A stretch of DNA of 64,000 nt. Source: Thereva unica (taxonomy: Eukaryota; Arthropoda; Insecta; Diptera; Therevidae). How positions within the stretch are numbered: position 1 is the first letter of the stretch; each line of letters opens with the position of its first letter. The position numbers and the translations under genes were made by a program. This document shows, one piece after another, positions 1 to 64,000 of the stretch. The notes beneath the pieces were generated by a model. It saw only the letters and a program-made list of their open reading frames with translations, made no database searches and was not told the DNA's origin. The DNA is taken from positions 81,766,070 through 81,830,069 of the forward strand of contig OX465282.1 in assembly GCA_949987705.1 (NCBI GenBank), written 5' to 3'.

Positions 1-545
1 CTCCCATCGCTGCCTTTGTCGGCAGTGTTCTACCTGCTGGCCCCGCCTTCCGCAGAAATCGCATGTGTGGGGTATGTTGAATACTCGGCGATTGTTGTTG
101 CTTACCTGGTTTTGATTGTGTGGCGGCTGTGAACGGGGCATTGACTGTTGATGATTAGTTTGCGGATAACCATTATTATATTGTGTAGGTCTACCGCCAT
201 TATTGTTGTTGGGGCGCTGTTCGGGGAAACGACTGTTATTAGGGAAGTTCGGTCGTGAGCCGTCTGGTGGGCGGCGACAATCCCGTGCATGGTGATTTGT
301 CGTTCTGCAAATGGTGCAATAGAGAGTATTCTTCCTTTTAATACAATCTGCGTATGTGTGCCCCCTGTTTCGACAATAGCTACAGGTGACATTTGCCAAC
401 GGATTGCCTTGAGATTTTTGAGGCGTTGGCGTTAATTGTGTCACCTGAGATATTGTGGTAGTTGTGGTAGGGACTGGTATATTTGTTACACTCGGTTGTT
501 GGGCAGGGGGAGATTGTAGTTCGTTAGGACGATGTCTTAATGTTT
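1..545 (-). pseudogene. Errantivirus-like Gag C-terminal (nucleocapsid) fragment
   Basis: Minus-strand translation shows a Q/N/P-rich segment followed by CCHC zinc knuckles: CSYCRNRGHTYADC (about 370-330), CTICRTTNHHARDC (about 315-275) and a third CDFC...H..C near 45-15. Zinc knuckles in retroelement Gag bind genomic RNA during packaging. The order and spacing match the Gag of element E near 60.1-60.5 kb, including the CDFC third knuckle, so this is a related errantivirus-like gypsy copy. The fragment is cut by the window edge on the left and ends abruptly near 545, with no capsid domain upstream. Function is known for the family; copy status as a fragment is inferred. Confidence 0.75.
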
Positions 546-1617
546 CCGTTATGGAATAAAAGTTAATAAAACATTCGCTTACCTTGGTGATCACACAATT
601 TATTCGTTTTTATCAACACTGAACAACAACCCTTTAAAACACTTTTTTTTCTTTTTTTTTTTTTAATTAATTAATTTATATTCTTGTACACAGTATAAGA
701 TTGTTACACATGTATAGTTACAGGGTAGTTGTTTTTGGTATATTAGTAAAGCAAAGCTAGTGTTATGAACTTGCACACTACAATTGGAGAGTACTCAAGA
801 CGAGTCCCTTTTCGACTTTATGATTAATATTAACAATATCTTTCTTGTCACAAGCAAGTTGCTTTTTCGAACAATGATTGAACTTTACACACAAAACTAT
901 CTCTATTACTAAAATTATTACTCCAAGGACAAGCCTTAATGTTAAATGCACAGATTCAATTATTATAGGACTACTGCATACATAATTCACCTATTTGAAT
1001 ACCACAAATACACTTTTGCTATATATCGAAATAATTACAACCGAAAGCAAATATAAATAGAATTAATTACAAGCTACCGTCTTTAAAATAAAAACTACTG
1101 TGAATCAAATTAATCGAGACTAACAACAATTAACATTAATAACAGCCGAGATTAAAAATAACCGACATTAAGCGACATCGCCGCCGTTCAAATTCAAAAT
1201 TCCACTCCTTATTATACAACGCGCCGCCGGTAAATGTTAAAATAAGACTTTTTTTATACTCGCACCGCCGTGAAAAAAGGTCTATCGATTGCACCGCCGC
1301 CGGTGAGGGTTTTTACAAGACTTTTTATAACGTAACGGGAAAACAACCGTCGCCGTGGAAAGTTTGATTAAGACTTATCGATCGATCACTCGATCAATCC
1401 TCATTTTCCCGAAACTTTTCTTTCGAAAATCTTCCGTTTGCATTTTTCTTCCGGGCCTTCAACCTTGGTGCAAAAGTCACCTGCTGGTGCTTGACCCAAG
1501 GCTGAGGTCGCTGGCCGGAAAAATGCATTCGTCAGATTTTTCTTTAAGTGGCCTGAAACTGGCGCAATTTGCTTACGAGCTTTATTTTTCTTCCGTTTAT
1601 TTATTTCGCAAGGCAAA
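546..1617. other. AT-rich intergenic stretch, unassigned
   Basis: This separates the errantivirus gag fragment from the protease end of M1. It contains a T-rich tract (about 645-680), a cluster of GCCGCC/CGCCGCCGG motifs (1190-1310) and no recognised protein domain. It could be LTR or leader sequence of the flanking elements, but no TG..CA or AGT..ACT boundaries with a target duplication were found. A minus-strand ORF (778-990) is listed separately. Confidence 0.4.
778..990 (-). CDS. Small hydrophobic ORF, unknown (70 aa)
   Basis: A short minus-strand ORF with one clear hydrophobic stretch at about residues 8-35, rich in V/I/L, followed by a polar C-terminus with several Cys and Lys. It could be the membrane anchor of a decayed env gene, a leader sORF like those of the mdg1-like elements, or chance. 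It lacks the MGxxxS start of sORF2. No homology is claimed. Confidence 0.25.
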   Translation of the reverse strand: MNYVCSSPIIIESVHLTLRLVLGVIILVIEIVLCVKFNHCSKKQLACDKKDIVNINHKVEKGLVLSTLQL

Positions 1618-2126
1618 TTGCGCTAATTATTTGTTGCCAATTTCCTTTGGCGTTTCAGGTTACACTTTCCCTGTATTATACATTTTCTGTTGGGATAGAA
1701 ATATTGTTCTTTACTTATTTTGTATCTCTTAAAGATTGAGATTTCTGCTCCTGTATCGACGATGAAAGTGCATGTTGTTCCGCACACATCTACGTATGCC
1801 TTTACGTAATTTGCGTGAGCGATATTTATTGTGAATATTCTGAGAATTCGTTCGCGTTCTCCCCCAACCGGATGGTTTGTTCGTCTGGTTGGGGGTTTTG
1901 TAATTCCCCCGATTCTGTTACATATATTAATTCGATTTGTCCTAGGATTGTTTCTGAATGTATTCCTGTTGTTATCCCTTCTAGTGCTATTGTAATTATT
2001 ATTCCTGTTGTTACTGTTATTTCTAAAATAGTTCGCCTGTCTATATCCATTTTGCTGGAACCTGAAGTTTCTCCCTGACCAATTTCTAAAGTTATTTGCG
2101 GGTGTCTGCCTGTTCCGGCGACACTG
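1618..2126 (-). pseudogene. M1 Gag C-terminus and aspartic protease, mdg1-like gypsy
   Basis: Minus-strand reading begins with an R/N-rich nucleocapsid tail without CCHC knuckles and runs into a retropepsin motif FIVDTGAEISIFK (about 1770-1735), the active-site Asp-Thr-Gly loop. It continues in frame from the gag fragment on the far side of the 2127-3676 insertion: the sequence before and after the ACACTG repeat reads through as one protein. The reading frame ends near 1620 where unrelated sequence begins, so RT, RNase H and integrase are missing. Family role: the protease matures Gag-Pol. Confidence 0.7.
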
Positions 2127-3676
2127 AAATAAAATCGCACCTGAAAAAGCCAAAAAAAATAGCTACAACAAACTCCTGAAAAGAAAACTAAAAACCGAAA
2201 GGGAATATTAAATAAAACCACAAAATTCACTATTTTCTTCATTTTATTTTTAAAAAATCAAAAACCTGCAAAAAACCCTGAAAACGAAATAAAATCAAAA
2301 AGGATAAATAAATAAAAACGCCAAATTTACTATTTCTTCTACTTTTATTGAATAAACAAACAAACTATGTACATAAATCTACAAAAAAATATACAAACAA
2401 AAACACACAAGTTCAAGGACAGCACTACACAAAAAACGACAACAGATTCATACCTGAAAATATAAAAAGGGTTATTAGAATACAAACTATTAAATCTACA
2501 AGTACTTACCTTTGAAACCTTTGTTGAAAACAATCCAAGGCGCTGAAGACACCAACAAGAAACCCATCAGAAAATCCCTTCAGAAAACACGCCAAAAGCC
2601 GTCGGCAAATCACAGTCTGTAAACAAAAAAGTATTAATTAAAAATCCAAAACAAGTCCCACAAAAGTACTCACCTGACAACCCCAATATGATAGTCGCGG
2701 GCTCCACCTCCTCGTCCATCCCCACTAGAAACCTAAAAATATTAACTAAAATTAGTAAATAAACTAAAATTAGAAGAAAACACTTACCATGCAAAAAAAG
2801 CCTCCATTTGACAGCCGTAAGAAAAACAAGAACAGCTGATTTCACAACACAAGTAAATAAGCCCGAAAATTCGAAACTATGTACTTCGAAAACGAAGCCC
2901 CCTACTACAGAATAGCCTCAACCATTATTCAAGGAGAAATAAATACCTACGACCAGACGGCGTTAAATCAGATTGCTTTTAATCTTTCTAGAGTCTTGAA
3001 CTAGAAGATAAAATCTGTATTGAGGTTTTAGCAATAAAGCAATTTCAAAGCCTAAGTATCGAACTTAGCATTCTGGAAAGACAGAATTGAGGTCTTTTCC
3101 TAGTAAAGCCCGAATTAAAGACAGTTTTGAAGTCTTTAATACAGCAGTAACTTAATCACCAGAATTGATTTCAGCAGTTACTCTAACCAACCACAGAGGG
3201 ACGAATTTGCGAAGAAACAAGGCAAAGCAGTCCAGTAAGCAGAAACCAGGCAGCAAGCAGCAACCAGGCAGCAAGCAGCAAGCAAATCCCAAGCGATTCC
3301 CAAGAAACGAAACCAGAGTGCAGCAACACAAAGGTTATTCCTGGCTGTTCTAATTGCAGAACACATCAGTCGAAACATCAATCATCACGCTGACAGATAG
3401 GTGGCGTTATTCATTTAAGTTACCAGAGCAAGCAATATTTTGGTAATTTTTATTTACAAAACAAATATGAAATTTCAAGTAATAAATAACAAATTAAAGA
3501 TTGAATTGAATTATTTTGGCAATTTGTTGAATTTTTATTGAAGTTATATTTGAGAAAATCTAATAATTAATTGAAAATAAATAGTAATTTGATTGGTGGA
3601 AAAAGTTATCTTTTTATTGAATCACACCCTTCCGGCACCTTTTTTATTGAGTCAGAAATTAAATTGCTAATTCTGA
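2127..3676. mobile_element. 1.55-kb insertion in M1 gag, flanked by ACACTG repeats
   Basis: The gag frame of M1 is interrupted here. The hexamer ACACTG occurs at both edges (2121-2126 and 3677-3682), and removing 2127-3682 restores a continuous gag frame, which is the signature of an insertion with a 6-bp target duplication. Inside are short AT-rich ORFs, a low-complexity CAGCAAGCAG-type tract (3225-3300) and no recognised enzyme. A solo LTR or a non-autonomous DNA element are both possible. Terminal inverted repeats were not obvious. Confidence 0.55.
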
Positions 3677-4403
3677 ACACTGCCCGTTGAAACTATTTCT
3701 GAATCTATTGGTCTGCTGTTTATTGTAATATAGTATCCTGTTTGTAGGTGGCTTATCTACTGCGACTGCCTTTGTTACCACTTCATTTAATGAGGCTAAA
3801 TTTGTTGCCTTTAGTATGAGCGATGTTTCTGCGCTTTCAATATTATTTATTAACGTTTGTATTGAAAATTTTTCGGCTGTATCATTCGTCGCTACTTTTT
3901 CGGATATAAAAGCTCGTGTTAACAGGGATGAAAGGTCTTCAACTTGTTTAGAGTAGTCTGTTAGCTTCCTGCTCCCCTGTTTACAGTTTCGTAATTGAGC
4001 TAAGATTGCGTCGGATGATAATTTGACTGTAAATTTTTGTTGCAGCTTTTCTTTTATCTGGACTACTGTTGTTACTGTTGTCTCCTCCTCCTTGCCGTCA
4101 TAGGTACGGAGTAAGGATGTGGCTGTTTTTATATCGAACGACATGGTTACTAGTTTTCTTTGGATTTCTATCCGTTCGTTTATGGCTATAACAGCTTTCT
4201 TTATTTCCGTGTACTTATTCCTTATTTCCTCTGTTTTCCGCCTTGGCTATTCTTCCTGTCTTTTCTTTTGCTTCTACGTAGAGTTCGTGCACCTGTTGTT
4301 CTTTCTTTGCTAATGTCCCGCTGGTATACGGTCGATTCGGGCTCTTTTTGAAATTTTCTAATACATTTTGCAGCTTTTCCTTTATTTCTGCAAGTCTTTT
4401 CAT
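3677..4403 (-). pseudogene. M1 Gag (matrix/capsid-like), mdg1-like gypsy
   Basis: Starts at 4403 with a helical N-terminus carrying the motif NVLENFKKSPNRPYTSGTL. The same block (LSNF.K..NR...) opens the Gag of M2 (31750) and M3 (56629). The reading frame shifts near 4210-4150, then continues with a capsid-like region containing LRNCKQGSRKLTDYS and SETSLILKATNLASL, matching M3 closely. Gag forms the particle in which reverse transcription occurs. The copy is broken by a frameshift, a large deletion relative to M3 between the two parts, and the 1.55-kb insertion at its 3' side. Confidence 0.75.
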
Positions 4404-4468
4404 GTAATATTTTCAGAGTTTCTCCTTAGTTTAAAATTTGGGAAAATGGCACGAGATATTTTGTTAGC

Positions 4469-4687
4469 TCAGACATTTACTTGGACTGGGGTGTTTAAGT
4501 ATCTTTTGCGGAGTCCTCGTCTGTGATTTATATAAACTTTGTAAATTATTTGTGCTATTTCGATTATCACTATTATGATTAGCAGTATTATTATTTCCTT
4601 GTTCTCGACTGTAACCGTATCTTCTATTTTTAAATTATTTACGATTTCCCCAGTATTTTCTGTGGGTTTACTATACTGTGCGCCCAT
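4469..4687 (-). CDS. M1 sORF2: myristoylation-signal single-pass membrane protein
   Basis: A 72-aa protein beginning MGAQYSKP: Gly2, Ser6 and Lys7 fit the N-myristoylation consensus MGxxxS/T. After a polar stretch (ENTGEIVNN) comes an Ile/Leu-rich membrane segment (about residues 32-51), then a basic tail with HRRGLRKRYL. By eye, 39 of 72 residues are identical without gaps to the M3 protein at 56634-56852; the M2 version at 35834-36019 shares the same plan. It lies in the leader between the 5' LTR and gag (63-nt gap to gag). The architecture resembles small viral fusion (FAST-type) proteins, but function is inference. The frame is intact. Confidence 0.7.
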   Translation of the reverse strand: MGAQYSKPTENTGEIVNNLKIEDTVTVENKEIIILLIIIVIIEIAQIIYKVYINHRRGLRKRYLNTPVQVNV

Positions 4688-4842
4688 TTTGGAGAATGCA
4701 GTTCAGGAAGTTCAAACACAGAAAAAAAAATTTGACAACAAAATACTTTACTTGTTTCCTTAAAAATTTTATATTAAAAAAAAAAATTGTATTTATTTAT
4801 TTATTTACTTAGTTAAAATATCTCCAATTTTCCAGCCGCTCT

Positions 4843-4962
4843 TTATGTTATTATTTTTTTTATTTCTGATATTATACTTGTGATTAGTGCTGTACCTATT
4901 ACTAATGTCAATATAATTACTACTATAAATAAAACTATTCTTTTTATGTCATACGCCTGCAT
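4843..4962 (-). CDS. M1 tiny leader membrane ORF (39 aa)
   Basis: Minus-strand ORF starting MQAYDIKRIV, followed by an uninterrupted hydrophobic run of about 20 residues and ending SIISEIKKIIT. The C-terminal ISEIKKI block resembles VISEINKIV in the 50-aa membrane ORF of M2 (35230-35382), which argues against chance. It sits between sORF1 and sORF2. Role unknown; it may be a membrane partner of sORF2 or a translation-reinitiation relay. Confidence 0.45.
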   Translation of the reverse strand: MQAYDIKRIVLFIVVIILTLVIGTALITSIISEIKKIIT

Positions 4963-5227
4963 TATTTATTATTTTATTGTGTTTATTTATTTATTTAATC
5001 ATTTACTTATATATTGTTATTATTATTGTATATTATATATTTTTTTTTAAATCCGGGTGCGTATTTCCCTATGTGCCGTAATGTTTCCTCGTCTGTCATC
5101 TAGTGTTTTATCCTTTTTGTGCTGTTCTGTTCCTTTTTGGCTTAAGCCAGTGACTGCTGATACTTATTCTTTTCCTCCTGGGTGCTTGCTATCTCCAGTA
5201 GTTGAATGTATTTTCCAACCTCTCTAC

Positions 5228-5503
5228 CTAGCCTGGCGTGTGCTCCTCCTCTTGGCTTCCTTTTTTTCTTCTTTTTGTGTTCTCCAGTCGCTTTCTGTAT
5301 TCTTCGATCGTTAACCTACGGGGGCCTGCTGTTTTTTCAGTTGAAGATGTTGTGGTTGACGGCTGTAGTGTCGGCTTCTGAAGTATTGGCTGGTTTGTTT
5401 TGTATAGCGTCAATCCCTCGATGTTCCTTTCCGGGATGTTTTTCTCTAATGTTGTAAATATTCTCTGGAACGGAGCTTCAATCTCAGTTGTCACGGTCGC
5501 CAT
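5228..5503 (-). CDS. M1 sORF1: basic leader protein with TIEEYR motif
   Basis: Starts MATVTTEIE. The ATG is created by the last base of the LTR plus the first two bases of the primer-binding site (TGGCGACCGTGAC), so residues 1-5 are encoded by the primer site. Shared features with M3 sORF1 are the KN(I/F)PERN(I/L)E.LT.Y block and the GPR..TIEEYR.R motif; M2 shares the latter. The product is about 91 aa, Lys/Arg-rich, with no membrane segment, and shorter at the C-terminus than its relatives (no RGGKR block). A longer upstream reading (MVESRHYY) is LTR sequence and is not the preferred start. Function unknown. Confidence 0.65.
   Translation of the reverse strand: MATVTTEIEAPFQRIFTTLEKNIPERNIEGLTLYKTNQPILQKPTLQPSTTTSSTEKTAGPRRLTIEEYRKRLENTKRRKKGSQEEEHTPG
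5491..5502 (-). promoter_or_regulatory. M1 primer-binding site, tRNA-Arg type
   Basis: On the minus strand TGGCGACCGTGAC lies directly after the LTR terminus CA. This matches my recollection of the tRNA-Arg primer site of mdg1/412-type gypsy elements. It is also the start of the sORF1 coding sequence. Confidence 0.75.
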
Positions 5504-5925
5504 GTAGTAGTGCCTCGATTCTACCATGCTGGATATAGGAGTAGCAACAATGCTTAGCTCCTGAGGAGAGTAGCGAGGCTCGCTTTACTCTGGATTGTGG
5601 TGGAGTAGCTTAAAAGCACGACTCCGTTATGAATAATACTGTGTCTGATTGTTGAGTGTCGAGTGTCTTTATTGTAAAATTCTTATTCTATTTATACAAA
5701 AATTAATTACAAGTAATCTACATATAAAAATATATTTCCGCGTCTCCAACACCTGTCCATTTAATTTCATGACCCATATAATAAGCATTTTGTGTGTGCA
5801 TGCATTTTCTTTGGACGGTATTGATTTGAGGTGCGTTCTTATTATGTAATTTATTTTGCTTACTTATATGACTGCATATTTACATATTTTTGAGGCATGT
5901 GATTACTGATTGATTTCATCACAAT
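5503..5925 (-). repeat. M1 LTR (approximate upstream end)
   Basis: On the plus strand it begins TGTAGTAGTGCC at the primer-site boundary. A TATAAATAGAATAAG TATA box is on the minus strand near 5690. The far boundary is not resolved; it lies near 5900-5930, before the env-like remnant. Since integrase/env-like sequence in the same orientation lies immediately beyond, this LTR may be shared by two head-to-tail elements. Confidence 0.6.
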
Positions 5926-5929
5926 TTGT

Positions 5930-6936
5930 TGAATGCTGATTTAACGTTGATGTCTTTTGTGATATCCGATGTTAGTGTGTTCCTTCTGGTTTGGATAATG
6001 CAGCCTTGCTCGATTTGGATGATCGCCACACCATCTAATCCAAGCTCTTCGCGTTTGCCCTTACCTACATTTTATTGCTGCCATAGTTGGTTTTGTTTGC
6101 TATTAACAACCATGTATTTCGCATGTGCAAATACTTACAGATGACATGAGGGGTGTTCAACTTTTTCATTGTACAGGGGTATGGATACTGACGTTGATAG
6201 ATTACGTCTATGATGCAGTTTGGATTCGTGTCAATGGTACTTACAACTGTTCGAGTGCAGAGCATTCGCTCTGCTTCTTGTGGTGTACATGCGGTGAATT
6301 CTCTTTCAGTCATCTCAAAGCAGGTTTGATCATTATAGTTTACCGCTAGTATGGGATTTGTTATTAGGGCGAGTATATACATACCGCTATTTGTCCGTTG
6401 AGGGGTTGGCGTAATTTGTAGCAGTGTATGTATATTGATTTATTTCAGAATGCCAGTCTCATCTACTGCTACTTCAATTTTTTGTGGGATTTGTATATGA
6501 TTTCAAGACTTTATGGTAGTTTCGATGAAACGTAATTAATGATGTTGAGTAGTCCGCTGAGAGATAAAAACTCTAGTAATACTCCGTTTCCCAAAAATGC
6601 CTCAGTAAACCGAGTTTACAGGAATTCCAGTTCATCTATGAAGCTGGTTGCCAATTGGTATGCAGTTATTATGGGAATATCTGTTTTATTATTATCCACA
6701 GTAAAAAACCAACCTGGCATCATGATTATTTCTTCTAAACCCATATTTAGCTTTTTATTATACATGTTGAGTCTCTCAGTGGTTCTGGCTTCCGTTTTAT
6801 TTATTGTCGCGATGGTGGATAGCATAATGTTGGATTGATGGAATGCTGCTTACTTAAGTGCTTGCTGATCCTTTTGTCTTCTTTTGGATTTTCTTGCAGA
6901 CAATTTCAAACTGTGTGACAGTTTCATTTAATTGTG
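5930..6936 (-). pseudogene. Errantivirus-type env remnant (C-terminal part)
   Basis: Two frame-broken minus-strand segments (about 6825-6616 and 6382-6065) contain Cys- and Asn-rich ectodomain-like sequence typical of the F-type fusion glycoprotein of insect errantiviruses. No intact reading frame survives. The upstream portion is separated by the MITE at 6940-7746. Env of this family mediates membrane fusion at entry; this copy is clearly inactive. Assignment rests on composition and position upstream of an LTR, so it is moderate. Confidence 0.5.
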
Positions 6937-6939
6937 CAA

Positions 6940-7746
6940 TAGTCCAGTCAAAATAGACGAAAAAACGCCATAATTGGAAGATAATTCCGAAGTTGCTGAA
7001 AATTGGAACAGCCGTTAAAAACATTATTATACGTAAGCTGTAGAGACTGCCACGCGATTGGGCGGCTGCAAACTTTTTTATTCAAGGTCAAAGGGTCAAA
7101 ATATCATATATTTTTTGAACGGAGTCACTCAGGCTGCTATGTTTTACACCAAATTAAAGAATACACATTTACCTAAAAGATGAGCCTAATTAAGCTACTT
7201 TATGATAATTACTTTAGGAGTTATTCAAATTTCAGTAAATTTAAAAAAAAAAACAAAATTTTTTCCCCAATCACCCTGTATCTTAGTGGATAGTGGAGAT
7301 AGCCGCCCTCTGTAGAACAATTTTTTTCTCCAAATATATCCAGGAATCACCTCTGAAAATATTAGCCACGTACTCCAACAAAGGATTTATTAAATTTCTG
7401 ATGACCTTTACAAGTCGGGAATGATAGAATATGAGTATTTTAACTTATTAAAACGACAATATCTCAGAAATGGCAATTCCTACGAGAAAATGTATAATAT
7501 ACTTTTTTGTAGATAATCGCCTAATCTACAAACGTTGTAAACACAATTTTCTGATAAGACGTACGGTTTAGCAGATATTTGCAAAAAACTGATATTTTGA
7601 CCTTTGACCTTGAATAAAAAAGTTTGCAGCCGCCCAATCGCGTGGCAGTCTCTACAGCTTACGTATAATAATGTTTTTAACGGCTGTTCCAATTTTCAGC
7701 AACTTCGGAATTATCTTCCAGTCAAACCTCTAATTTGACTGGACTA
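6940..7746. mobile_element. 807-bp MITE with about 165-bp TIRs, TSD CAA
   Basis: Ends are TAGTCCAGTCAAA (left) and its inverted copy at 7734-7746, flanked by CAA at 6937-6939 and 7747-7749. The inverted repeats run about 165 bp, sharing for example GGAAGATAATTCCGAAG and GCCACGCGATTGGGCGG. There is no coding capacity between them. The termini resemble those of the 2.96-kb foldback element at 48048-51009 (TAGACCAGTGC, 3-bp TSD). Confidence 0.85.
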
Positions 7747-7749
7747 CAA

Positions 7750-8330
7750 TGTCTGATGTGATGTTTAAAGGATACTGAAGTTCAATACGAAGAGTTCCCC
7801 TCTGTACAAATGTTTTTCCTATATGTTCTACATACAGTCCGGGTTTAGGGTAATATTATAGGCTAGAATACAAACGTTTGTTTGCACATCGTGACTAAGA
7901 ATAGGACTACGAATACCACCTTTTGCAAGAATATGGTTTATGAATTTGATTTGATGCTCTATTCTTATATCGCATCGATGATTTATGGCCCCTTTGGTTT
8001 TGACTTCATTGTTGACTTCACTTCTTCGTAAGATTTCTTGGCGAGTCGCTGTTTTTTGTGATGGCACTAAGTTGGCATATCCTGTTGTTGGTCGTGTTCG
8101 GATACTGCTGCTTCGTGATTTGGGAGCAATCTCGGCTTCTTTAATTTTTTGAAGGCATCTTCTCTTTTCCAGCTCAGGAGTCGCGTAGGTATCAGGAATA
8201 TTTTCTTTTTCTAGAGGGTATTTGCAAGACTTGCTGGTGCATTTAGTAGGCTAGACCTCTTGGGTATAGGTAGAGGTGTTATATTTGTCATTCTGGATCG
8301 ATTGTTGGGTTGATGCTACTGCTACTGTTA
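7750..8330 (-). pseudogene. Post-integrase ORF remnant, possibly env N-terminal part
   Basis: Minus-strand reading gives a Lys/Arg- and Ser-rich stretch leading into an ORF at 8067-7828 containing HRCDIRIEHQIKF. Its place between integrase (8330-8863) and the env-like remnant makes an env surface part plausible, but no diagnostic motif is visible. Stops interrupt it. Confidence 0.3.
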
Positions 8331-8863
8331 CTGTTTTGATTGGCTTGCTGTGTTCTGAGATCTTTTCCTCACCATAAGATGTTTTAGTGTAGTATTTCAT
8401 TTTGTGCGTAGGCTAACTAGTTGCTGTTTTTGTAAATAGGCCCACTGTATCTATGGAAACTATATCGAAAACTTTCATGGGTATTGTTGTAATTTCGAGT
8501 GGCTCTTTGTTATATTTTTGATGTTTGTTTTTCGTACAGGGCTTGTAATTATTTCTATAGATAACTATTGATTTTTTCATTCTTTTCCAACTATATATTT
8601 TTTTAGCTTTATATAGATTCCCAGGCGTCCTCCAGTAGGCGCCGAAAGAAAATTATGTAGTATTTAGTAAATTTTTGCTTTGTCTTCAATATATTTTTGT
8701 GGTTTGTATATCTTTCTATTTATAGTTTTTAGCACTCTCTTACCAAGGCTTTTAAATGCGGTTATATTAATCATTGAAAATATTTCACTTTCTACAAAAA
8801 GTTTCAGAATCGTTTATTTCTTTCGATTTCTATTAAAGATTTACTAATTGTTTATATTTTATT
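8331..8863 (-). pseudogene. mdg1-like gypsy integrase remnant
   Basis: The minus-strand translation shows a zinc-binding/core region with WKRMKKSI, NNYKPCTKNKH, LEITTIP and DIVSIDTVG, collinear with the M2 integrase (WKNMNRMV, CMECQRNKQ, LQITETP, LSMDTVG). The outer part (8750-8860) is nearly the same as 55430-55580 in M3. The DTVG Asp is the first catalytic residue of the DDE core. The frame is broken and the copy is cut by the Helentron-like repeat at 8864. Confidence 0.65.
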
Positions 8864-9087
8864 ACTAGCTGGGACCCGGTGCGCCTACGCTGCACCCATA
8901 AGTCAATAGTAAACAATAAAAACCATCCATTGACTTAATATTTTTCGAGATATGAATTTTACACAGATGAAATGCCTCAAAGAACATGGGTCTTGCGTCG
9001 GCTGCCATGAATCGGTATATTGAGTCTACTGCATTGCTTATTGTATTCTACTTATCATACCCTTTAATTTGATACCCATGTTGAGGG

Positions 9088-9717
9088 TATACTACATTGC
9101 TTATTGTATTCTACTTATCATACCCTTTCATTTGATACCCATGTCGAGGTGGTTGTGAAGAAAGTGGTACCCCGCCCTCTTGAGACGGCCGCCATGGATC
9201 CTAAGATATATTTTGTATACTACATTGCTTATTGTATTCTACTTAACATACCCTTTCATTTGATACCCATGTTGAGGTGGTTGTGAAGAAAGTGGTAATC
9301 CGGCCTCTTGAGACGGCCGCCATGGATCTAAAGATATATTTTGTATACTACATTGCTTATTGTATTCTGCTTATCATACCCTTTCATTTGATACCCATGT
9401 CGAGGTGGTTGTGAAGAAAGTGGTACCCCGCCCTCTTGAGACGGCCGCCATGGATTTAAAGATATATTTTGTATACTACATTGCTTATTGTATTGTACTT
9501 AACATACCCTTTCATTTGATACCCATGTTGAGGTGGTTGTGAAGAAAGTGGTAATCCGGCCTCTTGAGACGGCCGCCATGGATCTAAAGATATATTTTGT
9601 ATACTACATTGCTTATTGTATTCTACTTATCATACCCTTTCATTTGATTCCCATGTCGAGGTGGTTGTGAAGAAAGTGGTACACCGCCTTCTTGAGACGG
9701 CCGCCATGGATCATTTT
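9088..9717 (+). repeat. 128-bp tandem array with A/B dimer structure
   Basis: Units start at 9088, 9216, 9344, 9472 and 9600 (TATACTACATTGC), exactly 128 bp apart. Units 1, 3 and 5 carry CATGTCGAGG and a GTACCCC-like or GTACACC form; units 2 and 4 carry CATGTTGAGG and GTAATCCGG. This is a 256-bp higher-order repeat. A degenerate half unit precedes it from about 9020. Confidence 0.9.
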
Positions 9718-9838
9718 AGTTTCAATATCGTCATGGCCTACCTATTGTTTGACAGCTGCGTAAATTTGAAATTTTCATTAAATGTAATGATTCAATTTAA
9801 TGACAATTTTACATTTGTCAAACAATAGGTAGGCCATG
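9716..9838. repeat. Near-perfect hairpin inside the Helentron-like element
   Basis: Arms of about 41 nt (TTTTAGTTTCAATA.CG.C, then ATGGCCTACCTATTGTTTGA) recur in inverse order after a loop of about 45 nt, which is itself partly palindromic. Two mismatches were noted in the arms. It could be a small foldback MITE inserted in the repeat. Confidence 0.8.
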
Positions 9839-10087
9839 AAGCTATTGAAACTAAAATGAAGTGAAAATTCCTAAAATTACCATTTTTTTGTTTTTTCAGG
9901 CAATTTTTTTAATTTTTCTCTCCGTAAGAACCATCCTCGTACTTCAACGAATATTCGAAAAAAAAAATTAGTCCAATAGGTCCAGCCGTTCTCGAGTTTT
10001 GCGCTTAGCAACACATTTAGCGATTCATTTTTATATTATAGATTTCTAAAGGACATCATTCACGTTCCATACATTTTTGGGCCAATT

Positions 10088-10421
10088 CTGAAAGTGCCGG
10101 CCAGAAAAAAAGCGTAATAAAATTTAAAACAGGTTTGGACTTGTTGTGCATTGTGACGCTTTGTCTGTGCGGCGCGTAGAGTATCAATGATGAAAATACT
10201 TAATACAGAATAGGAGAATACAGAGAAGGACATACACAGTATGAATAATTAAATATCAAATGTATGAAAATAACAACATCATAATAACATTTTTATTGTA
10301 TTTTAAAAGTATATAACACCGTAACCAAAAGGCGCACAGATTTGGTGCCGTAGTCAAAAATTATAGGAATTGGGTGTTCTATCCGGATATTACACATTTT
10401 TATCCTGGCCGGCACTTTCAG
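10088..10421. mobile_element. 334-bp MITE, TIR CTGAAAGTGCCGGCCAG
   Basis: A 17-bp terminal inverted repeat is exact at both ends. The flanks TTTTTGGGCCAA and TTTTTGGTCCAA are near-identical direct repeats, but offset from the TIRs, so the target duplication is uncertain. There is no coding capacity and the superfamily is unknown. Confidence 0.7.
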
Positions 10422-10505
10422 TTTTTGGTCCAAAATGGGGAGATTACCTGGTTTTGTATATTTCATTCCGGGAAATATTTTTTGGAGATTTCTTAGTCAC
10501 GCTAT

Positions 10506-10840
10506 GTAACTTTTTACTTTCCTGGAGCAGCCCTAAGGCATTAACTTCTATGTAGCAGCTATACAAGAGTTAACTGCGAATAATATAATGGAGAGGCTCA
10601 AAAGCTTAACTCCTGGTTTTCTTAGAGAAGTTTTCGCTTTGCACTCAAAAGTCTATTTATCAACGACATCTATTCTATTCTATTCTAAGTATAATTGTCA
10701 TTATTTCCACTGTAGTGTAACCTATTTACATTTTTACTCTATTGCAACATTCGGTCTGCATTATTTGTTTAAAAAAACACGAGCGATTTATATCTCCGAA
10801 CCACGGACAGAGCAAAAAAAAAATAAATAAAATTGGATTT
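10506..10840. repeat. Diverged M3-family LTR remnant
   Basis: Sequence from TGTAACTTTTT through CCTGGAGCAGCC, AAGGCATTAACTTCTA and GTAACCTATTTAC follows the order of the M3 LTR (54402-54884) with many substitutions and small gaps. The far end is not defined. No internal region is attached, so it is probably a solo or decayed LTR. Confidence 0.6.
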
Positions 10841-10844
10841 ACCC

Positions 10845-11106
10845 TTTAATAGAAATTTTTTATTTTAAATTTATCAATGCTACCTAATTAATACAACAAT
10901 TAATCAAACAAGAATTTTTAACAAAAATACTAATATTCGAAATTGAAATAAGTCAACTTTGCTATACGAACGCCAGCACAAGAGTGTCCAGCCAAATTAT
11001 TGTTATGTTTTTTGGTTCTCCGCACGCAGAAATGAAACTCGACACTTCGAGTTCTTAATTTCCACTCACTGAGGCATCGACACTGTTAACTACAATAACT
11101 GTATCC
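10845..11106 (-). repeat. Possible 3' LTR of the 11-13 kb errantivirus remnant
   Basis: Directly downstream (in minus orientation) of the env anchor region. The minus strand begins AGTTATTGTAGTTAAC, compatible with the AGT start of errantivirus LTRs. No second copy is present for comparison. Confidence 0.3.
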
Positions 11107-11272
11107 CTTCTTCTTCTTCTTTGCTCCGTTAGCTCACGTTCCGAGCTATACGCCCCCGCAATGGATACGCTGCTGTCGGTGCCGCTTTAAAAAAAAGCGG
11201 TTGAGTTTCTTCTGGTCAATTCGGCAGGTCGACCACCCTCCTCCATTCACACCCTGGACTTGGGCGAAGTTA
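11107..11272 (-). mobile_element. Mini-RTE: internally deleted RTE LINE with both ends
   Basis: In minus orientation it starts AACTTCGCCCAAGTCCAGGG, then AGGAGGGTGGTCGACCTGCCGA, matching the 5' end of the RTE at 31936. It jumps via an A-rich joint to AGCGGCACCGACAGCAGCG and ends GCAAAGAAGAAGAAGG, matching the RTE 3' end (35100-35200). Roughly 3.1 kb between is absent. Flanking ATCCAGTT and ATACAGTT may be an imperfect target duplication. It has no coding potential and would depend on RTE enzymes in trans. Confidence 0.8.
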
Positions 11273-12900
11273 ACTGGATGCCTATTGGTGGTAATGCATA
11301 GAACTGCTAGACCGATTACTATTATGATTGTAATGGTCGACATGCCCGAGAGCAAGGAGTATCGGTGAACTTTGAGCTCTCAATCTTGGTTGACTATCTT
11401 CCTTGACTCCTCCATCTGATCAGCTTCCTTCTGCGCTAAAATCTCTCTGTGGTTTTCAGGTATCACTCCTCTGGACCTTCGCGACCTCTGCTAAATTTCT
11501 TTTTAATAACTCATGTCGACCAAAGTGGTTTGTAATCCAGTCCGGTATTCTCCGATCGTTCATAGGGAATGTTGATTTTTTTTGCTGGTGACCTCACATG
11601 GTTGAATTCCTACATCTTTTAAACTCAAGTTGAACTGTGATTTCCGGCAATTTAAGTTGAATGTGGGGGTATCATTTATGCTATATAGCCATTGATTGCT
11701 GGCTACCATTTTTATGATCACCCTTCCCGATGCCGGGATTGCTGTATACTTACAGTTTGCTTCGGTGGTTTTGGAATGTTGTAACAATTCCACTCCGCAT
11801 TCTGTACTGCTTGCCGTTAATATAGGGTTATCATGCTAGCATATTGCTATCGATGACGTTGAGTTAACAAGAAGTTTTATACATTTGTTGTATTCTTCAT
11901 GAGTTAGCATTACGTAAGTCTCGTAGCCTCGGCAATATATTCGTTGCGGAGTTGTACCATTAAATCCCAGTTCTCGTCCATCTTGAATGGAAACGTGTAT
12001 ATCTTTTGAACATTGTATTGGACGGCGTCAGGAAGTGGTACTATCACTTTGACGAATAAGCTCTGTCCGTCTATGTACACAGATACTCGGGCTGCCTGGT
12101 GCAGAGGAAAGGAATCCTGAAAGATTGGGTTCTTTCTGTTTTCGGCTGGTAGCTTCTGCAAAATTGCTGCTATATTGTCCGCATTTATCAGGAACCGGTG
12201 TAGCTTGCTCTGATATAGATCGCTCGGTATGGAAAGTGCTAGTGCTTGTGGATTTTGTTGATGACTGCAACTAACTCGTACACCTTGTTTTTCATTTTCA
12301 AGGCGCTAGTCTCTATATTTGCACTTTGAGGGTAGTCGTAGAATGCTTTTTGTAGTTCCTTTAAGTTTCCTGCAACAAGATCCATGTCCAATGTTAAATT
12401 TTTAATTTGGCTATTGGGCTAGTGTGTCGAAATTGGAATTCATGACTGTGATTTGGTGCTTCAGTAGGTTGCAAGTTTCATTGTCTTGCTTGCCCAAATT
12501 GTCGAGCTGGGCGTACACTGCGTCTTTGTTGTCCATGGTACCGAATACCCATTTTATGAAGTTTCCTCCGAATTCCACAGCTCTTCTTGACTTGCGTGGG
12601 GTTAGCATGTGTGTGACACGTACATTATTATTTCGCAATATTTTCGAAATTCCGTTGGTTTCTTTGACTAGGATTTGACAGGCTTTCTGGAAAACGTAGC
12701 CTTATATCATCGTACATAGCTCTTGCAATTTCCTGTCTTAATTGTCTGCGATGTGTCCTGGAACAAGTGTGCCTTCCTAACGCTCTCGACACTGCTGGCG
12801 AGTTCTTCAGTTGGACTTCCTCATATAATGCAGAATCTCCGCTGACTGCTTGTATAAAGAAAGTCTTTATTCCTAACCTAATTATATTTTAACAATTCAT
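11273..12900 (-). pseudogene. Errantivirus env (F-type fusion glycoprotein) pseudogene
   Basis: Several minus-strand frames (12638-12411, 12161-11910, 11793-11560, 11355-11273) together cover an env-like protein. A furin-like RKSRR site near 12590 is followed by a hydrophobic G/F-rich fusion-peptide-like stretch, and a membrane anchor is encoded near 11355-11290. This layout (surface part, basic cleavage site, fusion peptide, ectodomain, anchor) is known for errantivirus/baculovirus F-type Env. At least four frame breaks and the mini-RTE insertion in the anchor region make it non-functional. Upstream integrase is not seen; the copy is truncated near 12.9 kb. Confidence 0.75.
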
Positions 12901-13017
12901 TTTTCTTAGATTAATAGTTATTTATTATATTTGTGAAAAAGTTTAAGGCTGTTATTATGGATTTTGACAATTTTATTAATTTATCTTATAGTAGACGTTG
13001 TAGGCCTGTAAACCTTT

Positions 13018-13246
13018 AATAAAAAGGGAGAATTGTCTCAAAAGGGAGAATTGCCACTTTCTTCATAACCCCTTCGACTTGGGTATCAAATGAAAGGGTA
13101 TGATAATTAGAATACAATCAGCAATATCGTATACTCAATATACCGTCTCAAGAGGGGGATTACCACTTTCTTCGAAACATACCAAATCAATTCTTTTTAT
13201 TGGCTGTTATTGGCTTATGAGTGCAGCGAGGCGCAGCTAGTTATTT
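13018..13246 (-). mobile_element. Second Helentron-like copy, inverted, short array
   Basis: Reverse-complement reads AACTAGCTGCGCC...GCTGCACTCATAAG, then repeat units with GAAGAAAGTGG and CTTGAGACGGTATATTGAG, the same order as the copy starting at 8864 but with fewer units. It abuts the start of the env pseudogene region. Confidence 0.6.
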
Positions 13247-14558
13247 TATAATTTCAATTTTCATAAATTATTTCCTCCTCATTGAATTTCTTCGAATTTT
13301 GTCTGGAATATTGCTGATGGATTTTCGTTCGTTATTTTCATTTATTGCAGTATTGCAATAATTTGGTGGCGCGTGAAAGTTTGGGGGTTCTAGTGTGAGT
13401 AAATGTGAGAAATGGGCGCATGCATGGTGGAGGTCATCATGTTAAGGCGGAAGCCGTAACTCGCGCAACAAATTTTACAGCATAAGGAAATTTCAGTCAA
13501 ACGAAAGAATATCTAAATTATGGGAAGAATTAAGGGCTAATCACCAATGAACTCGTGCTTGCAAGAAACAGACACAGAAAAAATAATTTTCTTTTTTTGA
13601 AAAATAGCAATACCAGTAAAGTAAAACAAAAAGTCTAAGCGAATATAAAAAAAATATATCATTGTAAGGACTTATATACTATTGTAAGGACTAGTTAGTA
13701 ATGCTAGTAACTAAAAAAACTCACAATTCCACACCATAAAATAATCTCAAAAAAGAGAGAAGAGAATGAATAAAGAAAAATGTACATATGTATCTATACA
13801 AAAAATTAGAGATGCGCCGAATATGCTCCCATCATACTGGCCTCCAACCAATCTTCTAAAGTCCCTATTTTGGGCTAAGATAATAAATTTTTAACTCGAA
13901 ATAAGTCAGCACTTATGTCCACATTTTTAAAAGCTAAAAACTGAAAACATAAAAAAACAGCATCTCATCGTTTCCCTAAAATTATAAAAGGTTACAGCAT
14001 CTCATCTTTCCAATAAATTCCATCCCTAGAAATATAAGTAAAAGATTCTACACCCTTAAGTACCTACACTTTCACCCGAGAACCAATAAATTAAAACAAC
14101 GGTCAATGCCATTGTTTACATTTTCCTTAGTTGGCAGAATTCGCCATAAATTTCAAAATACCCTTTCCCGTCACCTAAGCGAGTATCTTGGGTAATTAAC
14201 CGACGCAAAGCCATGTGTGGAATAACAAAAAAAAAACCATATGAGGAAAGCATATAACCCATATTTTGATCGTGTACGATCACCCCCGCACAGTGGTCCC
14301 GCGCTCTAAGAAGGGCGGTCATATAAAGTAGATCTAAGAATTACCCTTGATATTGTGTGCTAACCTAAATAAAAGTGAATTTTGATGACAGATGAGGTAA
14401 TTTACAACTAAAAGACAGTATATTTTTTATAAACAGACATTTTTATTCGTATAAAAAAGAATATAAAAATAAAAAATGTGAAAGGATGAAAAAGTTACTA
14501 CTAAATACTATATAATAAATGCAAAATTTCAACTTATACATAGATTTTATTTATTTAT
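13247..14558. other. Stretch without recognised genes
   Basis: AT-rich sequence with no coding region that I can support. CACAGTGGTCCCGCGC at 14289 resembles a Transib-type terminus and could be the 3' end of the transposase element that follows; no matching inverse end was found. Confidence 0.4.
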
Positions 14559-14559
14559 T

Positions 14560-16067
14560 TTAACTTATGTATATATCTAACATATGCAACACCTCTCTAG
14601 ATAATACAGATATCTTTTTACATGGCAGTTTTCGCAAACTTGATATAAAAGGATCAGAATTTAATAGAAGTCTGTGCAAAAGGTGGGTGTTCGTCAAAAC
14701 TCGTGACATTTTACGAGTATTCTCTCGTCTAAACAATTTAATATTCTTATTGGATGACTCTGCAGCTTCTTCAGAGAGCTCACCTATTGAAAAAAGGGCA
14801 AAGTCAATCACCTCAGACCCGCGAATCAAAACTTTATGCACAGAAGCTGGTAAATTATACCAAGGATACTTTAACAAGCTTCTCAGCAGTTTGTAGAGCG
14901 TATTCTTTAAATTTATTCGTATTAATTTTGTAATCTGATGAAAAACATTGCAAGAAGTGACAACATCTTTCGATCAGTTCCTTATCAATCCCTGTAATTT
15001 CAGCTGAAATTGCAAAGTTTTGAAGAAATTTACACGCCATATTACCATCATTAAAGGTGCCACTTCATCCCTGATTTGGCTTGTGAGGTAAGCTTCTTCT
15101 TGCACAGAAAGCTCTTTTGTTTCTTTGAAAAATTGGATTCGAATGGGTCTACAAAATCTCGTGGATGAAGGGCGAGGATTTTTCCATATTAATCGATCAG
15201 GATCTGAGGTGTTTGATTTACAAACTAACTGTAGAGGAACATATGAAGTAACAAATAAATTTCCATCCTCGATACTTGAATCCGAAAAACTTTGTTTATA
15301 TCCACTTTGTCCCGTGCTACCGTCAAAGCCCCACTTACCTATTAATAAAAAATCTTCACTAGAATTTGGAGAGGCTGCACTTCTTTTTGGGATTCAAGTA
15401 TCCGAATAGTCATATGATCTAACAAAGATTGTATTTTAACTTTGGCCGATGATCCTGTTATCCGTTCGTCACAAGGATAACACCGCTTTTTCGAATCCAG
15501 TACCTACTTTTTGATATAAAGGCAAGACATTTTGAATTTTAGAGCGAATGAATTTTTTGAATAATAAATACTGATGTTTTGTTAACTTGGCATCTACAAT
15601 AAAAGACAAAACCTCTTCGGTATTGAATTGTGAAAAAGTGGACCTTTCGGATTTATTTATTAACGCTTTAACTGCAGAGCCATCTACCTGAGATAAGCTA
15701 GTCAACCTGCGACGCTGCTGCAATCTGCAAAGTCTTTTCTGTACCGGTTTGCAGCACTACTACTGCCATTACTAGTGCATGGCATTGTATCAGTATTTTC
15801 AACAGGCTGCTTACCCCGTCAGCTGCACTTTTCTACAACATTGAGCCAGTCGCGATTCTTTTCGACAATCTTCAATTTTGATCGTTTAGCCTCCTTCCAA
15901 AATATAGATATCCTGGTGCAAATGAATTTCACACTGTTCAGCAGACTGTCGGAATCCACATTCTCGAAGTCCGGAATAGATTTTATCAACTCATGAAAGA
16001 CTCTCTGAATCTTATGTGTTTTCGATATGCTCCCCTTTATCGAGATCCAAACGTCCAATAAATGCAT
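14560..16067 (-). pseudogene. RAG1/Transib-like transposase, internally deleted
   Basis: Reading on the minus strand from 16067: an N-terminal block (IFWKEAKRSKLKI), a block with TKHQYLLFKKF (about 15570), then KWGFDGSTGQSGYKQ (first catalytic-type Asp at 15322-15324), KNPRPSSTRFCRPI, NDGN (about 15050), SAEITGIDKELIERC, YPWYNLPASVHKVLIRG and GELSEEAAESSNK..FR..N.R, which corresponds to the GxxSEExxExxNK segment holding the last acidic residue in RAG1-like proteins. The region expected between CRPI and NDGN, with the second Asp and Cys pair, is missing at about 15055. Several frame breaks exist. Assignment comes from motif order recalled from the family and needs a search. Confidence 0.6.
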
Positions 16068-17116
16068 TCGAGTAAATGTGCATTTATAAGAAGTATCTGG
16101 AAAAAATAAAAATATTTTTTAAATTAAAAAATCATTTGCAACATGTTCGTGGCGCTTAGGAGACTTTCGACGTACGGGTGCTACGTGTTACCTACAAGAG
16201 CTCAGAGCACTTTCGGGCACCTAGATTAGCTTTGATTAAAAACTTGAAACATTAAAGAACATATCGACGCAAAATACATGTCTAAAAAATTTTAAGAACT
16301 TAGTTAAAAGTTTACATAAAACTAGTGGGATGTTGTGCCTAGAGACTACCCACTAATTACGCTTTTTTCATGGTATTCTTTCTGTTGAATAACACTTCAG
16401 ACTGGATGACAATATATTAAGTGGAGATTGATCCGCACTCACTTCCAACCCGCCGGATCTGGGAATCGAGGCCAATAACTCGAATGTGTCAAATTGAAAA
16501 AAAAGCACATCACACATGTAAACACTATATAAAACGAATCTAAACATTTTTCTTTGGATTGGAGGCAAATCTAATGTGATGCACTTTGCACAACAGAATT
16601 AGGTGTATTATTTTACTTAAACATACATGTATTATTGTTAAAAATTCGGCTTACCGCACCTTTTGTATTAATTTACACTTCAATGTAACTTTTTTTTTAT
16701 TTTTAAAAAAAAATCACGCACGCACTTCACTTTTCTTTAAATGTAGAGCATCTACTGAAAAACATAGGCACCTGTTTATCCATAGCATATATGCACGTGC
16801 CGGCACACAAGTACCCTCACCTCGCAATGAGACCAACACCAATAATTACCCGCCAAAAATTTGAAAGAATTGATATATTTGAATTGCACCCCATCTATGA
16901 CAAAGAATAGTGAACAATGGCAATATTACATTACTCTTCGTTTTACATGATTATCAATTTCCATAAAATATACAAAATACATTTCATAAATAATAGAAAA
17001 TCTGTTGTCATAATTCAGTTGTTTACTTTCTTCGAAACTTTATACATATCTAGCATTGGAATACCTTTTTACGTAAGCATGAATAAATATGTTTATTGCC
17101 ACATTCCTACAAGTTA
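16068..17116. other. Stretch without recognised genes
   Basis: AT-rich; short ORFs in several frames show no domain. It may include the 5' part of the RAG1-like element. Confidence 0.4.
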
Positions 17117-17200
17117 GTGTTTGGAGTAATGGGAAGGCGCTAGATCGGGGTGCGAAAGGACCAGGGTTCGATTCTTGGTGATGGTGGCGTACTCTTTTTT
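17117..17200 (+). repeat. tRNA-like sequence, SINE head or pseudo-tRNA
   Basis: Contains a good RNA polymerase III B box (GGGTTCGATTC) with a weak A-box-like GGGAAGGCGCTAG about 35 nt upstream, followed by a T-rich run. A full cloverleaf was not demonstrated, so it is not called as a functional tRNA. Confidence 0.4.
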
Positions 17201-17465
17201 AACCGACTTCCAAAAAAGAGGAGGTTACTCAATTCGACGTGTTATTTTGTAGTCCTGTTCATGCATAACTTTGTAATCCAATAACTTTTTTGCTTTTTTT
17301 GGTTCATTTGAAGGGGAAGTTTCCCACGGTGGTCCCGTTAAATTTTTTCGAAATTCTGATAACGGAGTTCGAAATTAGGCATAAAAACTGTTAAAATTAG
17401 TTCAACCTAAACATTTCATAGGCACCGAACAAATTACTTTATTGCTGCAAAACTGGAACAAGGTC
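17201..17465. repeat. Dispersed-repeat-like stretch (CCGACTTCCAAAA type)
   Basis: Starts TTAACCGACTTCCAAAAAAG, then GAGGAGGTTACTCAATTCGA, a sequence block I recall as common in dispersed repeats of several insects, especially moths. Family and boundaries are unknown. Confidence 0.3.
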
Positions 17466-17560
17466 GGTGGGAGAGTGCGTAGCACGTTAGATCCTCGATC
17501 CAGCGGCGCGTAGCGTTGCAGGTTCAAGCCCTCGTCGGGCAGATTGTTTTTTTTTCTCTT
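17466..17560 (+). repeat. Second tRNA-like sequence
   Basis: GTAGCACGTTAGATCC and GCAGGTTCAAGCCCTCG resemble A and B boxes at plausible spacing, followed by a T run (17547-17556) that could terminate pol III. No cloverleaf with matching acceptor stem was established. Confidence 0.35.
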
Positions 17561-17599
17561 TTTATTCTTTCTGAAATGATTTGCGCACTTATGTAAATT

Positions 17600-17864
17600 C
17601 ATCGTGGTAACCAATGAGAGGCCGCGATGAGTATTTTCGATTTCGATGTTCGTTTCTCTGCTAGGTAGGTGTGCACAGGTGTCGTGGCGAAGTGATCTGG
17701 ATCAGTTTGTAGTGCGTTGTTTCGAGGTGAGGCATTAATCTTATTATCAAGATGTAGGAAAGTGTTGTGTTTCCTTTGGCATTTATGGCATGAGGAGGTT
17801 TTTGGGCAGTGACTTGTAGTGTGTGTATTCCCAAAACAGTTGCAGCATAGACCCTTGCATTGGG
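17600..17864 (-). pseudogene. BEL/Pao Gag zinc-knuckle and pre-protease fragment
   Basis: The minus strand encodes CKGLCCNCFG, a short CPKTSSCHKC and HNTFLHLD, the zinc-knuckle region of BEL/Pao Gag, leading into a protease-proximal stretch that breaks off near 17600. It continues the fragment at 18189-18463 across a MITE. It is oriented opposite to the BEL element on the right and covers an overlapping part of the protein, so it is a separate copy. Confidence 0.7.
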
Positions 17865-18188
17865 CTGGCATACACGGATCGTAATATCAACACCAAAAAA
17901 CCGGTTTTTTATGATACTCTCGGCGTACATGGGTATTTATTTTACCGAGAGTAACTTTATTATCCCTACACGGAATATCTATGTGTGCACAACCCGACCG
18001 CGAATAACAAAGAGATATGTCAATATCAGACCCAAAGAAGAAGAAGATAAGAAGAAACATTTGTGCATGCGTTAGTTTTCACGCCAAAAATTGCTGTTCA
18101 AAAAGTTGCAACAACTTTCTCTCTTCCTTTTGCCCCTCTGTCCAGGAAATCGGTTTTTTAGTCTTGATGTTATGATGCGTGTATGCCA
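17865..18188. mobile_element. 324-bp MITE with about 45-bp imperfect TIRs (CCGGTTT type)
   Basis: Ends TGGCATACACGGATCGTAAT and the inverted ATTACGATCC-like counterpart on the right (TGGCATACACGCATCATAAC in reverse). Each arm ends internally at AAAACCG(G/A)TTT. It interrupts the BEL gag fragment. A partly similar AAAACCGGTTTT-bounded segment occurs at 45985-46240. Confidence 0.7.
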
Positions 18189-18463
18189 CCCCATTGAGTG
18201 TAATTAAGACGCTGGTTAGGGCTAATTTTTATAAATTGTGGGCATTCACGAAATATGTGAAATTTGTTGCAAGGGCACTTTACTGTAGATCCCTTGAATA
18301 TGTGGGATTGTTACTTGGTATGGTTGGGTTAAATGGACCTTGGTGCTGTCTGATTTACTGTCGAAATTGTTTTCGCGAGTAATATTTTTGCGCCCCCAAT
18401 ACATTCTAAGGTACGGAATCGTCTTTCAATGAAGTTCTTAAATTCGGTTATGGTGGGTAAAGC
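18189..18463 (-). pseudogene. BEL/Pao Gag capsid-end fragment
   Basis: The minus strand reads LPTITEFKNFIERRFRTLE, the conserved end of the BEL/Pao gag capsid region, then after stops CPCNKFHIFRECPQFIKISP, the first zinc-binding motif. At least two in-frame stops lie between. Confidence 0.7.
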
Positions 18464-19137
18464 CAGTGGTGTTGTCGAGCCGGAACGCTCCGGAACGTCG
18501 TTCCGGTACTTCCTTTTTGGACAGGAACGCGTTCCGGAACTAAAGATGATTTCTGATAACGAGAATTGGCTGACGTATTGAAAAACAAAAAATTAAAAAG
18601 AATTGCTGATTTTTTTTCTAATTTTTGACGAATTTTTATATGTATTATCATAGACAAATAAAAGGAAAGATGTTCCATTTCAAATAAGAAAGGTGTGTAC
18701 TTTCCTGATGAAAGAGCTTTCCTATTGCTGAGACAGCTGCACTATTAATTGAGAATATCCATTATTAACCATAAAGTATAATTTCCACTTCATATTTTTA
18801 AATTTGTTACTATTTTACATCTTGAAATCTTACAAAACGCAATAATTTTCATCTGAATCTTTACGAAAATTAAACATTTCCCAATCTGAAAAATAAACAT
18901 ATTGCGGAAATGCTTTTTGTAAATCAAAACGAAATCAAAATTCGCACAAAACAAACGGTTTTATTTACTTTTGCAAAGTAATAAAAACCGAAAAGTCTAA
19001 CCTGAAAAAACAAAATTGTTACTGCCTCCAAATGTGCAAATAATTTTTGTCATTCAAACATAAATCAAACAGCTGTGTTCTTATTCAAATAGATTCCCGT
19101 TCGCGTTCCGGTAAAAAAAAATAGCACAACACTACTG
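18464..19137. mobile_element. Non-autonomous hAT element, 674 bp
   Basis: Terminal inverted repeats are CAGTGGTGTTGTCGAG and CAGTAGTGTTGTGCTA, both of the CAGTGTTG-like hAT type, followed inside by CCGGAACGC on each arm. No transposase is encoded. The 8-bp flanks (GGTAAAGC and AATCACAC) do not match, so the expected hAT target duplication is missing, which suggests rearrangement of one flank. Confidence 0.75.
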
Positions 19138-20125
19138 AATCACACACACCTCAAACATACAAGCACATCTTGTGAGGCATGCAACAAATGATGCGAACAC
19201 AACACCAAATCAGCAATTTAACCAGCCAGCCTGTAGTGGTACCGAACCAAATGATGTCCAAGCCTTCTGCACTAGGGAGGTATCACGTGCATTGCTGTCG
19301 ACAGCCTTAGTACTGATAAAGGGAACAAACGGGAAACAACACACAATCAGATGTCTAGTGGATCCAGGATCAGAGTCATCTTTCCTAACCAAGAGCACCT
19401 GCAAACTACTAGGAGTACATTATAGTCCTGCTGACTGCAACATAATAGTCATGGGAGCAATTGCAACGGGAAGGTCTACAAAACAAACGAGGCTCACCCT
19501 ACAATCACGCGTTGTTAAGGACTTCCTAATAACAGAAACACTTTTGGTAGTCAACAAAATCACAGACGCCTTACCTAGGTTTACGATATCACTACAGGAA
19601 TGCAGCCACCTTCAGGATCTCGAACTAGCGGATCCAGAATTCTGGAAACCTGGCAACGTAGATATTTTACTTGGCATCAGCGCCTAGGCAAAAATTGTTC
19701 AAGAAGGTATACGTCGAGGATCAGGACTCAACCCAGTGGCAATCAACACCAGCTTTGGATGGATCGTTGGCGGAGATGTAACCCAAACGAAACAGTTTGA
19801 TTCACACAACTTTAGTATACAAGTAACAAATCAAGACCTCGGGAATCAACTTAAAAAATTTTGGGAGGAGGAGGAACTTCCCACAAGGCCAAACTTAACT
19901 CAAGACGAGCAAGAATGTTCTGACTATTTTACAGAAACACACAAGCGGTTAAAAAATGGGCAGTACGAAGTCAAGCTACCTTTCAAACAACGCAAGGAAC
20001 CCATCCTGGGCGATTCACGTGAATTAGCACTAAAAAGGCTATACTGTTTAGAAACGCGATTTAACAACAACCCAATCCTAAAGGAAGAATACGCAGCTTG
20101 TCTCAACGATTACATCCAATTATGA
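19138..20125 (+). pseudogene. BEL/Pao protease and pre-RT region
   Basis: From about 19172 the frame holds an aspartic protease with IRCLVDPGSESSFLT: Asp-Pro-Gly stands where the family has Asp-Ser-Gly, so the active site itself is altered. NVDILLGISA follows, then a stop and frame change, then AINTSFGWIVGGDV and RFNNNPILKEEYAACLNDYI, the standard lead-in to BEL reverse transcriptase. The element has no 5' LTR or capsid here, being cut by the hAT element. Confidence 0.8.
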
Positions 20126-20956
20126 CATATGACTGAAATACGACCTCCGACCAACAATGAACCAAACTACTACATTCCTCACCATGCGGTAATAAAAGAG
20201 AGCAGTACAACTAAATTAAGGGTGGTATTTGATGCGTCGGCCAAGACAACAAATGGTCAATCATTAAACGACTGGTTGTTACCTGGTCCAACGATACAGC
20301 CAAAACTATTTTGTACTCTATTGAAGTGGAGATAACACCAAATTGCTGTACACGCGGACATAGAGAAAATGTATAGGATGGTTCAAGTGGCACCAGAACA
20401 TCAGACATATCAGAGAATTCTTTGGCGGAACTCATCCTCACACAACGTACAAGATTACCAGCTAACTACAGCCACCTTCGGAACTACAGCAGCTCCATAC
20501 TTGGCAATACGTGCACTCAAACAACTCGCAATGGATGAGAGTCAAACCTTTCCACTCGCAGCGAAGGCAACCGAATGTGATTTTTATGTTGACGATTTGT
20601 TGACGGGTGCAGACAACGTGGACACAGCACTAAACTTGCAATCCCAATTAATTGCTATGTTGAAATCGGGTGGTTTCAATCTCAGGAAATGGAGCAGCAA
20701 CAATCCGAAAATTTTGGAACATCTGCCAACCGATTACAGGGAACATAAGGACATCGTAACATTTTCCGAAGCAGATTCCATTAAGACTCTAGGTGTACGC
20801 TGGCAACCATATTCTGATCAATTTTCATTCAACTACAAGGCCTTCAAGGAGCACAGCACCATAACCAAACGAACGATACTATCAGACGTAGCTTCCCTAT
20901 ACGACCCCCTAGGAATAATTCAGCCAGTGATTATCTTAGCTAAAATGATGATATAA
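20126..20956 (+). pseudogene. BEL/Pao reverse transcriptase
   Basis: Contains YYIPHHAVIKESSTTKLRVV, DIEKMYRMV, TFGTTAAPYLA and the catalytic FYVDDLLTG (YVDD), ending ASLYDPLGIIQPVI. The RT copies the RNA genome inside particles. In-frame stops at about 20126 and 20333 and at 20954 break the polyprotein. Confidence 0.85.
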
Positions 20957-21890
20957 GATTTGTGGGTAACCGGATGCTCGTGGGATCAACCCGTTTCAGA
21001 ACACATCAAAGGACACTGGATAAAATACAAAACGGATTTACAAAGCCTAAACAAGTTTTCCATTCCTCGATGGATTCACTATTCACCACAATGCAACATG
21101 CAGCTACATGGGTTTTGCGATGTGTCTGTACGCGCCTTTGCAGCGGTCATATATCTTCGAGTTATGGATGACAAGGGCAATGTTACATCAACATTAATAA
21201 CATCACGAACGAGGGTCGCGCCTACAAAACCAGTTACCATACCTCGACTTGAGCTAAACGGTGCACTGCTTCTAGCTCGCTTAATGAAGGAAATTGTATC
21301 GACTATGCATTTTCAAGATATTCCAGTCTTCGCTTGGACGGATTCTACTATTGTCCTCCAATGGATTCGACAGCATGCGGCTCGATGGAAGACCTATGTA
21401 GCAAACCGAGTCGTTGAGATTCAGGAACTTATTAAATATGATCAATGAAGACACATCGCCACACAATGGAATCCCGCGGACCTAGCAAGTAGAGGGACCA
21501 CTGCGAGTAATTTAATAAACAACAAACTTTGGCTAAATGGTCCACCATGGTTAATCAAGGATCCAGAAGACTGGCCAGTCGGCGCTACTATAAGGCAGGA
21601 AACAACGTTGGAGTCTAAGGAAACTACAACAGTCCTGCTTAATAAACTCGAAGATGATTTAACACTTCACTCCTCCTCGTACATTTAGTTCGCATAATAG
21701 CCACAATATATCGTTTTATATACAACACACGAAACCCTACAGCCAAAAAAACAAAATTATTAACAACAGATGAATTGAAGGCAGCGGAAACAATAATTCT
21801 TCGACAGGTTTAGCAACTCGCATTCAGAGGTAACTACGACAACTTACAACATAATAAACCACTCTCGTCAAAAAGCAGCTAACTGAAATT
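20957..21890 (+). pseudogene. BEL/Pao RNase H and integrase linker
   Basis: LHGFCDVSVRAFAAVIY, PRLELNGALLLARL and FAWTDSTIVLQWI give the RNase H-like acidic residues (D, E, D). A stop follows at 21446; beyond it WNPADLASRG-type sequence (AQ.NPAD.ASRG.T) marks the usual linker to integrase. Frame breaks occur near 21690 and 21880. Confidence 0.8.
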
Positions 21891-23116
21891 GAATCCGTTT
21901 CTTGATCAAGATGGCCTAATTAGAGTTGGAGGACGATTAACAAATGCTATGATCCCTTACACGCAGAAACATCCAATCATGTTATCACGAGATCATCATG
22001 TTACAAGGCTAATCATCGATAAAACACACCTTGAGACACTGCATGGTGGCGTATCGTTGGTTTTAGCCACAACCAGGAATAAATATTGGATAGTGGATGG
22101 TAGGAGATGTATCACCACGAGACTGCACAAATGCATCATCTGCGCCAGACATCGTCAGACTACAACCCACCAACTGATGGGCAGCTTACCATCATGTAGA
22201 ACCAATGTGTCCAAACCCTTCACGAATACAGGAGTTGACTACGCCGGTCCGTTTAACATCAAGACATCGAAACTCCGTAATGCCAAGGTATCAAAGGGAT
22301 ACATCTGCATTTTTGTATGCATGACAACGAAGGCGATTCACATTGAGCTGGCATCAGACCTAACATCAGAAGCCTTTGTTGCGGCATTCAAGCGATTTAT
22401 TGCCATGTACCGACGTTTATTCCGATTGTGGCACCAACTTCGTTGGAGGACGAAAGCTATTGGAGAAAGAACTACAACAAGCAATTAAGGAATCCAGTCC
22501 AGCAGTTGGTCAATATTTATCAAATTTGGCAATAAACTGGCACTTTAATCCACCAGCAGCCCCGCACTTTGGAGGTCTCTGGGAGGCAGGGGTCAAGTCA
22601 ATTAAGTACCACATCAAAAGAACAATGGGAAATGCAGTCAACACCTTCGAAGAATTTACGACCATCCTTACACAAATTGAAGCCTGCCTCAACTCCAGAC
22701 CAATGTGTTATGTACCAAATACCACTGAGGATCCACTCATCTTAACTCCTGGTCACTTCCTAGTTGGTCAGTCACTAACAATTCTACCAGAGTCAGATGC
22801 AGGCACCGCCTCATTGAAACAACGATGGCAACATACGCGAAACCAGACGAAACATTTTTGGGACAAGTGGTCGAAGGATTATTTAAACTAACTCCAACAA
22901 CGTCCGAAGTGGCAACAGCAACAAGGTAACATCCAGCCCGGACAAGTTGTTCTGTTGAAAGGCGACACCACTCCACCTACAGCTTGGCCACTTGGAGTAG
23001 TTGAAGAAGTCTACCCAGGGAATGATGGTTTAATACGGGTGGCGCAAGTTCGCACTCAGTTAGGGCTCTTTAAACGTCCAGTCACCAAACTATGTCTCTT
23101 GCCCATGCAGGCATAA
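21891..23116 (+). pseudogene. BEL/Pao integrase, copy 1
   Basis: HHCC zinc domain (HLETLHGG and CIICARH), first catalytic Asp in DYAGPF, a frameshift near 22415, second Asp in YSDCGTNFVGG and the Glu region PHFGGLWEAGVKS, then the typical BEL C-terminus ending RPVTKLCLLPMQA. Integrase inserts the cDNA into the genome. A TAA at 22889-22891, unique to this copy, adds to the frameshift that all three tandem copies share. Confidence 0.85.
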
Positions 23117-23213
23117 GAAACTTTAATTGTCATGTTCGTCCAAAGTGTCGTCTTTTAATGTCATGTAGTTAAAAGCAAACAATTAAAATCAAAATATTTC
23201 AGATGCGAAGAAC

Positions 23214-23741
23214 AAGGCTACTGGGACAACTGGGACAGTTACCTTTACATCGACGAAGAGGTCTCGTTATCGCCTCCTACACCGGATGGTTCGACGAGCC
23301 CTCTTAATCAAGCATTACAAGGTTCAACAACTACCCAGGAATATCCACCCGCGCTACCGGAGCAAACCAGGTACACTGTCTCAGCTGTCGAAGAACCGGC
23401 AAACATTAATGGGAGACCCACCCACCCGACCAACATCTACGCTAAAGGAATATAAGTATAGAGAAAACAACGATTTTCAACGTTTTACCACGAGAGAAGG
23501 TGTCGACATTTTCCTGTCCAAACAGGTATTGGACAAAATAGATTTCAAAAAAATCCAGCGACGAAAGGGAAGGGAGCAGACGATTAACCTCCCCGGCCGT
23601 TATCAAGCAAAGGTTAAAGTAAAAGCCAATGGAAACATCCTCTTTCACCACTATCGAAAAAGAGGAATCTCAAAAATACGTAACATGTTGATCGAGAACG
23701 ATCAACTGGGGGGAGGATGTTCAACCGGCATCCTAAAATGA
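23214..23741 (+). pseudogene. Post-integrase ORF of the BEL element, unknown
   Basis: AATATTTCAG just before 23214 looks like a splice acceptor. From there one frame reads YWDNWDSYLYIDEEVSLSPP and stays open to about 23455; a second frame then continues LKEYKYRENNDFQRF through GGGCSTGILK to 23741, where the coding ends across the polypurine tract and LTR start. A single product would need a frame change near 23450. No homology recognised. BEL elements sometimes have an extra 3' gene, but this one shows no signal peptide or membrane segment. The same sequence recurs at 37305-37832 and 40264-40791. Confidence 0.4.
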
Positions 23742-25047
23742 AAGAAGAAAATCAGAAACATGAATTTTCAAATAATAACGCAATACCTGGTGCCTGGGTG
23801 TTACACAGGCACGGTCCAAAAATAATCTCTGAAATAAAAATTGAATTCGATTAAATTGAAGAGGCAAATGTCAACAAAAACAACAAAAATAACAATGAAA
23901 TAATTAACTTAAATAAACATGAATATCACATAAAAACATACATAAATGAAGTAAAATTATCACGAACTACAAACATATTAATTGTTGTTTAGGAATTTTC
24001 ACGAAAAAGTAATTTAATGAATTAAAATTAGGTTTTTAGTGAAACATAACCCCAAATTTAAAAACATAAAAGGTTACATGAAAACAAAAAATAAAGCATG
24101 CAAAATCACACTAAACACAATCAAACACTATAAACCTGTATTTCACTCACCTGAATGTAGTAAATTCGCACTAATAGTTAGCACAGGTGCCACACACACT
24201 CGCGACATGAATTTTCGAACCCGGGCAAACTTTGACGTCTCACGACGTTTGAGGTGTCAAAACGATATAAAATTTTCCGGCGAATTCAGCGGTGATGCCA
24301 GAATTAAAGCAAATCACCTGGAAAATTAATTATCAGCGAAAATCTATATTTTCCTTTATGGCAATGTGCGAGAAAGAGAAATTTATCGCAAAAGGGACAA
24401 CAATAATATTACCAATTTTTGGAAATTCATCCCAGTTTTTCCAGGGAAATTGGAATTTCTCTAATGGATGCCTTTTTGCTTATAAAAAGCTGCAGCACCC
24501 AGCGACTTGTCTTTTTAGTTTGTTTGAATAATCATAGTGAGTTGGAAGATCTAGTGAAGTGAGTGACCAAATTCAAGGCAGGATCCACGTGAGGAAATAA
24601 GGAAATTATAGAAAGGTATTCAAGATTATAAAAGGTGAAAACATGCAAATCATTGCATCGCATCAATCACGTTAATATTGTTTTCAGCCATCAACGCCGG
24701 TACATTGAGCGATATAAAAGGAGAAGAAATTTTCAAAGTGCAAACATTAAAGTGAATGTGTTTTGTAATTTTAAGGAATTTAATTGTTAAAGTTATTATA
24801 TAAAAATAAAAAAAAATGAAATTGGAACAATAAATTTTAAACGTGCATGTATTGTGGAGAATTGTTTAAATTGAAATTGAAATAATAAATTATAAAGGTG
24901 CATTTATTGTGGAGAAATTTTTTTTATAAATAAATATCCAGTGGAGTGAGGAATTTTGTCTTTTTACTCAAACTCATTGTAAATTCGAATTTTGTCTTTG
25001 AATCACGGAACAAATATAAATTGTCGTGCATTTTTTATACCGCTACA
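23718..25047 (+). repeat. BEL 3' LTR, copy 1
   Basis: A polypurine tract (TGGGGGGAGGA, 23707-23717) precedes TGTTCAACC. The LTR has a TATAAAAAG box at 24481 and ends near ATACCGCTACA (about 25047; the exact end is ambiguous by a few bases). Several AATAAA-like signals lie in 24800-24990. About 1.33 kb; ORFs inside are chance. Confidence 0.7.
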
Positions 25048-25140
25048 CCAGGCCACCTATCGTACACACACATACTTACGTCCAATTTTTTGCTTAAAAT
25101 GCTCCTGGGACCTTGAAAGTTGAAAATACGTCGAAAATTT

Positions 25141-25973
25141 CAGCTTACCATCATGTAGAACCAATGTGTCCAAACCCTTCACGAATACAGGAGTTGACTA
25201 CGCCGGTCCGTTTAACATCAAGACATCGAAACTCCGTAATGCCAAGGTATCAAAGGGATACATCTGCATTTTTGTATGCATGACAACGAAGGCGATTCAC
25301 ATTGAGCTGGCATCAGACCTAACATCAGAAGCCTTTGTTGCGGCATTCAAGCGATTTATTGCCATGTACCGACGTTTATTCCGATTGTGGCACCAACTTC
25401 GTTGGAGGACGAAAGCTATTGGAGAAAGAACTACAACAAGCAATTAAGGAATCCAGTCCAGCAGTTGGTCAATATTTATCAAATTTGGCAATAAACTGGC
25501 ACTTTAATCCACCAGCAGCCCCGCACTTTGGAGGTCTCTGGGAGGCAGGGGTCAAGTCAATTAAGTACCACATCAAAAGAACAATGGGAAATGCAGTCAA
25601 CACCTTCGAAGAATTTACGACCATCCTTACACAAATTGAAGCCTGCCTCAACTCCAGACCAATGTGTTATGTACCAAATACCACTGAGGATCCACTCATC
25701 TTAACTCCTGGTCACTTCCTAGTTGGTCAGTCACTAACAATTCTACCAGAGTCAGATGCAGGCACCGCCTCATTGAAACAACGATGGCAACATACGCGAA
25801 ACCAGACGAAACATTTTTGGGACAAGTGGTCGAAGGATTATTTAAACCAACTCCAACAACGTCCGAAGTGGCAACAGCAACAAGGTAACATCCAGCCCGG
25901 ACAAGTTGTTCTGTTGAAAGGCGACACCACTCCACCTACAGCTTGGCCACTTGGAGTAGTTGAAGAAGTCTAC
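25141..25973 (+). pseudogene. BEL integrase fragment, copy 2
   Basis: Second copy of the integrase core and C-terminus: DYAGPF, frameshift near 25374, SDCGTNFVGG and PHFGGLWEAGVKS. It is disrupted by M2 insertion within GVVEEVY; the last 35 residues resume at 37102-37207. Confidence 0.9.
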
Positions 25974-26691
25974 TGTAATTACTTTCCTTGCGTACGTATA
26001 AAATAAAAACTCTTCGTGATTTAATTTTTCTTTGCTTTCTTTATTTGTGTATTGTTTAAGTTCTCCACCAAGGCGTTCAAGCAGTAATGCTGCAAGCTAT
26101 GCCTTCTGGGAGTAATTTAAATTACAAGTTGAGTACTCCTTAGTTCTTACTGACTATTACTGATTCTTACTGACTATTACTTAATCCTACTCTCCATATT
26201 TATAATGAAATTTTTCTACACTAACTTCCCATGGTGGGGCAAATACCTATTTTCTTTCTTATACTTCCCCAGCACTCATTCCATGATCTTTCTCAATGCA
26301 TTTCTTTTGCTTATCAATGCATTTCATTCATGAACTCACTTTCCTAATTTTCGCCCATAAAATTTCCGGGCCTTGCTCAACCATAAAATTATTATTTAAT
26401 CCGAGCACTTTTGGGTCACGCGTGCATGCATTGGCTTTGGTTTCATTATGAGTGAGTGCCCTCCACTGCCGCTTGCATTTAGGTTTGTTTACCCTTTCAT
26501 GCGGTGATCGTGGCGGTTGCATTCTTATTTTCATGAATGGGTCATTCTTTTATGTGTCTGAGTTCGAGTTTGAATTTATTACATAAGCAATCGAATGCAT
26601 TTTGTGGAAACAATTTTGTTGCATCATTGTGCTACTTTGTTGTTTCTTATATCATTAGAATTGTGAGAATTATTTGCATAATCTCACTACA
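25974..26691 (-). repeat. M2 3' LTR
   Basis: Plus strand TGTAATTAC...CTCACTACA; a TATA-like TATAAATATGGAG on the minus strand near 26200. Preceded in minus orientation by the polypurine tract GATGGGGGA (26692-26700). Confidence 0.95.
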
Positions 26692-26798
26692 TCCCCCATC
26701 GGGTGAAAAGAAAGATTTTCGGTGCTTCTTTTGGAGCGAAAATCTTTCGTCATTCTTATGTCGTATTCTTTATTCTATTTTTATGTATTTCCTTAATT

Positions 26799-27845
26799 TT
26801 ATTTCCTAATTTTTATCTTAACATTAACTCCTTGCTTTTCTACTATCTCATACGGTCCTTCATATGGTGACTCATGTTTCTTTTTATTTCCGACTTTCAA
26901 CCAAACTTTATCCCCCACATTTGCTGTTATCGGTTTTATTTTCCTGTCATATGATATCTTTCTTTTTTCTTTGGCTATTTCTAATAATTTTTGTGCTGTT
27001 TGATGTGCGTTTTGTAGTCTCCATTTTAATTCACTCGCATAATTTTCGATATTATAAATTGGTTTTGGTCTTCTTTCGTATCTGGTTAGGTAGACTTACT
27101 ATTTTTCCATACACTAATTCATGTGGTGAGAATCCTGTATCTGTATGTGGTGTAATGTTGTAACAAAATGTGTAGTATTGGATCCATTCATCCCAATCTC
27201 GACCTTGGCTAAATGACAATAGATATTCATTTAGTGTTCTGTGATTGCGTTCTATTGAGCCCAGAGTTTCATGATGATATGTGTAGAGTTAACATGTTTT
27301 ATTTCTAGTGTTTCGCAAATTTGTTTGAATGTTTCGTTCATGAATTCTGTGCCCATATCCGTTTTCATGGTTTTGAATGTCCCAAATTTTAATATTACAT
27401 TTTCTATTAAAGCTTTAGCAATTGTAGTTGCTTCTTTGTTCTCCATTGGTATGGCTATTACATACTTGGTTAAGTCACATTGTATGGTCAAGATGTATCT
27501 GTAGTGTTTTGCTTGACGTAGTGGTCCTACCGTGTCCATAGATAGTACCTCAAAACTTGTGGTTGGGGTTTCCGTTATCTGTAGCTTCTCTTTGGTGTGT
27601 CTTACTTGCTTGTTTCTTTGGCATTCCATACATCCATTAATGTGATTTTTAACCATTCTATTCATATTTTTCCAGCAATATCTCTGTTTTATTTTTCCTA
27701 TTGTCCTCTTCGCTCCTGAGTGTCCTCCTGTCGTCGGTGCGTTATGAAATTTTTCTATTATTTCCAGTTTTTCGCTTTCTTCTTTCACTTTAATCGGTGG
27801 TGTATATAATATTATTCGTAAATTGCTTTTCATTTTTTGATGCAT
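26799..27845 (-). pseudogene. M2 integrase
   Basis: The minus strand from 27845 shows a zinc-binding region (GGHSGAKRTI, CMECQRNKQ), first Asp in LSMDTVGPL, second Asp in KTDMGTEF, then a frameshift near 27280. The other frame continues GSIERNHRTLNEYL (catalytic Glu context) to the C-terminal domain NVGDKVWLKVG and ends KIKIRK at 26799. This is a complete integrase complement broken by one frameshift. It is followed by about 100 bp to the polypurine tract; no chromodomain or env is seen. Confidence 0.85.
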
Positions 27846-28322
27846 TTATTGTATAGCTTTATAAATTCTTCTTTCTCTATGTATTTAAATATTTCATCGT
27901 TATTTGCCATGGCTAATTTATTTATCTTATACTTTCGCGCGCATTGCATTAGCTTCTCCAGCAGTAACTCCCAGTTTGCCTGTTAGATTATCGCTAAGCT
28001 TCTTGTATTTTTTACTTTTGTACTCTTTCATCAGCTTCTCCGGTAGTAACTCCCAGTTTGCTACTAGATTATCACCAAGATGTATCGTACATTCATTTCT
28101 TCCTTTATTATAATTTATTTTCGCATGCTCTATTTCATCTTTTTCTTGCATCAATTTATCTATTTTCTTCATATTTTGTTTTGTGTAATTGTTCTGCCCT
28201 ATGTAATTATTCTGCCCCCGGGGTAGCTCTGTTTTCAGTTTCGTAACGTTCCTGGTTTCCGAAATTGATGTACATTCCCATATGTAGAGATGGCCTGTCT
28301 CTTCTGGTTGCTGTACACTCTT
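27846..28322 (-). pseudogene. M2 pol linker between RNase H and integrase
   Basis: The pol frame continues after a TAA just beyond VMEK (about 28323), through a charged KKIDKLMQEKDEIEH segment, to a second break near 27925. A tandem duplication of about 81 bp (27 codons: GKLGVTAGEAN versus ANWELLPEKLM regions, units near 27950 and 28031) lies inside. Without the stop it would fuse RNase H to integrase. Confidence 0.6.
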
Positions 28323-30512
28323 TTATTTTTCCATAACTTGTTTTTTCATAGCTCTTGTGACTACTTTAATTTCTGCCTCTACTGGAATCATTGCTTTTAG
28401 CATCTCTGAATCTAATTTTATTCTTGACAGTGCGTCTGCATTTGTATTTAACGATCCTTGCTTATATATTATTTCAAAGTCATATTCACTAAGTTCTAGT
28501 CTCACTCTGGTCATTTTTGATGAAGGGTTTTTATGTGTAAATAGGCTTACTAATGGCCTATGATCCGTGACTACTATGAATTTTCTACCATACAGATATG
28601 GTCTAAAGTATTTTATCGCCCAATGTATCCCAAGTAGTTCCTTCTCAATGATTGGCTTATTCAGCTCATGCTTGTCTAATGTCCGACTTGCATATGAGAT
28701 AGGGAGGTCTTTACCAATTTCTCCTTGTGAAAGCACTGCACCAAGTGCAAAATTTGAAGCATCTGTTGTCAATACAAATGGTTTGTTGAAATCTGGATAC
28801 TGTAATATTGGTGGGTTAATTAGTTTATTCTTTAACTCTTCAAATGCTTTTTCACATTCTACAGTCCATTCGAAAGTAACGTCCTTTTTCGTTAGCGCAT
28901 TCAAAGGTTTTGCAATTGCTGCAAAGTTCGGTATAAAGCGTCTGTAATAATTACAGAAAGCTGTAAATCGTTTGACCTCTTTTGAATTCTTTGGTACAGG
29001 ATATTTCGTTATTATTTCGTACTTTTTAGGATCTGTTTTCACACCTTCATTTGTTATTAGATGTCCTAAATATACTACTTCTGTACGTAGAAAGTTGCAT
29101 TTCTGTGGATTGAGCTTTAGGTTGTATTCCCTTAATCTGTCGAATGTTCGTCTTAGACTTTTGTTGTGATGTTCAAGATTTCGTCCGAAAATAATTATAT
29201 CGTCGACATATAAAAATGTTTCAGCGTCTAAACCTGCTAGTGCTACTGATAGCATGCGCTGAAAACTATTCGTGGATATCTTTAATCCGAATGGCAGTCT
29301 TTTGAATTGGTAGTGTCCTTTGCCAGTCGAAAAAGCTGTCGCTGGTCTCGACTTTGGGTGTAGCTCTATTTGATGAAATGAACTCGTTAAATCTAGAATC
29401 GAAAAATATTTTGCTTTCCCAAGATTGTCTAAGATATCTTCTAATCTTGTTAAAGGAAATTTGTCATCCATGACTTTTTTATTTAGTTGACGAAAATCTA
29501 CAACCATTCTCCATTTTTTATCACCATTTTCACTCTTTTTTGGTACTACTAATAAGGGTGAATTGTATGGGCTTACGGATGGTTCTATGATGTCATCTTT
29601 GATTAATTTTTCCACTTGGTTGTTTATTTCTTCAGTTTGGGATTGCGGTGACCTGTAGTTTTTGATGTACACTGGGTTTTTATCCGTCATTCTTATTTTT
29701 TGTCTATAGAAATTGTTCACGGTTAATTGATCATTGTCTAAATGAAATATGTCTGCATATTCCATACAAATATTTGTTATTGTATCCTTTGCTTTGGTGT
29801 CTAAGTTATTAATTTGTAGTTCCCTCAGCAATCTTTTTACTCTATTTTGATTTGTTTTTTCACTGCTTCTATCCACATTTAGCACATAATAATTTGTTAG
29901 AGGCTTAATCTTTAGCTTTGGAAGTTTGATTTCCACTTCTTTTTCATGAGTGTTTAATAGTCTTATGTGTGCTATCCCTTTACATGGTATTAAAGAGTTA
30001 GCCACAAAGATCCCATCTTCTAATTCTTGGCTTAGTACTATGCTGTCCTCTTTGATTTGTACATCCAAAGCGTGTATCATTTGCGATCTTGCTGGTATAT
30101 TAACAGTTTCGTATAGTGTACAAATTGGTAAAATGAGATCGACTTGCCTCAGTGCTATTGTTAAAGTAAAAATTTCGTAGTCAAGCTTACATTTGTATTT
30201 ATATAGGAAATCTTTTCCTAGAATGGCTTCCGTTCCAATAGCGAAGTCATCTGGTACTATATGCAATTTATGCTTAATGTTTTCTCCTTCAATCCTTAAA
30301 TAAGCATTCGTTGTTCCTAGAGTGTATATATCGCTCTCTGTGACGCCTGTTATTTTACAAATTTCTTCCTCATTAATCAGAGTATCTATGTAACTTTTCT
30401 TTATTACCGATATGTCCGCACCTGTATCTATTAAGAATCTTACTTGCTCCTTTTTATCTGCTATATGTATTCTTATATAGTTATCTAAATCCTTAACGTT
30501 GAATGAATACAC
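28323..30512 (-). CDS. pol: M2 Pol: protease, reverse transcriptase, RNase H
   Basis: A 729-aa open frame. Protease LIDTGADISVI (DTG at 29-31) with ILGKDF at 97-102; RT with WRMVVDFRQLN (about 335-344), first Asp at 374 (SILDLTSSFH) and YVDD at 435-438; RNase H with TTDAS (Asp584), Glu624 (EKELLG) and TDHRPL (Asp650). These are the replication enzymes of Ty3/gypsy elements, acting in the particle. The frame begins with a non-ATG codon just after the gag stop (30548), so expression probably uses frameshifting or fusion with Gag. It ends at an in-frame TAA that removes integrase. Confidence 0.95.
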   Translation of the reverse strand: MYSFNVKDLDNYIRIHIADKKEQVRFLIDTGADISVIKKSYIDTLINEEEICKITGVTESDIYTLGTTNAYLRIEGENIKHKLHIVPDDFAIGTEAILGKDFLYKYKCKLDYEIFTLTIALRQVDLILPICTLYETVNIPARSQMIHALDVQIKEDSIVLSQELEDGIFVANSLIPCKGIAHIRLLNTHEKEVEIKLPKLKIKPLTNYYVLNVDRSSEKTNQNRVKRLLRELQINNLDTKAKDTITNICMEYADIFHLDNDQLTVNNFYRQKIRMTDKNPVYIKNYRSPQSQTEEINNQVEKLIKDDIIEPSVSPYNSPLLVVPKKSENGDKKWRMVVDFRQLNKKVMDDKFPLTRLEDILDNLGKAKYFSILDLTSSFHQIELHPKSRPATAFSTGKGHYQFKRLPFGLKISTNSFQRMLSVALAGLDAETFLYVDDIIIFGRNLEHHNKSLRRTFDRLREYNLKLNPQKCNFLRTEVVYLGHLITNEGVKTDPKKYEIITKYPVPKNSKEVKRFTAFCNYYRRFIPNFAAIAKPLNALTKKDVTFEWTVECEKAFEELKNKLINPPILQYPDFNKPFVLTTDASNFALGAVLSQGEIGKDLPISYASRTLDKHELNKPIIEKELLGIHWAIKYFRPYLYGRKFIVVTDHRPLVSLFTHKNPSSKMTRVRLELSEYDFEIIYKQGSLNTNADALSRIKLDSEMLKAMIPVEAEIKVVTRAMKKQVMEK

Positions 30513-30547
30513 TTTTACTGTATTGGAATGCCTTTTTATAATATTAT

Positions 30548-31750
30548 TTATTGTTCGTCCTCCGACTGATGGTCTTCGGGGACGGTCCCCCCGTTTTCCG
30601 AATTTATTACGTTTATTCTCCTAGGTTGCGAATTATATCTTTTGTTTGTTCTGTTGATTTGGTTTCTATATCTAGGATTTTGTTGTCTATACACTGGTCT
30701 CCTTTCGAAATTGTTATTCGTACTTCTGTTTTGTAAATTAAATCTCTGGTTCCGTTGTTGGAATGTCCTATTGCTGTCTTCATTATACTTTCTTTGTCTA
30801 TTATTTCTAAAATCTCTCCTATAGTGAGGGCGTTGATTCCAGTTACTTCTGTTGTTAGTATTGAAGTGATACACCCTTTTTTGTGTATCATTGACAGCCT
30901 CCATTTCTGAAGCTATCTTCACTGCTGTTTCTAATTTTGCTGGCATTGCTGCAAATACAGCTGTTTTAAATGGCTCGCTTAAACCTGCTTGGAAAGCGTT
31001 AAGTCCTGCTCTGTCGTTTAGAGCCGTTATCACGTTCTTATTTTCTTCTCCTCGTTCAGCTATTTGTACTGCATTTAGTTTAGAAATGATATCTTCAATC
31101 CTTGTTGAAAACGCTTCTATTGTTTGCTCACCTTGCCTTAACTTCGTCAGATCATTCTGCAGCTTTAGTGGATTTAACCTCTTTCTAAAGTGTTTCTCTA
31201 TTAATGCCCTTAGCTCTGGTATTGATGCCGGAGTCGCATTTGCCAATTTTGTCCTAACCTTTTCTGTTATCCTGGTTTTTAATACTAGGTTGATCAGCTT
31301 TTTAATTTCTTCCGCATCTTTGAGGGTGTCTGCTATAATTTCGATTGTATTTATGAAATTATTGATTTCTTTTTCTTCTCCCCCATATGTAGTTATTAGT
31401 TTCAATGTTTGAAAAGTGTCCAGGGTTCCCATTTTATATGAATTTATTACACCACTTGTTTGTTGAATATCTAATTTCTCGTTGCTCATGCCTTCTTCTG
31501 TATTTACTATTTCTGCTGATTGATTCCTTAAATATATATTTATTTCTTCTTGTTTTAGTTTAAATTCTTTTATTTGCGACAATATATTATGCTTGAGCGC
31601 AATCTCGTTTATTTGTTTTCTTAAATCTTCTATTTCCAATTGTTTTTGTAATAGTGTGCTCGCTTGTAATTGTCTGTTCGGTGCTTTTCTAAAATTGCTT
31701 AATATTTGCTCTAGTTGCCTTACTATTTCTTGAGCACGTTGCACTGACAT
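30548..31750 (-). CDS. gag: M2 Gag
   Basis: An intact 400-aa ORF. The N-terminal LSNFRKAPNRQLQASTL block is shared with M1 and M3; the capsid-like part includes LTKLRQGEQTIEAFSTRIED; the C-terminal third is R/N/Q-rich (RRDFRNNRQR and similar) and has no CCHC knuckle, so RNA binding is presumably by basic residues, as in mdg1-type Gag. It ends just upstream of pol. Confidence 0.9.
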   Translation of the reverse strand: MSVQRAQEIVRQLEQILSNFRKAPNRQLQASTLLQKQLEIEDLRKQINEIALKHNILSQIKEFKLKQEEINIYLRNQSAEIVNTEEGMSNEKLDIQQTSGVINSYKMGTLDTFQTLKLITTYGGEEKEINNFINTIEIIADTLKDAEEIKKLINLVLKTRITEKVRTKLANATPASIPELRALIEKHFRKRLNPLKLQNDLTKLRQGEQTIEAFSTRIEDIISKLNAVQIAERGEENKNVITALNDRAGLNAFQAGLSEPFKTAVFAAMPAKLETAVKIASEMEAVNDTQKRVYHFNTNNRSNWNQRPHYRRDFRNNRQRKYNEDSNRTFQQRNQRFNLQNRSTNNNFERRPVYRQQNPRYRNQINRTNKRYNSQPRRINVINSENGGTVPEDHQSEDEQ

Positions 31751-31924
31751 ATTCTTTTTAATACTCTCTGCTATATTTTAATAGTCCATTCATTGTACTT
31801 ATGCAATCCATGATCATTACGGTTCCGAGTGCTAATATCCCTATAATTCCTATCAATACTAAAATCTGCCTTACTAAATCTACTATGATTTAAATATACT
31901 GCCTTACTAAATCTACTATGATTT
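31751..31924 (-). other. M2 leader segment between RTE insertion and gag
   Basis: Contains a direct duplication of about 36 bp (CTGCCTTACTAAATCTACTA repeated at 31868 and 31903). In one minus frame a hydrophobic run (ILVLIGIIGILALGTVMIMD) is open up to just before gag but has a stop directly upstream and no ATG before the run, so it is a possible remnant of another tiny membrane ORF, not a supported gene. Confidence 0.35.
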
Positions 31925-32028
31925 AAATATTTTGTAACTCCGCCTTCGTCTGGTCCCAAGCCCAGAGTGTGAAAGGAGGAGGGTTGTCGACCTGCCGAGT
32001 CGATCGTAAAAACTAGGCAAGAAACCGC

Positions 32029-35000
32029 ATGGATACACGAACTAACCATTCACGAAATAATGCTACTGCATCCGGGGCAGCCGATGCGCCAGCGCTGGGG
32101 ACCAGGGATGCTGGTGAGAAGTGGGTTACTGGCCGAAATAATGCTACTGCATCCGGGGCAGCCGATGCGCCAGCACTGGGGACCAGGGACGCTGGTGAGA
32201 AGTGGGTTACTGGCCGAACACCCAAATTAGTCACACCGAAAAGGGAATTAAAATTCGCTGCGTGGAATGTACGAACAGGACATCACGTTGGTCAAAAGGA
32301 AATCATAGCAATGGAATTGTTGAAATGCAAAATATCAATTGCTGCGCTATCGGAACTACGGCTTACCGGATCCGGGATATTGACAATCGTCCCGCCAACA
32401 ATCGACGAAACGATGATGCTTTACTATTCCGGTGGTGAGAAAAGAGAGGCCGGCGTCGGCTTTATGGTCGACCGACGGGCTGCCAGCAGCGTTATCGCAT
32501 TCCAACCGATATCCGAGCGTTTGGCGGTTATAACCATCAGTGGAACGATCAAGACCCATATCATATCCGTTTATGCGCCAACCGAGACCAGCACGGACAC
32601 GAACAAGGACGAATTTTACGATCATCTTCAACAGACGCTGGATATGATACCTCAAACCGAATTAATAATTCTCGCGGGGGATTTCAATGCACATTCAGGA
32701 GTAGATCGAACCGGCTGGGAAGAAACCATGGGCAAATTCGGACACGGAGTAATTAATGACAACGGCTTACGCCTGCTTTCATTCGCATCGTCAAACAACT
32801 TGATCGTTGGCAACAGCATTTTCCGCCATCCACTCAAACACCAACTCACCTGGCGAAATCCATCCGGCAAAGACTCGGCGATGTTAGACTACGTTTTGAT
32901 CAACACAAGATTCCGATCGACGCTTAAAGACGTACGCGCAATGCGTGGACCCGATTGCGGATCGGACCATTATCTTGTTCGAGCGAAATTGCAGATGCGA
33001 TTGCAAAGAGCGAAGAAAACGGAGCCACCACCAGCCAAGAAAAATTGGGCGTGCCTACGGGACCCGGCCATCGGGCGAGAGTTTCAAATGGCATTATCCA
33101 ACAAATTCGCGGCGCTCGCAATACCGGACGATATCGATGTAGAAGAAAGGCAATTGTCGGAGTCTATTGTGGAGTGTGCAATGGAGTTGTGTCCAACTAT
33201 CCGTAAACGGACGCAGCCATGGATCTCGGACAGCTGTCTGGACCTCGTCGATCAGCGGAAGCGCATGAAACACGTCGACTTTGAGGAATACCGAAGATTG
33301 AACAAAGAAGTTCGGCAGAAAATGAAATTGGAACGAGAAGCGTACTGGAATAACGTTGCGGCCGACATGGAAAAAGCGGCGTCGAGGCACGAGTACCGGA
33401 CGCTGTACCAGACAATCCGCCGGTTAGGCGGCAAAACAACATCAACAAACGACAACATCAAAAAATCGGATGGAACTTTTGTGACTTCTGCCCATGAACG
33501 CCTGGAGCGGTGGAGAGCATTCTTCCACCAGCTGTATAACCACGATCCGCCGCAAGGTCCAGCACCCGAACCACCGATTATCGAACAGCCGATGAATCAG
33601 TTTCTCGATACCGAACCAACAATTATCGAGGTGAAGACAGCAATAAAATCGCTGAAAAATGGAAAAGCGCCGGGAATAGACCAAGTAACCGCCGAGATGA
33701 TCAAAGCTGGAGGTGATGTCTTATCACAACGACTTCATGTCCTCATAACACACATATGGCATTCGGATCGTGTCCCTTCGGTATGGAAGAAAGCGATCGT
33801 TGTCCCAATTTTGAAGAAAGGCGACAGTCGGGAATGCAAGAATTATCGCGGTATTAGCCTTCTTTCGATCGTCGGTAAAGTATTTACGAAAATAATACAA
33901 TCGAGGCTACAGAAACATCGAGAGCAAACGAGCCGGGAGGAACAAGCGGGATTTAGACCACATCGAGGATGCATTGATCAAATATTCGCCCTCCGTCAGT
34001 TAATGGAAGAAAGAATTCGTTGCGGCAAACGAATTGTCGTCGTTTTCATCGATTTCAAATCCGCTTTCGATTGCATCGATTGGAACAGCTTGTGGAGAGT
34101 CTTGGTAACCGAACACGTGCCATTGAGAATCATCCAACTTCTCCAAGCGTCGTACGATGGCTCAACCAGCAGCGTTCGTATTCGAAACGACTTATCCGAG
34201 GAGTTCCCGATTCAGACGGGTGTCCGACAGGGAGACGTCGCTTCGCCACTTCTCTTCAACGTTGTGATCGACGCGATTATGCGTGAAGCATTCGATGGAC
34301 GACTCGGAGTTCAATACGACGACAACAACTTCGTAACAGACTTAATGTTCGCCGACGATAGCGCTGTTTTCGCCGACACGGATGCCGAAGCAACGGACAT
34401 CTTATACGATATTTCCCGCATCGCCCAATCATACGGGTTAAAAATCAATGCGGAAAAGACCAAAGTGCTCACAACGGATGGATCAAGAGCCAGTGTTCAC
34501 CTCGATGGAACCCAAATCGAACAGGTTCCAAGGTTCAAATATTTGGGATCATTGGTTGAGGAAACGAAAGTAGCATCGACGGCCGACGTTCACAGCCGTA
34601 TCGGCCAGGCAACAGCAACATTCGCCTCGCTCAAGTGGTGCATATGGAAACGAGCAAATATCTCCATCAAAACAAAACTACGTCTTTACCGAACGTTGAT
34701 TCTTCCGATTCTTCTTTATGGATCTGAAACGTGGACACTGCTCAAACCGGACGTTAAGAAGCTCGAGGTCTTCCAAATGCGATGTTTGAGGCAGATCCTC
34801 CGTGTCTCACTCCGTGATCGCCTTCGAAACGAGGTTGTCAGACAAAGATGCGATCAGCAAACACTGATCGAAGAAGAAATGCAAAAACGTCGACTACGGT
34901 GGTTTGGACATGTTTGCCGAATGGATGATAACCGCTTGCCACGTAAACTTCTCTGGCGAGACCGTCCTGCAGACTGGAGAATACAGCGATCGGCACCGAA

Positions 35001-35181
35001 GAAAACCTGGTTGAAGAGTATCGAGGGTGACTTAAAGAATCAACGATTATCAGTTACCGAGGCTCGAGACACCGCCAAAAACCGAGAAGAATGGAAGCGA
35101 ATCGTGAATAGAGTTCGGGACCCAGCGGCACCGACAGCAGCGTATCCGTTGCGGGGACGTCCCGCTCGGACCGCCAGCTAA
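32029..35181 (+). CDS. RTE LINE endonuclease-reverse transcriptase
   Basis: An intact 1050-aa ORF. Residues 10-63 are two perfect tandem 27-aa units (NNATASGAADA...EKWVTGR). An apurinic-like endonuclease follows: WNVRTG (79-84), GDFNAH (217-222) and GSDHYLV (311-317). RT: VVFIDFKSAFD (Asp675), GVRQGDVASPLLFN and FADDSAV (FADD 774-777). The C-terminal RLRWFGHVCRMDDNRLPR block is usual for RTE. The enzyme nicks the target and primes reverse transcription from it. No stop or frameshift, so the copy may be retrotransposition-competent. Confidence 0.95.
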   Translation: MDTRTNHSRNNATASGAADAPALGTRDAGEKWVTGRNNATASGAADAPALGTRDAGEKWVTGRTPKLVTPKRELKFAAWNVRTGHHVGQKEIIAMELLKCKISIAALSELRLTGSGILTIVPPTIDETMMLYYSGGEKREAGVGFMVDRRAASSVIAFQPISERLAVITISGTIKTHIISVYAPTETSTDTNKDEFYDHLQQTLDMIPQTELIILAGDFNAHSGVDRTGWEETMGKFGHGVINDNGLRLLSFASSNNLIVGNSIFRHPLKHQLTWRNPSGKDSAMLDYVLINTRFRSTLKDVRAMRGPDCGSDHYLVRAKLQMRLQRAKKTEPPPAKKNWACLRDPAIGREFQMALSNKFAALAIPDDIDVEERQLSESIVECAMELCPTIRKRTQPWISDSCLDLVDQRKRMKHVDFEEYRRLNKEVRQKMKLEREAYWNNVAADMEKAASRHEYRTLYQTIRRLGGKTTSTNDNIKKSDGTFVTSAHERLERWRAFFHQLYNHDPPQGPAPEPPIIEQPMNQFLDTEPTIIEVKTAIKSLKNGKAPGIDQVTAEMIKAGGDVLSQRLHVLITHIWHSDRVPSVWKKAIVVPILKKGDSRECKNYRGISLLSIVGKVFTKIIQSRLQKHREQTSREEQAGFRPHRGCIDQIFALRQLMEERIRCGKRIVVVFIDFKSAFDCIDWNSLWRVLVTEHVPLRIIQLLQASYDGSTSSVRIRNDLSEEFPIQTGVRQGDVASPLLFNVVIDAIMREAFDGRLGVQYDDNNFVTDLMFADDSAVFADTDAEATDILYDISRIAQSYGLKINAEKTKVLTTDGSRASVHLDGTQIEQVPRFKYLGSLVEETKVASTADVHSRIGQATATFASLKWCIWKRANISIKTKLRLYRTLILPILLYGSETWTLLKPDVKKLEVFQMRCLRQILRVSLRDRLRNEVVRQRCDQQTLIEEEMQKRRLRWFGHVCRMDDNRLPRKLLWRDRPADWRIQRSAPKKTWLKSIEGDLKNQRLSVTEARDTAKNREEWKRIVNRVRDPAAPTAAYPLRGRPARTAS
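32056..32217 (+). repeat. 81-bp tandem duplication inside the RTE ORF
   Basis: Two units of 81 bp (32056-32136 and 32137-32217) differ at only a few bases and keep the frame, coding two 27-residue Ala/Gly-rich repeats ahead of the endonuclease. Confidence 0.95.
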
Positions 35182-35229
35182 CGGATCAAAGAAGAAGAAG
35201 AAATATTTTGTTTTTATCTAATATTCTCC

Positions 35230-35382
35230 TTACATATTATTTGGCCACCTTGTTAATATTTCTTTATTATTTTCTACAATCTTATTTATCTCACTTATTA
35301 CTTCCATAAATAATAATATACCAAAAATTATTGTTATTATGCACAATATTATAAATGACACTGTTTTTGATCTATCCTCCAT
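35230..35382 (-). CDS. M2 tiny leader membrane ORF (50 aa)
   Basis: Starts MEDRSKTVSF, has one hydrophobic segment (residues 9-26), then EVISEINKIVENNKEIL. The ISEINKI block matches ISEIKKI in the M1 ORF at 4843-4962. It lies 18 nt after the coiled-coil ORF and 19 nt before the RTE insertion site repeat. Type and role unknown. Confidence 0.5.
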   Translation of the reverse strand: MEDRSKTVSFIILCIITIIFGILLFMEVISEINKIVENNKEILTRWPNNM

Positions 35383-35400
35383 GATCCTATGTAAGCTATT

Positions 35401-35646
35401 TTAGAATTCTACTGATTTTGTTAATTCAACTGATGGCATCTTTTCTACTGTCTTGATTTTTTCTTCTAATTTTTCTATTTTTTCCTTTATTTGCTCAATT
35501 TCCTTCGCAAAACAATTCTCATATAATTCATACTCTTTTAATTCTTCTTCTAACTTCAATATAGTCTTTTCATATTTTTCTTCTAATTCAATAAATGAGA
35601 AAAAATCTTTTAGCTTATCACAAGCTTTCTCGAATTCCAAGTCCAT
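35401..35646 (-). CDS. M2 leader coiled-coil ORF (81 aa)
   Basis: Almost entirely Glu/Lys-rich heptad-like sequence (for example KLEEELKEYELYENC and IEKLEEKIKTVEK), strongly predicted by eye to be a coiled coil, with no membrane segment. It is specific to M2 in this window and may oligomerise or bind Gag. The frame is intact; low-complexity chance coding cannot be fully excluded. Confidence 0.5.
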   Translation of the reverse strand: MDLEFEKACDKLKDFFSFIELEEKYEKTILKLEEELKEYELYENCFAKEIEQIKEKIEKLEEKIKTVEKMPSVELTKSVEF

Positions 35647-35833
35647 ATTAAATTGGGCAAATAACAGAAAAGAAGAGAAAAAAAAATTTTTTTTTTTTTT
35701 TTTTTATTTTATTTTATTTTATTTATTTTTTTTTTTATTTATTTTTATTTTTATTAACTTTATTTTACTCCAAGCTTTCTATTCCTAAAAATAGTTAAAC
35801 TATTTCCCCGTAAAAAAAAATTATCATGAATGC

Positions 35834-36019
35834 CTATGCTAAATTTACACTAGTTGTTACTTGTTTTTTAAATTTCTTTTTTATGCAATTGTAGATTATA
35901 ATTACAACTAAAGCTACTACTCCTATGTATGCTACTTCTTCAATGTTTTCCTGCGTGATGCTATTCCCATTTCCGCCATTGTTGATGACTACACCATCTT
36001 TACTTTGTCCGCCACCCAT
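35834..36019 (-). CDS. M2 sORF2: myristoylation-signal membrane protein (61 aa)
   Basis: Starts MGGGQSKDG (Gly2, Ser6, Lys7 fit N-myristoylation), then VINNGGNGNSI, a membrane segment (about 29-43, VAYIGVVALVVIIIY) and a basic tail KKKFKKQ. It shares layout with M1 and M3 sORF2 but is shorter. The start lies 3 nt after the sORF1 stop (TGA AGA ATG), suiting reinitiation. M2 has no env, so a membrane role for this protein is a reasonable hypothesis. Confidence 0.7.
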   Translation of the reverse strand: MGGGQSKDGVVINNGGNGNSITQENIEEVAYIGVVALVVIIIYNCIKKKFKKQVTTSVNLA

Positions 36020-36022
36020 TCT

Positions 36023-36385
36023 TCAATTCCTGATTTTTGCGAATAATTCCTTGTTAATCTCCGCTATCTCTTCGAGAAACAATTTTCTTTGTACTGGATC
36101 CAGGGTAATTTCTAGAATCCTACGCAGCTCCCTTCTTCTTTTGCTCAGCTTTATTCTTTTTCCTCCCCGCGGGTTCCTGTTCAGGCTAGCGATGTTTGTT
36201 GGTTTTGGTGCAGCGGGTTCAGCCTTCTTGATGTTCCTCCTCCTATATTCTTCTATGGTGATCGGTCTCGGTCCAGCTGTTTGATCCTCCAATTTTTGTT
36301 GTAAAGATGAGGCTTCCTTCCTGTCTTTTTTAGCAAGTTGTCGTCCTTCCTTCAGAATTTCCTGGTCGATGGGCAGGATCGCCAT
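36023..36385 (-). CDS. M2 sORF1: basic leader protein (120 aa)
   Basis: Starts MAILPIDQ with its ATG formed by the LTR terminus A and primer-site TG. It carries TAGPRPITIEEYRRR (about 35-49) and RGGKRIKL, shared with M3, followed by a long basic helical C-terminus (SKRRRELRR). No membrane segment. It could bind RNA or Gag. It is the first ORF of the genomic RNA, so it is likely translated from the cap. Confidence 0.7.
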   Translation of the reverse strand: MAILPIDQEILKEGRQLAKKDRKEASSLQQKLEDQTAGPRPITIEEYRRRNIKKAEPAAPKPTNIASLNRNPRGGKRIKLSKRRRELRRILEITLDPVQRKLFLEEIAEINKELFAKIRN

Positions 36386-37101
36386 GTAATTACTTTCCTT
36401 GCGTACGTATAAAATAAAAACTCTTCGTGATTTAATTTTTCTTTGCTTTCTTTATTTGTGTATTGTTTAAGTTCTCCACCAAGGCGTTCAAGCAGTATGC
36501 TGCAAGCTATGCCTTCTGGGAGTAATTTAAATTACAAGTTGAGTACTCCTTAGTTCTTACTGACTATTACTGATTCTTACTGACTATTACTTAATCCTAC
36601 TCTCCATATTTATAATGAAATTTTTCTTACACTAACTTCCCATGGTGGGGCAAATACCTATTTTCTTTCTTATACTTCCCCAGCACTCATTCCATGATCT
36701 TTCTCAATGCATTTCTTTTGCTTATCAATGCATTTCATTCATGAACTCACTTTCCTAATTTTCGCCCATAAAATTTCCGGGCCTTGCTCAACCATAAAAT
36801 TATTATTTAATCCGAGCACTTTTGGGTCACGCGTGCATGCATTGGCTTTGGTTTCATTATGAGTGAGTGCCCTCCACTGCCGCTTGCATTTAGGTTTGTT
36901 TACCTTTCATGCGGTGATCGTGGCGGTTGCATTCTTATTTTCATGAATGGGTCATTCTTTTATGTGTCTGAGTTCGAGTTTGAATTTATTACATAAGCAA
37001 TCGAATGCATTTTGTGGAAACAATTTTGTTGCATCATTGTGCTACTTTGTTGTTTCTTATATCATTAGAATTGTGAGAATTATTTGCATAATCTCACTAC
37101 A
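36385..37101 (-). repeat. M2 5' LTR
   Basis: 717 bp, TGTAATTAC...CTCACTACA, nearly identical to the 3' LTR. In minus orientation its final A supplies the first base of the sORF1 start codon. Confidence 0.95.
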
Positions 37102-37832
37102 CTACCCAGGGAATGATGGTTTAATACGGGTGGCGCAAGTTCGCCCTCAGTTAGGGCTCTTTAAACGTCCAGTCACCAAACTATGTCTCTTGCCCATGCA
37201 GGCATAAGAAACTTTAATTGTCATGTTCGTCCAAAGTGTCGTCTTTTAATGTCATGTAGTTAAAAGCAAACAATTAAAATCAAAATATTTCAGATGCGAA
37301 GAACAAGGCTACTGGGACAACTGGGACAGTTACCTTTACATCGACGAAGAGGTCTCGTTATCGCCTCCTACACCGGATGGTTCGACGAGCCCTCTTAATC
37401 AAGCATTACAAGGTTCAACAACTACCCAGGAATATCCACCCGCGCTACCGGAGCAAACCAGGTACACTGTCTCAGCTGTCGAAGAACCGGCAAACATTAA
37501 TGGGAGACCCACCCACCCGACCAACATCTACGCTAAAGGAATATAAGTATAGAGAAAACAACGATTTTCAACGTTTTACCACGAGAGAAGGTGTCGACAT
37601 TTTCCTGTCCAAACAGGTATTGGACAAAATAGATTTCAAAAAAATCCAGCGACGAAAGGGAAGGGAGCAGACGATTAACCTCCCCGGCCGTTATCAAGCA
37701 AAGGTTAAAGTAAAAGCCAATGGAAACATCCTCTTTCACCACTATCGAAAAAGAGGAATCTCAAAAATACGTAACATGTTGATCGAGAACGATCAACTGG
37801 GGGGAGGATGTTCAACCGGCATCCTAAAATGA
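37102..37832 (+). pseudogene. BEL integrase tail and post-integrase ORF, copy 2
   Basis: Resumes the integrase after M2 (NDGLIRVAQVR...LCLLPMQA to 37207), then the post-integrase ORF to 37832. One substitution (CGCCCTCAG) distinguishes it from copies 1 and 3. Confidence 0.85.
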
Positions 37833-39231
37833 AAGAAGAAAATCAGAAACATGAATTTTCAAATAATAACGCAATACCTGGTGCCTGGGTGTTACACAGG
37901 CACGGTCCAAAAATAATCTCTGAAATAAAAATTGAATTCGATTAAATTGAAGAGGCAAATGTCAACAAAAACAACAAAAATAACAATGAAATAATTAACT
38001 TAAATAAACATGAATATCACATAAAAACATACATAAATGAAGTAAAATTATCACGAACTACAAACATATTAATTGTTGTTTAGGAATTTTCACGAAAAAG
38101 TAATTTAATGAATTAAAATTAGGTTTTTAGTGAAACATAACCCCAAATTTAAAAACATAAAAGGTTACATGAAAACAAAAAATAAAGCATGCAAAATCAC
38201 ACTAAACACAATCAAACACTATAAACCTGTGTTTCACTCACCTGAATGTAGTAAATTCGCACTAATAGTTAGCACAGGTGCCACACACACTCGCGACATG
38301 AATTTTCGAACCCGGGCAAACTTTGACGTCTCACGACGTTTGAGGTGTCAAAACGATATAAAATTTTCCGGCGAATTCAGCGGTGATGCCAGAATTAAAG
38401 CAAATCACCTGGAAAATTAATTATCAGCGAAAATCTATATTTTCCTTTATGGCAATGTGCGAGAAAGAGAAATTTATCGCAAAAGGGACAACAATAATAT
38501 TACCAATTTTTGGAAATTCATCCCAGTTTTTCCAGCGAAATTGGAATTTCTCTAATGGATGCCTTTTTGCTTATAAAAAGCGGCAGCACCCAGCGACTTG
38601 TCTTTTTAGTTTGTTTGAATAATCATAGTGAGTTGGAAGATCTAGTGAAGTGAGTGACCAAATTCAAGGCAGGATCCACGTGAGGAAATAAGAAAATTAT
38701 AGAAAGGTATTCAAGATTATAAAAGGTGAAAACATGCAAATCATTGCATCGCATCAATCACGTTAATATTGTTTTCAGCCATCAACGCCGGTACATTGAG
38801 CGATATAAAAGGAGAAGAAATTTTCAAAGTGCAAACATTAAAGTGAATGTGTTTTGTAATTTTAAGGAATTTAATTGTTAAAGTTATTATATAAAAATAA
38901 AAAAAAATGAAATTGGAACAATAAATTTTAAACGTGCATGTATTGTGGAGAATTGTTTAAATTGAAATTGAAATAATAAATTATAAAGGTGCATTTATTG
39001 TGGAGACATTTTTTTTATAAATAAATATCCAGTGGAGTGAGGAATTTTGTCTTTTTACTCAAACTCATTGTAAATTCGAATTTTGTCTTTGAATCACGGA
39101 ACAAATATAAATTGTCGTGCATTTTTTATACCGCTACACCAGGCCACCTATCGTACACACACATACTTACGTCCAATTTTTTGCTTAAAATGCTCCTGGG
39201 ACCTTGAAAGTTGAAAATACGTCGAAAATTT

Positions 39232-40166
39232 CAGCTTACCATCATGTAGAACCAATGTGTCCAAACCCTTCACGAATACAGGAGTTGACTACGCCGGTCC
39301 GTTTAACATCAAGACATCGAAACTCCGTAATGCCAAGGTATCAAAGGGATACATCTGCATTTTTGTATGCATGACAACGAAGGCGATTCACATTGAGCTG
39401 GCATCAGACCTAACATCAGAAGCCTTTGTTGCGGCATTCAAGCGATTTATTGCCATGTACCGACGTTTATTCCGATTGTGGCACCAACTTCGTTGGAGGA
39501 CGAAAGCTATTGGAGAAAGAACTACAACAAGCAATTAAGGAATCCAGTCCAGCAGTTGGTCAATATTTATCAAATTTGGCAATAAACTGGCACTTTAATC
39601 CACCAGCAGCCCCGCACTTTGGAGGTCTCTGGGAGGCAGGGGTCAAGTCAATTAAGTACCACATCAAAAGAACAATGGGAAATGCAGTCAACACCTTCGA
39701 AGAATTTACGACCATCCTTACACAAATTGAAGCCTGCCTCAACTCCAGACCAATGTGTTATGTACCAAATACCACTGAGGATCCACTCATCTTAACTCCT
39801 GGTCACTTCCTAGTTGGTCAGTCACTAACAATTCTACCAGAGTCAGATGCAGGCACCGCCTCATTGAAACAACGATGGCAACATACGCGAAACCAGACGA
39901 AACATTTTTGGGACAAGTGGTCGAAGGATTATTTAAACCAACTCCAACAACGTCCGAAGTGGCAACAGCAACAAGGTAACATCCAGCCCGGACAAGTTGT
40001 TCTGTTGAAAGGCGACACCACTCCACCTACAGCTTGGCCACTTGGAGTAGTTGAAGAAGTCTACCCAGGGAATGATGGTTTAATACGGGTGGCGCAAGTT
40101 CGCACTCAGTTAGGGCTCTTTAAACGTCCAGTCACCAAACTATGTCTCTTGCCCATGCAGGCATAA
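39232..40166 (+). pseudogene. BEL integrase fragment, copy 3
   Basis: Same integrase segment as copies 1 and 2, with DYAGPF, the shared frameshift near 39465, SDCGTNFVGG and PHFGGLWEAGVKS, and an open second frame of 246 codons to the natural end. It lacks the zinc domain, which lies outside the duplicated unit. Confidence 0.9.
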
Positions 40167-42190
40167 GAAACTTTAATTGTCATGTTCGTCCAAAGTGTCG
40201 TCTTTTAATGTCATGTAGTTAAAAGCAAACAATTAAAATCAAAATATTTCAGATGCGAAGAACAAGGCTACTGGGACAACTGGGACAGTTACCTTTACAT
40301 CGACGAAGAGGTCTCGTTATCGCCTCCTACACCGGATGGTTCGACGAGCCCTCTTAATCAAGCATTACAAGGTTCAACAACTACCCAGGAATATCCACCC
40401 GCGCTACCGGAGCAAACCAGGTACACTGTCTCAGCTGTCGAAGAACCGGCAAACATTAATGGGAGACCCACCCACCCGACCAACATCTACGCTAAAGGAA
40501 TATAAGTATAGAGAAAACAACGATTTTCAACGTTTTACCACGAGAGAAGGTGTCGACATTTTCCTGTCCAAACAGGTATTGGACAAAATAGATTTCAAAA
40601 AAATCCAGCGACGAAAGGGAAGGGAGCAGACGATTAACCTCCCCGGCCGTTATCAAGCAAAGGTTAAAGTAAAAGCCAATGGAAACATCCTCTTTCACCA
40701 CTATCGAAAAAGAGGAATCTCAAAAATACGTAACATGTTGATCGAGAACGATCAACTGGGGGGAGGATGTTCAACCGGCATCCTAAAATGAAAGAAGAAA
40801 ATCAGAAACATGAATTTTCAAATAATAACGCAATACCTGGTGCCTGGGTGTTACACAGGCACGGTCCAAAAATAATCTCTGAAATAAAAATTGAATTCGA
40901 TTAAATTGAAGAGGCAAATGTCAACAAAAACAACAAAAATAACAATGAAATAATTAACTTAAATAAACATGAATATCACATAAAAACATACATAAATGAA
41001 GTAAAATTATCACGAACTACAAACATATTAATTGTTGTTTAGGAATTTTCACGAAAAAGTAATTTAATGAATTAAAATTAGGTTTTTAGTGAAACATAAC
41101 CCCAAATTTAAAAACATAAAAGGTTACATGAAAACAAAAAATAAAGCATGCAAAATCACACTAAACACAATCAAACACTATAAACCTGTGTTTCACTCAC
41201 CTGAATGTAGTAAATTCGCACTAATAGTTAGCACAGGTGCCACACACACTCGCGACATGAATTTTCGAACCCGGGCAAACTTTGACGTCTCACGACGTTT
41301 GAGGTGTCAAAACGATATAAAATTTTCCGGCGAATTCAGCGGTGATGCCAGAATTAAAGCAAATCACCTGGAAAATTAATTATCAGCGAAAATCTATATT
41401 TTCCTTTATGGCAATGTGCGAGAAAGAGAAATTTATCGCAAAAGGGACAACAATAATATTACCAATTTTTGGAAATTCATCCCAGTTTTTCCAGCGAAAT
41501 TGGAATTTCTCTAATGGATGCCTTTTTGCTTATAAAAAGCGGCAGCACCCAGCGACTTGTCTTTTTAGTTTGTTTGAATAATCATAGTGAGTTGGAAGAT
41601 CTAGTGAAGTGAGTGACCAAATTCAAGGCAGGATCCACGTGAGGAAATAAGAAAATTATAGAAAGGTATTCAAGATTATAAAAGGTGAAAACATGCAAAT
41701 CATTGCATCGCATCAATCACGTTAATATTGTTTTCAGCCATCAACGCCGGTACATTGAGCGATATAAAAGGAGAAGAAATTTTCAAAGTGCAAACATTAA
41801 AGTGAATGTGTTTTGTAATTTTAAGGAATTTAATTGTTAAAGTTATTATATAAAAATAAAAAAAAATGAAATTGGAACAATAAATTTTAAACGTGCATGT
41901 ATTGTGGAGAATTGTTTAAATTGAAATTGAAATAATAAATTATAAAGGTGCATTTATTGTGGAGACATTTTTTTTATAAATAAATATCCAGTGGAGTGGG
42001 GAATTTTGTCTTTTTACTCAAACTCATTGTAAATTCGAATTTTGTCTTTGAATCACGGAACAAATATAAATTGTCGTGCATTTTTTATACCGCTACACCA
42101 GGCCACCTATCGTACACACACATACTTACGTCCAATTTTTTGCTTAAAATGCTCCTGGGACCTTGAAAGATGAAAATACGTCGAAAATTT
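39232..42190 (+). repeat. Tandem unit copy 3
   Basis: Exactly 2,959 bp: integrase end (39232-40166, open through LCLLPMQA after the shared frameshift near 39465), post-integrase ORF (40264-40791), LTR (about 40768-42097; TATA box at 41531) and flank. At 42191 it continues into the full inverted-repeat element, showing that this copy retains the original right-hand context. Confidence 0.95.
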
Positions 42191-43150
42191 CGATTTCGAT
42201 TTTCGGACCGATTACAATAACTTCCTATACTGGGAAGTTAACAAGCTCTAAAATTTAGGATGGGAGTGTCTACAGTGGCAAGGATAAGTGGATCTGGATC
42301 TACAGTGTGTGTTATGGACAACTTATTTGAAGCCCCTAGCAAAGGAGGGTTTATTAACTTCCCAGTATAGGAAGTTATTGTAATCGGTCCGAAAATCGAA
42401 ATTGAAAATTTCAACGTATTTTCATCTTTCAAGGTCCCAGGAGCATTTTAAGCAAAAAATTGGGAGGAAGTATGTGTGTGTGTGTGTATGTGCGTACGGA
42501 TGTGGTCATTTTTCCTGCACGATATCGCGCGAACCAAAACTGATATCGGCTTCGTTGAGGTGTTGTTCGAAGCGTATTAACCGAAATATGATCTGAAAAG
42601 ATTTTCATGAAAATCGGTCCAGCCGTTTTTTTGTTTGAGCGACGTAAGTGATTTTTGTGCCTGCACGATATCGCCCGAACCACGAAAGATATTGACTTAC
42701 TTGAGGTGCCGTTCGAAGCGTATTAGCGACAATATTATCTGAAAAGATTTTTATAATATTCGGTCCAGCGGTTTTTTGGTTTAAATGACTTAAGGGATTT
42801 TTGTACCTGCACGATATCGCGCGAACTATAAAAGATATCGGCTTAGTTGACGTGCCGTTCGAAGAGTATTAACCAAAATATGATCTGAAAAGATTTTCAT
42901 AAAATTCGGTCGAGCCGTTTTTTTGTTTAAGCGGCGTAAGTGATTTTTGTACCTGCACGATATGGCCCGAACCACAAAAGATGTTGACTTACTTGAGGTG
43001 CCGTTCGAAGCGTATTAGCGACAATATAATCAGAAAATATTTTTATAATATTCGGTCCAGCGGGTTTTTGGTTTAACTGACTTAAGTGATTTTTGTACCT
43101 GCACGATACCGCGCGAACTAAAAACTATATCGAATTCATTGAGGTGCCGA
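42105..43150. mobile_element. Inverted repeat plus 146-bp array element
   Basis: Arms at about 42105-42240 and 42355-42495 are inverted copies (for example TTTTTTGCTTAAAATGCTCC and CTTCCTATACTGGGAAGTTA) around a spacer of about 115 bp. Directly after come 146-bp tandem units. The left arm is the sequence in which the BEL tandem duplication broke. No coding capacity; probably a non-autonomous foldback or Helentron-like repeat. Confidence 0.7.
42514..43145 (+). repeat. 146-bp tandem array with A/B alternation
   Basis: Units begin CCTGCACGATA at 42514, 42660, 42806, 42952 and 43098 (last partial), each 146 bp apart. Odd units read GCGCGAAC, even units GCCCGAACCAC, giving a 292-bp dimer. Each carries GGTCCAGC or GGTCGAGC followed by GGGTTTTTGG/CGTTTTTTTGTT. 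Confidence 0.9.
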
Positions 43151-43384
43151 AAAACATTCATACATCAATTTTATGTATATACATTTTCGTCATCCTAATC
43201 TTGTAAGTGCGCACATTAAGTTTGACATTTTAGCGAAAATATTGATAAACAATTGTGACAATTTCTCAGTATTATGCATACATTCTATATTGCCTATTGT
43301 TCATTTATTATTAAAATATCCAATCATAATATTCAACATCCATCATACTGGGAAGTTGATCGTGTGGACCGAAAGGGTCGAACC
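43151..43384. other. Stretch without recognised features
   Basis: AT-rich; includes TACTGGGAAGTT (43348), a short echo of the inverted-repeat arms above. Confidence 0.4.
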
Positions 43385-43470
43385 CACATCCCAACTAGTT
43401 TATTTATTTATTGCCAAACAAGGCATTGCCAAAGTTATTTATTACAAAAAGTACAGGAATTATAATATAT

Positions 43471-44004
43471 TGTAGTGTTTCTGCTTCGCAGCTTTGTTTA
43501 AAACACAATTTGTTTTGAATTTAAAATTTTATTTCTTTTTTATTTGAACTTGTGCACCACGGGCGATTGAGTTAGTGCCCATTTAATGCCCTATTGCAAT
43601 CAAGTTTGGAATTATTATATTGTACACTTGGTATAAGCTACAAAGCTTTACTTCACTTAACTCAACTTAACTTCTACTTTTATACCTATCTTAATTTACC
43701 TAATATTTTCTGACAACCAATCAGAACATCTGTTTTATCTTTCTTAAATCATGTCACCATCTTCATTTATTGCGTTTGGTTTATCTGAGTCATGCGCAGC
43801 ACTTGCAATTTTCTTGTTGACCCATTCTCAGTTTTCGGAAGTAAATTTAATTACATCATTCTTGTTTTTATTTTGTTCTTTCTGTAAATGACTTACGCGT
43901 GACTTGCGGTGTCAAGTTCACGATCGAGTTTAAATATTTTGTTTTTATTTATTTTGATGAGAGGGTTTTTTTGTTGTCGTGATTTATTCGATTATTGCAC
44001 TACA
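43471..44004 (-). repeat. Solo LTR, mdg1-like, TSD ATAT
   Basis: Perfect short inverted termini TGTAGTG...CACTACA and identical 4-bp flanks ATAT (43467-43470, 44005-44008). The minus strand has TATAAAAG near 43685, giving the orientation. Product of LTR-LTR recombination of a gypsy element. Confidence 0.85.
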
Positions 44005-44354
44005 ATATGTACATGCACATATTAGAGGAGGGATAAGGTCAGTTACTTCAGGAGGATTGTGATGCTAGAAGGGATGTAACTTTCTTTTTAAAGAATAACT
44101 TATTTATGGTGAGAAACAGGCACTGTGTGTTTTAAAGACTATACAACATCTGTTAACGGGTTCATTCCTTGTATATTTAGTCCGATGCGAATATTCCCTA
44201 AGCATTTTTGTATGCCTGTTGCATCGAGCTTCGTCATTAAATCTGATTCTGTCTGAGAAAAACTGTACCTTGATTTGATCTTTTAAGACGTCCAGAGTTA
44301 AGCATGAAATTAGCAATTTCCTCCTATCTGCTAGCTTTATGAGATCTAGCACCT

Positions 44355-44579
44355 TTAATCTTTCCATATATGTAAATATGTAGGTACATTTGGAAAATCA
44401 CGCGGATCATGTAAACTACTCAGAGCAAAAAGAAAAAATTTCTTCTGCACTGACTCAAGCCTCTTGTTACTAACCTGGTATATGGGATCCCAGATGGGGC
44501 ATGCGTATTCCAAGATTGGGCGGACTAGCTTACAGAAAAGTGTTTTAGTGACACGAGCGTTGTTGAATTCTTTGGCCAT
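44355..44579 (-). pseudogene. LINE-B RT C-terminal fragment
   Basis: Contains KLVRPILEYACPIWDPIYQ and KRLESVQKKFF, the conserved segment after the RT catalytic domain of CR1/Jockey-group LINEs. It is related to but clearly distinct from LINE-A at 53 kb. The next frame (44367-44104) carries the downstream part. Confidence 0.7.
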
Positions 44580-45984
44580 TCCCTTTATAAAGCCCAGAAG
44601 TTTGTTGGCTCTAGCAGTAATTTTATCATAGTGTAAATTGAAGTTTAGTTTATTATCTCGGACAACGCCTAGATCTACAATTTTATCGACATGGTCGAGT
44701 GCCTTGTCGTTGAGATAATAGTACTGCAGCTGAATGGTTCTTTTGCGAGAGAAGGTAATTACGTGGCATTTGCTGAAGTTTAGGATAACTTATTAGTGGT
44801 GCACCAAAATTTTTGGGCTCCCGTATTATGCTAACTGGCATAGAGTAGTTAGTAGTATAGTCCTCCCGTGACCTAAGACTAAATTCAGAGGCGTGTTTTT
44901 TATCACCTTAAACAATTTATTTCTCTGATTACGAAGAGCTCCAACGTTCTTATCTAGCCATGGTTCCGATAATTTATCCGGTTTTTTGATTCTGGGCATA
45001 TATTTGTCAATGATGCTGAAGATAGTAGTGTAGAAACATGATACATAAGCTATAGTGGGAATGATATTTGTTTTTGTATTGTTGTTCACATGGTTATCAT
45101 TAAAGGTTTCTGTGGTGGTTTTTGTGTTACTGTGAGGATGATTATTTCTAGAGGATGCTGTACGTTTAGTTAGTAAGTTGTTTTTGGAGGTGTGGGAGCT
45201 TATAATAGTGTTACTATTAATCTAGTTTTAACTACCTTAAATTTGTTACTTAAGCTATCATTCCAGCGGCGGAGGGTTACAGTTTTCCATTTGAAAACAT
45301 CCGAAGCAGAGTTGAGAAATTGCCATTCATATTTAGTGGCCATTGTTATTTTTAAACTTCGCAAGTTGTCCTTTTTGTTTCTTTGCGAAACAAGTTCACA
45401 GCCAAGGAGCTTAATAGAGAACTCGGCCTGGAACATTTTGCTAACCCATGATGAATTTGCTTGGACCGGTGCTCCATTGAGGAGGGTAAGCTAATCTCTG
45501 ATTGGGAGGTACCATGGTGTTGAGTGTTGGTGTTTTATTTACCTACAATATTCCGTCTCGATTTTTTATGTTGTTGTTTCGGCTCATTTTTCGACTTCTT
45601 TATATTCACGGTGTTTTTCGCGCTTAACTTTTTCACCCTGCTATTCCATTCATTCAATGACCACGTTGTACCAAATTTACTAATGTTTTTTTTTCGGGAA
45701 GGTACAGAGGTGGTAAATAATGAGATGGCTTCGATGAAACCGATAAGGTTTGTGTGTGAAGATTGGGTGCACCAAGGGCGAAATTATCCGTAAAGCTGCA
45801 GTCGGTGGTAATTGTGGTAGTATCCTTGGGTAGTTGATCTCGTACCAGTTCATCCGAGAGTGGAATTGCTTCACTATCCCAAATAGGATTTGCGATGCAC
45901 CTATTATGAGTCGATATTTTAATTTCCACAACCAGAGATTTTAAACTATCTAGCTCAGATAAGTAAGATAAGTGTGCTGAGCAA

Positions 45985-46240
45985 AACCGGTTTTATTCAA
46001 CCCCTCGGAACACACACGGGGCGTAATTGTGTTTAGAACATTTGAAAGCTTTACAGGAACGTTTAAATGTATTGTAAATAAAATTCACTTGTCAGACAAA
46101 AACAGAGCTAAAGAAAACAAGAGATAGAAGTAACATTTTATATGTGTGTAAGTTTTCGCGCGTTTGCTTTTGCGTGAAAAATGTTTCGTTAAGTTTTTCC
46201 GCTCCCTTCCCTCTCTCATCTATAAAACCGGTTTTACTTG
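45985..46240. mobile_element. Possible MITE bounded by AAAACCGGTTTT
   Basis: AAAACCGGTTTTAT at the left and ATAAAACCGGTTTTA at the right bound a segment that resembles the 17865-18188 MITE in its inner right half (TTTTCGCGC...TTCCCTCTC). Full TIRs and a target duplication were not found. Confidence 0.4.
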
Positions 46241-46274
46241 CCATGAATGTGCACCGTCTGAATACCCCCATTCG

Positions 46275-46745
46275 ACATAATTAAATTGTGCCTTGGTCCG
46301 TCACTATGTGTTTCGGTATACCGTAGCGTGTGATTATCTGATCGAAGACGATTCGGGCTACGGTATCGGCCTCTGCGTTCGGCAGGGCGTAGCAGTCGAT
46401 TAGCTTCATCAGGTTATCCGGGATTGTTAAGATATACAAATTACGTAGTTCCCAAAGGCCCTACAATATCCAGGTAAACCTTGTCAAACGGTCTCTCGGC
46501 TATGTCAGTGATCACCATCGGCATCTTAATGAGTGGTGTCGCTTTCATTGTCTGACACTTTTTGCATTTCTTAATATACCTTCGAATGTCCGCTAGCATG
46601 CCTCGCCACCAGTATTTCTTCCGGATCCTTCCGTACGTTTTAATAACGCCTTGATGACCGCCAAAGGGGGAGTCATGATAGTCTTTTAGGATCGTTGAAA
46701 TCTCCTCAGGGTTAGTTATAACCTCTATCCTGCGCTTAGAGGCAG
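46275..46745 (-). pseudogene. Element E integrase fragment
   Basis: The minus strand shows the zinc domain (DSPFGGHQG, CKKCQTMKAT), first Asp in YLDIVGPLG, a frameshift near 46450, then DCYALPNAEADTVAR and the second Asp in VTDQG, where it breaks off near 46275. The Glu and C-terminal domain are absent. Completes the pol of element E in order. Confidence 0.8.
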
Positions 46746-46910
46746 GTCCCGTTTCCTGGTTTTCTGATGGTGGCCTTTCAGCTTGGTTCGGCTAGGGCTG
46801 TGGCGAAGCTATATTGTGGCGTGGCACCGACTGGTGGTTGCGGGCTGACATCACTTGAGTCGCCCTGTGTCTCAACAGAGTAGATTATATCGGGCTCTTC
46901 GGTTGCCCCT

Positions 46911-48047
46911 TTAAAATCTGTGAGTGATGGAGTTCCGAGTTTTTTCGCTTGGCTCCGTGTGACAGCGTTGCATTTCATGTGATCGCTTAAGTGACTTTGG
47001 GTTGGGTGCATGGACGACAGCTTCTACCATGAAAGTATGATTGTTTTTGTTGTCATCTTCCTGTGGGATGCGGCTGAGGGCGTCGGCGTTGGTATTATAT
47101 TTACCAGGCTTATACTCGATTTTATAATCGAACTCCGAGAGCTTATGGTGAAAGCGTACGAGGCGAGTAGTGGGATCTTTCGCATTGAAGACTCCTTTTA
47201 GTGGTTTGTGGTCTGTGTAGACTGTAAATTTGCTTCCTTGCAGGTAACACCTGAAATTTTTTACTGCCCATACAATAGCCAGTAGTTCCTTTTCTATGGT
47301 ATGTTTTCGTTCGGCCTTGTTTAAGGTCTGGCTGGCGTAAGCTATGGGTTGGTCTTTTCCTACCTCGCCTTGTGAGAGGATAGCCCCTATAGCTTCACCG
47401 CTGGCATCCGTTGTGAGGTTAAATGGTTTTGCAAAATCTGGGTACACCAGCAAGGTGGGTGCGACTAATGAGGCCTTTATACTTTCAAACACTCCCTTGC
47501 ATGAGTCAGTCCAGGAAAATTTTGCTCCCTTTTTAAGAAGATTGGTTATGGGGCGCACCGTTTTCGCAAAACCCGGTATAAACTTCCGGTAATAATTGGC
47601 CAGCCCTAGGAAAGATTGTACTTGCCGTACCGTGCGGGGCCTGGGGAATTCTTGGACACATGTCGTTTTCCTTGGATCTGGAAGGGCCCCTTTTTCGGAG
47701 CAAATGTGCCCTAAGTATACGACCTCCTTTCTCAAGAATTGACATTTTTCGACCTGTAATTTGAGGTTGTGATCGCGCAACTTGTCAAACACTTTTCTTA
47801 GCTTCTGATTATGATCTACGAGGTTCTTGCCATAGATGACTATGTCGTCCAAATACACAAAGCATTCGAGCCCTTGTAGGCCCGTGAGGACATAGTTCAT
47901 TAACCTCTGAAAAGTCGCAGGAGCTCCTTTGAGCCCAAATGGCATGCGCTTAAGTTCATAATGTCCGTAGTTAGAGCTGAATGCGGTTTTGGCTCGATCT
48001 TTGGGGTCGACCAGGACCTAATGATAGCCGCTGGCTAGATCGAGAGT
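46911..48047 (-). pseudogene. Element E RT (C-terminal part) and RNase H
   Basis: Starting at 48047 with LDLASGYH (first RT Asp), a stop, DRAKTAFSS, then the open frame RMPFGLKGAPATFQ, VYLDDIVIYG (catalytic YLDD), RNase H TTDASGEAIGAIL and TDHKPL, ending in a tether. It is separated from the RT N-terminal part by the foldback element, which inserted between YFST and LDL. Confidence 0.9.
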
Positions 48048-49094
48048 TAGACCAGTGCAGATAATTTTTGAGAAAAAAAAATTCTTAGCAGTATATGGAA
48101 GGTGGGAAAATTTAGGGTAAATGCTACATAAACAAGGAAAAATCGAGAGCACCGCAGCGGATGACCGGAAGGGGGGCGGGGGAGCCAAAATGTGAGTTTT
48201 AGGGGGTTAAACGTGTTTTTTTGCGATTTCTGAGAAAAGTAGACCTCCTATCGAAAAACGTTAAATGTAAACGTTGTAGATAATTAAAATATCTAGAGCT
48301 TTCGTTCAAACCATTTTTCGACATAACCTCAAAAAATGGAGAAAAACGTCAAAAACCGAGTTTTTCGTTTATCATTTTTATCTTTCACAAAAATGATCCA
48401 ATTTTAATGAAATTTGAGGAAAATGTAGATTTTCATGTTTTGAAAAGGCCCAATTTTTTTCAAAGCGATTGGTTGTGTAGTTTTGTTTTTATGACCTTAA
48501 TTTAAAAAAAAGGACCCGTTTTCAATCAAAAAAGTTGGCGAACGAATTTTTGATTTTGAAAACTTTGAAGACGAGTTTTTCTTCGTTGAATCCTCTACTT
48601 TAAGATGGTGTAAAAAAATGATAGTGTCACAATAGAAAAACATCGATCAAAATTCGAAAAACCAAAAACATCCTTTTTCAAATATCGATTTTTCCGTAAA
48701 CTTCGCTAATTCTTTATCTCTCTTTGACATAAAGCTTTAAGAGTGGCGCAAAACTGTTTTAATGCAATATATTATAAGGAAGCTTCATGTAACAGTTTCA
48801 GATGTGAAAAAATTTGTTTAAACAATTATTTCACCCAAGAAAGCAAGGGAAAAATTACAGTTTTAAGCCGGCCCGAGCAACTTCTTTTATTTAATTTATT
48901 GCCTAATAAAATGATTTTTTTGAGTTTATGAAGGTATAGTTAGAAGATTGATCTGATACTACATATTTGATGATGGAAAAATGAAGTACCATTGCGAGTA
49001 ACTATACTAGTATTCCTTCAGAAGCATTAAAACCGGTTTTACAAGTTAATCTATGTCTACACTGGTTTTCTTTCATCATGCGTATAGGTAATAC

Positions 49095-49340
49095 TTGCTA
49101 CCCGCGAGTAAGACGTGTAAGGAAATTATAAAATCTGCAAAAGACTTCGATTTTGGCACTTGTTGTTTTTTATGTGGTGACAGCTGCACTCATGAAACCA
49201 AAAATATTGTTCGAACGGTTTCAAATGAGAACACGAGAATAAACATTATTCAACTTATTAAAGACAAAAAACAAAATAATACAGCAAAAACTGTGACACG
49301 ACATCCAGTTTTACTGGGAAAAGTAAAAAAACGATCGTAA
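49095..49340 (+). pseudogene. Foldback element ORF, N-terminal part, Cys-rich
   Basis: An 81-aa reading with CCFLCGDSC near residue 23, then NENTRINIIQLIKDKK. It ends at a TAA at 49338, but an overlapping frame continues into 49499-50011, so this is probably the first part of one gene broken by a frameshift. Confidence 0.45.
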
Positions 49341-49498
49341 AATTACTGCTTGGTAACCAAAATTTATCAAAACTGGCAGAAATTTTCTATCAGAGAAATG
49401 CAGCCAAACAAGCAATAGCTCAAAATGGACTGAAGCTAATAGCGTCTCTGTATAAGTGTAAAAGAAAAGCTGTTTCCTTAAACGAATTAAGATTTGAA

Positions 49499-50011
49499 AT
49501 GTATCAAACCGCTGCAGCAAGATCTTCGTTCAATTTAGAAAAGCTACCACCAACCGAGAGAGCACCAGAACAACACTGCTACGGGGTCTATTTTCAAATT
49601 CAGACTTGGCTGGGTAACGAACTGAAAGCTACAGATTGGGGGTGGAAAAACCATTTAAACGGAATAACACCTAAATTTACCGAAAAGAAATTAATTCCTG
49701 AAAGTTTGCTTAAATCTATCTGCTGCAGCTGTGAAACTGGTTGTGATAGTAAAAGATGTGGCTGTCGAAAGCATGGAGTAAAATGCTCCCTTTTATGTTC
49801 CAATTGTACCGGAGCCAACAACTGTTCAAATTCTGAAAATCAACCAATAGAAGATCTCAGCGATTCGGAGGAGATTATTAATAATGAAGATTGTGATGAG
49901 CTTGAGGACCTTCACGAAGTCGATGACTTTATTGAAGATTCTCAAGAGATTGAAAAATGTGTTGAGTTTCATGATGAACAGCATCTCTCCAAAAAAATGA
50001 GGTATGAATAA
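49499..50011 (+). CDS. CXC-like cysteine-rich protein in the foldback element
   Basis: A 170-aa ORF whose frame is open about 150 nt further upstream (NLSKLAEIFY, LNELRFEMYQ). Blocks LPPTERAPEQHCYGVYFQIQ, WLGN and TDWGW precede a cysteine cluster (CCSCETGCDSKRCGCRKHG then CSLLCSNC and NNCSN, about residues 77-112), similar to CXC/TSO1-type zinc-binding domains. The tail is acidic. I recall this block order from abundant uncharacterised arthropod proteins; function is unknown. It may be the element's own gene or a captured host gene. Confidence 0.6.
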   Translation: MYQTAAARSSFNLEKLPPTERAPEQHCYGVYFQIQTWLGNELKATDWGWKNHLNGITPKFTEKKLIPESLLKSICCSCETGCDSKRCGCRKHGVKCSLLCSNCTGANNCSNSENQPIEDLSDSEEIINNEDCDELEDLHEVDDFIEDSQEIEKCVEFHDEQHLSKKMRYE

Positions 50012-51012
50012 TTCTTTTACAACATAACAGCATTCGAGTACGCGAACACACTTATTATTTAAACACGGCATAGTCTTTGCTCATGGGCAATTGTATTTAG
50101 CAGCCAGTAGAGTGTAATACAATAAAATGTAATATATGACATTAGCAAATAATAAAAGTTGGTTTTTTGGCATTGCTTTTTCCAACTATAAAAAATTTGT
50201 TTCATTTTTCCATTTTGTTTTATTCTTCTCGAAAAATTTTGTTATTGAAGACTTAAAGACTTATAAAATGGTGCTCGAATGTCGAGTGCTACCAGTAAGT
50301 TTTAATGTACAAGCCATCACAATACGTAGAAATATTTTTTTTGGCCTAAAACGGAAAAATCGATATTTGAAAAAGGATGTTTTTGGGTTTTCGAATTTTT
50401 ATCGATGTTTTTCTATTGTGACACTATCATTTTTTACACCATCTTAAAATAGAGGATTCAACGAAAAAAAACTCGTCTTCAAAATTTTAAAATCAAAAAT
50501 TCGTTCGCCAACTTTTTTGATTGAAAATGGGGCCTTTTTTTTAAATTAAGGTCATAAAAACAAAACTACACAACCAATCGCTTTGAAAAAAATTGGGCCT
50601 TTTCAAAACATGAAAATCTACATTTTCCTCAAATTTCATTAAAATTGGATCATTTTTGTGAAAGATAAAAATGATAAACGAAAAACTCGGTTTTTGACGT
50701 TTTTCTCCATTTTTTGAGGTTATGTCGAAAAATGGTTTGAACGAAAGCTCTAGATATTGTAATTATCTACAACGTTTACATTTAACGTTTTTCGATAGGA
50801 GGTCTACTTTTCTCAGAAATCGCAAAAAAACACGTTTAACCCCCTAAAACTCACATTTTGGCTCCCCCGCCCCCTTTCCGGTCATCTGCTGCGGTGCTCT
50901 CGATTTTTCCTTGTTTAAGTAGCATTTATCCTAAATTTTCCCACCTTCCATATACTGCTAAGAATTTTTCTAGTTTTTGGCTTTTCAAAAGCGTATCTGC
51001 ACTGGTCTAAGT

Positions 51013-51676
51013 AGAGAAATAGCGAGAATGACCTAACTGGCCTAAGATATCCTCAATACGGGGTAGGGGGTAGGCGTCGCCGATAGTTTTTTCATTCAAT
51101 TTACGAAAGTCGACGACGACCCGCCACCTTTTTTCATTATCAGGACCCGCTTTTTTGGGAACTGGTAGTAAGGGGGAGTTCCACGGGCTTTTACTGGGCT
51201 GGACAATGTCATTTTCCAGCATTTCCTTCATTTGTTCATTTATAATTTGCCTCTGGGACTCTGGCAGTCTATACATTTTCTGATTTATAGTGGCTTGATC
51301 CTGCATCAGCGGAATTTCGTGACTTATCGCGGTAGTAAAGGTGAGTAGGTCTCCTTTCAGATGGAAAATATCGTTGTATTCATGACATAGCTCTATGATT
51401 GATTCCTTCTCTTCAACACTTAAGCTGCTGTCCAATTTTAGTTCTTCTAGAAATCTTTCCAGACGGTCAGGACATTCGATATGACCCTGTCTTCCGTTGC
51501 CTGTGGGCGCGTGCTGTATATAATGAACCCAGCTGCTTTTTTGCTCTTTTTATTCTTAGTTGCTCGCCCGTTTAGTTTTTGTGGTTTAGCCGGAGGCGAT
51601 TTTTTAGTATGCGCTAACTTAGGATTCTGGTTCGAGGACGTGATAGTCCTTTTTGGTGTCCCACCGTGGTTCCATA
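51013..51676 (-). pseudogene. Element E RT N-terminal part
   Basis: The minus strand has SVEEKESIIELCHEYNDIFH, MYRLPESQRQII, PSKSPWNSPLLPVPKK, WRVVVDFRKLN and YPLPRIEDIL, ending YFST at the foldback insertion. Upstream frame (to about 51676) carries the protease-RT linker. This is the finger region of gypsy RT. Confidence 0.85.
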
Positions 51677-52131
51677 TTTTTTTTTTTTTTTTTTTTTTTT
51701 TTATGTGAAAGCCCTTTATACTGTTGACAATCTATTTTCTTCGTATAGAGTGCAATGTCGAACAGCAGCTCTAGTCGGGGAGGAAGGAACCGCCACAACC
51801 TTCCCGCGATATTTTCAGTCCACCTACTCCCAACCATTACTATCGCGACTCTGACATCGGGGCATCGAGAAACAACTCGCTGGAGTGTTATGCCTCCTGA
51901 AACGAGTTGAATCTCATCAACCAACCGATGACATGCGCTTTGGTGGAGCGGGGAAGGGCTAAGGAAGGCTATGACAGAAGGAATCAGGAATGTAAAGAGG
52001 GGAGAAGAAAGAAGGAAAGTTATGTAGGCGGGAAATTGGGAAAGGCTAGGACCGTGGCACCACCGGGAATCGAACCCGGGACCTCTGGGGATAGTAGTCA
52101 GGCGCCTTACCCCTAGACTACCGAGGCTGTC
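51677..52131 (-). mobile_element. tRNA-derived SINE
   Basis: The minus strand begins CCTCGGTAGTCTAGGGGTAA (A-box region) and CGGGTTCGATTCCCGG (B box), a body of about 330 bp, then GGGCTTTCACAT and a poly(A) of 26 nt (51677-51702). The tail resembles the LINE tail at 52363 (CTTTCACATAAAA), suggesting shared machinery. Inserted into element E pol, whose frame happens to read through it. Confidence 0.85.
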
Positions 52132-52362
52132 TATGTTTACCAGGTGGTTTAATATGAACACCGCTACGGTGGTCAGAAATGCCATTATTGCCTTGTGGGA
52201 GGGTCTTTTAGGTTCGTTATTGTTCGGGTCCTTGGGTGGATGAGACCTCTTAGGGATTGGAAAGATTGCCTTTTCTACGACGTTATCTGAGCCCATGGGT
52301 AGAATTCCGTTAGATAGGAAGACTCCGCCGTCTATTTCTTGCGAGAAACAGACCATCTCCTC
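52132..52362 (-). pseudogene. Element E pol linker (protease to RT), inner part
   Basis: Minus-strand frame with MVCFSQEIDGGVFLSNGILP, the post-protease block of gypsy Pol (compare VANSLIPC in M2). It lies between the SINE and a LINE tail. Confidence 0.75.
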
Positions 52363-52505
52363 TTTTTTTTTATGTGAAAGTCTAAGCTTAGGTGTCACCC
52401 TTTGTACTACCAGTCCGTCTTGACTTACACGTCAACGTCAGGTGTCTGGTAGTAAGCTTAGCTCGAAGGATAGAGAAAGAATAAAATAGATTAAAGCCTT
52501 AACGG
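52363..52505 (-). mobile_element. 5'-truncated LINE-A tail
   Basis: About 130 bp matching the LINE-A 3' UTR at 52590-52700: CTACCAGACACC..., CGGACTGGTAGTACAAAGGG, then TAAGCTTAG and a poly(A) at 52363-52372. A dead-on-arrival copy. Confidence 0.75.
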
Positions 52506-52578
52506 GATCATGACTAGCTTTTGGGTACGTGCTGGCACGCATTGCGGCTTTTCTAGTTCCACGGTTTTCTGCAATGGT
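52506..52578 (-). pseudogene. Element E pol linker, outer part
   Basis: Minus-strand reading PPLQKTVELEKPQCVPARTQ followed by KLVMIPL, the pre-RT domain of gypsy Pol, placed between two LINE insertions. Confidence 0.6.
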
Positions 52579-52855
52579 GGAGTTTTTTTTTTGTATGTGG
52601 CAGTGCTAAGCTCAGGAGTCACCCTTTGTACTACCAGTCCGTCATGTCATTTGTCATGTCATGGTGCAATGTCTAGCAGTAAGCTTAGTACGAGAGGGAG
52701 GGTGGGGGAATAGGTTAAGGATTATAAAGGTACGGGGGGGTATTGAAGAAGGTGGTGATGAGCCCTGCGTTTGAACTCTTGGATGTTGTAGGAGCTCGGA
52801 AAAACTGACTGCGAGAGATTATTCCACAGTCGAGTTGTTCTATTTACAAACGAAT

Positions 52856-54397
52856 TCATGCCTTGTTGAGTGCGTGAAAGGGGAGTTGCTGGTGGAGGGA
52901 ATGAGACGTGTGGGCTAATCTGGTGTTGCGGGTATAGGATTGCCGTGGAGGCAGGAGAGCGTTTAGCTCGGAGGAACAGTCACTATAAAAGTAGCGATAG
53001 AATTTTGTCAGTGCAGCTACATTCCTACGGTGGCTCAAGGGGTCGATGGTGGAGCAGATGGTCTCGCCATCAATTAGTTTAAGGGCCCTTTTTTGGACCT
53101 TATTTAACCATGCTAAGGTGGTTATCGACGCGCCGCCACAAACGATGGAGTTATATTCGAGAAGAGGCCGAATGTAGGATTTATAAATAACAGCACGGGA
53201 CGATGGCCGGAGGAGGAACTTGCACCTCTTAAGAAATCCCAAGCACTGAGATCCTTGTTTGGCGATTTGGAATATGTGTTCATTCCATCGCAAGTCTTTG
53301 GCTAAAGTCACGCCTAAGATGTGTAGGGAGAGATCGGCCGTTAGTTCAACTTTGTCCACTTTCAAGGATGGAGAGCTGTTGATCTTTTTCTTTGAAATGA
53401 GACAGTACTTGGTTTTGTCGGAGTTGCATTCAACACGATTCTTCTCTCCCCACTTTAGAATCAGTTTAATGTCGTTATTAATCGACTTGGACATTAGTTC
53501 GCGATCATCAAGACAGGATCTGGCATGAGTCTGTCTTGTATCGAAGCTGTACGAGTAACGTAGAGTACCGTCGTCAGCGAAGCTGAGAAGTGGGTTGGAG
53601 GGGACTGAAAGTAGGTCATTTATAAAAATGAGAAATAGGGCCGGTGATAAAATTGACCCCTGGGGGACTCCCGCAGAGATGGGGTGAGATTCAGATTTGA
53701 CGCCATCCAATACTACCTTAATTGAACGGCCGGAAAGGAAACTCTCAACCCACTTATACAGAAGCGAGTCAATTCCAATAGCTTTGAGTTTAGCTAACAA
53801 GGCTGAGTGCCATACTCTATCAAAAGCCTTGGAGATATCCAAAGCAACCAAACTGGATTCACCAGATCCATGCAAACTTCGGCTGAGGTGCTCTGTAAGG
53901 CAAACTAAAAGATCACCAGTGGATCTTTTTTGTCGGAAGCCGTATTGTTTATCGTTGATAAGTTGGTTGGATTCTAGATATCTCATTAGCATTTTGTTGA
54001 TTATCGTCTCCATGGTTTTGGAGAGAATAGAAGTATTTGCTATTGGGCGGTAGTTGGAGGGATCGCTGGAGTCACCTTTTTTCGGTATGGGCTGAACATG
54101 GGCAATTTTCCAAGAATCTGGATAAACTCCGGAGCGGTATGATAGGTTTGCGCAGAGGTTTAGCCAAAGGTGAGGTGCATTGTTTTAAGACGATGGGGGG
54201 TATATTATCGGGTCCAGTGGATTTATTCGCGTCGAGCTCTTTGAGACACCTGTACACCTCGCGAGTCCTGAAGAAAATCCTGGGCATTAAATGAGCGCTG
54301 TGCTCGAGGATCGGGGGTAGCGTATCTTTTTGGGGTAGAGAAGAATTTGATACAAACAGAGATGCTAGTAAATCGGCCTTGGATTTGCTGTTTGTTA
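52856..54397 (-). pseudogene. LINE-A reverse transcriptase
   Basis: From 54397: KELDANKSTGPDNIPPIVL, frame change near 54070, then a 385-aa open frame with NDKQYGFRQKRSTGDLL, VALDISKAFDRVWH, AGVPQGSILSPALFLIFIND and the catalytic FADD (SFADDGTL), continuing to FLKRCKFLL and RPLLEYNSIV. It primes reverse transcription at the nicked target. M3 and one frameshift disable it. Confidence 0.85.
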
Positions 54398-54401
54398 TCA
54401 C

Positions 54402-54884
54402 TGTGATATTCCTTTAAATACCTGGAGCAGCCCGAAGGCATTAACTCCTATGGAGCAGCTATAGAAGCATTAACTCCGATTAGTAAGTGGAGCAGCTCTT
54501 GAAAAGCTTTACTCCCGGGCTTAGGGAAGTTTTTGACTTCCCACTCAAACGTCAGTTTTACAACGACTGAATTTTATTTAATTAAAATGCTCTATTTATA
54601 TAAAATTATCTTATACATATATTCTACTCTAACTATAATTATCATTATTCCCACCTTAGGTAAATTGCCTTGGGTCAGCAATTTGTACGCACCGGGCCTC
54701 AAGAATTTGATGCGCCCGTGTGACCTATTTACGTTTTTACTTGATCGGGGAAAAATTGCAACGTTCAGTCTGCATGATTTATAAAAAAAACTCTCGTGTG
54801 TGACCCGTTAAAAATATTTACCTAAGGTGAAAAATATGTGATTTGAGAAATATGAAAATGTATAATGGGAATGAGTGTATCACA
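54402..54884 (-). repeat. M3 3' LTR
   Basis: TGTGATATTCC...GTATCACA; 483 bp. It differs from the 5' LTR mainly by a 12-nt length difference near GGAGCAGCTATAGAAGC. Polypurine tract GAGGGGGAAGG adjoins on the inside (54885-54895). Confidence 0.95.
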
Positions 54885-54895
54885 CCTTCCCCCTC

Positions 54896-55790
54896 AAAAA
54901 AAAAATGATTTTTTTTTTATGTTCTAGCTATCCTTCGTTACTTATGATTTAATAACTACTTCTATTCTAGTATTAATTTTTTTTTCTATAGTATATAGAT
55001 ACATATAGGTATATATCTAGTTATAAATTGCAATTTATTATAAATATACTTTATACCTTTATCTTTTAATTTTTCTTAACCTATTCTTGTGTACTGTCAT
55101 TAACTTTTTATTGTTATCCTCTATAGTACAGTTGACTTTATCTATTGACTTTACTTTGTAAGGTCCGCTGAATAGAGGGTCTAGCTTTCTTCTATTTTGT
55201 ACTGATAATAGTACTTTGTCACCTCATAGCAGAATGTATAAAATGGTGTCCAGGTGTCCCAGTCATCTCTATTGTCATTAATGAAACATCTAAGGTATTC
55301 ATTCAAGCATTTGTGATTTCTTTCAAGTGCTCAAATGGTTTCTGGGTGAGCCGCTGTTGCAAAGAGCTGTTTTATTTTTAAAGTATTACATATTTCTGTA
55401 AAAATTTGATTCTTGTACTCTATTTCCAAGGCTTTTAAATGCGTTTATATTAATCATTGTAAATATTTCACTTTCTGCAGAAAGTTTCAGAATCTTATTC
55501 TGAAATTGTTTATTTTTATATCTTTCCAATATTTCGAATTCCTGCTCTAGTGCTGGTTCTACTGATTGGTTATAGTTTATATTTGTATACCGCTTATATA
55601 ATATTTCATATTTGTGCACTATATTTATTTCAATTCAAATCGAATTCTTCCAAGTCTAATCTCATCCTGGTTAATTTCGATGATGGGTTTTTCATACCAA
55701 ATAAATATGCTAGTGGTCTATGGTCAGTTCGTACTAGAAATTTTCGACCATATACGTATGGCCTAAAGTACGTTATAGCCCAATAAAGTT
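54896..55790 (-). pseudogene. M3 RNase H and integrase scraps
   Basis: From 55786: FRPYVYGRKF and TDHRPLAYLFG (RNase H), then a jump to a Glu-rich linker (55619-55386) and integrase core end (LERNHKCLNEYLRCF, about 55330). Multiple stops. The junction with gag at 55790 marks the deletion. Confidence 0.75.
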
Positions 55791-56629
55791 TACTTTGAAT
55801 CGCCTTGCTGGTTTACTGTTGAATTGTAGAACGTTGCTGGTTTGTGGTTTGTCCACTGCTATTGCCTTTGCCGCTATTTCTGGGAGCGTGGTTAGATTAC
55901 TAGCTTTTAATATAAGCGATGTTTCAGAGTTTGCTAGATTGTCTGCGAAATATTGTATTGAAAATTTCTCAGCTAATTTTTCTGTTGTTTCGCCCGTTGC
56001 AACGTTTTCTGCTATGAAAGCTCTTGTCAATTGTCCTGAGAGTTTTTCCATTTGTGCTGTGAAGTCTGTTAATTTTCTGCTACCTTGTTTACACGATCGT
56101 AGTTGCGCTAGTAGTGCATCTGATGACAGTTTTGCTGAAAATTTTTGTCTAAGTTTCGTTGCTATTTGACTTACCGTTTTCGTCTCATCCGTTATGGTGT
56201 ATTTAGCTTTCCCGGTTATGCGGGTTTTGATAAATTTTATCATAATACTTTTATGACCCGTTGAAGTTAACTCATTTAGCAGTTCTATTGATTCGATGAA
56301 AGCTTCAGTTTCTTCTTGGTTTCCATTGTATGATTGCACCAGGGCCGTAGCCGTTTTTATATCAAATGACATTGTTTCTGTTTGTTGTGTCCTTATGTGT
56401 TCTAGGATATCTCTTGCTAATCTTTTAATTTCTTGAAAGATTGATTTTATTTTAAGTGCAGTTTCCACGTCTGTTTTTTTCCAGCAAGTACTTTAGCTTG
56501 GCTAAATAGGTTATTAACTGCAGCTTCCTTCTGTTGTAGGGTTTTCTGTGTATATGGACGGTTTATACTTTTATTGAAATTTGAAAGGATACTTTCAAGT
56601 TCTGCTTTAATCACGGTAAGTGTGTCCAT
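55773..56629 (-). pseudogene. M3 Gag, N-terminal two thirds
   Basis: Starts MDTLTVIKAELESILSNF with the shared NRPYTQKTLQ block; a frameshift near 56460 joins it to the capsid-like frame (LAQLRSCKQGSRKLTDFTAQ, SETSLILKASNLTTLPE). It stops near the deletion into RNase H, so the basic nucleocapsid tail is lost. The start lies 4 nt after the sORF2 stop. Confidence 0.8.
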
Positions 56630-56633
56630 TTAG

Positions 56634-56852
56634 TTAGACATTTAATTGTGCAGGTGCACTAAGGTACTTCTTTCTTAAACCTCTTCGATGATCCTTATAA
56701 AGATTGTATGCCAATTCGATAATCTTGATTGCAACCAGTATTACTAAAAGAATGGTAATTTCTTGGTTTTGGATAGCGACTGTATCTTCGATTACAATAT
56801 TATTAATAACTTCGCCGTTATTATCATTGTTTTTGGATTGTGTTTTTCCCAT
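56634..56852 (-). CDS. M3 sORF2: myristoylation-signal membrane protein (72 aa)
   Basis: Starts MGKTQSKNN; Gly2, Ser6 and Lys7 conserved with M1 and M2. It contains NGEVINN and IEDTVAIQNQEI, a membrane segment (about 33-50), then KDHRRGLRKKYLSAPAQLNV. The frame is intact although the element has lost pol. High similarity to M1 (39 of 72 by eye) despite weak similarity of the surrounding DNA suggests selection on the protein. Function inferred only. Confidence 0.7.
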   Translation of the reverse strand: MGKTQSKNNDNNGEVINNIVIEDTVAIQNQEITILLVILVAIKIIELAYNLYKDHRRGLRKKYLSAPAQLNV

Positions 56853-56952
56853 TATTGATTTTTTTTTAAAAGAAAAAAAAATATTTTTATTGTTTAATTA
56901 TTGAAAAAAAAAAAGATTTATTAATTGTACATTATTATATTATTCCTTATAT

Positions 56953-57294
56953 TTAATATTTACGTAACATTTTGTTATTTTTCCTTTTTATTAAATTAAG
57001 TTTTCTTTCTTTATATTTTATTATTTCTAGATTAAGCTGTTTTCTTTTGCCTCCTCGGGTTGGTTTTATTTCCTTCTGGGGCTTTGATGGCACTTTTGAT
57101 CGCCGGTTTCGGTATTCCTCAATAGTTATTTTCCTCGGTCCAGGTTGATATTTCGGTACTATATCCAAAGATGTCCCCGTGGCTGGCTTTGGTACGTATG
57201 GTTGAATCGCTTTATTAACTGGGTAGATCGTCAGCTTTTCCAAATTTCTTTCCGGAAAATTTTTCTTTGTAGCTTTCTTCGTCACGGTCGCCAT
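56953..57294 (-). CDS. M3 sORF1: basic leader protein (113 aa)
   Basis: Starts MATVTKKATKK across the LTR/primer-site junction. NFPERNLEKLTIY is shared with M1; GPRKITIEEYRNR and RGGKRKQL are shared with M2. The C-terminus is strongly basic (KERKLNLIKRKNNK). No membrane segment. A longer reading that begins in the LTR (MPSGCSRYLKEYH) is not preferred. Confidence 0.7.
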   Translation of the reverse strand: MATVTKKATKKNFPERNLEKLTIYPVNKAIQPYVPKPATGTSLDIVPKYQPGPRKITIEEYRNRRSKVPSKPQKEIKPTRGGKRKQLNLEIIKYKERKLNLIKRKNNKMLRKY

Positions 57295-57764
57295 GTGATA
57301 TTCCTTTAAATACCTGGAGCAGCCCGAAGGCATTAACTCCTATAGAAGCATTAACTCTGATTAGTAAGTGGAGCAGCTCTTGAAGAGCTTTACTCCCGGG
57401 CTTAGGGAAGTTTTTGACTTCCCTTTCAAACGTCAGTTTTACAACGACTGAATTTCATTTAATTAAAATGCTCTATTTATATAAAATTATCTTATACATC
57501 TATTCTACTCTAACTATAATTATCATTATTCCCACCTTAGGTAAATTGCCTTGGGTCAGCAATTTGTACGCACCGGGTCTCAAGAATTTGATGCACCCGT
57601 GTGACCTATTTACGTTTTTACTAGATCGGGGAAAAATTGCAACGGTCACATTGCATGATTTATAAAAAAAACTCTCGTGTGTGACCCGTTAAAAATATTT
57701 ACCTAAGGTGAAAATATGTGATTTGAGAAATATGAAAATGTATAATGGGAATGAGTGTATCACA
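57294..57764 (-). repeat. M3 5' LTR
   Basis: 471 bp, same termini as the 3' LTR. A TATATAAATAGAGC box lies on the minus strand near 57475. Confidence 0.95.
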
Positions 57765-57768
57765 TCAC

Positions 57769-59032
57769 CTTCTCATTATGGATAAGTGAAGGAGTTGTGG
57801 ATGAAGTGAAATTCTTCTTAATGGAGCTTACCAAGGACCAGAAGTGTTTGCTACCAGAAGTTGCGTTAAGGAGTTTACTTCTCAACTTGCTGTCAAATGA
57901 ATTTTTGACATTCCTGATGGTGACTTTACAGGAATTTCTAAGTTTTATATATTCTAGGCGGAGCGATTCACTCGGAAAACTCTTGTATGCTCGAAAGGCG
58001 GCTTCTTTGTTTCTAATTGCGTTCCTACATTCCTGATGAAACCATCTGTTGGACCTAGGCTTCACAGATTTGGTAGAATGAGGAATGAATAAATGTATTC
58101 CTGCCTGAATGATCCTGGTGATACGGATAGCGACAGAGTTGATGTTTTTGGTTCGGAAACACTGGTCTCAGTCGGTGGCTTGGAAATAATGAATAAGCCC
58201 CAGCCAATTGGCCTTCCCATAATGCCATACAGTTCTCCTGACTGGTTTAGGAGGAGTGGGAAATTCGAAAGGGAAGCTGGCACTGACTAAGCAGTGGTCC
58301 GAATTGCCGAGAGGTGAATCTACTTCGACGGAATACCTCGCTGGATGTGAGGTAAGAAAAAGATCAAGGAGATAGGTTCCTTGATCAGAAACATCCGGGA
58401 CTCTCGTGGGATGATCCACAATTTGGTATAAATTATTGGTGTCTGCAAAGAGCTCAACGTCCGTGCCAGAAACACTGGTGCAATTTGAGTAAGTCAGCCA
58501 GTTTACATTGTGAACATTGAAATCACCCGCAACAATGATTTCACACTCAGGACTGGATGATAATCCCGAGATTTGTTCAGATATAACATCAAATGATGAA
58601 GTTGAAGCTTCGTTACTTATGTTAGGGCTTCTGTAAAGGAAGCAGAAGAATATGACGTGGCTTCGGAAGATGATTTTAATCCAAAGATAATTAAAATCTG
58701 AAGTCGTGCATGAATATATTTTATAATAAGCCACGTCATCCCTAACATAGATGGCAATGCCTCTATGGGGGGAGAGATTGTGCACTAAAGTGTACCCCGA
58801 TATGACTTAAGCCATTATCGGGTGATATTTGGGTTTCACTAAGTGCGAAGATTGGGGGTTTATAATTTAGTAAGTGGCACTCAACAAACGAGAAATTCGC
58901 ATGAAGTCCACGAATGTTACAGAGGTCAACAGCAAAGCTTGACCTGTAACGGGACTTCGGTTGCGCGGGTTCAATCGCCACATTCTTAGGGATATTTTCC
59001 GGAATTACATTTGCCGCATCCATCAGAGGCAA
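57769..59032 (-). pseudogene. LINE-A endonuclease and RT N-terminal region
   Basis: From 59032: DLCNIRGLHANFSFVECHL and FALSETQISPDN, then the frame 58785-58168 with IAIYVRDDVAYY, GDFNVHNVNW (catalytic-type Asp/Asn), DLFLTSHP and GNSDHCLVSASF (SDH motif), followed by a frame change into NRWFHQECRNAIRNKEAAF and IRNVKNSFDSKLRSKLL up to the M3 insertion. This is an apurinic-type endonuclease, which makes the target nick. Two frame breaks. Confidence 0.85.
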
Positions 59033-59047
59033 TAAAATTTGTCCGCG

Positions 59048-59215
59048 TCAAAGTGTTAAGGCCCCCATACACGGTCCAATTGGTTGTACAGCGAAGTGCG
59101 GTTGTACAACCAAAACTATCGATTGTGGGCCGGTCGGCCGATCAAAATACATTGCGCTTATAGGTTTGATGAAAATCTGGTTGTACAGCCAATTTGACCG
59201 TGTATGGGGGCCTTT
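59048..59215. mobile_element. 168-bp MITE, TIR AGGCCCCCATACACGGTC, TSD TTA
   Basis: The outer 30 bp of each end are nearly exact inverted copies, with GGTTGTACAGC repeated inside. TTA flanks both ends, which is the PIF/Harbinger-type duplication. It sits in the 5' part of LINE-A. Confidence 0.8.
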
Positions 59216-59492
59216 ATGCCTGTTGAGACGGGATAAATTTCATCGACCGTGAGATTTTGGCCGCGACACGTGCAGGTCCCAGAATCGAGTGAGGAACGGG
59301 AGCAAGGGTATTTACTTGTGCGTCGGTCGCGAGTCTTGTCTAGTAAAGGGTGATGAAGCCTTGCCGTTAGACTGCGTCGATTGTGTTGTTGTTTTGTTTT
59401 TCTTTTGGTGAACACTTTTTCACTTCACTTTTTGTGTTTTTGTTTGTTTTTGTTACTCTGTTTTTTTCTTTCGCGCGTTTTTTAGGACCGGA

Positions 59493-60135
59493 TCAGCACA
59501 CGTTGCTGTCCCAGACCAAACTTCCAGTTTGGCGTTCTTCGGTTGTCTGCGTGGTTGAGCAGTAAGTATCCTTAATAGGGAACTTGGAGGCACTGTGGCT
59601 AGCGCATTTAGTCGCTACTGAAGCTTTCCTTGAAGAATGGTTCTCATCGACTGTCCCTTTTAGTTTTGGCTGCTCGTTGATAGTTAGGGGGACGCTGAAC
59701 GCTGTGGGGTTGGTTTCTGTACATGGAAATTTCAACCGTTGTTTTGGTCGTTCCACATTGCAGTTTTTGGAGATAAAATCGTATCCTAGCAATCCATCGT
59801 TTAAGAAGTCCGGCGTGTCGGGTACTACCTGAAAAGCGTTGGGTATTTTGGTTTGGAGGGGGAAATTTCCTTCACAGCTTCCTATTGTTTTGGTGGTTCC
59901 GCATGGCGTCTGCAATGTGCATCTTTTGTTTTTGTCCACATTTTTCCCTTTACGCAGTTTGTTCTTTTTTATTATACTTACCTCGGCACCCGAGTCCACT
60001 AGTAACTGTACCCGACCGTCGCGACTAATACCTAATGGTAGCGTTACAAGTGGAATATGCGCCTGAGGCTGCCGAGTTTTCCCCTTTTTATTTCTACTTA
60101 TTGTCGAGTCGAGGATTCCATTCGCTCACTGTGTG
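59493..60135 (-). pseudogene. Element E protease
   Basis: The minus strand carries LLVDSGAEVSIIKK (Asp-Ser-Gly active site), GLLGYDFISKNC (the GxDF-type flap/end motif) and a Thr/Ser-rich tail that breaks off near 59493 at LINE-A. Retropepsin matures Gag-Pol. Element E pol resumes at 52578. Confidence 0.8.
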
Positions 60136-60138
60136 GCC

Positions 60139-61950
60139 TCATCTGTTACAGAAGTCACATTTTTTGGTGAAATTATATACTCTAGGTGTGCCAGAGTTGT
60201 TGGAAATCTGGTTCTCTTCATTTCTTTGGGGAGCATTCCTAGAATGAGTGTTCGGGTGATGGGTGTTATTCGGGGGCGGAGTGTTACCGGGGCGTTGTGT
60301 ATTTTGATTGCTGTTTCTTAGTCGCCTACAGTCCCGAATATCATGATTGTATTCCTGGCAATGGGTACAGAAGAGGGTATTTTTTCGCGCTAGGCACTCG
60401 CTATAAGTATGTCCCTTCCTGCGGCAGAAATTGCAGATCACAGCCGCTGTTGTTGTCCTAGGTCTGTTGGGCGGCATGTTTTGTGGTTGGTGCCAGCCTT
60501 TAGGGGGCGACTGCGTGCCCTGTGGGTAACTCGCGGTCATTGGAGTTGGTTTGCCATAAGTGGGCGTTTGTGTTGGTTGGTTCCAGCCAGGTGTGTATAT
60601 TGTGGATCCACTGTTTCCGTTCGGGAATTGAGTTGTCGTATTATATATTCCATACTGAGGCGTGGGATTGGTGGTTGGCGGTGAGAAGTTTGTGGTATTT
60701 TGTGGCGGATAATATGCGGCATTCTGAACCGGATTGATTGTGGAGTTTTGGTTACTTAGGGGCATGATGTCGGGGTAAATTGTAGCAGAGGCACAGGGTT
60801 GTAGGTTTAGGGCAGTTTGTTGTAGGCGCTCCATGTCTAGAGCCTTTTGAACTAGGTTGTCCAGAGTTTCTTGACCTATGGTTAGGAGGTACTGACAGAG
60901 GTGGGGATTGGTAACATCACTCCGTAAGGCATTTTTGGCGAAGTCTTCTAATTGAGTTTGAACTGCTGGTGCTGCTAATGCACCATATTTGGTGGTGGTT
61001 GCTTCCTTGCAAACTTGCAGCATTTGTTTAATTCTGGCCGTGAAGGCAATAAGGGTCTCCAAGGGGTATTGTCTGGTGGTAATCAATTTATTGACCACTT
61101 CCTGGTAGATTCTCGGGGTAAATATGTCTGGTTTAGTAGTTTTTCGGCATCCTCAAAAGTTGCCGGTTGTGTAGACGCTATGAGTTGGTACGCTTCACCG
61201 CGTAATCTGGTAGGGTATATTTGGAGAAACGCAGGTTTGTCCTGCTCACTGAGACACTGAAGCGCCCTTTTGCAGCAACCTATGAAGGTTTGCGATTCAA
61301 CAACTATATTTGGGGACTGTCCACCAGAGAATATTGGGACTAGCTCCGAGGTTAGTCTAGCTACTCTGGTGAAATCCGCCATATTTAAAAATTTTGTGGT
61401 TTTGAGATCGTAATCGTCTAGCATCAGCTCCTGCTCGCAGTCTGACAGAGATACGCTCACCCAATTTAGCAATACCTCACCCCCACTAGTTTTATCGACA
61501 CTACCTGGCGAATTTTCTTCAGGCAATATATCTTTATTTTCGTTTTTGTTTTTATTATCTAATGGTTGAAGGCTTGGGAATCCCTTAAAATTCTTGATCT
61601 CTTGGGCGAATCTTGTAGTCGCTTCCTGAAATTTACTTATTTGGGCGAGTCTTTGCTCCCAATTTTTTTTTATTCTCGGTCAAGTCCTTCGCATTGAAAG
61701 ATCAAGAGTTTCTGGTCTTCCCTTGCCTTACTATACAATTGCTTCAAATAATTTTGCAAACTTACTTGGCTAATTTCGGGTAAGAGTCTTCCGCTTCGAA
61801 GTCTTCTTGGTGATAAGGGGGTGTTGATTGACGTGGGAGTAGCAAGCGCTGCTCCTAGATGGTGTGATGTCGTTGGTACTGCAAATGGCGTTGAGGTGGC
61901 TGAAGATCCGTCTGGTCCGCTGTTAGACCGGGGTCGCTGGTTATTTCGTC
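60139..61950 (-). pseudogene. Element E Gag
   Basis: The minus strand shows capsid-like sequence (CLSEQDKPAFLQIYPTRLRG, TFEDAEKLLNQTY), a frameshift at about 61083-61098, then LETLIAFTARIKQMLQ, a Pro/Asn/Gln-rich linker and knuckles CNFCRRKGHTYSEC and CTHCQEYNHDIRDC. A TGA at 60136-60138 interrupts the third knuckle (CDFCNR.GHTV). The N-terminal part (61530-61950) has stops. Same family as the fragment at 1-545. Confidence 0.85.
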
Positions 61951-62220
61951 CTGCTGTTAGTTAGTTTGGTCCTGATGTGATTAGTGGACATCAATTACGG
62001 GCAGGGATGAAGCCCGCGAAAGTCCCACGAAGATACTAATTGGGGGGTGTGTGCGTGTCCACCTGGAACAGAGGCACTTTTGAAGTACACCCCCGAGCGA
62101 TGGTTCTTGTAGGATCTGAGACGTTAGCGACAGTTAACTTGGCTCCCAGAAGCCCGGCTTGGCTTTGGGTTTAAGGGTGTTAGTGCCGTACCCAGCACTA
62201 GTTAACTTTTCTCTAAACTT

Positions 62221-62244
62221 ACCCAGTTCCTACCGGCTGCGCCA
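62221..62244 (-). promoter_or_regulatory. Element E primer-binding site and splice donor
   Basis: The minus strand reads TGGCGCAGCCGGTAGGAAC, a tRNA-Ser-type primer site of 17.6/297-like errantiviruses, then CTGG|GTAAGTTT, a near-perfect splice donor at 62222/62223 that would suit production of a spliced env mRNA. Family knowledge plus direct motif. Confidence 0.7.
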
Positions 62245-62646
62245 GTTTAATATATGTATGCTTTATATATAGGTATGATTCTTGCCTTTTGCTTTAGATC
62301 TTCTTTGTATCTTTTCTGTTGTGAACTTTTTTCTGTGGCACAATTCTTATTTAACTGTTACTTACTTGTTCTCAACGGCTATATTTTATTTCTTTAATCC
62401 TCAACTGCAATACCTAATCACAACACAATTTTCTTTTCATGCTTTATTTTACTTCTTTAATTTCAATGCTTCTTCACAATACTTTAAAATCCACAATACT
62501 TTAAAATTAATTTCTTCTCAATACTTTAAATTAATCCTTTACTTTCAATTCCTCTTAACAATACTTTAGAATCCACAATACTTTAAAATTATGTATTTCT
62601 TTGCAATACTTTAAATTAATCTTTTACTTTCAATTGACATTAACAG
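62245..62646 (-). repeat. Element E 5' LTR with internal duplication
   Basis: Lies between the primer site and the neighbouring env. Short inverse termini (GTTTAAT / ATTAAC). Two tandem copies of about 86 bp (around 62474-62559 and 62560-62645) with repeated CAATACTTTA motifs. No second LTR of E remains for comparison, so boundaries are approximate. Confidence 0.6.
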
Positions 62647-64000
62647 TCGTCACCGGTCAACCGAACGGAACCCCCTATTTAATTAACCCTCTTAACCAGA
62701 CAGGTATAGTCTTTGAAGAAATAGGTGAAGTATGGCTATACCCCCAGTATTGGAACATTTTTACGGAAATCGATCTGAGTGAATTAGACAACCAAACGAG
62801 CCTGGCTGAGCATGCAGAATACTTAATAATGAGGTTATGCAAGGAAGAAAATGAGACGCAAGAAATATGCCAAACACAACAGCGGCATATCCATTCGGTA
62901 ATTGAAACGATTAAAAGGCGAACAGGGGTAATACGTGACCTAATTAGCCCACATCGGCAAAAACGGTCTCAAAAAAAAAACCAAGCCATTAAAAAAGCCA
63001 TTATCCACATTACTGGACAGACAACAGCAAATTGCATACCAGATCAACGAAATGCAAACCATATCGGAACAAACGAAGAAACTACAGCTGAGACAAGATA
63101 TAACAGCGAACATTCTCCTACTGGTCATCGAAATAGAATCGAGACAACAGACGTTAATGGATGTAATAGTGGCAGCAAAAATAATCAAGTACACCCACTA
63201 CTCGTCTCGCCCCGCACCTTAACCGATGTCCTCAAGCGAACTACAAATTCATGCGGAAGGTGCCTTCCGATAATACATATATAAAATAGCCAAGACAGAT
63301 TCACATCTGTTGCAAAACAAATTGGTAATCAGAATTAGTTTGCCCATCTTCAATTTGCCCAAACTACGTTACTTCAAAATATGGTGCTACCCAATGCAAA
63401 CCGGGAAAGGACGTTCGGTAGTACCGGACGTCGGTCACTCACACATAGCCATACACTACCCCACTCAAGTCTACATGCTACTCAATTACCAGAATACACA
63501 CTCCTTCGCTAAAATAACGGATAACCTAAATGGGTCCACCTACATTGGCGAACTAAATACACCACTGTCCCAGGCCGGCCTCACGAAAGACTGTACCGTG
63601 AAAATGCTGCTAAACCCGTTGGGGGAAAAAGTGCCCAAAATAGAATGCCCACTGAGAGCCCAAATACCCCCGAAAAATTTACTAATTAGAATGGATAGAC
63701 CTAATACATGGTTATTCTCATTCACGAACCCTCAAGCCGACATAACGTGCGAAAATCAATTGGCAATAGTAAGAACCGAACAGCTGGGTATCCTAACTCT
63801 AACCCAGCCATGTGAGCTACAGATCCAGGAACACACCTGGGGCTACAGATCCAGGAACACACAAGGGGCCGTAGGGCGACCGCTATCATTCGTACAACCT
63901 CACTACTTCCCGTTGAACAACCCCAAACTGACAAGCCTCAACAGCACCACTCTATACACGATTAAACCCCATGGAATCCACAATTCGACGCAGTTAGTGC
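62647..64000 (+). pseudogene. Plus-strand errantivirus-like env, runs off the window
   Basis: The sequence opens just after TTAACAG, a possible splice acceptor. The first frame (to 63284) has a receptor/surface-like part and a basic RQKRSQKK cleavage-like site near 62965. Near 63150-63300 the frame changes, and a second frame with conserved Cys continues to at least 64000. This matches the layout of F-type Env, but the fusion-peptide region is frame-broken, so this copy is inactive. It belongs to a different element from E, which is in the opposite orientation. Confidence 0.7.

Follow-up and report, generated by a model that had tools for sequence, protein, structure and literature searches.

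Probable sORF2-type membrane miniproteins in the leaders of three MDG1-group-like LTR retrotransposons of Thereva unica

Transfer of env-less retrotransposons between cells has been described in Drosophila, where elements of the MDG1 group are reported to leave follicle cells and enter the oocyte (Voichek et al., 2025, preprint; PMC11952523). As described there, these elements express two small leader proteins: sORF1, which is nuclear in the case of 412, and sORF2, which is found at the plasma membrane with capsids. The plan of sORF2 resembles that of the FAST proteins, with an MGxxxS/T start in four of the six Drosophila members, and a FAST-like, Envelope-independent transfer from soma to oocyte is proposed for it (PMC11952523). 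Electron microscopy is reported to show invasive, capsid-filled protrusions with indistinguishable membranes; attempts to reproduce fusion by sORF2 in minimal cell systems did not succeed, and genetic proof that sORF2 is required is missing (PMC11952523). According to the same preprint, the Drosophila elements make a short RNA whose poly(A) site falls between the two small ORFs, low non-synonymous rates are credited to earlier work, and sORF2-like ORFs of 63-107 aa amount to 105 high-confidence consensus hits from 29 organisms. Lineages carrying env are placed in the gypsy/gypsy clade, separate from gypsy/mdg1 (EMBO J, PMC12992720).

Within the 64,000-nt stretch of the Thereva unica genome analyzed here (the window), a preliminary description had noted three ORFs of 61-72 aa with an MGxxxSK start, a polar N-terminus, a membrane span and a basic tail, and had alluded to reports of small membrane proteins in the leaders of Drosophila mdg1-clade elements, which can now be identified as the preprint of Voichek et al. 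(2025; PMC11952523). All three ORFs are present, each in a different LTR retrotransposon copy (M1, M2, and M3); the three copies lie on the minus strand and have a similar leader plan.

4469-4687, minus strand: putative sORF2 of M1, 72 aa, starting MGAQYSK
35834-36019, minus strand: putative sORF2 of M2, 61 aa, with MGGGQSK, a polar N-terminus, a span at residues 28-46 and a polybasic tail
56634-56852, minus strand: putative sORF2 of M3, 72 aa, starting MGKTQSK

Common to the three are MGxxxSK, a polar N-terminus of about 30 residues, a single membrane span and a basic tail with a charge of +5 (M2), +6 (M1), or +5 (M3). Spans were called by hydropathy only, using a 19-residue window and a cut-off of at least 1.6, and the best windows cover residues 28-46 in M2 (2.28), 31-49 in M1 (2.70) and 32-50 in M3 (2.17). 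The M1 and M3 proteins share 39 of 72 residues, as had been counted by eye (computed identity 54.167%), and the M2 protein is 31-33% identical to them across 49-54 residues (E 0.006-0.018 in a 12-protein set). Plus-strand frame 1 is interrupted by stops at all three loci. No Pfam family matched the three proteins above its curated cut-off, and a PDB profile search gave a single match, to a 28-residue NS5A peptide (E 0.52), which we take as chance.

Short ORFs located in a leader might be functionless uORFs that are open by chance, and for the M2 protein, searched by itself, the protein database gave no relative. Yet three such ORFs are observed in the window where 0.083 are expected: an MGxxx[ST] start occurs in 4 of 134 ATG ORFs of 50-120 aa, its combination with a span of at least 1.6 in 3 of 134, which are exactly the three putative sORF2, and 60 dinucleotide shuffles of the window gave a mean of 0.083 and a maximum of 2 for this combination. 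The M1 and M3 sequences also argue against idle reading frames, since pN/pS is 0.34 (pN 0.286, pS 0.849; 95% bootstrap 0.24-0.44) and the other two frames of both contain stops; this ratio comes from the one pair, in which synonymous sites are saturated and dS is not estimable, so that it is not a dN/dS proper. Differences between the two fall at codon positions 1, 2, and 3 in 31, 15, and 42 of 72 cases, respectively. Both copies have decayed since, so the selection signal is that of their ancestors. A profile of the three proteins further retrieved 17 protein relatives of 70-78 aa from 28 candidates (E 1.8e-32 to 2.5e-19), all with MGxxxS; they look like the M1/M3 type of sORF2, with identities of up to 85% to the M3 protein. 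On the chance count and the M1/M3 pN/pS of 0.34, the reading as chance uORFs was rejected, and we regard it as highly improbable. The preliminary description had named a dN/dS near 1, and absence of the ORF from further members of the same families, as points that would weigh against a conserved protein; the M1/M3 pair does not behave in the first way, as far as one saturated pair can tell, and on the second count the indication is indirect, from the 17 relatives that carry the ORF, with M2 searched alone giving none.

An alignment of 20 rows was made from the three window proteins and the 17 relatives, which are known at the protein level. Invariant in all rows are residues M1, G2, S6, G13, N17, N18, Y52, and K61, and K7 is present in 19 of 20 with R in the remaining one. 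The tyrosine after the span (column Y52) is thus found in 20/20 rows, its placement in M2 resting on a gapped alignment. Equally general are the MGxxxS/T motif, a sequence motif from which N-myristoylation is predicted, an N-terminal part of 27-34 residues with a charge of -1 to -4, and a C-terminal tail with a charge of +5 to +7; judged by charge only, the difference across the span favors an N-outside/C-inside orientation in every row. AlphaFold2 predicts a single helix at residues 15-64 of the M3 protein (mean pLDDT 72.7); pLDDT is about 95 at residues 31-50, and both termini are of low confidence. The motif G.[IV][IV]NN.{9}[EQ][NS] is present in 20/20 rows and in three six-frame segments of the window only, namely the three putative sORF2. 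As an ectodomain signature, the motif is a possible search key where, according to the preprint, direct homology searches were unproductive (PMC11952523). Support for conservation of the sORF2 plan comes independently from three elements in one window and from 17 further sequences. A scan of IMG/VR with an sORF2 alignment returned 151 stretches fitting a pattern, none of which was confirmed.

The elements that surround these ORFs differ in their state of preservation.

36385-37101, minus strand: 5' LTR of M2, 717 bp, flanked by CTAC and matching the 3' LTR at 99.58% identity
36367-36384, minus strand: presumed primer binding site (PBS) of M2, starting TGGCGATCCTGCC, called from its position after the LTR
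31936-35200, plus strand: LINE of 3265 bp inserted into the M2 leader, with sORF2 on one side and gag on the other
30548-31750, minus strand: gag of M2, 400 aa, similar to the gag pieces of M1 and M3
28323-30620, minus strand: pol frame of M2, from stop to stop, with aspartyl protease, RT, and RNase H above the Pfam cut-off
27252-27845, minus strand: integrase piece of M2, with H2C2 and rve domains
25974-26691, minus strand: 3' LTR of M2, 718 bp, flank CTAC
57294-57764, minus strand: 5' LTR of M3, flank TCAC, a 94.8% direct repeat with 54402-54884
54402-54884, minus strand: 3' LTR of M3, flank TCAC
56447-56629, minus strand: N-terminal gag piece of M3, ATG 4 nt past the sORF2 stop
4215-4403, minus strand: N-terminal gag piece of M1, ATG 65 nt past the sORF2 stop

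M2 (25974-37101) had been called the most complete of the three, which its two LTRs and CTAC flanks bear out, but a LINE has entered its leader, and its integrase piece, in the same frame as pol, is cut off by stops. The LINE is flanked on both sides by an 11-bp target duplication; near the start of its ORF lies an 85-bp tandem duplication, 97.6% identical, at 32053-32218. The gag of M2 has gag-type Pfam matches, all below cut-off. M1 and M3 are broken copies: both sORF1 and gag are broken in M1, and in M3 (54402-57764) the similarity to gag is divided between two frames. The presumed PBS of these two starts TGGCGACCGTGAC. A stretch at 10521-10667 matches part of the M3 3' LTR at 78.8% and is perhaps an old LTR fragment. 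Placing the small ORF just upstream of gag, as was done earlier, is accurate for M3 and M1; in M2 the distance from sORF2 to gag is 4083 nt, or 807 nt when the LINE and one of the two target-duplication copies are left out.

The absence of env in M2 had been noted as well, and holds as far as tested. From the end of the integrase piece (27252) to the 3' LTR (26691) there are 560 bp, and neither of the minus-strand ORFs found here (27052-27288; 26799-27095) has a Pfam match above cut-off. The ORF at 26799-27095 has a below-cut-off match (E 0.066) to the SH3 domain of Tf2-1-type polyproteins and looks like an integrase tail, which would leave 107 bp before the 3' LTR. An env gene in M2 was rejected on these distances and on the lack of an above-cut-off Pfam match, a judgement confined to M2, since M1 and M3 are too incomplete.

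In M1, M2, and M3 alike, an sORF1-like ORF lies upstream and gag downstream of sORF2, on the same strand.

36023-36385, minus strand: sORF1-like ORF of M2, 120 aa, ending 3 nt ahead of the sORF2 ATG
56953-57294, minus strand: sORF1-like ORF of M3, 113 aa, ATG at the LTR/PBS junction
5228-5503, minus strand: sORF1-like ORF of M1, from an ATG before the presumed PBS
35647-35833, minus strand: AT-rich stretch of M2, with 10 AATAAA hexamers, downstream of sORF2

The sORF1-like proteins share the segment GPR.[IL]TIEEYR.R and are related to one another (E about 4e-14 for M3/M1, 1.5e-6 for M2/M3 and about 5e-6 for M2/M1 in the 12-protein set), with no Pfam family above curated cut-off for any of them. 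The sORF1 of M1 looks broken, since similarity to the M2 protein runs on in another frame (5261-5130). In M2 (36385) and M3 (57294) the sORF1 ATG spans a junction, its first base being the final one of the 5' LTR and the other two opening the presumed PBS; M1 carries the same ATGGCGACC at 5503, where the LTR is unpaired. The gap between sORF1 and sORF2 is 3 nt in M2 and 100 nt in M3; in M1, counted from the broken sORF1 frame, it is 540 nt. The close spacing of sORF1, sORF2, and gag suggests translation by termination and reinitiation. An AT-rich stretch with AATAAA separates sORF1 from sORF2 in M1 (nine hexamers) and M3 (two), and the corresponding stretch of M2 follows sORF2, with two additional hexamers within 35214-35646. 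As sORF2 precedes the poly(A) signals in M2, the reverse of the order in M1 and M3, a short RNA of this element could carry sORF1 and sORF2 together, if the AT-rich stretch acts as in Drosophila.

The identity of the M2 protein deserves separate consideration. By score, its kinship to the M1/M3 type is weak, and M2 is the weakest of the three by sequence. It could be an MG-type membrane peptide that arose recently or by convergence and is not an orthologue of sORF2, since it precedes the poly(A)-signal region and does not adjoin gag, while the M1 and M3 ORFs follow the AT-rich region. A database search with it gave three candidates and none at E<=10. Its profile and pairwise scores also lie near those of shuffled sequences. 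Against a profile of the other 19 proteins it scores 10.4 bits, a value reached by 1 of 2000 whole shuffles, by 76 of 2000 block shuffles and, when the first seven residues are held, by 360 of 2000; the pairwise score with M1 is reached by 115 of 3000 block shuffles (475 holding the first seven residues) and that with M3 by 263 of 3000 (1448 with the same restriction). Set against this, the M2 ORF has the spaced motif of all 19 others, which shuffling of its residues 8-27 reproduces in only 39 of 200000 trials, a count that overstates the case as the motif was composed after viewing the alignment with M2 included. It also agrees with other sORF2 in MGxxxSK, in the tyrosine that follows the span, in the length of its N-terminal part and in tail charge, and an sORF1-like ORF lies directly upstream. 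We consider a convergent or new peptide unlikely, and the 61-aa ORF of M2 is very probably sORF2, given the spaced motif, sORF1 directly upstream, the same architecture and the tyrosine after the span.

Further small ORFs are found in the leaders of M1 and M2.

35401-35646, minus strand: x1 of M2, a charged ORF of 81 aa, coiled-coil-like by eye
35230-35382, minus strand: x2 of M2, 50 aa, with one strongly hydrophobic span
4843-4962, minus strand: x2 of M1, 39 aa, with one span; it lies between sORF1 and sORF2 and is a relative of x2 of M2

No relative of x1 was found within the window. The two x2 are identical at 14 of 33 aligned residues, with a score of 74 that none of 5000 shuffles preserving the hydrophobic block reach and that is the best non-self score among 1513 window segments (the next being 44). 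They lie on opposite sides of sORF2, upstream in M1 and downstream in M2, and are without the MGxxxS/T signal. In M3, a tblastn search at E<=1 returned a single match, of 18 residues (E 0.69). Codon-position differences (14/11/15 of 33) show no clear third-position excess, the x2 alignment gave two candidates and none at E<=10 in the protein database, and Pfam gave nothing above curated cut-off for x1 or either x2. Homology of x2 between M1 and M2 is thus supported and coding selection unsupported, and x2 has the look of DNA of common origin whose frame is open in M1 and M2 alike. Between the LINE and M2 gag, at 31751-31924, there is an x2-like short open frame without an upstream ATG, following a tandem duplication of about 32 bp; it scores 50 against x2 of M1 (reached by 11 of 3000 shuffles) and 41 against x2 of M2 (65 of 3000).

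It is conceivable, if doubtful, that some MDG1-like leaders encode x2, which M1 and M2 share although they have otherwise diverged, as a second small membrane protein, maybe acting with sORF2 as a two-part apparatus for capsid transfer. Should x2 prove real, a single membrane protein may not suffice for Envelope-independent transfer of MDG1-like elements. Among the titles and abstract openings listed, which for the larger result lists means 20 of 1,223 and 10 of 88 papers, we recognized no paper on a second membrane ORF like x2, and the term "third ORF" is absent from the main text of PMC11952523; in the literature covered we found no description of either x2 or the M2 layout.

The window contains several other repeats. 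A tandem array of units of about 2.96 kb, 99.7-99.9% identical, occupies 22182-25973 and 37102-42191 and is split by M2; its ORFs resemble pieces of BEL/Pao pol by eye. Another gypsy-type pol with RT and RNase H, 46-52% identical to that of M2, lies on the minus strand at 46911-48044 and 51013-51468, divided by other sequence; tblastn (E<=1) gave no sORF2 match there. A 620-bp inverted repeat, 97.7% identical (48077-48697 and 50351-50969), encloses an ORF of 170 aa that is rich in cysteine over one stretch and matches no Pfam family, and is perhaps a DNA transposon. Tandem copies of about 128 bp are present at 8991-9712, with an inverted copy near 13035-13145.

Considering leader order and protein anatomy together, the three ORFs are probably sORF2 of MDG1-group-like LTR retrotransposons with some role in transfer, the assignment to this group being drawn from features of sORF2 and the leader, with pol known from its Pfam domains alone. 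The preliminary description had gone further and suggested a FAST-like transfer device of env-less mdg1-clade elements; this is supported and agrees with the model described in the preprint (PMC11952523), and for the three copies at hand we infer a transfer role by analogy. In the mechanism that we consider most likely, sORF2 would be translated from its place after sORF1 on the genomic RNA, presumably be N-myristoylated at Gly2, and be inserted in the plasma membrane via its one helix, with the basic tail predicted to be cytosolic. There it would gather with capsids and might help to press and fuse the membrane of the somatic cell onto the oocyte, so that capsids could pass into the oocyte without Envelope.

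Whether sORF2 itself is the fusogen we judge to be about even. It might instead serve as a conserved myristoylated membrane adaptor for Gag or capsids, with host proteins carrying out fusion at microvilli; this alternative shares the sORF2 identity with the explanation given above, and the anatomy (MGxxxSK, span, basic tail) is the same in both. A position of the M3 gag ATG 4 nt past sORF2 makes co-expression with Gag plausible, and the preprint's findings that sORF2 gathers with capsids at the membrane and that fusion is not reproduced in minimal cells would fit an adaptor too (PMC11952523), but the protrusions with indistinguishable membranes in its electron micrographs argue for something beyond docking (PMC11952523). 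We see an adaptor as possible, though less likely than not.

Comparison with described systems places these proteins as follows. Like the FAST proteins of fusogenic reoviruses, as the preprint describes them, sORF2 is small, with one span, motifs in ectodomain and tail, and a basic patch beside the span; unlike them, it is encoded in a retroelement, the likeness drawn here is one of plan, and syncytium formation is not demonstrated for sORF2. The sORF2-like proteins of nackednaviruses and megriviruses have the same protein plan according to the preprint, in other genomes (PMC11952523). Closest are the sORF2 proteins of the Drosophila MDG1 group (412, Mdg1, Stalker1, Stalker2, Tabor, and Blood), with which the comparison is made by the description in the preprint (PMC11952523): shared are a length of about 70 aa, MGxxxS/T, an ectodomain of about 30 residues, one span, a polybasic tail, and the tyrosine after the span, and at the level of the element the order sORF1-sORF2-gag and no env. 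In contrast, the M2 protein, at 61 aa, is just under the 63-107 aa of the preprint hits, and its poly(A)-signal region follows sORF2, whereas in Drosophila it lies between sORF1 and sORF2 (PMC11952523). The sORF2 of these three elements are, on this comparison, new members of a class already in print for Drosophila.
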